Part shown: in pieces, positions 1 to 27,196 of the stretch
Layout of the letters: every line of letters starts with the position of its first letter
Position numbering within the stretch: the first letter of the stretch is position 1
Virus record (IMG/VR): IMGVR_UViG_3300035698_006929
Location: 1-27,196 of that record
Origin: a virus
DNA: 27,196 bases
Reading direction: 5' to 3' (one strand)
Translations under genes and position numbers: made by a program
The notes under the pieces: model-generated
What the model was told of the DNA's origin: nothing
The model's input: the letters and a program-made list of their open reading frames with translations, nothing else
Databases searched by the model: none

Positions 1-5
1 CCAAA

Positions 6-11
6 CCTCCT
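6..11 (-). promoter_or_regulatory. Ribosome binding site of the next leftward gene
   Basis: On the minus strand this reads AGGAGG. It lies just downstream of the stop codon of the leftward gene that ends at 17, and only five bases remain before the window edge. The start codon of a further leftward gene should therefore lie just outside the window, making the left-edge gene part of a leftward operon. Confidence 0.6.
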
Positions 12-16
12 GTGTG

Positions 17-502
17 TTAATCTACCTTGGAGTATTCCCCGCCCCCGACGTCGGTTGCGGGCGCCGCGCCATCGTGACGCCACAGCGTGCGACTTGGACA
101 CCGCAAATGCCCGTGCAGGTCCATAATCTCACCATCGACGAGCACGACGGGCTGACCGTAACTCGATTCTGCCCGATCTGTCGTCGTTACCGTTACTGTG
201 TGCCCGTGCAGACGAGGCAAGCATGCCAAACGGGCAGCCTCGTACCACCAGTGCCACGGCAAGGCCGGTATCTCGATCTCCTCTGTTTGGATCCACCCCG
301 CGCCGTACACTCCGCGATAGACCTTGCCGTCAGCGCGATCATACACGATCCCGGCTCGGCCGTGTTGACGGATCACGCCGCCGTAACCGTGCTCGACCAA
401 ATCCAGCGTGATCCCGTTGACATCTACCACGGCGATGGTGACACTGCCCGCCTCGTCGCCCGGTTGCGTTCGCGTCTCGATCCATGTCGCTGCTGCTTTC
501 AT
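17..502 (-). CDS. Hypothetical 161-aa protein, leftward
   Basis: I do not recognise this protein. The leftward frame is chosen because its ATG (500-502) is preceded by GGAGG (510-514 on the plus strand) at a 7-base spacing, whereas the long rightward frame over the same DNA has no ribosome binding site. The product is soluble and mixed alpha/beta in appearance, with a Trp-rich patch near residues 82-86 (PWHWWYEA) and no signal peptide or membrane segment. It is the only leftward gene seen, diverges from the late genes, and is followed by another Shine-Dalgarno sequence, so it probably belongs to an early or regulatory operon. Function unknown. Confidence 0.65.
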   Translation of the reverse strand: MKAAATWIETRTQPGDEAGSVTIAVVDVNGITLDLVEHGYGGVIRQHGRAGIVYDRADGKVYRGVYGAGWIQTEEIEIPALPWHWWYEAARLACLPRLHGHTVTVTTTDRAESSYGQPVVLVDGEIMDLHGHLRCPSRTLWRHDGAAPATDVGGGEYSKVD

Positions 503-545
503 TTTCCGACCTCCGTGTTGTGTCTGTCACTAATGATTTGAGGAC

Positions 546-574
546 ACTCTGATCACAAAGGGGGTTTGCGTCAA
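546..574 (-). promoter_or_regulatory. Candidate sigma-70 promoter, leftward
   Basis: On the minus strand: TTGACG (569-574), exactly 17 bases, then CAGAGT (546-551). The -35 box matches five of six consensus bases; the -10 box is weak (three of six). Transcription would start near 539 and give a leader of about 36 bases before the ATG at 502. The 17-base spacer contains CAAACCCCCTTTG (minus-strand reading), which recurs inside terS at 889-901. Confidence 0.4.
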
Positions 575-605
575 GAACTTTCTCAACATTTTTTTTGCCG
601 CACTG

Positions 606-634
606 TTGACACCAATATACATCCGTGATATACC
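606..634 (+). promoter_or_regulatory. Candidate sigma-70 promoter for the rightward operon
   Basis: TTGACA (606-611) is a perfect -35 box. It is followed after 17 bases by TATACC (629-634), which shares the first four bases of the -10 consensus. Orientation and place fit a promoter for terS and the genes behind it. A second -10-like TATACT lies at 665-670 but has no convincing -35. Confidence 0.5.
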
Positions 635-775
635 CCCTCGCTCATGACCACTGACCGACCACCTTATACTATACTATCTGGTAGTACCTTCTCTCTTATA
701 TATAAAAAGAACTACTTATCTATAGACCAGTACGACCGGCCGACTACAGACCTAGGATAGGAGGATAACCGATCT

Positions 776-1600
776 ATGAGCAAGGCAGGCAAGCAGCCAA
801 CCAGTCCTCCACCGGGCAAGGCGGTCAACTCTCTGGAGGTCCACGTACCAAGCCAGACACCCGATCATACACCCATCCCAAGCAATGACAAACCCCCTTT
901 GCAGGAGACCGATGGCGACGGCGCCCAACTGACAATAGGACCTCTCTTGACAATAGGCGATCGTCAGGCGCGGGCGCGTTGCCTGGAGATCCTCCGGGCC
1001 TTGGCCGAGCACCTCGGAGTGCACCGACTGGCGTTTGCACAGACCGGCGCCGATTGGATGGAGCTCGGTGGGATCCGTCACCGTTATCCCGAGTTTAATG
1101 AGACGTACACCCTGTTAAGGGATTGGGCGGCCGAATGGCGACTCCGGGCTGCGGACGACTCCACGTATGAGCGGGCCGTCGTCGGCTGGCTGGAGCCAGT
1201 CTATCGTAACGAGAGCGACGGGGATGGAGGATCGCATCCGGTCGTCGCCGGCTACGTCCGGAGGTACTCGGACAAGGCCCTGGAGCTGTACCTGCGCGCC
1301 TATCACGCGAGGTACAAGGAGCGTGGCGACGGCGCCGACCAGGCCAAGGGGTTTCAGTATGTGATCGTGATGCCGCCGCCGGCCCCCGCAGCCGGCCGGA
1401 TCCTGCCCGATCCCGGGCCCGCGACGGTCGAAATGGCATCCAAAGCGCATCCGGACGGGGGGGAGATCGCGGAAAAGGCCGCAAAACAAGGGGTTTCAGG
1501 TCGAGGGTCAGTGGATTGCGTATCCACTGACCCACCTCGACCGGCCTGCATACCAGGCACCGTCCGGTCTGAGAGCAGTGGGGATGGGGAGAGCGAGTGA
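776..1600 (+). CDS. terS: Terminase small subunit-like protein
   Basis: TerS recognises phage DNA and hands it to the TerL motor for packaging into the procapsid. Three things support the call. An N-terminal helical segment (about residues 62-120) has the helix-turn-helix layout of phage small terminases, ending in the 'peFn.ty' pattern. Residues 132-143 (ERAVVGWLEPVY) and 164-182 (YSDKALELYLRAYHARYKE) match the C-terminal pattern of the family, where a charged 'YSD..L..YL.A..P..Y' helix follows a variable loop. It also starts the late gene order. The first 55 residues are Pro-rich and probably disordered, and the C-terminal 70 are low-complexity. At 274 aa it is long for the family. The ATG follows AGGAGG by 11 bases. 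Its stop overlaps the next ATG (TGATG). The 3' end carries a strong inverted repeat. Assignment is by pattern, not search. Confidence 0.6.
   Translation: MSKAGKQPTSPPPGKAVNSLEVHVPSQTPDHTPIPSNDKPPLQETDGDGAQLTIGPLLTIGDRQARARCLEILRALAEHLGVHRLAFAQTGADWMELGGIRHRYPEFNETYTLLRDWAAEWRLRAADDSTYERAVVGWLEPVYRNESDGDGGSHPVVAGYVRRYSDKALELYLRAYHARYKERGDGADQAKGFQYVIVMPPPAPAAGRILPDPGPATVEMASKAHPDGGEIAEKAAKQGVSGRGSVDCVSTDPPRPACIPGTVRSESSGDGESE
930..957 (+). repeat. Two 10-bp direct repeats in terS
   Basis: TGACAATAGG occurs at 930-939 and again at 948-957, an 18-base period that encodes the LTIG..LTIG repeat near residues 52-60. Short repeats inside small-terminase genes can be packaging-recognition elements, but two copies in a coding region can also arise by slippage. 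Confidence 0.4.
1499..1542. repeat. 18-bp inverted repeat in the 3' end of terS
   Basis: GGTCGAGG (1499-1506) and GTCAGTGGAT (1507-1516) pair with ATCCACTGAC (1522-1531) and CCTCGACC (1535-1542). The loop is TGCGT (1517-1521), and a single 3-base bulge (CCA, 1532-1534) separates the two helices. All 18 pairs are Watson-Crick. It lies inside the reading frame near codons 242-256 of terS. There is no T tract after it, so it is not an ordinary terminator. A DNA or RNA recognition element, such as a packaging site, is the natural guess. Confidence 0.75.
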
Positions 1601-1776
1601 TGGCAGCAGCGCGAGAGCTGGGGGGGATTTACGATTCTGCTCAGAGACCCCCGGCCGGGACCACGCGGGCGGCGAGGGGGTACACTACCACCTATACCCC
1701 CTTCGTCCACGCCCGAGGCCTTCGCCCACTCATGTGGACCTGCCCTGTAATTTTTTTTTATCTGGAGGCAATGTGA
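1600..1776 (+). CDS. Small 58-aa hypothetical ORF coupled to terS
   Basis: The ATG at 1600 overlaps the terS stop (TGATG) and has GGGGAGAG just upstream. The frame runs to TGA at 1774-1776, overlapping the GTG start of the radical SAM gene. The product begins MAAARELGGIYDSAQRPP and ends in a hydrophobic CPVIFFYLEAM. I recognise no domain. The stop-start overlaps at both ends favour a real coupled ORF. The main oddity is a run of nine T (1751-1759) positioned as a U-UUU-UUU slippery heptamer; a -1 shift there would join this frame to the radical SAM frame. It could equally be untranslated spacer. Confidence 0.4.
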   Translation: MAAARELGGIYDSAQRPPAGTTRAARGYTTTYTPFVHARGLRPLMWTCPVIFFYLEAM

Positions 1777-2681
1777 ATTCTGTTTCCGTCGATGTATTTT
1801 CCTCAGATATATTGCGGGTATTTCCTCGTAGGATCAAGAACTCGACACCAGACGATTCTCAGGTACGCGTGGGTTTACCGACATGGTTTGACGAGGCAAG
1901 AGCCGTGATGATTTCCGTTTCGTTCACCTGGGACATTCTTGACGGCACCGTTGACAAGTTGTTGAGTGAATGGGATCGCGTTGCGCCGGTCGAGGTTGGC
2001 GGTCCAGCTTACGATGACGGTGGCGCTGAGTTTGTACCTGGGGCGTGGATCAAGAAAGGCTACGTCATCACATCGAGGGGATGCCCGAACAGCTGTTGGT
2101 TCTGCGATGCGTGGAAGCGCGAAGGTCACATCATGCGCGAGTTGCCGATACGTGATGGGTGTGATGTGTTGGACAGCAATCTTCTAGCGTGCTCATGGGA
2201 CCACTTTTGCGGCGTGATCGAGATGTTGAAGCGTCAAAAGGAGCCATCGAAGTTCACGGGCGGTCTTGAGCCTGCCAGATTGACTCGGGAGCACGTTGAG
2301 AAGCTGACCGAGTTGACCATCGAGCAGTTGTTCATGGCCTACGACACGCCTTCCGATTGGGAACCATTGCAGGATGCGGCGGCGCTTTTGGATGAGGCGG
2401 GACTGATAAGGCGCTGCGTCGACGGCACCGATCACCGGAAAGGCTGCTTTGTGCTATGCGGTTGGCCGCGTGACACCTTTTCGGAGGCTGACATGCGCAT
2501 TGCCCGCGTGATGTCTCTCGGGTTGCGTCCGTTCGCCAATGTTTACCGTGGAAGGGACGGGCTTCGCGACCCCGCGTGGGCACGTTGGGAGAGAATCAGG
2601 AAACGACCTGCACTTTTGGGCCACATATCGGCCCCTACCCCCAGAATTTTTTCAAAATCGAGTGGTGTTGAGAATGGTTGA
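1773..2681 (+). CDS. Phage radical SAM superfamily protein
   Basis: Radical SAM enzymes bind a 4Fe-4S cluster through CxxxCxxC and cleave S-adenosylmethionine to start radical chemistry. The motif is visible as Cys104, Cys108 and Cys111 in GCPNSCWFC, preceded by KKGYVITSR. The sequence resembles a phage-carried family whose members share an early 'FPRR.K..PDD' stretch, an 'SFTWD' segment, the Cys motif with 'REGHIMRELPI', 'DSNLLACS', 'LKRQK...FTGGLE', 'FMAYDTP' and 'FVLCGWP.DT'. All are present here. The substrate of that family is unknown to me. I chose GTG 1773 because GGAGG lies at 1764-1768 and family similarity begins shortly after; the frame is open further upstream but reads as non-protein there. 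The C-terminus after 'RKRPALLGHI' looks atypical and runs into the methylase fragment. Confidence 0.85.
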   Translation: MNSVSVDVFSSDILRVFPRRIKNSTPDDSQVRVGLPTWFDEARAVMISVSFTWDILDGTVDKLLSEWDRVAPVEVGGPAYDDGGAEFVPGAWIKKGYVITSRGCPNSCWFCDAWKREGHIMRELPIRDGCDVLDSNLLACSWDHFCGVIEMLKRQKEPSKFTGGLEPARLTREHVEKLTELTIEQLFMAYDTPSDWEPLQDAAALLDEAGLIRRCVDGTDHRKGCFVLCGWPRDTFSEADMRIARVMSLGLRPFANVYRGRDGLRDPAWARWERIRKRPALLGHISAPTPRIFSKSSGVENG

Positions 2682-2913
2682 CTTGTGCGCGCTGGTCACG
2701 ATGCCAGAGCACAACCTGATTTTGGACCCGTTCGCGGGAAGCGGCACGACGGGCGTTGCGTGCGCAGAACTTGGTTTGCCGTGCGTGCTGATCGAGAAGG
2801 ATGGTCATTCGGTAGAGATTGCAGGTGCCCGCGTGATGTGCGCGGAGTACATCGAACTGGCGAAGAAACGGACGTCGCAAATGGGGCTGTTCGCGCAGGG
2901 GAGTTCAAACTAA
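2674..2913 (+). pseudogene. C-terminal fragment of a DNA methyltransferase
   Basis: The 79-aa product carries the SAM-binding motif of beta-type N6-adenine/N4-cytosine methylases (LILDPFAGSGTTGVACAE) followed by the usual 'G.pcvliEkd....iAgaRv' strand-helix. The catalytic DPPY/SPPY motif and target-recognition part, which precede this segment in the family, are missing. I saw no such motif in the radical SAM gene upstream. The ATG at 2674 overlaps the radical SAM stop (2679-2681), so it would be translationally coupled, with only a weak GTTGAGA before it. Methylase-like sequence may begin a little upstream, around 2640, inside the radical SAM tail in this frame. That suggests a deletion or recombination junction. 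Either a remnant or a functional half-protein; catalysis alone is unlikely. Confidence 0.65.
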
Positions 2914-2922
2914 AGGAGCAGC

Positions 2923-3090
2923 ATGAAGAAGGCAGCATTCAGGTACGACATTGATGCGTTGGACGAAAAGAGCCGCAAGGTTTTCGAAAACAACCTTGGC
3001 AAAGAGTTGAGGAAGGCAGGGTTTTCATTCCAAGGATCTGGGTATGACCTGACAACCAAGGAGCGAGACATCACATGGACGAAGGCATGA
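2923..3090 (+). CDS. Small 55-aa hypothetical protein
   Basis: The ATG at 2923 follows AAGGAG (2913-2918), 10 bases after the preceding stop. The product starts MKKAAFRYDIDALDEKSRK, is highly charged and looks like a compact alpha/beta domain (a helical DEKSRKVFENNLGKELRKAG segment followed by short strands). No domain recognised. Its ribosome binding site and normal amino-acid composition make it a believable gene. It sits between the methylase fragment and the RNA ligase. Bases 3091-3145 behind it hold nothing but the next ribosome binding site. Confidence 0.6.
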   Translation: MKKAAFRYDIDALDEKSRKVFENNLGKELRKAGFSFQGSGYDLTTKERDITWTKA

Positions 3091-3145
3091 ACACCGTCTT
3101 GGGAACTGGTGGACTTACAGCACGTACTACAAGGAGTGATAGACC

Positions 3146-3799
3146 ATGAACGAGACAGAGTTTCAGGCATTTCCGAAGATCGCAAGGTACAGCCGGGAAG
3201 TGATCGTTACCGAGAAAATCGACGGCACGAATGCCCAAGTGATGGTGGTTGAAACCGATGGCTTCCCTTGCGAGGGGGCCAGCTCCGTATTCGAGCAAGA
3301 CGGATTGGCGCTGTTAGTCGGCAGCCGCAAGCGGTGGATCACGCCCGAAACCGACAATTTCGGGTTTGCCCGATGGGCGCGTGATAACGCCGAGGAATTG
3401 CTCACGCTCGGGCCGGGACGCCACTTCGGAGAATGGTGGGGGAGCGGGATTCAGCGCGGGTACGGGTTGGAGAATGGGGAGAAGCGGTTCAGCCTGTTCA
3501 ACGTCGTGCGCTGGTGCAAGCACGGTGACACGCCGCAACAGATTCCGTGTGGCGATCCGCGCACGGTCAAGATGCAAGACGTTCTCCCGGCCTGCGTTGG
3601 ATTGGTGCCCGTGTTGTGGCGCGGACTGTTTAACGACCTGGACGTGACGTGGATATTGGCTGACATTGCTAAATGGGGGAGTCAGGCGGCACCGCGATTC
3701 ATGCACCCAGAGGGGGTTGTCATCTTTCACGTTGCGGGCTGCGTGTGGTTCAAGAAGACGCTTGACCATGACGGCGAACCGAAATCGAAGCGGAGGTGA
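3146..3799 (+). CDS. RNA ligase-family nucleotidyltransferase
   Basis: ATP-dependent RNA ligases seal breaks in RNA through a covalent lysyl-AMP. The family motifs appear in order: motif I EKIDGTNA with nucleophile Lys24, a GSRKRWI segment at 59-65, motif III FGEW at 94-97, motif IV PEGVV at 188-192, and motif V around Lys203-Lys204. The length, 217 aa, is that of a minimal catalytic domain without accessory domains. The ATG follows AAGGAG (3131-3136) by nine bases. Phage RNA ligases commonly repair tRNAs cut by host anticodon nucleases. No kinase or phosphatase partner is visible here, so that role is an inference. It lies in the accessory block between terS and terL. Confidence 0.8.
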   Translation: MNETEFQAFPKIARYSREVIVTEKIDGTNAQVMVVETDGFPCEGASSVFEQDGLALLVGSRKRWITPETDNFGFARWARDNAEELLTLGPGRHFGEWWGSGIQRGYGLENGEKRFSLFNVVRWCKHGDTPQQIPCGDPRTVKMQDVLPACVGLVPVLWRGLFNDLDVTWILADIAKWGSQAAPRFMHPEGVVIFHVAGCVWFKKTLDHDGEPKSKRR

Positions 3800-3847
3800 C
3801 GTGGGGCGCCGCGCCGAGTCTACAAAGAGAGGACGTGAGAATCCAAA

Positions 3848-3900
3848 TCCCCCGGCCGTCGGAAGGGCTGCTTGCGGCACAAAGTACGGCGGTCGGGGGA
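3848..3900 (+). other. 13-bp GC-rich RNA hairpin before the ParB-like gene
   Basis: Bases 3848-3860 (TCCCCCGGCCGTC) pair with 3888-3900 (GGCGGTCGGGGGA) as RNA: 13 pairs, two of them G-U, with a 27-base loop. No T tract follows. It ends 11 bases before the AGGAG (3912-3916) of the next gene. The 124-base gap 3800-3923 otherwise holds no convincing gene. The hairpin could act in translation control, RNA processing or U-independent termination. Confidence 0.6.
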
Positions 3901-3923
3901 GCGGGGCCAACAGGAGAGACGAT

Positions 3924-4751
3924 ATGGACACACCGACACACTTCACGGATCAGATGATGATCGAGCAGCAACGCGAGATGGATGAAACCCAAAAGTTCCT
4001 GCAATCGTTGATTGGGGCGATCGTCGTCGTTCCGTCCCTGAAGCCGAGGATTGCGGGGTATGCCCCGACGCCGAAGGGGTGGGAGTACAAGATCACGGAG
4101 GTCGACGACCTGGGGCCGACGTCGATCGGCGGGAGGTTTGTCGGGATGCGAGCCATGGCATGGCGCCACAACGGGGAAAATGTCGTAGACCGGATGCGCG
4201 TTCCGGGGTTGATTGTGATGACCTCGTACACGCATGAGACGACTCGCAAGGAAGCCTTGGATCGGTGCGCGAAGAATATTGCCGTTCGGTTTGATGAAAC
4301 GCAAATGCGTGACCTGGATGTTCCGGATACATCTGGCCGCATTTGGACCGTGCGCGAGGACAGGACGGGTGTTTACAAGTCTTCGCCAAGCAGCGTGAAG
4401 GTCCCGTTCCGAAAAGAGTTTCTGGCCGACAACTTCTGTATTATCGACGATGATGCGTGGTCGATCCCGCGCCTGATCCAACTGGCCAAGGAAGCGAATC
4501 TCCAGCCGTTCGCCATCCCGCTCATTCACATCAACGTGGATATCAGTATGAACAGCGCGAGAACCATGATCGACCTCGTAGAACATGCGTACCGGATTGC
4601 GCATGCTGATCTGCAGTACCCGATCATCCTGTCACCGTTGGGCACCGTGCTTGACGGCTGGCACCGGATCATGCGGGCGATACTCGAAGAGAAGGAAACG
4701 ACCCTGGCAGTGCGGTTCGAGACGATGCCGCCGTGCGACAGTGCAGTGTAG
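3924..4751 (+). CDS. ParB-like (GxHR motif) domain protein
   Basis: The C-terminal part (about residues 195-275) resembles the ParB/sulfiredoxin fold: a run of beta strands with 'FAIPLIHINVD' then 'YPIILSPLGTVLDGWHRIMRAIL', where Asp244-Gly-Trp-His247-Arg248 corresponds to the conserved G-x-H/R-R nucleotide-binding motif. The first 190 residues are not recognised. The ATG at 3924 is chosen over the longer open frame because AGGAG (3912-3916) lies seven bases before it and the upstream translation is low-quality. Phage ParB-like proteins have been linked to DNA binding, nuclease and base-modification contexts. Nearby radical SAM and methylase pieces make nucleic-acid processing plausible, but no specific role can be read here. 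Confidence 0.6.
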   Translation: MDTPTHFTDQMMIEQQREMDETQKFLQSLIGAIVVVPSLKPRIAGYAPTPKGWEYKITEVDDLGPTSIGGRFVGMRAMAWRHNGENVVDRMRVPGLIVMTSYTHETTRKEALDRCAKNIAVRFDETQMRDLDVPDTSGRIWTVREDRTGVYKSSPSSVKVPFRKEFLADNFCIIDDDAWSIPRLIQLAKEANLQPFAIPLIHINVDISMNSARTMIDLVEHAYRIAHADLQYPIILSPLGTVLDGWHRIMRAILEEKETTLAVRFETMPPCDSAV

Positions 4752-4773
4752 ATCAACATAGAAGGGATTGGCC

Positions 4774-5223
4774 ATGCCATCACTGAATCAAGTAAACATC
4801 CTAGGGAACCTGACACGGGACCCGGACGTGCGAGTTCTGAGCAGCGGAACATCATGCTGCGATCTACGGATGGCAGTGAACGAGTCGTACCGGAACAAGG
4901 CGGGGGAGAAGAAGCAGGACACGGTTTTCGTGACCGTGACGGCCTGGGGGAAGCAGGCTGAAGCGTGCGGGAAGTACCTGGCCAAGGGGCGGTTGGTCCT
5001 GATCGAGGGGAAGCTGAAGTTCGACACGTGGGAGAAGGACGGGAAGAAGCAGTCGAAATTGACGGTCACTGCGCAGCGCATTCACTTCATGGGCGGGCGG
5101 GAAGAAGAAGAGTCGCAGGAGCGCGAACCGGCGCCCGCGGCAGGACCGGCACAGCAGGCCGCGGAGATCCCGCCGCCGGTCGTCGAAGGGGATGCAGAGG
5201 AAGAAGAGAACCTGCCGTTCTGA
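4774..5223 (+). CDS. ssb: Single-stranded DNA-binding protein
   Basis: SSB coats single-stranded DNA during replication and recombination. The 149-aa product shows the OB-fold pattern of bacterial and phage SSBs: N-terminal 'LNQVNILGNLTRDPDVR', 'FVTVTAWGKQAEACGKYLAKG', 'LVLIEGKLKFDTW' and 'KLTVTAQRIHFMGG'. A Pro/Ala/Glu-rich linker follows, then an acidic tip EEEENLPF, the partner-binding tail usually written DDDIPF. An in-frame TTG at 4768 exists, but the ATG at 4774 fits the AAGGG at 4762-4766 and the family start. A replication gene in the late region is slightly out of place and marks this block as a mixed accessory or middle-gene module. Confidence 0.93.
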   Translation: MPSLNQVNILGNLTRDPDVRVLSSGTSCCDLRMAVNESYRNKAGEKKQDTVFVTVTAWGKQAEACGKYLAKGRLVLIEGKLKFDTWEKDGKKQSKLTVTAQRIHFMGGREEEESQEREPAPAAGPAQQAAEIPPPVVEGDAEEEENLPF

Positions 5224-5254
5224 GGGGCGGGAGACAGTCTGAAAGGAGTGGTCG

Positions 5255-5617
5255 ATGGCAGACCAGCGACTCGAGATCCAGAAGTTGAAGGGTGAGGTAT
5301 CGCTCCAGTTGGAGCATATCGGCCACCTCGTACACCTGGCAAACGCTCAGGAGAGCGCCCTGAAACAGATCATGCTTCGCGCATCGTCCCAGCACGATGA
5401 GTTGAGGCTGATCCTCATGAAGGCAACGCGGAAGGCAAAGGAGACCTTCGGGGAGATTTGCCAAATCTGCGCGCCGTTCCTGCAGGAGATCGACGACCAG
5501 AACATGCCGGCCGATTTCAAGGCCCAGATCGAAACATACCAGGCCCGAATGAAGGGGATCCTAGCAGCGCGGGGGGAAGGAGAGTCCGATGGCGTTCAAG
5601 GTGAGGCTGGAGGGTGA
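5255..5617 (+). CDS. Hypothetical 120-aa coiled-coil protein
   Basis: No family recognised. The first 75 residues are almost entirely helical with heptad-like spacing (QKLKGEVSLQLEHIGHLVHLA...), suggesting a coiled coil or helical hairpin, followed by a second helical part (FKAQIETYQARMKGILAA). There is no membrane segment or signal. The ATG has AAAGGAG at 5242-5248. The 3' end overlaps the next gene by 29 bases. Location between ssb and terL suggests a small packaging- or replication-associated protein, but that is context only. Confidence 0.65.
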   Translation: MADQRLEIQKLKGEVSLQLEHIGHLVHLANAQESALKQIMLRASSQHDELRLILMKATRKAKETFGEICQICAPFLQEIDDQNMPADFKAQIETYQARMKGILAARGEGESDGVQGEAGG

Positions 5618-5780
5618 CAAGTACAGAGTGATCGACGCAACGACGGGGGAAGTGGCCCTGAACACAAAGACAGGGACCCCTCTTGACGGCGGCGGTCACG
5701 ACTTGAACCACGTTGACCGGGCCGATCGTCAGGCCGGCCACCTGAATGCGTGGGTCGAGAAGCAGCAGGCAGACGAGTAA
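5589..5780 (+). CDS. Hypothetical 63-aa protein
   Basis: A small protein beginning MAFKVRLEGDKYRVIDATTG, which looks like a beta hairpin followed by a loop and a short helix (ADRQAGHLNAWVEKQQ). It starts inside the preceding gene with a good AAGGAG (5577-5582) six bases before its ATG, which supports it being real despite the 29-base overlap. Function unknown. It ends 61 bases before terL, in a leader that folds strongly. Confidence 0.65.
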   Translation: MAFKVRLEGDKYRVIDATTGEVALNTKTGTPLDGGGHDLNHVDRADRQAGHLNAWVEKQQADE

Positions 5781-5814
5781 CATCTACGGGGGGCTTTGTA
5801 GGCCCGTGGCGCGA

Positions 5815-5845
5815 CCGTAGCCGCAACGAAAGGTAGCGGCTATGG
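5815..5845 (+). promoter_or_regulatory. Hairpin enclosing the terL start codon
   Basis: Bases 5815-5824 (CCGTAGCCGC) pair with 5836-5845 (GCGGCTATGG): ten pairs including one G-U. The 11-base loop (5825-5835) holds the AAAGG ribosome binding site, and the AUG (5842-5844) is fully inside the 3' strand of the stem. In RNA this would limit initiation unless melted by an upstream ribosome or bound by a regulator. Confidence 0.65.
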
Positions 5846-7410
5846 ATTTCAAGAGAAGTACTGAGTACAGCGACAGCGACAGCATCACGTATGAAGCCTC
5901 GCCAACATGCGCCCGGTTTCACATGTCCGACGCCGAGATCCGCGGCATTCGCGGAGTTGTAGGCAGTGGCAAATCGTCGGCTTGCTGCGTCGAGATGAAG
6001 CGCAAGGCCGAGGCCCAGCGGCCTTACAAGGGCGTCCGCAGGACAAAATGGGCCGTCATCCGTGAAACCTTCCCCCAACTCCGCGACACGACGATTCCCA
6101 CCTTCCTGAAGTGGGTCCCCGTCGAGCATCCATGGTTCATTGCCCAGGGGAGCAGCATGTCCCATTCCCCGCCGTATGTTGCCCACCTTCGGTACAACCT
6201 GGAAGATGGAACCAAGGTCGATGCGGAGTTCATCTTCCTGGCGATGCGCGACGACGCCGACGCTGAAAAGTTGAAGTCCCTGGAGATCACAGGGGCGTTC
6301 ATCAACGAGGCCGGCGCCGTCAAGAAGGGGCACATCAATATGGCCTACCAGCGGTCAGCGCGCTTCCCGCCCGTGGACAAGGGCGGATGTTCGTGGTTTG
6401 GCATCATCATGGACACGAACCCACCGGACGACGAATCATGGTGGTACGAAATGGAGGTCAAAGATACCCCGCCCAAGGCCGAGTTTTTCGTGCAACCCCC
6501 GGCGATCCTTGCCGTTCCGAAGAAAAGCCAGGCCGACGTTCAGCTCTACATCCCGAACACAGGGCAAGGGCCATACCCGCCGGCCGAGAACGTGAAACAC
6601 CTGATCAAGGGGTATGACTACTGGATGGATCAAATCCCCATGTTCAAGGAGTGGGGAATCAGGGTCTTTCTGATGGGCGAGTTCGGCACGAACCTATCCG
6701 GAACGCCGGTCTACTCGCAGTTTAATTCCTGCCACTTTACAAGCGAGCCCCTTGATGTCTACAGACAGCTCCCGCTTCTGATCGGCATTGACTTCGGTCG
6801 AACGCCGTGCGCCGTCTTCTGCCAGCTCTCGCCGAAGGGGCAGTTCAGAATCATAGACGAACTGACCACTGGCTACAAAGAATCAACGGACCCGCTCAGA
6901 ATGGGGATCCGAACCTTCGGACGATCTCTGCTGCTGCCGCATCTGAACACGAAGTATAACGGGATGTCCATTGTTGCGATCGGCGACCCGGCAGGCGGGT
7001 TCCACAACCAGATCAGCGACGAAGAGACATGCCTGCGCGAGCTGCACCAAATGGGCATTCCCTGCCAAGAGGCCAGGACGAACAGCCTATCAGCGCGTTT
7101 GGGGGCAGTCGAAGGGTTCATGACGACCATGATCGACGGTGGACCGGGGCTGATCGTGAGTGCCGTTGGGGCTCCAACCGTTCTGAAGGGTTTCCAAGGC
7201 GGTTATCGGTTCACGAAGAAGAAAACGACGGGTGACAATCAGGACCTCAAGAATGACCCGGACAAGGACAGTAGATTTTCGCACGTCCATGATGCGGTAC
7301 AATACGTGGCCATGTACGCCGAGTTCGGCATTGCCAAGTCCAAAAACATTACGGGTCGTGGTCCCATGATGGCCAGGCCGGTCATTCGCAAGAGGTCAAA
7401 AGCGTGGTAG
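5842..7410 (+). CDS. terL: Terminase large subunit
   Basis: TerL is the packaging motor: an N-terminal ATPase pumps DNA through the portal and a C-terminal RNase H-like nuclease cuts concatemers. Visible motifs: Walker A GVVGSGKS (residues 38-45, Lys44), a Walker B-like AFINEAG with catalytic Glu156, then nuclease acidic residues Asp317 (IGIDFG), Asp382 (IGDPAG) and Asp484 (HVHDAVQY). Length 522 aa is normal and the protein appears intact. It is separated from terS by about 4.2 kb of accessory genes, which is unusual because the two are commonly adjacent. Its ATG is inside a 10-bp hairpin with the ribosome binding site in the loop. It is followed by a probable noncoding RNA and then the portal gene. 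Confidence 0.93.
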   Translation: MDFKRSTEYSDSDSITYEASPTCARFHMSDAEIRGIRGVVGSGKSSACCVEMKRKAEAQRPYKGVRRTKWAVIRETFPQLRDTTIPTFLKWVPVEHPWFIAQGSSMSHSPPYVAHLRYNLEDGTKVDAEFIFLAMRDDADAEKLKSLEITGAFINEAGAVKKGHINMAYQRSARFPPVDKGGCSWFGIIMDTNPPDDESWWYEMEVKDTPPKAEFFVQPPAILAVPKKSQADVQLYIPNTGQGPYPPAENVKHLIKGYDYWMDQIPMFKEWGIRVFLMGEFGTNLSGTPVYSQFNSCHFTSEPLDVYRQLPLLIGIDFGRTPCAVFCQLSPKGQFRIIDELTTGYKESTDPLRMGIRTFGRSLLLPHLNTKYNGMSIVAIGDPAGGFHNQISDEETCLRELHQMGIPCQEARTNSLSARLGAVEGFMTTMIDGGPGLIVSAVGAPTVLKGFQGGYRFTKKKTTGDNQDLKNDPDKDSRFSHVHDAVQYVAMYAEFGIAKSKNITGRGPMMARPVIRKRSKAW

Positions 7411-7447
7411 TCCGCAACCGAACCCAACGGAAAGTGACGAAATAGGC

Positions 7448-7476
7448 TTGACTTTTCGCGCAGAATCGTGTAGAGG
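7448..7476 (+). promoter_or_regulatory. Candidate promoter for the terL-portal RNA
   Basis: TTGACT (7448-7453), exactly 17 bases, TAGAGG (7471-7476). The -35 box matches five of six bases; the -10 box is partial. Transcription would begin near 7481-7484, at the 5' strand of the closing helix of the structured region. The leftward promoter at 546-574 has the same shape (TTGACG-N17-CAGAGT). Confidence 0.5.
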
Positions 7477-7480
7477 TAGC

Positions 7481-7644
7481 ATTTGCAATCATCGAGGTAT
7501 GCAGCCGAGTTGCATCCACGATGGGAGGAATCATGTAATACAGAAGTGAATAGCTTCGGGCGAAGACTGGGGACCGCGCCTCTCCGGTCGATGCAAATCA
7601 AGGACGGCTGTCAGGGGCCTTACCTCTTGGCAGCCGTCCTTTTT
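7481..7644 (+). ncRNA. Probable structured noncoding RNA between terL and portal
   Basis: This 250-base gap has no convincing protein gene but folds well. ATTTGCA (7481-7487) pairs with TGCAAAT (7592-7598) as a closing helix. Inside are three hairpins. One spans 7491-7522: ATCG/CGAT, an A-A mismatch, GG/CC, a bulged T, ATGCA/TGCAT and a 7-base loop. The second is CTTC-GGGC-GAAG at 7554-7565. The third pairs 7565-7573 with 7581-7589 (nine pairs, two G-U). A terminator hairpin follows at 7600-7640. A promoter-like sequence sits at 7448-7476. Between the first two hairpins, GGGAGG precedes ATG-TAA (7533-7538). The closing helix and terminator do not share bases, so both can form together, as in a free-standing small RNA. 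A regulatory leader of the portal gene is the alternative. I do not recognise a known family. Confidence 0.6.
7600..7644 (+). terminator. Intrinsic terminator upstream of portal
   Basis: AAGGACGGCTG (7600-7610) pairs perfectly with CAGCCGTCCTT (7631-7641). The stem can extend inward by a few pairs, and T5 runs at 7640-7644. This is the best-formed intrinsic terminator in the window. It sits only 16 bases before the portal ATG and leaves the portal ribosome binding site (GGAG, 7652-7655) free. Confidence 0.85.
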
Positions 7645-7660
7645 GCCTTTTGGAGAGTCT

Positions 7661-9685
7661 ATGTCGTCAACGGGTATTGTTCCGAACAACATGAGCAGGC
7701 CTGGCGTCCCATACGCTACGCCGGCCGAATTGGAACGAAAAGAGGCGGAAGAGGCCACGCTCCGCGAGGAATCCCGCCAACGCAACAGCCCCGTCTTAAC
7801 CCCCCTTCTGGCGCATTGCCTCGATTCATGGTCGCGAAACCTCCGGTACAAGGAAACGACCGGCATCGACACCCAAATGCTGAAGAACCTTCGGCAGATC
7901 AACGGCGACTACGAGCCTGACATTCTGGCCGACATTCGAGCCGAGGGCCACTCCGAGGCGTTTTTGCTGATCACGGCCATGAAGACACGCGCCGCCTTGG
8001 CGTGGTTCCTCGACGTTCTCTCCAACGAGCACGAGAAAGCCTGGTCGACTCGCCCGACGCCCATTCCGGACATGCCGCCCGAAGTGATGGAACAGGTCAT
8101 CGAGCGCGCATCCATGGACATAGAGCAGTATCTCCAGGGCGAAGAGGGGCGCACGGTCACTCCACAAGAGGTTGCCGCATACGCGAAACAGCTCAAGGAA
8201 GACGTGGAGCAGGAGATCCGCGACGAGGCCAAGTCCCGGGCGATCCGCATGGAGCGCAAGGTCGACGACCAACTCAAGGAAGGCGGCTTCAACGAGGCGT
8301 TCCTGTTGTACGTGGAGAATCTTGTCCAGTTGAAGGCCGGCTTCCTCAAAGGCCCCATTCAGCGCAACGTGTCGTCCATGGCCTATGCGAACAATGATGG
8401 TCGCACTCAGGCCGTAGTGAAAGGCGCGATCAAGTCCACCTACGAATCTCCGAGCCCATTCGACATGTTCCCGGCGCCGGGGGCAACATCATGTCAGCAG
8501 GGCGACCTCTGGGAGCGTGTGAAATTCTTCCCGAAAGACCTCGCCGCGATGAAAGGCATCGAGGGGTCTTCTTTTAACGACGCCGCAATCGACCTTGTAC
8601 TCGAGCGGTACGGAAAATCCGGTTTTCGCGTGAGAACCACCGCCGACCCAAGCCGCGAGCAGCAGCAGGACCAGGGGGCCGACCGCGAAGCCTGGGGCAC
8701 GATCGAAGGGCTCGAGGGGTGGCTATCGGTGATGGGCAAGACCCTCATCGGCGAGGGGATGGATCACGACGACAAGGGCAACAGGATCAGCCCCACGCGC
8801 CATTACGAGATCAACGTCATCCTGATCGGCACCTACTTCATCTTCAACGCCTTCAATCCGCACCCTATTGGAGAGCGGCCATACTCGCATTGCGGCTGGC
8901 GAAAGGTCAGTGGCTCGTTCTGGTACAAGGGGGTACCTGAGTGTATCCCAGACGTTCAGATGATGGCGAACGGCGCCGTTAGGGCCATGGCGAACAACAT
9001 GGGTTTGGCGAGCGGGCCAGGGATCATCTACAACGACATCAACCGACTTGCAATCGGGCAGGATCCGACCGCGATCAGCCCCCTTGCCGTCTACCAGTTC
9101 ATCAATTCCGGCGGCAATAGTCAGCTCAAGCCGATGGAGACCATCGACATCAAATCCAACGCCGCGGAGCTGCTTGCGATCATCCAAGAGTTCTCCAAGA
9201 TGGCCGACGAGCATTCCGGCATCCCGAGCTACGAGCATGGGAACGGATCACTTGCCGGAGCTGGCCGGACCATGGGCGGGCTCCAAATGCTCATGACCAG
9301 CGCGGCCCGCAGCCTCAAGCTCTCGCTTCTCAGGTCAGACCAGCAGGCCCTCCGTCCAACGGTCGAACGTCAGATCGTCCACAACATGCTCTACGACCCC
9401 GACGAGTCGATCAAGGGCGACCTGGAACTCTACGCAACCGGCGTACTGGCAAAGATCAACAAGGAGGCAATGACGGCGCGCAGGATCGAGTACTTGAACG
9501 CTACCGGCAATCCGACCGACATCATGATTATGGGTGTCAAAAAGCGCGCGAGGCTCCAGGACGAGGTAGCCGAAACTCTTGAAATGCGCTTGGGCGAGTT
9601 CAGCCGATCGGAAGAAGAGTACGAGGAAGTCGAAACAAGGTTCCAAGAGCAGCAGCAGCAGAAAACAGCGGCCGCGGTCGCGTAA
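7661..9685 (+). CDS. Portal protein
   Basis: The portal forms the dodecameric ring through which TerL pumps DNA and to which the neck attaches. The 674-aa product follows terL and precedes scaffold and coat. It contains an internal segment typical of large podovirus-type portals: 'SGIPSYEHGNG...AGRTMGGLQMLMTSAARSLKLSLL' around residues 522-562, preceded by long helices. Charged helical stretches lie near residues 130-200, and a Glu/Gln-rich tail ends the protein. An in-frame TTG upstream overlaps the terminator; ATG 7661 is chosen because GGAG (7652-7655) precedes it and the upstream bases are the terminator stem. Expression must survive the terminator through readthrough or a promoter not seen. 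Confidence 0.85.
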   Translation: MSSTGIVPNNMSRPGVPYATPAELERKEAEEATLREESRQRNSPVLTPLLAHCLDSWSRNLRYKETTGIDTQMLKNLRQINGDYEPDILADIRAEGHSEAFLLITAMKTRAALAWFLDVLSNEHEKAWSTRPTPIPDMPPEVMEQVIERASMDIEQYLQGEEGRTVTPQEVAAYAKQLKEDVEQEIRDEAKSRAIRMERKVDDQLKEGGFNEAFLLYVENLVQLKAGFLKGPIQRNVSSMAYANNDGRTQAVVKGAIKSTYESPSPFDMFPAPGATSCQQGDLWERVKFFPKDLAAMKGIEGSSFNDAAIDLVLERYGKSGFRVRTTADPSREQQQDQGADREAWGTIEGLEGWLSVMGKTLIGEGMDHDDKGNRISPTRHYEINVILIGTYFIFNAFNPHPIGERPYSHCGWRKVSGSFWYKGVPECIPDVQMMANGAVRAMANNMGLASGPGIIYNDINRLAIGQDPTAISPLAVYQFINSGGNSQLKPMETIDIKSNAAELLAIIQEFSKMADEHSGIPSYEHGNGSLAGAGRTMGGLQMLMTSAARSLKLSLLRSDQQALRPTVERQIVHNMLYDPDESIKGDLELYATGVLAKINKEAMTARRIEYLNATGNPTDIMIMGVKKRARLQDEVAETLEMRLGEFSRSEEEYEEVETRFQEQQQQKTAAAVA

Positions 9686-9699
9686 CGGAGGAAAGCACG

Positions 9700-10335
9700 A
9701 TGAAGAAGTGGCTCAGAGAAAGTGGTTACAACAAGGCAATCGCGTTCGGGTGTCTGGTGATTCTGGTCCTTGTCGGCTGGATGGTGATCCCCGCAGTGGC
9801 TGCGATCCTCGAGGATGCTCGGTTCGGGACGCTTCACGTCGCCAGGACGACTACCCTGGTTGGCGCGCTGGACGTGGCGGCCATTACGTGCGACAGCGTG
9901 GCCAGCGCGGGGGCTATCAGTGGCACGACTATCAGCGGCACCACGCTCGAGGCGAGCGGTACTCTCACCGTGACCGGCGATGTTACGAACTACGGCAACC
10001 TCACCGTTGACGGCACTCTCTCTGCGTATGCTCTGGGCGAGAACATTATTGCCCCACCCGCTAATACCACAAACGGTCACGTCATAGCACTGGCCGGAAT
10101 AATGGTCAGGCTTGACTCTACCGGCAATACTACCAATCTAACCAACACGGTGACGCTTGCGAATCTGGCGAGTGGTGCGACTGGTATGTTCTACATCATC
10201 AACACTGGATCAACCAACTCGCTGGCCATTTCGCAGGCCGGTACGTTCAAGTCACCGGCGATCGCGTTGGCACCGTATGAGGCGGCAGTGATACTCGCGC
10301 CCGTCAGCAATGCGTTTTACGCCGTAGACTTCTAA
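9700..10335 (+). CDS. Membrane-tagged beta-repeat protein, possible head fibre
   Basis: The 211-aa product begins with a basic segment and a strong hydrophobic stretch (AIAFGCLVILVLVGWMVIPAVAA, about residues 13-35; a signal anchor, or a signal peptide cut near VIPAVA). It then has short Thr/Gly/Ser-rich beta repeats (TLHVARTTTLVGALDVAA, GAISGTTISGTTLEASGTLTV) of the kind seen in phage fibres and decoration proteins, and a C-terminal beta domain. The ATG follows GGAGG (9687-9691) by eight bases. Placed between portal and scaffold, it would normally be a virion component, but the N-terminal membrane signal is odd for that. Function not established. Confidence 0.6.
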   Translation: MKKWLRESGYNKAIAFGCLVILVLVGWMVIPAVAAILEDARFGTLHVARTTTLVGALDVAAITCDSVASAGAISGTTISGTTLEASGTLTVTGDVTNYGNLTVDGTLSAYALGENIIAPPANTTNGHVIALAGIMVRLDSTGNTTNLTNTVTLANLASGATGMFYIINTGSTNSLAISQAGTFKSPAIALAPYEAAVILAPVSNAFYAVDF

Positions 10336-10344
10336 CCATTCATA

Positions 10345-10375
10345 GGCGGGGCTCGGCACTACTCCGAGCCCCGCC
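10345..10375 (+). other. 12-bp GC-rich intergenic hairpin
   Basis: GGCGGGGCTCGG (10345-10356) pairs perfectly with CCGAGCCCCGCC (10364-10375) around a 7-base loop, starting nine bases after the preceding stop codon. AAAAGG follows, so there is no U tract on the plus strand, nor on the minus strand. A smaller hairpin CACCGC/GCGGTG follows at 10403-10421. It could stabilise the mRNA 3' end or terminate without a U tail. Confidence 0.7.
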
Positions 10376-10435
10376 AAAAGGAAACGACAATCTTTGGTTC
10401 ATCACCGCTTGGCCGGCGGTGGATGGCATTCGCAG

Positions 10436-10484
10436 AAGAGGGGTGGTCCGGCACCGGAACTGACGGATCACCCCTCTTTCTGTC
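10436..10484 (+). terminator. Probable intrinsic terminator
   Basis: Bases 10436-10450 pair with 10464-10478 (15 pairs, one G-U; AAGAGGGG against CCCCTCTT at the base) around a 13-base loop. A T-rich tail TTTCTGTCT overlaps and follows the stem. It ends just before the ribosome binding site of the 92-aa gene (AGGAG, 10486-10490), the same arrangement as the terminator in front of portal. Confidence 0.7.
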
Positions 10485-10495
10485 TAGGAGACAAG

Positions 10496-10774
10496 GTGCG
10501 AGATCCGAAAGAAAGAACCGAGCAGCTAGAGCAGGTCATGAAGTCCCTGGAGGTGCTGAAGGAGAACCAGCACTTCATGAACTTCGTCTTCTACCTGACG
10601 GACGAGCTCGTAGATCAGCGGGAGCGCAATGACGTGTTGCAGGGCGTGGAAATGGCATGGGGGCAGGGAGAGGCACAGCGCCTCAACAGGACTTTAACGA
10701 TGGTGGACGATAATCTGACGAACCTTGTCAAGATCAAGGCTCGAAGGATCCGTTCAGCAAACAGATACAGGTGA
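10496..10774 (+). CDS. Hypothetical 92-aa helical protein
   Basis: The GTG at 10496 is chosen because AGGAG lies at 10486-10490, five bases before it, while the longer open frame runs back through the terminator hairpin. The product is almost wholly helical and charged (TEQLEQVMKSLEVLKENQHFMNFVFYLTDELVDQRERNDVLQG), with a basic C-terminus (KIKARRIRSANRYR). No family recognised. Its place directly before the scaffold gene suggests a small head-assembly factor. A GTCAGG/CCTGAC hairpin (10780-10805) lies just after its stop. Confidence 0.6.
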   Translation: MRDPKERTEQLEQVMKSLEVLKENQHFMNFVFYLTDELVDQRERNDVLQGVEMAWGQGEAQRLNRTLTMVDDNLTNLVKIKARRIRSANRYR

Positions 10775-10779
10775 ACATC

Positions 10780-10805
10780 GTCAGGACACCAGGAATGGCC
10801 CTGAC
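10780..10805 (+). other. Small intergenic hairpin before scaffold
   Basis: GTCAGG (10780-10785) pairs with CCTGAC (10800-10805) across a 14-base loop. It is short, without a T tract, and is one of several intergenic hairpins in this operon. The 70-base gap holds no other feature apart from GGGGAA before the scaffold ATG. Confidence 0.35.
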
Positions 10806-10844
10806 ACGAAGCGCATACCCGGAAGGGCGCGCAAGGGGAACTCG

Positions 10845-11846
10845 ATGAAGGATGGTCTACCAGACGCAGTCGCAGACGCAGCAGACGCATCAGACGTGGC
10901 ACTCGACGCCGCGGTTGCCGAACAGCAGAAGCGACACGCCGAAGGGATTGCAGCGAGCAGTGATACCGACGCTTTACCGCCGGCCCCGGCCCCCGCAGCC
11001 CCAGCACCGGAGAATGAGGGAAGGATCAGCGAACTGGAAGCGCGACTCGCCGCCGAACAGCAGCGGGTGCGGTCACTGCAAGGGAGGATCGACAGCCAAG
11101 GCCCGACCATGGCTGCCCAAATCTCGGAACTGAAGGATACCGTAAAGGCCCTTCAGGCAGACTTGACCCAGGCGAAGAAGGTCCCCGCGCATTTGCGCAA
11201 CCTGTCAGCGGAAGAGCGGAAGATGTTGTCAGACGACGGCGACCTTTCGATAGAAGTCAGACAGGCGAAGGGATACACGGATGAGGCGAAGGAACACTTC
11301 GACGCGAAGATCGCAGCCATGGAACAACGGCAGACGGAATCCGATCGCGCCAGGGAAGCGGAGGCCATCAAATCAGAGGCCAATGCCTACAAAGACCGTT
11401 TCTTCGCGAAGCTCGAGGTCATTGCGCCCGGGGCCACGGCTCTGGATGCAAACCCCGTCTTCCGTGCATGGCTCCCGACTCCCGACCCAGACAGCCTTAC
11501 CGGTGCCACCTTCGAAGCAAAGGCGCAGGACGCCTACGCCCGGGGTGACATCAAGGCAGTTAAGGCAGTCACCGACGTATTCTACGCCACGGACCCCGGG
11601 AGGCGAATCCAGTCGGATCTCGCTGCCCAGGTCAAGCCGTCGAATGCCCCTGGTAACGAACCCCCGGTGGAGCAGAAAGGCAACTGGTTCACTGAAGACG
11701 CCATCGCCGAGTTCTACCACTATCAGAACCTTAGGAGACCGGTCCAAGGCCGTGACGGCAAGGACCTGACCCCGGAAGAAATGAAGAAGTTGGAAAACGA
11801 TATCGAGGACGCAGTAGCGAACGACAGGGTCCGCGTAGGGCGTTAG
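10845..11846 (+). CDS. Capsid scaffolding protein
   Basis: Scaffolding proteins template procapsid assembly and leave before or during DNA packaging. This 333-aa product lies directly before the coat gene and has the expected build: an acidic Ala/Pro-rich start, a long coiled coil (about residues 55-115, ISELEARLAAEQQRVRSL...), a helical middle rich in Lys/Glu/Ala, and a C-terminal ordered region with 'NPVFRAWL', 'KAVTDVFYATDPGRRIQSDL' and a charged terminal helix. An in-frame start lies upstream at 10725, but ATG 10845 has a GGGGAA ribosome binding site and the usual acidic start. Assignment rests on position and composition rather than a diagnostic motif. Confidence 0.65.
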   Translation: MKDGLPDAVADAADASDVALDAAVAEQQKRHAEGIAASSDTDALPPAPAPAAPAPENEGRISELEARLAAEQQRVRSLQGRIDSQGPTMAAQISELKDTVKALQADLTQAKKVPAHLRNLSAEERKMLSDDGDLSIEVRQAKGYTDEAKEHFDAKIAAMEQRQTESDRAREAEAIKSEANAYKDRFFAKLEVIAPGATALDANPVFRAWLPTPDPDSLTGATFEAKAQDAYARGDIKAVKAVTDVFYATDPGRRIQSDLAAQVKPSNAPGNEPPVEQKGNWFTEDAIAEFYHYQNLRRPVQGRDGKDLTPEEMKKLENDIEDAVANDRVRVGR

Positions 11847-11853
11847 CCCTTTT
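11837..11853 (+). terminator. Weak terminator-like hairpin over the scaffold stop
   Basis: AGGGC (11837-11841) pairs with GCCCT (11846-11850) around a GTTA loop, followed by TTTT. With five pairs it is weak and would at most attenuate. The stop codon of scaffold lies in the loop and stem. The rest of the gap to 11941 holds the coat ribosome binding site and nothing else clear. Confidence 0.3.
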
Positions 11854-11941
11854 CATTTGGGCCGTTGCTGACCGAACGCGACGGGTTTTCGCGGGATAGG
11901 TCCGCTGCTGCGATCTGAGATTTTAGAAAGAGAGGCAAATC

Positions 11942-12883
11942 ATGGCCGTCTATCCAGTCGCAGCAGGAAAGAGTGACATTGGCTCGACCACGATGGGTTA
12001 CACCCCGACGATTTACTCGGGGAAACTCGTCAAGAAGCTGTATGCGAATACAGTCTTCGGTGCCGTAGCCAACACGGACTACGAAGGAGAGATCAAGTCG
12101 TTCGGTGAATCGGTGAAAATCCGTTCGCTGCCGAACATTTCGATCCGCCGGTACGCCAAGGGGCAGAACCTTGTTCCCGAACAGCCGAAATCAACGGCGC
12201 TCACGCTCAACATCGACAAGGGCTACTACTGGGCCTTCATCGACGAGGATGTCGAACGCGCGCAGACGGACCTGAAGAACTACGTCGATCTCTGGACCGA
12301 CGTTGCAGCCCGTCAGCTTCAAATCGCCATCGACGCCGACGTGCTCCAGAACGTGTACGCCGACGCGAGCTCGTACAACCAGGGCCTCACGGCTGGACTG
12401 ATCTCGGGTGACATCGACCTGGGCGTGGATGCTGGAGTGTCCGTCGAACTCACGGTCGACAACGTGATCAACAAGATCGTGCAGTGCGGCCAAGTCCTCG
12501 ACGAACAGAACGTGCCCCCCGAGGGGCGCTGGATGATCGTTCCGGCGTGGGTGCATACGCTGCTCCTGACGTCCGACCTCAAGGCCGCGTTCCTGACCGG
12601 GGATGCAACCTCGCCGATGAGGCATGGCCGCGTGGGCATGATCGACACGTTCACCATCTACCGCTCGAACCAGTTGGGTACGAGCTCGGACACGGTAGGC
12701 GACACGACGACGCACATCATGTTCGGTACGAACCACGCGATCACCTTCGCCACGCAGTTGGTGAAGAACGAGCAAGCTGCCAACCCGTTCGGGTTCGGCA
12801 ACATCCACAAGGGTCTTCAGGTGTACGGCTACAAGGTCGTGCTGCCCGAGGCGCTGGGTTGGCTGTACGCCAAGAAGGGGTAA
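11942..12883 (+). CDS. Major capsid protein (P22 coat-like)
   Basis: This 313-aa protein is the likely shell subunit with an HK97-type fold. Supporting features are its position after scaffold and a run of motifs common in P22-type coat proteins. These are an N-terminal helix followed by 'NTDYEGEIKSFGESVKIRSLP', 'LTLNIDKGYYWAFIDEDVERAQTD' (the extended arm and spine helix region), 'VDLWTDVAARQLQIAIDADVLQ', 'GRWMIVPAWVHTLLL', and 'HGRVGMIDTFTIYRSNQL'. The ATG follows AGAGG by six bases. Two hairpins follow its stop, which may protect the mRNA of this highly expressed gene. Confidence 0.85.
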   Translation: MAVYPVAAGKSDIGSTTMGYTPTIYSGKLVKKLYANTVFGAVANTDYEGEIKSFGESVKIRSLPNISIRRYAKGQNLVPEQPKSTALTLNIDKGYYWAFIDEDVERAQTDLKNYVDLWTDVAARQLQIAIDADVLQNVYADASSYNQGLTAGLISGDIDLGVDAGVSVELTVDNVINKIVQCGQVLDEQNVPPEGRWMIVPAWVHTLLLTSDLKAAFLTGDATSPMRHGRVGMIDTFTIYRSNQLGTSSDTVGDTTTHIMFGTNHAITFATQLVKNEQAANPFGFGNIHKGLQVYGYKVVLPEALGWLYAKKG

Positions 12884-12928
12884 TCGACGGTTCGGGGAGG
12901 ACCGTCGAGTGACGGTTCTCCGCACCGT
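12884..12928 (+). other. Paired hairpins after the coat gene
   Basis: Immediately after the coat stop, TCGACGGT (12884-12891) pairs perfectly with ACCGTCGA (12901-12908) around a 9-base loop. A second stem, ACGGT/ACCGT, follows at 12912-12928. The GACGGT/ACCGT core is shared, so alternative pairings are possible. No T tract follows. Likely an mRNA 3' stabiliser or partial terminator. Confidence 0.6.
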
Positions 12929-12956
12929 GTAACACGAAATAAAGGAGGATAGTCAA

Positions 12957-13472
12957 ATGGCTATTGCAGCAGATTCAGTAGTGAGCGTGACCAGGGGTGC
13001 TTTTCTCCCCTATCTGAAAAGCGGTTTGATCGAAGCAGAGATCAACCTGCTGACCGCCTCTTCGGAACTCACCGCCCAGGGCGACGGCGAACTGGCTGCG
13101 GGGGACGTGATCACCGTCTTTTCGCTTCCCGCAGGGACGCTGATCATCGCGGCCGGCATCGAGGTGACGACCCTCGTTACCGGCTCCACGGCCCTCGTTC
13201 TCGATCTCGGGACGGGTGACGACGACGACCAGTTTCTCGACGGATCGGACGGGACGAACCCGTTCGATATCGGGTCAAGCGGGTCGCAAAAGGACGTGGG
13301 CACGTATTCGGAGCCCTCGGCGTCGGTTACGACCACCCTCGCGGGTATGCCGAAGATGCTGAGCGCGGCCGACACGCTCGACATCACGGTGCAGGGGATC
13401 ACGGGTACCCTGTCGGCCGGCGTGGTTCGTGTGTGGGCGTTGATCGCCGATGTCGACGGCCTGGAAGGATAG
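12957..13472 (+). CDS. Capsid decoration or head-associated protein
   Basis: The 171-aa product looks all-beta and acidic, with 'AAGDVITVFSLPAGTLIIAAGIEVTTLV' and 'LVLDLGTGDDDDQFLDGSD', a pattern found in phage proteins encoded directly after the coat gene that are annotated as virion or head proteins. No enzyme motif. The ATG follows AAAGGAGG by eight bases, one of the strongest ribosome binding sites here, which suggests high expression as expected for a shell component. The exact role (decoration versus head fibre) cannot be read from sequence. Confidence 0.55.
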   Translation: MAIAADSVVSVTRGAFLPYLKSGLIEAEINLLTASSELTAQGDGELAAGDVITVFSLPAGTLIIAAGIEVTTLVTGSTALVLDLGTGDDDDQFLDGSDGTNPFDIGSSGSQKDVGTYSEPSASVTTTLAGMPKMLSAADTLDITVQGITGTLSAGVVRVWALIADVDGLEG

Positions 13473-13491
13473 GCGGTCAAGAAATCGAACG

Positions 13492-13519
13492 CACCCCGGG
13501 GCCTTCGGGTCCCGAGGTG
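13492..13519 (+). other. UUCG-capped intergenic hairpin
   Basis: CACC (13492-13495) and CGGGGCC (13497-13503) pair with GGTCCCG (13508-13514) and GGTG (13516-13519). There is one C-A mismatch, one G-U pair and a TTCG tetraloop (13504-13507) closed by C-G. This is an extra-stable RNA hairpin with no U tract after it, ending about 20 bases before the next ribosome binding site. Confidence 0.7.
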
Positions 13520-13550
13520 ATTCGGAACGACACAAAACAGGAGAAATCCT

Positions 13551-14231
13551 ATGTCGATGGATATTGGAGAGAGACTCGGACGCGAGGCAGAACCGGATGT
13601 CGTGGCCAGGGTAAGCGCCCAGGCACGGATGGGCATTCTGTTCCTTCGCAAGAAGGATACGGATCATACATTCGGATGGACGCCCGTGCTGGCCCAGCGT
13701 GACGACATGCTTCCCTGCACGAAGACCCTGCACGAAAAGCTGTGCGCAAAGCGCGCGGTGGAAGGTGCGTTGCGGTCGAAGAACCTGAATGCGATTCGCG
13801 TAACGGTCGCACGCCAAACCGAAGCGGAAGCGAAGTTTATCGAGGAACAGGAGAAGGTTCAGGCCGAACTTCTGGCGAACGAAGAGGCCATTGTTTCCCG
13901 TGAAGCCGCCGAAGCCGAGGCCGCAGAGAAGGCCGCAGACGAAGCAGCCGCCGAAGCCGCCAAGGTCAAGGCCGAAGCCGCAGACGCCGCGGAGAACGAG
14001 GCCGCAGAGAAAGGGGACGAACCTTCCCCCGAACTGGACGTCACGTCGGACGTCACGTCCCCGCCGCCCGCTGCTTCCCCGCCGCCCGCTGCCGAGTCGC
14101 CTGTTACCGCCGCCCTCCTTGTCGGGGAGAGCAAAGCGGACCTCGTCATCAGGGCGCAGGCGATGGGCCTGTCCGTTACCGGAAGCAAGGGCGACCTGGT
14201 CGGACGCATTCTGAGCCAACAGACCGCGTGA
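13551..14231 (+). CDS. Head-region protein with C-terminal SAP domain
   Basis: The 226-aa product has three parts. Residues 1-95 form an unrecognised domain (GILFLRKKDTDHTFGWTPVLAQRDDM is distinctive). Residues 96-160 are an Ala/Glu/Lys helix, probably a long coiled coil. A Pro-rich linker near 170-185 leads to residues 191-226, which read as a SAP motif: SKADLVIRAQAMGLSV..SKGDLVGRIL, two helices separated by a Gly. SAP domains bind DNA in many proteins. The ATG has AGGAG (13539-13543) seven bases upstream. Placed between the decoration-like gene and the adaptor, it could be a minor head or neck protein touching DNA; that is inference. Confidence 0.6.
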   Translation: MSMDIGERLGREAEPDVVARVSAQARMGILFLRKKDTDHTFGWTPVLAQRDDMLPCTKTLHEKLCAKRAVEGALRSKNLNAIRVTVARQTEAEAKFIEEQEKVQAELLANEEAIVSREAAEAEAAEKAADEAAAEAAKVKAEAADAAENEAAEKGDEPSPELDVTSDVTSPPPAASPPPAAESPVTAALLVGESKADLVIRAQAMGLSVTGSKGDLVGRILSQQTA

Positions 14232-14241
14232 TGAAAACCTG

Positions 14242-14271
14242 CCGGTGCCATGGTTCATCCCGTGGCGCCGG
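14242..14271 (+). other. 9-bp intergenic hairpin before the adaptor gene
   Basis: CCGGTGCCA (14242-14250) pairs with TGGCGCCGG (14263-14271) with one U-G pair and a 12-base loop. It starts ten bases after the preceding stop and ends before the adaptor ribosome binding site. No T tract. Confidence 0.55.
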
Positions 14272-14288
14272 GTAACAAGAGGGTGGCT

Positions 14289-14873
14289 ATGAAGCTGAAA
14301 GACCTTCTTATCGGCATGAGGGGGGATCTCCCCGGGTACGATGACGTCTTGGCGTTCCAGAAGTTGAGACTCGCCGTGCGGGAGTTCTGCCAGTTCACGG
14401 AAGTCTGGCGGGAGACGCTTCCGGCAATCAATCTTGTGGCCGACACGTCAGTCTATCAGGCGATCTCATCCCGCAGCTCGGCCTCCATCGTCAGGATCAC
14501 CAGTCTCAAGATCCAGGATGTCGAGCAGGATGCCACCGACTACACGTTCACGGACGGCCGGACGATCACCCTTGATGACGGTATCACGCCGTCTTCTGCC
14601 GTGACGGGGGGACTCGTTATCGAGGTGGCCCTCATTCCAGGTCGAGCGATCGAGCGCATGGATCCGGATTCCTTTGTTCTGCAATGGCAAGATGGGTTCG
14701 TGGCCGGGGCCATGTCGAAGCTGCAGGGCATGAAGGAGCGCCAGTGGTTCGATCCAGTGGCGGCAAATGGAAACGCCACGCTTTTCGAGACCTACAAGGC
14801 CTTCGCCCGCCGAGAGGCCCAGAGTGGCAACCGTTCGGTTCAACTGAAGGTGAGTGCGCGGCCATGGAAATAA
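14289..14873 (+). CDS. Head-tail adaptor (head completion) protein
   Basis: The 194-aa product matches the pattern of phage adaptor proteins that seal the portal and join the tail: an N-terminal helix 'FQKLRLAVREFCQFTEVWRETLPAINLVADTSVYQ', a beta core, then 'LVIEVALIPGRAIERMDPDSFVLQWQDGFVAGAMSKLQGMKERQWFDP...LFETYKAFARREA'. This includes the helix in which 'GA...L..M....W.D' is conserved. The ATG 14289 is chosen over the longer frame from 14250, which would start in the loop of the intergenic hairpin. GAGGGTGG lies before it. Its end overlaps the next gene by 10 bases. Confidence 0.75.
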   Translation: MKLKDLLIGMRGDLPGYDDVLAFQKLRLAVREFCQFTEVWRETLPAINLVADTSVYQAISSRSSASIVRITSLKIQDVEQDATDYTFTDGRTITLDDGITPSSAVTGGLVIEVALIPGRAIERMDPDSFVLQWQDGFVAGAMSKLQGMKERQWFDPVAANGNATLFETYKAFARREAQSGNRSVQLKVSARPWK

Positions 14874-15340
14874 TCGCCATGATCAAGAGGATATACGCGA
14901 TCACGCTCGTTCTGATGCTCGCCGGCCAGGCGTGCGCCGGGAAGCACTATGTCACCCTTGAGCTGGACGTCGACGAGAAGGAAGCCTCCATAACTGGGAC
15001 GCCGGGGCTCCGCGAGACGATAGACGTTCGGCTGACCAATACGCTGACCTACGCCGCGGACGATATGTGCGTCTACGTGGTAGGCAAGACAAACGCAGTG
15101 ACCCTGGTCGTGGCGCAATGCGCGACCTTCACGGACCAGACCGGATACTTCAGCGGAGAATTGGATCTGACCACAACGAACCTGATCGCCCAATTCGAGG
15201 GTCTACACGATCAGGCCGAGAAGGTATTCACGGTGCTCCTGGTCGATACGGCCAACAAGGACACCCTCGTCAACGACATCATCACGATCAAGAACAATCC
15301 CTATATCTCGGGGATGGAAGCACCAACGGAGCTGCCATGA
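14864..15340 (+). CDS. Secreted-type paralogue of the tail-spike N-terminal domain
   Basis: This 158-aa protein starts with a signal peptide-like sequence (MIKRIYAITLVLMLAGQACAG after a short MEIIA) with a possible cut after ACA. The rest is one domain, 'KHYVTLELDVDEKEASITG...LRETIDVRLTNTLTY', ending 'NDIITIKNNPY'. The next gene begins with a second copy of the same signal-plus-domain, so the two are tandem duplicates; here the copy stands alone without a fibre. ATG 14864 has AAGG about 13 bases upstream; ATG 14879 is an alternative without one. Stop and next start overlap as ATGA. It may be a fibre base, a chaperone-like partner or an independent envelope protein. Confidence 0.6.
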   Translation: MEIIAMIKRIYAITLVLMLAGQACAGKHYVTLELDVDEKEASITGTPGLRETIDVRLTNTLTYAADDMCVYVVGKTNAVTLVVAQCATFTDQTGYFSGELDLTTTNLIAQFEGLHDQAEKVFTVLLVDTANKDTLVNDIITIKNNPYISGMEAPTELP

Positions 15341-15785
15341 AACGATACGCTATCCCTGTCATATCGGCCATGCTGATGCTCACCGCCGTATGTTGCAGCA
15401 CTCGGGCGTCGAAGAACTACGTGATCATCGACATTGACCTCGACGAAAAAGAAGCCGACGTGACTGGGACGCCGGGGCTCCGCGAGACGATCGACGTTCG
15501 GCTGACCAACACGCTGACCTATGCCTCGGAGGATATGCGGTTCTACATCATCGGGAAGACGAATGCGGTCAACTTGATCGTCGCGCAATGCACCAACTTC
15601 ACCGACCAGACAGGGTATTTCGACGGGGAGTTGAACCTGAACACCATCCAGTTGACGAATCAGTTTGCCAACATGCAGGACCAGGGCGAGCGATCGTTCA
15701 CGATGATTCTGGTGGATGTGACGGCGAACGACACGCTGGTCAACGACATCATCGACATCCAGAACAACCCGTACTCGGCCGGGAT
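14940..15785 (+). repeat. Diverged tandem duplication of about 375 bp
   Basis: Bases about 14940-15312 and 15410-15785 encode homologous domains at an offset of 470 bases. A 29-base stretch starting with ACTGGGACGCC (14993 and 15463) is identical, and about 75 bases around it are nearly so. The rest has diverged to moderate protein similarity. The offset is not a multiple of three, so the copies lie in different frames and in two genes. Confidence 0.85.
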
Positions 15786-18700
15786 GGGGACGGCAACGAC
15801 GGTCAGCGCGGCCCTGGCGGTCAACTATGCCTTGGTGGCGAACGGTGTGACCGGGGGCGACTCCCACAACCACGACGGGGGAGACGGGGCGCAGATCGAC
15901 CATACGACGTTGAGCAATGTCGGGACGAACACGCATGCCGAGATCGACGCGCGGTTGGACGCGATTATCGCATCGAGCGGCGATCTGACTGCGATAACCA
16001 ACGTGACCGACGCGCTTGGCACTATCGCCAATAGCACTGGGACGATCCCTGGCGTTGGCACTACTGCGGCAGAGATTAACGCTGCGGTGAGCCTGCAAAA
16101 TCTGCAAGGCGCGGTGACTGACGCGCAGGTGCCGGACGGAATCACCGTGTCGAACTACCTGCCGCTTGCGGGTGGCACGATGGCGGGCAATATCGACGGC
16201 GGCAACAACAGGACCACGAATATCTTGGTGGTGGGGGCCAACAGAATTTGGTTCACAGACCCCGACGGCGCTGGTTGGGATGCTGACCAGCCCGAGGTTT
16301 ACTGGGATACCATATCACAGGAGTTGACAATAGGGCTCACGGGCGCTTCGGCTGGTAACACCATAACGATCGGCATTAATGGGATGACCTTTGCCGTCGG
16401 TAACGAAGTAGCCGTTGTGGCAACTACAAACGAATGGACCTTCCGCAGTGACATCGTAGTGACCAACTCTGCTGGTGATACATATTGCCTGATTTCGCCA
16501 GAGAGGATCGAGTTTGGTACAGCGTCTTTTAAGCTGGGCAGTACCGGCGCGCTTAGTGCTGACTGGGGCATTGGCGGAAAGTCTCTGACCAACGCCACCA
16601 GCTACGGCCTCTCGAACGGCGTTTCATTCGGCATTGCCGAGTACAACCACCTGACGAACGCCTACTCCTGGGGCGACCATGCCGAAGTCGGCTACTTGAC
16701 CGGAGCCGCTGACTCCTTCTGGCAGATCACGGCCGCCAACACGTCAGCGACGTACCTGGCGACGACTGTGGTCTCAAACGGCACCTTCACGGGGTCCGGG
16801 GCTGGCTGGGCCACTACCAGCGGGGTCTATACCGCCAACACTATGCTGTGCCCGTTCGGGTCCACCACGACGCTCACGCAGAGCAATAGGATGGCCGTGC
16901 TGACCGGCCGCATCTACCGGGTCACGGCCGACCTGAATGTTTCCGCGACCGGATCAGGAGAGGGCGTGCTCATCGCGCTGGGCGGTGAGACGAACACATG
17001 GGACACGGGCGACGACCGGACGATTCACCATGAGTACCTGATCCGGGCCAACGAAGGCCTGCGCATCGAGATGACCCCGACCAACGATGCCGTGTACCTG
17101 GACAACGTGACATGCCAACTTGTCGAAGAGGGCGACGGGCGGTTTGCGGACGATGTGCATGTCGGCGGGGTCATCTGGCTGGCCGGGACGAACATCGAGG
17201 ATCTGATCGACGCCGTCACCTACTCCCAGCTCCAGAACTGGGCGGGGCACCCGGCCGTGTCCAACGTCCAGCTCAACGGCCATTGGCTCTCGGGCGACGG
17301 CGGAGACGAGGGGATCTGGATCTCCCCCAGCGGCCACGTCGGCATCTGCACCAACGCGATCCCAAGCGAGATCGAGCCCGGGTCCGGATGGGGATACGCC
17401 CCGAGCCTCATTGTCGGTCGGCCGATCGGCGGCAAGGTCGCCTCGCTCGCCATCCGCAATGACCTCGACGAACAGGCAATGGAGTTGCTGTTTTGGGATG
17501 CCTTCGACGACGACTACTGGGCGGTGGCCGCGTTCACCGACGGAGGCGGCAATTACCTCGCGATCCAGCGCTCGACCAACTCCTTCGCGTTCGCGGATTT
17601 CGTCCGCTGGTACGAGAACGGCGACACCGACGTCCGAGACCACGCCGTCACCAACCTCGACGACGAGGCGTACACCTCGGCCGGGTTCGACGGCGACAAA
17701 AGCGCCGTCTCCAAAAACGCAGTGCGCGACGAGATGGAACTGCGCGCCGTCAAGTCCGTCGTCGATACGCAGAAATGGGATTCGGCGCAGATTTCCGACT
17801 TCCCCACGAACACCCCGACCGCCGGACAGGTTCCCAAGTACAACGCGACGGATGGCCGGTGGTACGGCGCGGACGACATCGGCGCGTCCTATTCCGACTG
17901 CACGAACACATACTACGTCATGCCGTGCGGGAATGATGCAGATTCGGGCCTGAACATCATGGAACCGAAGCTAACCATTGCGGCGGCGTTGGCTGCTGGG
18001 GCGGCGGTCAAGGCGGCGGGTGGTGCATCGTCAACCGTGCTGGTTTACCCCGGAACATACGCAGAAGACTTGATTATCAGCAACGGCGTGTCGCTTGTCG
18101 GCTACTCGGCAAATAATACGGTTATATTAGGCAGCATTACCATTGATGCAGGGTACCTGGGCGGGGAAGTCGCAGACATCAGCATCCAGGCGATAAGCAA
18201 CGTAGGGATGCAGTACACGGCTCCCAAAGCCCTTGATACAGGATGGGAGATTACGTTGCGGAATGTGGCGTTTGTTGAGACATCAATGACCAACTTCACT
18301 GACACTGCAATTCAGATACTTGGCGGCAGGGTCAGGATGGTAGGTTGCAGTCTTGTTGCTTCATCGCCAAACTTCGATTACATGGGCACATCAAGTGGGT
18401 CGTGGCTGCTCATCACCAATAGCCCTTATTTCCAGATGCGGAACTGTTCTGTCACCATTAGCGACATGGCCAACACAAACGTCGGTATCACCGTGATTGG
18501 CGATTACTCTACGGGGACGGGCAAGACAGACATCAGGAATTGCGTTTGCGATACTACATACACGAATGACAGCCAAGGGGACTTCAAGTTTTACGGAGCG
18601 TACTCATCTTCGGAATCCAAGGCCATTGCCGAGTGTCGCATTACTGTGAATGGCATAGACGATAGCGGCGGGGATGTTGACGGGGTTTATGCCGAGAATG

Positions 18701-20481
18701 GAGCAACGGTCAGAGTATCAAAGGTGACGTGCATTCTGGACGTTGACGCATTCGAGAAAACTCACGCCTATCATGCCGACGGAACTGGAACGGTCATCAA
18801 CGCGAGCCTTTCGGATGATAAAACGTCAGACGGAAACGAAGAATTTGCCGGTAGCGTTATCACCTTCACCGGCAGCCCTCAACCCGGCTTGCACACGGCA
18901 GACGCCTATATGCTCGATGATGTTATCATCACGTCATGGCCCGAGAGCCCTACGCTTACCGGGCACAACGGGACGAACTGGGACAACTTCTGCGAGTCAA
19001 AGAATGCGGTGCTGACTGCCGATCCGGTCTACAACAACCTGACCGATGTTGCGGACGGAAGCTCAAGGAGCATACAAGACTCTGACGGTTATCTCATGGG
19101 CATAACCTTCACCTTCGACGGGTGGGAACGAGTTGCTGGCGACGGCGAAGACGTGGCTGGCACGCTATTCCCCAAGCTCGTCGTCAAGTCGATGGCGCGT
19201 ACCGTTGTCGGCGCAACAGGCACCGTTGCAATCACAGGGCTGGACGTTGGCGAAACGTACATCATGGACATTCTCGGCAGCGCAAGGGACGCTGGCAAGG
19301 GCTGTACGAACATGACGTACTGGACGGACATTTCGACCAGCACAGGCACCGTTGCGACCGTGGACAATACTTCAACCCTTGTCGTGCTGACCAACGTGGC
19401 TACGTCCAGCAGCATGACGCTGTACTGCAAGGGCACCGTGCCGACTGACCGCGCCTTCCTGAACGCCATACGTATGCGCGGGCCAGTGGGCGAGGGGCTT
19501 GACGACAAGTATATGCGACTCGACGGGCAAGAGGCGATGACAGGCGACCTTCCGATGGGCGGCTACGATCTGACCGATGCAGGGACGTTGGAGGGCACGT
19601 CAACCAACTCAACGCACCTTGGCGGCACGGCGGCGTCTGGGATCATCCACGCGGACGGCAGCGTTGCGATGGCGGCGGACCTGGACGGGGGCACTAAATA
19701 TCTGAAGAACTGGAAACGGCTGTACTATAACGACACCAACAGCTATTTCTCAGCTGAATATGGCACATATGTACTTAATGGGGATATAGTCTTCAACGGC
19801 GGCAATCATCTTCTGAAAGATGACTCGGGGATATGGGACAGCGAGGGCACGGCCACCAGCACAACCGAGATCGTAAACTATACGTGCCTGACAAATAAGG
19901 CCGCGACAGAGGGCTGGGCGGGCGTCACCAACAACCAAACCGGCCTGACGCTTGACGGCGACTTCACCAGCACCGGCACACTCGACGGGTACGAGGGCGC
20001 GGAGTTTTGCCTTGTCGCGGGCGACACCATCACCGGCGCGCTGCTGCTCGACGACGATGCAAACATGCGCATGGACGCCACGGCCGACGGGATGGCCGAT
20101 GACAAGTTCAACGGCACCACGATGACCGGCAAGCTCACGGGCGAAGCGGTAACGCAATGGCAGGCGGTTTACCTGTGGACGAACGGCACATGGAAGGTGG
20201 CTGACGCAGACCTGGCGGGCGCATTCCCGTCGTGGGGCATTGCCACGGCTACCATCGGCACTGGCACAAACCTCGTCGTGCTGACGCAGGGCATCGTGCG
20301 AAACGACGCATGGACATGGACCACGAACGGCGCACCGCTCTACCTGTCCGACACTGCGGGCGGGCTATCGCAGACGCCGCCTGGAACTGCCGCAGATTGC
20401 GTGCAACTTATCGGCAAGGTACTCAGCGATGACGAAGCGTATATTAACGCGGGCAGCATGGTTTACGGGTTGGTGAAATGA
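15337..20481 (+). CDS. Long modular tail spike/fibre with signal peptide
   Basis: This 1714-aa protein is the likely receptor-binding spike. In order: a signal peptide-like start (MKRYAIPVISAMLMLTAVCCST, residues 1-24); the domain shared with the preceding gene (25-150); a fibre linker with SHNHDGG (about 175); 'YLPLAGGTMAGNIDGG' (about 272); 'YSWGDHAEVGYLTGA' (about 443), a phrase common in phage fibres; a jelly-roll carbohydrate-binding-like segment (about 473-600, NGTFTGSGAGW...YLDNVTCQL); a pectin-lyase-like right-handed beta helix (about 858-1170, starting at YYVMPCGNDADSG); and a C-terminal beta domain (about 1595-1714) seen at the end of many phage structural proteins. No catalytic residue can be named. 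ATGA overlap with the previous stop sets the start. The beta-helix part is visibly less GC-rich, suggesting module exchange. A signal peptide is unexpected on a spike. Confidence 0.8.
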   Translation: MKRYAIPVISAMLMLTAVCCSTRASKNYVIIDIDLDEKEADVTGTPGLRETIDVRLTNTLTYASEDMRFYIIGKTNAVNLIVAQCTNFTDQTGYFDGELNLNTIQLTNQFANMQDQGERSFTMILVDVTANDTLVNDIIDIQNNPYSAGMGTATTVSAALAVNYALVANGVTGGDSHNHDGGDGAQIDHTTLSNVGTNTHAEIDARLDAIIASSGDLTAITNVTDALGTIANSTGTIPGVGTTAAEINAAVSLQNLQGAVTDAQVPDGITVSNYLPLAGGTMAGNIDGGNNRTTNILVVGANRIWFTDPDGAGWDADQPEVYWDTISQELTIGLTGASAGNTITIGINGMTFAVGNEVAVVATTNEWTFRSDIVVTNSAGDTYCLISPERIEFGTASFKLGSTGALSADWGIGGKSLTNATSYGLSNGVSFGIAEYNHLTNAYSWGDHAEVGYLTGAADSFWQITAANTSATYLATTVVSNGTFTGSGAGWATTSGVYTANTMLCPFGSTTTLTQSNRMAVLTGRIYRVTADLNVSATGSGEGVLIALGGETNTWDTGDDRTIHHEYLIRANEGLRIEMTPTNDAVYLDNVTCQLVEEGDGRFADDVHVGGVIWLAGTNIEDLIDAVTYSQLQNWAGHPAVSNVQLNGHWLSGDGGDEGIWISPSGHVGICTNAIPSEIEPGSGWGYAPSLIVGRPIGGKVASLAIRNDLDEQAMELLFWDAFDDDYWAVAAFTDGGGNYLAIQRSTNSFAFADFVRWYENGDTDVRDHAVTNLDDEAYTSAGFDGDKSAVSKNAVRDEMELRAVKSVVDTQKWDSAQISDFPTNTPTAGQVPKYNATDGRWYGADDIGASYSDCTNTYYVMPCGNDADSGLNIMEPKLTIAAALAAGAAVKAAGGASSTVLVYPGTYAEDLIISNGVSLVGYSANNTVILGSITIDAGYLGGEVADISIQAISNVGMQYTAPKALDTGWEITLRNVAFVETSMTNFTDTAIQILGGRVRMVGCSLVASSPNFDYMGTSSGSWLLITNSPYFQMRNCSVTISDMANTNVGITVIGDYSTGTGKTDIRNCVCDTTYTNDSQGDFKFYGAYSSSESKAIAECRITVNGIDDSGGDVDGVYAENGATVRVSKVTCILDVDAFEKTHAYHADGTGTVINASLSDDKTSDGNEEFAGSVITFTGSPQPGLHTADAYMLDDVIITSWPESPTLTGHNGTNWDNFCESKNAVLTADPVYNNLTDVADGSSRSIQDSDGYLMGITFTFDGWERVAGDGEDVAGTLFPKLVVKSMARTVVGATGTVAITGLDVGETYIMDILGSARDAGKGCTNMTYWTDISTSTGTVATVDNTSTLVVLTNVATSSSMTLYCKGTVPTDRAFLNAIRMRGPVGEGLDDKYMRLDGQEAMTGDLPMGGYDLTDAGTLEGTSTNSTHLGGTAASGIIHADGSVAMAADLDGGTKYLKNWKRLYYNDTNSYFSAEYGTYVLNGDIVFNGGNHLLKDDSGIWDSEGTATSTTEIVNYTCLTNKAATEGWAGVTNNQTGLTLDGDFTSTGTLDGYEGAEFCLVAGDTITGALLLDDDANMRMDATADGMADDKFNGTTMTGKLTGEAVTQWQAVYLWTNGTWKVADADLAGAFPSWGIATATIGTGTNLVVLTQGIVRNDAWTWTTNGAPLYLSDTAGGLSQTPPGTAADCVQLIGKVLSDDEAYINAGSMVYGLVK

Positions 20482-21902
20482 TGAACCACGAGCACATATT
20501 GCTGGCATGGATCGCGTCTTTCTTTCTGGCGGCGGGTTGTACTTTCTGCGCGGAACTGGACGAGTTCGCGGGCGTGGAGATTGACGACACATCTACGCTT
20601 CTGGGCGTTGCCGGTTTGTCCGAGATTATGGGCGTGACGATTACGAGCGGCACCATCGAAACAACAAACAGCTTCATCACTACATGGACAATCGCCGGGG
20701 CAGACACGATTACACTGCCATTCCGCAACCTCGGCACGTTCGACTTGCAAGTGGATTGGGGCGACGGCAGCACAGTCAGCAACGTCACGGCTTACGATGA
20801 CGCGGGCATTACGCACAGCTACACCGGCGCGGGCACGTATGAGGTCGTCATCGAAGGCACGATGGGCAACTGGTATTTCAACAACGTCGGGGACAAGACG
20901 CTATTCCGCACGGTTGAGCAATGGGGGGATGTTGGTATTAATGCGTCGGGGTTGGAATCTGCGTTCAATGGTTGTTCAGGGGCAACCTCGTTTGCAACTC
21001 CAGTTCCGGCATCATGGGATGCGGTCACCACGCTTTACTCTACGTGGTATGGCTGCTCGTCGCTGACCACTGCCCCCGCCGTAAATGCACTAACCAAAGT
21101 CAACACACTTTCCGCTACGTGGTATAGCTGCTCGTCGCTAACCACTGCTCCAGACGTTTCCGCTCTGACCAACGTCACCTCGCTGTACGATACGTGGCAA
21201 GGCTGCTCGGCGCTAACTACTGCCCCTGCCGTAAATGCCTTAACCAATGTAACCACGCTTTACTCTACGTGGCGAGGCTGCTCGTTTCTAACTGCCCCCG
21301 CCGTAAATGCACTAACCAAAGTCAACACGCTTTACCGCACGTGGTATGGCTGCTCGTTTCTAACCACTGCTCCAGACGTTTCCGCTCTGACCAACGTCAC
21401 CTCGCTTGTCTCTACGTGGCGAGGCTGCTCGTCGCTAACTAATGCCCCAGACGTAAATGCCTTAACCAATGTAACCACGCTTACCTATGCGTGGCAAAAC
21501 TGCTCGGCCGTAACAAATGAACCGATTAGCACAATCGGTTCAGCCGTAACAGCGGCATTCCGTGCGTGGAATGACGCATCTCAAATCCCATCAGACGTAA
21601 GCGGCTGGACGTACAACGCCGCCAATAACGACTATATGGGATTGCAAAATACTGATGCGATGACCTACTCCGCGTCAAATGGCGCGTTTTCCGCGAACAT
21701 CAAGGATAACATAGACATCGACTGGTCGCTCGCCACGCTTTCCTCCGCCGAGATAGACAACGTGCTGGTGGACCTGGATACGTCAAGCGCAACGGGCGGA
21801 GTTATCAACGTGTCGGGCGGTACGTCGGGCGCACCCGGCGCGTCAGGACTCAACGCCAAAACGAACCTGCTGGCTGTAGGATGGACGGTGACACACAACT
21901 AA
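20478..21902 (+). CDS. BspA/DUF285-type leucine-rich repeat surface protein
   Basis: The 474-aa product opens with a signal or lipoprotein-like sequence (HILLAWIASFFLAAGCTFCA). Next is a domain with 'LQVDWGDGSTVSN...HSYTGAGTYEVVIEGTM' (PKD-like), the usual lead-in to DUF285/BspA-type repeats. Seven 25-residue units follow (about residues 183-356, consensus VTTLYSTWYGCSSLTTAPDVNALTN), then a C-terminal cap ending 'LLAVGWTVTHN'. Such repeats mediate adhesion and binding in bacterial surface proteins and also occur in phage and prophage receptor-binding proteins. The start overlaps the spike stop (ATGA), and its own stop overlaps the next ATG (TAATG), so it is part of the same translational unit. 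Likely a second host-recognition protein. Confidence 0.75.
   Translation: MMNHEHILLAWIASFFLAAGCTFCAELDEFAGVEIDDTSTLLGVAGLSEIMGVTITSGTIETTNSFITTWTIAGADTITLPFRNLGTFDLQVDWGDGSTVSNVTAYDDAGITHSYTGAGTYEVVIEGTMGNWYFNNVGDKTLFRTVEQWGDVGINASGLESAFNGCSGATSFATPVPASWDAVTTLYSTWYGCSSLTTAPAVNALTKVNTLSATWYSCSSLTTAPDVSALTNVTSLYDTWQGCSALTTAPAVNALTNVTTLYSTWRGCSFLTAPAVNALTKVNTLYRTWYGCSFLTTAPDVSALTNVTSLVSTWRGCSSLTNAPDVNALTNVTTLTYAWQNCSAVTNEPISTIGSAVTAAFRAWNDASQIPSDVSGWTYNAANNDYMGLQNTDAMTYSASNGAFSANIKDNIDIDWSLATLSSAEIDNVLVDLDTSSATGGVINVSGGTSGAPGASGLNAKTNLLAVGWTVTHN
21024..21545 (+). repeat. Seven tandem 75-bp repeat units with a three-unit super-repeat
   Basis: Units begin at 21024, 21099, 21174, 21249 (72 bases, one codon lost), 21321, 21396 and 21471. 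Units 1, 2 and 3 match units 4, 5 and 6 respectively better than their neighbours, for example unit 2 VNTLSATWYSC and unit 5 VNTLYRTWYGC. A block of about 225 bases has therefore been duplicated. Unit 7 is degenerate. DNA phrases such as GCTGCTCG and GTAAATGC recur in most units. Confidence 0.85.
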
Positions 21903-22267
21903 TGAAAACGACAATCATACTTGCACTTGCGGCGGTGGCTGGCGCGACCTACGCGCAGGACGAACGGGCAACGGTGGTAAAGACGGAGACATGGACCGTG
22001 AAGGGCAAGCAGTACACCGTCCGCCATGCCGCCGTTGCAAAGCCGATCAGCGGCAAGAACACGGTGCGGATCGTGCATGACGGCAAGCGCGTCGTGACGC
22101 TCTTTAGCGTGGACCGGGGAAAGACGTGGACCCCGCACCACATCGTCGATGCGCGCAGCGAAGTTGACGCGAAGAAGATCATCGAGAAGTTGGGCCTTGC
22201 GGTGCCCGATGCGCTGAAACCAGAGATCGAAGAGGACGAGGCAACACAACCAGTAACAGGAGGGTGA
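21902..22267 (+). CDS. Secreted hypothetical protein, 121 aa
   Basis: The N-terminus MKTTIILALAAVAGATYA followed by QDE is a textbook signal peptide with an AxA-type cut site. The mature part is small and basic-acidic mixed (TWTVKGKQYTVRHAAV, RIVHDGKRVVTLFSVDRGKTWTPHHI) and probably beta-rich, ending in an acidic tail. No family recognised. The ATG overlaps the previous stop (TAATG). It lies in the run of exported-type products after the spike. Confidence 0.65.
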   Translation: MKTTIILALAAVAGATYAQDERATVVKTETWTVKGKQYTVRHAAVAKPISGKNTVRIVHDGKRVVTLFSVDRGKTWTPHHIVDARSEVDAKKIIEKLGLAVPDALKPEIEEDEATQPVTGG

Positions 22268-22271
22268 CGCG

Positions 22272-22568
22272 ATGAAGAAGGCAGCGATGGCGACGGTGCT
22301 GGCGGCGGTAGTTCTTTGCAGCGGCGGGTGCGCGATGCTCGGCGGCGAAGGCATGAGCGGGGCAGGACAGATCAAGGCGATCGGCCCGGACGTGGAGCAT
22401 GACGGAACCGAGATCCTGTTCGACAACGGGTTCGGCCTGATCGTGCCAATCAAGGAACTTCCGGCACAGGTCGGCGAGTTCTTGAAACTCGATGGCGAAG
22501 AGGCGACGATCACTCCCGCCCCGGCGCCGGAAGAGAAGGTCGTCAATGTCGGGGTGAGCGATGATTGA
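22272..22568 (+). CDS. Putative small lipoprotein, 98 aa
   Basis: MKKAAMATVLAAVVLCSGGCAMLGGEG is a lipoprotein-type signal: basic start, hydrophobic core, then SGGC with Cys20 as the likely lipidated residue. The mature part is short, with 'GTEILFDNGFGLIVPIKELPAQVGEFLKL' followed by a Pro/Glu-rich tail. The ATG follows AGGAGG (22258-22263) by eight bases. It could be an outer-membrane spanin-like or envelope-modifying protein; no partner is proven. Its end overlaps the next gene by eight bases. Confidence 0.6.
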   Translation: MKKAAMATVLAAVVLCSGGCAMLGGEGMSGAGQIKAIGPDVEHDGTEILFDNGFGLIVPIKELPAQVGEFLKLDGEEATITPAPAPEEKVVNVGVSDD

Positions 22569-23466
22569 CCGGCGCACAATGCTGGCGCTCATGGGTTCCG
22601 CAGCCTGCTCGGGTTGCGGGACAGTAGGGCGAACCGTGGGGCAACTGTTCGACTACATTGGCACCATGCCGATCGAGCAGCCGCCCCCAGTGCCCGACGC
22701 AGAGCCGAACATACCGCAGGACTGGGTCATTTGGGCCTCGTTCCTACGCTATGACGCCCGCAAGTGGGATGGGCGCATGCAGGGCATCTTGTCCGCTACC
22801 TGGAGCGACGCCGCCTTCGAGGACGCGCTGAAGTGGCACAAAAAGCAGGGCGACAATACCCTGTTCCTGGCGATGGCAGATCAGGGAGACAATGGCGCTC
22901 CGGTCACGATGTACTCAGGCGGGGTCTATGTCGGCGGCAACCTGAACGACGCGAACGTGCAGCGCATGCTCTCGCGCATGATCCGCATCCGGCAAGAGGG
23001 TTTCCGCATCGTGGCATGGCTGACGATGGACGACTCACCGGCCATTCATGGCGCTGGCACGGCGGCATTGGTCAAGCATGCGCGGGATGTGCATGGGCAG
23101 TTCGGGGACCATATCGCAGCGTACTGCATCGGCTTGGAGATTGACGAGGACAAGCGCAGGAACTCGGCAGCGGCCATCACGGCGGCGCTCAAGGAGTTGA
23201 CCAAGCAGACCGTGTACGCGCACATGTGCAGCGGAGCAAATTGGAAGCTCGCACGGGACTGGGGCTGCGACGGCGCGATGCTGCAATACGGCTTTGGGTC
23301 TAACCTGGCCGCATACGTCGCCCTGACCAAGAAATGGTGCGGAGCGATGGACCGGGAATGGCCTGGCGCGCGCAAGGTCGCGGGCGAATATAGCCGGGAC
23401 AGCGACGAAGGCTGGGGGGAGAAGCTGATCGAGGCAGGGGCAGTGGACGGATACGGAAACGGATAA
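22561..23466 (+). CDS. Exported TIM-barrel-like protein, possible glycosidase
   Basis: The 301-aa product starts MIDRRTMLALMGSAACSGCG, with twin arginines before a hydrophobic stretch and a Cys, resembling a Tat-type lipoprotein signal. A Pro-rich linker (EQPPPVPDAEPNIP) leads to a domain with alternating strands and helices: 'DWVIWASFLRYDARKWDG', 'GFRIVAWLTMDDSP', 'IAAYCIGLEIDEDKRR', 'TVYAHMCSG', 'CDGAMLQYGFGS', 'ARKVAGEYSRDSDEGWG'. That layout fits a glycoside-hydrolase-like (beta/alpha)8 barrel, with Glu/Asp in GLEIDED and AGEYSR as candidate acids. It could be the cell-wall hydrolase of the lysis set or a surface-sugar enzyme. This is a fold guess from pattern, not a match. Confidence 0.45.
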   Translation: MIDRRTMLALMGSAACSGCGTVGRTVGQLFDYIGTMPIEQPPPVPDAEPNIPQDWVIWASFLRYDARKWDGRMQGILSATWSDAAFEDALKWHKKQGDNTLFLAMADQGDNGAPVTMYSGGVYVGGNLNDANVQRMLSRMIRIRQEGFRIVAWLTMDDSPAIHGAGTAALVKHARDVHGQFGDHIAAYCIGLEIDEDKRRNSAAAITAALKELTKQTVYAHMCSGANWKLARDWGCDGAMLQYGFGSNLAAYVALTKKWCGAMDREWPGARKVAGEYSRDSDEGWGEKLIEAGAVDGYGNG

Positions 23467-23480
23467 AGGAAGGGTAGCCA

Positions 23481-23957
23481 ATGAAAGAGAAGTTATTCAC
23501 ATGTATGGTGATCGCCACGCTCATCGCCTGGGCAATCGGATTCGGGGTTAAGATCACGCCCGACGCGAGCGCGTCTGATGGCAACGTCCACAGTAAAACA
23601 GTCTTCAGCGCGGCGAACACGGATGCTCCGTCAACCAGTGAAGTGCATAGGCTCGACACGTACAACCCGATGAGCGACGATTACTCGCTGCAGTTGACCG
23701 TCTCGGGCACGGGCACGGTCTCCTATGTCGAGTTTCTGGCGTCCAACAACGATACGGACTTCATTCCGATCTACGTGGTCATCGACGCCTCGACCTGGAC
23801 GAACCGCTTCTTCGAGTCGTACACGACCAACAGCGGCCCTGGCAGCGACGGGAAAGGCTTCGTGCGATTCGACCCGCCGCCGTGCAGTCAGTTCAAGATT
23901 CGCGTCAACAGGACCGGCGGGGCCAGTACGGTATCGGCCTGGTTGGTAATCCAGTAA
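23481..23957 (+). CDS. Hypothetical beta-sandwich protein with N-terminal signal, 158 aa
   Basis: MKEKLFTCMVIATLIAWAIGFGVKITPDASA gives a signal peptide or anchor with a possible cut at DASA. The mature part looks like a beta sandwich of the type found in small phage structural proteins ('SLQLTVSGTGTVSYVEFLASNN', 'FKIRVNRTGGASTVSAWLVIQ'). The ATG has AAAGGAAGGG upstream. It closes the exported-type cluster. Function unknown. Confidence 0.6.
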   Translation: MKEKLFTCMVIATLIAWAIGFGVKITPDASASDGNVHSKTVFSAANTDAPSTSEVHRLDTYNPMSDDYSLQLTVSGTGTVSYVEFLASNNDTDFIPIYVVIDASTWTNRFFESYTTNSGPGSDGKGFVRFDPPPCSQFKIRVNRTGGASTVSAWLVIQ

Positions 23958-23976
23958 CCGGAAAGGCTGTCGCATC

Positions 23977-24270
23977 ATGGCACTGACGAAGCAGGACTAT
24001 ACCAGGTTCGTAATCTACATCATCGCGTTGGCGTTTGCGGCCGGCGGCGTAGCATTGGCGGTGCGAAGTCAGGGGAAACTCAGTGCTGGAAACAGCGTCA
24101 AGATTGGTGACGGCGAACATCGCTTGACCGTGCTGGAAACGCGCTACGAGTCTGACATCACGCACCTGCGCGATGACATGACCGATCAGCGCGCCGACAT
24201 GAAGGATCTGAAGAAGGACTCGGCCGAGCAGAGCAAGTTGCTGCTTGAAATCAAGGCGGGAATGAAATGA
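23977..24270 (+). CDS. Membrane-anchored coiled-coil protein, possible lysis accessory
   Basis: The 97-aa product has a transmembrane helix at about residues 11-30 (FVIYIIALAFAAGGVALAV) and then a long charged coiled coil (RLTVLETRYESDITHLRDDMTDQRADMKDLKKDS). This build resembles inner-membrane spanins (Rz type) and some phage holin-associated proteins; the sequence alone does not decide. It overlaps the next gene by ATGA. Confidence 0.55.
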   Translation: MALTKQDYTRFVIYIIALAFAAGGVALAVRSQGKLSAGNSVKIGDGEHRLTVLETRYESDITHLRDDMTDQRADMKDLKKDSAEQSKLLLEIKAGMK

Positions 24271-24734
24271 GCGCAATAGGAGACTGGGCAAGATTCAGCG
24301 TGAGCGTGGGCCTGTGGCCCATAGATGCCGTTGCGAGGCTGGTACGCAGTGAACCCTACCGCATCCCCCGCTCGTGGGTCTACGCGAACCCGAACGGCCT
24401 GACGAAGTGCATTTCGGGTGGCGACCGTTACGACCGGAGCACGTTTTCGCCGAACCTCTACCGGCATGGCGATCCGTCGCGGCCATGGTGGCACCCGTGG
24501 CACTGGCTGCAGCCGTCCCGAGCGGCACAGGTACATGACGCGCTATGCTTGGATCACAAATGGGACGATGACATCCCGTGCAGCTTCGAAGAGGCGAATG
24601 CCGCCCACGCTCGACAACTCGGCCTCGAGCCGCATCCCGAGTGCGTGCGGAAACTGTACGGCCGCGGCGTGAACTCTGCCCTTGCTCGACGTGTATGGGA
24701 CAAAAGAGAGAAGGAAATCAATGCTTGTCTCTGA
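24267..24734 (+). CDS. DUF1353-like phage protein
   Basis: The 155-aa product contains 'RAAQVHDALCLDHKWDDDIPCSFEEANAAHARQL', matching the conserved HD and Asp/Asn-containing helices of DUF1353 proteins, which are common in phage late regions near lysis genes. The upstream 'WWHPWHWLQPS' fits the family pattern in which a Pro/Trp-rich turn precedes the HD helix. The biochemical role is not known to me. The start overlaps the preceding stop (ATGA). Confidence 0.55.
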   Translation: MSAIGDWARFSVSVGLWPIDAVARLVRSEPYRIPRSWVYANPNGLTKCISGGDRYDRSTFSPNLYRHGDPSRPWWHPWHWLQPSRAAQVHDALCLDHKWDDDIPCSFEEANAAHARQLGLEPHPECVRKLYGRGVNSALARRVWDKREKEINACL

Positions 24735-25089
24735 CATCGAAACATCAGTCCGGCCGCAAATCAACGACACGGACGCGACGGATTACAACTGGGCAAGCAC
24801 TACCCATTTCGTGCCGGCCTGCGCCTTCGCGCAGCGCGTGATTCTGAGGCTCTGCCCGAATGCCCGTTTGGACAGCAAGGGCGAGAAACTGCGAGACCTG
24901 ACAGCGATTACAGCCGCATCGTCCGCTTTCATCTTCCTGTCCGACCAGGAGGACTTGTACCGCGATCCCGTGGAGGCGTTCGTGAAGCACTGGCTCTATC
25001 AGGCCGAGACGGAAGATGGCCCCGACATTGCGAAGGCGGTGAACTTCTACAAGATGGGCCTGGCCTATCTGAAAGGGTCCAATGGGTGA
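24721..25089 (+). CDS. Short head-tail adaptor-like protein, 122 aa
   Basis: The product resembles the two ends of a phage adaptor family (DUF6682 type). An N-terminal 'VSDIETSVRPQINDTDATDYNWASTTHFVPACAFAQRVILRLCPNA' matches the opening helices, and 'LYRDPVEAFVKHWLYQAETEDGPDIAKAVNFYKMGLAYL' matches the closing helical pair, with the usual beta middle largely absent. ATG 24721 is chosen because AAGGA precedes it and family similarity starts there. It starts 14 bases inside the DUF1353-like gene and ends eight bases inside the next, so it is tightly coupled. Confidence 0.55.
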   Translation: MLVSDIETSVRPQINDTDATDYNWASTTHFVPACAFAQRVILRLCPNARLDSKGEKLRDLTAITAASSAFIFLSDQEDLYRDPVEAFVKHWLYQAETEDGPDIAKAVNFYKMGLAYLKGSNG

Positions 25090-26554
25090 CAGGACCGCAA
25101 GAAAAGCGATTGCCGAAGGCGCGTGCATTGTCCTACGAGATGAGTGGGACAAGGTACTTGGGACCCGTGTACTCATTCGTCACTGGGAAAGGTCTTACGA
25201 CAATAACACGCAGGCGGCGATTGGCTGGCTAGACACCTACGGCTGGGCCGGTACCGGCGTGGATGAGATGACCGCCGGGATCTATGTCACGGACCCAAAG
25301 ACCAAGCGAGATACCCACGTCGGCACCTTCCGTCACGTCAAGGCGGAATATCAAAAGCCCAAGGACGGGGAACACGGGATCACCCAGGTTCTCTACGAGG
25401 TCTACTCCCCGGCTGACATCGCGGCCCTTGTCGCGCTCGGGGGGACATTCCGCCGCGGCAAGGAAATCTTCAACCTCTTCGGACTCGAGGAAGGACTGGG
25501 AGATCAGGCCGTTGTCACGTTCTACCATTTGAAGCCCGACACCACCACAAAGACCGTCGTAATGGGCTTTACGGAGTCGGCCGTCAAGACCAGCATCCTC
25601 ACGCCGAGACTCAATACCGCCGAAACAGATACGGGATGGCGCCTGTCACAGCCGGCGGTATGGAGCGACCAGGCGGAATCCGGTACCGGCACCGTGAGTT
25701 ACATCTTCCGCAAGGTCACATGGGACAAGGCGTGGGTAGATGGAGATGGTGCGGAAACCTCCGACATCCGAACTCCCAGCGTAGCCGGCGACCCGACCAA
25801 CGGCAGGGACTATCTGACGACCAGGACGGTGCGGGGAATCCCCACGGACAGCCTCGTCGCCCAGTTTGGCAATACTGCGGCGGCCACGGGGTACGCGCAG
25901 AGCGGCAAGCAGTATGACGAAAACGGCAACGGAGCCGGGTCGATCAACTCACGCGAAGTCAAGGTCAACTCCCTGGCCGACGCGAAGGAGGTCGAGTCGG
26001 GGCACGCCACCACGACTATCGCTTCCGGCACAGGCGCGGGCCAAGTGATCCCAGGGAAGCAAGTGGTTGTCTGGCGATCCATCTCCGCGGCCGACATGGC
26101 GCTCCTGGCGGCTGACTTCGACACCAACATTCGGGATATGTCGGCGTCAACGTACCACGCCGCCGGAACGGACTTCCGCGATGGGTTCCCCAGTGGCTAC
26201 ATTGGCACGGACTTTTCACTCCAAGAACACCGAACAAATCCTGTGACCTATACGGTGCGGATCTCCACGGCAGACGGTGCGTACCATCCGACCAGCGCGG
26301 TCACCTACGGAATCTACGGGCCGTTCTTCAAGCGGACGCCCATTGTGAACAGTGTGACCAAGGTCGTCACCGGCTACCACGTCTACAAGTGGGGAAAGCG
26401 CATTTCGGCAGGGGCTAGCGCGGCGGAAGAGTTCGCTAAAAAAGGCGGCTTCCCGGTAATGCTGGACGGCAAATCCACTGTCACCAGCAGCAATTTCAAT
26501 GGGTCGTGGGGCCGATATGTTGGCGTAATCATGTGGTACTACGGTATCGAGTAA
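25082..26554 (+). CDS. Hypothetical 490-aa protein, probable structural component
   Basis: No domain recognised. The sequence is mixed beta with many Gly/Thr/Asp, 'GTFRHVKAEYQKPKDGEHGITQVLYEVYSPADIAALVALGG' near the start and a beta-rich C-terminal third ending 'GRYVGVIMWYYGIE'. It has no signal peptide or membrane helix, unlike the cluster upstream. Position after an adaptor-like gene and the overlap (8 bases) suggest a tail or neck component translated together with it. AAAGGG precedes the ATG. Confidence 0.6.
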   Translation: MGDRTARKAIAEGACIVLRDEWDKVLGTRVLIRHWERSYDNNTQAAIGWLDTYGWAGTGVDEMTAGIYVTDPKTKRDTHVGTFRHVKAEYQKPKDGEHGITQVLYEVYSPADIAALVALGGTFRRGKEIFNLFGLEEGLGDQAVVTFYHLKPDTTTKTVVMGFTESAVKTSILTPRLNTAETDTGWRLSQPAVWSDQAESGTGTVSYIFRKVTWDKAWVDGDGAETSDIRTPSVAGDPTNGRDYLTTRTVRGIPTDSLVAQFGNTAAATGYAQSGKQYDENGNGAGSINSREVKVNSLADAKEVESGHATTTIASGTGAGQVIPGKQVVVWRSISAADMALLAADFDTNIRDMSASTYHAAGTDFRDGFPSGYIGTDFSLQEHRTNPVTYTVRISTADGAYHPTSAVTYGIYGPFFKRTPIVNSVTKVVTGYHVYKWGKRISAGASAAEEFAKKGGFPVMLDGKSTVTSSNFNGSWGRYVGVIMWYYGIE

Positions 26555-26559
26555 TTCTA

Positions 26560-27196
26560 ATGGACGAAGACATCCAGAGTCCCGAAGTTCCGCAGATGAT
26601 CGAGCAAGACCCCGTGGAACTGCGCGAGCTGCAAGAGAAGGTGGAGATTCTCACCCGAGAACTTGAGAAGCAGACGACGCGCATTCAGAACCTTGTTGAC
26701 ACGCAGATCGAGGAAGCGTTGCTCGAAGGGTTGAAGCAGCCCGATCTTGGAACCGAAGTGGAAACGGACCCCATTATGGATGACCAGCGACACTTCGCCG
26801 TGGGCGTGGAGGACGGTGGCGCGATCTATGTCAGGTCCGGAGTCTGGACGCACATCTACGTGAACTCAACCGAGCCCGTCTCCGAGGATGACCCCGAGGT
26901 GGGCGATCTCGTCAAGACTCAGTGCGAGTGGGAGGGCGGCACGGTTTCCGGGGGAGACGGCAAAACGCTCATCCAGGCCGTACTGGATACAGAGGCAGAG
27001 ACGGTGACTATCGAGACGGGGGATTACAACGACGACGAGAGCGCACCCTATGGCGCAGACGTGGACGAGACGGGCGGCACATGGCCCTTGGCGCTTGTCA
27101 CCGGGACGCAGGTGGAGCCATGTTGGGAAGGGGGCGATATTGTCACCGTGGTCGGCGCGGGAGGCGGATCGTCCTACGCCTATGATGGCCCGTTCC
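26560..27196 (+). CDS. Incomplete gene, N-terminal coiled-coil protein
   Basis: The frame from ATG 26560, five bases after the previous stop, stays open to the right edge (212 codons, no stop). Residues 1-60 are acidic and helical (LRELQEKVEILTRELEKQTTRIQNLVDTQIEEAL), probably a trimeric or dimeric coiled coil. They are followed by beta-rich sequence (HFAVGVEDGGAIYVRSGVWTHIYV) and an acidic region. There is no strong ribosome binding site, consistent with translational coupling. It looks like the start of another fibre or tail protein. Confidence 0.65.
   Translation, partial: MDEDIQSPEVPQMIEQDPVELRELQEKVEILTRELEKQTTRIQNLVDTQIEEALLEGLKQPDLGTEVETDPIMDDQRHFAVGVEDGGAIYVRSGVWTHIYVNSTEPVSEDDPEVGDLVKTQCEWEGGTVSGGDGKTLIQAVLDTEAETVTIETGDYNDDESAPYGADVDETGGTWPLALVTGTQVEPCWEGGDIVTVVGAGGGSSYAYDGPF

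Follow-up and report, generated by a model that had tools for sequence, protein, structure and literature searches.

An IMG/VR viral contig, analysed here over 27,196 nucleotides (the window), carries an RNA element between the gene for the terminase large subunit (terL), which ends at 7410, and the portal gene, which starts at 7661. This element is a real, evolutionarily conserved folded RNA and not a product of chance. Its conserved core (7558-7648) forms an almost perfect four-way junction of a closing helix (P1), two arms (H3 and H4) and a terminator hairpin (T), and the element is present in 13 distinct contigs: the window, L091, L094, L017, L170, L375, L376, L377, L457, L459, L460, L482 and L502. 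The family is unmatched in Rfam 15, shows strong covariation, and comes from uncultured phages in which it stands at the gate of the packaging and structural genes. It most likely sets how strongly the capsid genes are expressed. The literature that we searched holds no description of this element.

A conserved four-way junction between terL and portal

Using PHROGs and Pfam, we assigned TerL, the portal, the major capsid protein, the terminase small subunit, SSB and an RNA ligase in the window. The element lies where the SSB/ligase/terminase block meets the structural block (Table 1), in a gap that, as the initial annotation had stated, holds no convincing protein gene. Elsewhere in the window, a Radical-SAM-like protein (phrog_9298) and, after it, a DNA-methylase-like frame adjoin the terminase small subunit (1578-2913), and a protein of the tail region (20478-21902) has repeated TNVTSLYDTWQGCSALTTAPAVNAL-like units, similar to BspA-type leucine-rich repeats.

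Table 1. Features of the terL-portal region and of one further site in the window (H1 and H2 are the first two hairpins of the initial annotation)
Feature	Position	Strand	Basis and remarks
terL, terminase large subunit	5842..7410	+	PHROG phrog_2, E=2e-19; closes the upstream SSB / RNA-ligase / terminase block
sigma70-like promoter TTGACT-N17-TAGAGG	7448..7476	+	sequence (TTGACT 7448-7453, 17 nt, TAGAGG 7471-7476); similar layout in 11 relatives
Hairpin H1	7489..7524	+	fold; window-specific, no counterpart recognised in relatives
Mini-ORF, MQPSCIHDGRNHVIQK then stop	7499..7549	+	ends 8 nt ahead of P1 and 15 nt ahead of H3
Alternative start-stop ATGTAA	7533-7538	+	preceded by GGGAGG 7523-7528
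Hairpin H2	7543..7557	+	fold; not conserved; many relatives too short here for a hairpin
P1 5' strand GGGCGAA	7558..7564	+	RNAalifold, P1 test in members, covariation, core fold
Arm H3, 9 bp	7565..7589	+	covariation in relatives
Arm H4, small hairpin GAU-GCAA-AUC	7590..7599	+	fold, relatives
Arm T, 18-bp terminator hairpin	7600..7641	+	fold
Terminator U-tract (T-run, T5)	7640..7644	+	sequence
P1 3' strand UUUGCCU (U-tract and following bases)	7642..7648	+	RNAalifold, P1 test, covariation
Portal gene (head-tail adaptor)	7661..9685	+	phrog_332, E=6.5e-25; ribosome site GGAG 7652-7655; ATG 12 nt past P1
Possible second, weaker core copy	10382..10488	+	21.9-22.1 bits; upstream of gene starting GTG 10496

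The nearer relatives were located by alignment-based searches with TerL, the portal and the capsid protein; a single-protein TerL search and a DNA search of phage records did not find close relatives. The relatives used are contigs from metagenomes, and probable assembly errors occur in some, one being an in-frame stop in the terL of L170. Wherever both flanks are present the order is terL, element, portal, with the portal ATG 6-17 nt past P1, and the 3' strand of P1 abuts the portal ribosome site.

Across the members the 5' part of the element is variable, and the 3' part has the same shape, with the order P1 5' strand, H3, H4, T and P1 3' strand. H3 measures 7-11 bp, T about 15-19 bp and H4 2-5 bp, the loop of H4 being often of the GNRA type. 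Shape is kept and sequence is not: the P1 strands pair as GGGCGAA:UUUGCCU in the window, GCAAUA:UAUUGC in L376, GGCAAA:UUUGCC in L460, CGCCAAGA:UUUUGGCG in L482 and UGACGAGG:UCUUGUCG in L094. P1 is present in all 13 members (combined P 6e-13). It was first proposed by RNAalifold, which recovered the same four helices without structure input, and isolated member cores fold as an almost linker-free four-way junction. The stretch 7470-7650 folds far better than its shuffles (z -4.75), and the window core reaches -52.6 kcal/mol (z -5.95, matched by 0 of 200 shuffles).

In the 10 aligned members, covariation is 0.963, compared with 0.302 (sd 0.030) in shuffled and at most 0.21 in slid controls. Pairs changed on both sides number 29 of 35, a count that leans towards structure because the alignment, in which MAFFT had put H3 out of register, was registered by hand and N-padded. 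In the relatives, H3 shows two-sided changes at all 8 counted pairs, with 95.8% of cells paired. Given the bias of hand registration, we cite the slid controls, the structure-free RNAalifold result and searches with held-out members, which are a fair test for such an alignment. Covariance model R1, built from nine relatives with the window excluded, found the window at 38.7 bits (E=2.3e-9), and held-out L377, L170 and L460 were recovered at E 1e-7 to 4e-12, all of these E-values being rough. The initial annotation had suggested a discrete structured RNA with its own promoter and terminator, to be checked by conservation and covariation; the check was run and passed, and at the level of sequence the 13 homologous loci with strong covariation support the suggestion.

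Its secondary structure needs redrawing. All three hairpins that it placed within a 7-bp helix (7481-7487 with 7592-7598) exist in the window, but the first two are not conserved, being restricted to the window or a few members. The 7-bp helix is present too, but 6% of shuffles reach it and 10 of 11 relatives are without a counterpart of more than 5 bp; its 3' strand falls in H4 once the conserved fold is drawn. What the members share as closing helix is P1, which includes the U-tract. The statement that closing helix and terminator use different bases thus holds for the 7-bp helix and fails for P1, since the 3' strand of P1 takes in the U-tract. By the same sharing, P1 would be complete in the terminated RNA.

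The promoter-like site is where the initial annotation had put it. Its -10 hexamer is poor, and the consensus list of the promoter tool omits the site; the layout TTGAC-N17-TA is found again in relatives. The strong T5 terminator is likewise borne out as by far the strongest terminator-like site within 1-20,000. Termination may nevertheless be weak, since the U-tracts of the members have just 4-7 U of 8. In 10 of the 12 terminators tested, a reverse complement of the 5' arm stands between this arm and the 3' arm, which gives a nested hairpin (GUAUUGG-GG-CCAAUAC in L375); random loops achieve such nesting in 0.03-4%. The terminators of the window and L091 are without this inner hairpin, which could slow or delay terminator formation where present. 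A terminator of nested design (TGTGGGACCCACACTCACG) is also seen in a more distant phage (L049, 2731-2806), directly before the next large ORF, possibly the portal.

Neither the window nor its relatives gave an Rfam match at the gathering threshold, and relaxed thresholds returned nothing credible, the low-threshold matches looking like chance. The tRNA/tmRNA search found none. A GGACCGCG stretch in H3 is reminiscent of a T-box, but it is found in the window only and this candidate was rejected. Scanning for the H4 pattern returned the known members and terminator-like chance matches only, and second copies in other genomes were none above chance, with one strong copy per record. The weaker site at 10382 of the window lies between a signal-peptide-like ORF (9700-10335) and the GTG 10496 gene, and the syntenic place in L482 (3341-3446) carries a comparable site whose terminator is nested. 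Directly 3' of the ORF ending at 10335 is a GGCGGGGCTCGG-loop-CCGAGCCCCGCC hairpin (10350-10375), followed by AAAAGG and no T-run. Bacterial genomes give model matches of 18-27 bits, scores that terminators alone seem to reach, so we do not claim L049, L616 or window 10382 as members. The nearest capsid relatives in named genomes (53-55%) are in Desulfovibrionales, Desulfobacula and Desulfobacterium MAGs; no credible copy of the element turned up in a search of ten genomes, among them these.

Natural losses and the roles they leave

All carriers fall in one clade of the portal tree (100/98), and non-carriers nest inside it. L372 and L373 (sister to L094) and L466 (within the L091/L375/L502 group) are without H3, H4 and T and keep a promoter directly before the portal; the TerL and portal of L372 and L373 are 55-70% identical to those of L094. 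The simplest reading of this nesting is that the RNA was lost at least twice. These natural deletions indicate that the promoter belongs to the portal, and that the RNA is dispensable and no essential packaging component.

This bears directly on a packaging RNA of the phi29 type, joining motor to portal, which the initial annotation had raised. The location between the motor and portal genes suits this idea, as does a compact structured RNA of roughly the size generally known for pRNA. However, at least two lineages lost the element and still have TerL and portal from the same families, a terminator is built into the four-way junction, and Rfam returned no match at the gathering threshold. We regard a packaging role as highly improbable.

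The region could also be an ordinary boundary, in which an insulating hairpin separates two transcription blocks, the promoter is unrelated, and H3 and H4 are incidental stabilisers. Many more distant relatives do have a simple terminator between terL and portal: when 254 portal loci were checked at an intermediate stage for a terminator just before the portal, other lineages had a short simple one or none. In cultured phages with a related TerL (about 30-36% identity), terL and portal are neighbours, have small genes between them or are arranged differently, and the element was absent from all those inspected. Plain insulation is nonetheless unlikely, as H3, H4 and P1 covary in register, the promoter precedes the terminator, and the space left before the portal is too small for another. 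This order is the opposite of a plain terminator-then-promoter boundary such as that of L480.

A third possibility is that the terminated RNA of about 165 nt is itself functional, acting in trans as a structured small RNA. P1 would guard its 3' end, the junction would bind a phage or host protein as decoy or scaffold, and the portal would be expressed through leak or from elsewhere. The element has its own promoter and terminator, its shape is conserved and its sequence is not, and a closing helix made with the U-tract would be whole once the RNA has terminated. The predicted probability of P1 averages about 0.73 for the released RNA, compared with about 0.56 in the longer mRNA (0.86 and 0.63 in the window). 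There is also a precedent in Shiga-toxin phages, in which the pR'-tR' by-product became the sRNA StxS (PMC7873438). Against a role in trans, the position of the element never varies, its single strong copy per record has no counterpart elsewhere, the conserved mini-ORF spacing is left unexplained, and in L459 the core has no promoter next to it and follows two small ORFs within a transcription unit. We consider this role possible but doubtful. The second small ORF of L459 (region 2135-2560) ends in SAMTY before its stop, and several other mini-ORFs end in Tyr or Phe and the stop.

A mini-ORF and a putative leader of the structural genes

An ATG-initiated ORF has its stop 15-18 nt before H3 in 9 of the 13 members (0.95 expected, 0 of 2000 shuffles), although this interval was picked after inspection; with a wider interval of 8-34 nt the count is 12 of 13 (5.3-5.4 expected, P about 5e-4 or less). 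In the same nine members the stop is 7-12 nt before P1. A ribosome-site-like motif accompanies the mini-ORF in 7 of the 13 (0.98 expected). The peptide sequence is not conserved.

Because of this spacing, and because a promoter at the same place drives the portal in the relatives that lack the RNA, we prefer a cis-acting leader of the portal or late structural operon, that is, an attenuator or late-operon gate with mini-ORF coupling. The initial annotation had listed a portal-gene leader among its alternatives, and this is now the best fit, the promoter staying before the portal where the RNA is lost. We judge the leader probable, if not strongly so.

In such a leader, a late promoter directly after terL would start a transcript that carries a translated mini-ORF and then the cloverleaf RNA. 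T and the U-tract would form an intrinsic terminator, so that much transcription would stop there by default, yielding a stable RNA of about 165 nt with its 3' end locked in P1. Basal read-through or a putative antitermination factor would let polymerase pass, and the portal, scaffold and capsid genes would then be expressed. In the read-through mRNA, P1 would bring the mini-ORF stop next to the portal ribosome site, which would favour translational coupling.

Regulated read-through is a prediction of this reading. No conserved antiterminator pairing between the upstream RNA and the terminator arms was found (mean z +0.48 and -0.02), and a switch would therefore depend on a factor; the window proteins tested gave no match to antiterminator families, and the record may be a fragment. 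Further points against the leader are the incomplete U-tracts and the behaviour of P1, which forms better once the RNA is released than within the longer mRNA, as would also be expected of a free RNA. In the full fold of the window leader plus portal, the minimum-energy structure uses other pairs.

A more specific proposal, which we hold quite unlikely, is a prokaryotic counterpart of ribosome shunting. The mini-ORF would end against P1 and ribosomes would re-initiate at the adjacent portal site, while the same cloverleaf, holding the terminator, would gate both transcription and translation.

If the leader reading is true, the U-tract has a second use as closing strand of the four-way junction, next to the ribosome site of the following gene, a compact coupling of termination, RNA stability and translation.

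Comparison with known systems

Like phi29 pRNA, an essential motor component that binds the portal/ATPase in the procapsid, the element is a small phage RNA near packaging genes, but its fold differs, it is dispensable and it has a terminator built in. With bacterial attenuators, leader-peptide systems and riboswitches it shares a mini-ORF leader and an intrinsic terminator before the gene to be controlled. Unlike these, it has no mutually exclusive antiterminator, its peptide is unconserved and no Rfam riboswitch matches; the sole alternative pairing to the terminator is the nested inner hairpin inside T, absent in the window.

The putRNA of HK022 antiterminates by RNA alone, binding the beta' zinc-binding domain. 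It measures about 70 nt, has two long stem-loops and works on terminators that lie downstream (PMC9378689). It and the element are both structured nascent RNAs with abutting stem-loops near a promoter and terminators; in the element, H4 has 3-5 bp, and the fold, closed by P1, takes in the terminator. In RTBV and RTSV, a short uORF stops 7-8 nt short of a stable basal helix, beyond which lies a long ORF (PMC5902531). The likeness to the ribosome-shunt leaders of plant pararetroviruses (CaMV, RTBV) and of RTSV is in geometry only (stop 7-12 nt before P1 in 9 of 13, portal ATG 6-17 nt past P1). Those systems use eukaryotic scanning ribosomes, whereas a Shine-Dalgarno system would be used here, and the two are not homologous.

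In lambdoid phages, the late promoter pR', a short leader and the intrinsic terminator tR' precede the late genes, and Q acts by antitermination. We identified no Q-binding site, and no Q gene among the window proteins scanned, in a record that may be a fragment. Unlike the lambdoid gate, the element lies between terL and portal and has a conserved four-way junction and a mini-ORF. Read from sequence signals, the two are alike in having a promoter, a short leader and a terminator at the border of the structural genes; a short RNA is the default product of the lambdoid gate (PMC7873438) and the predicted one of the element.
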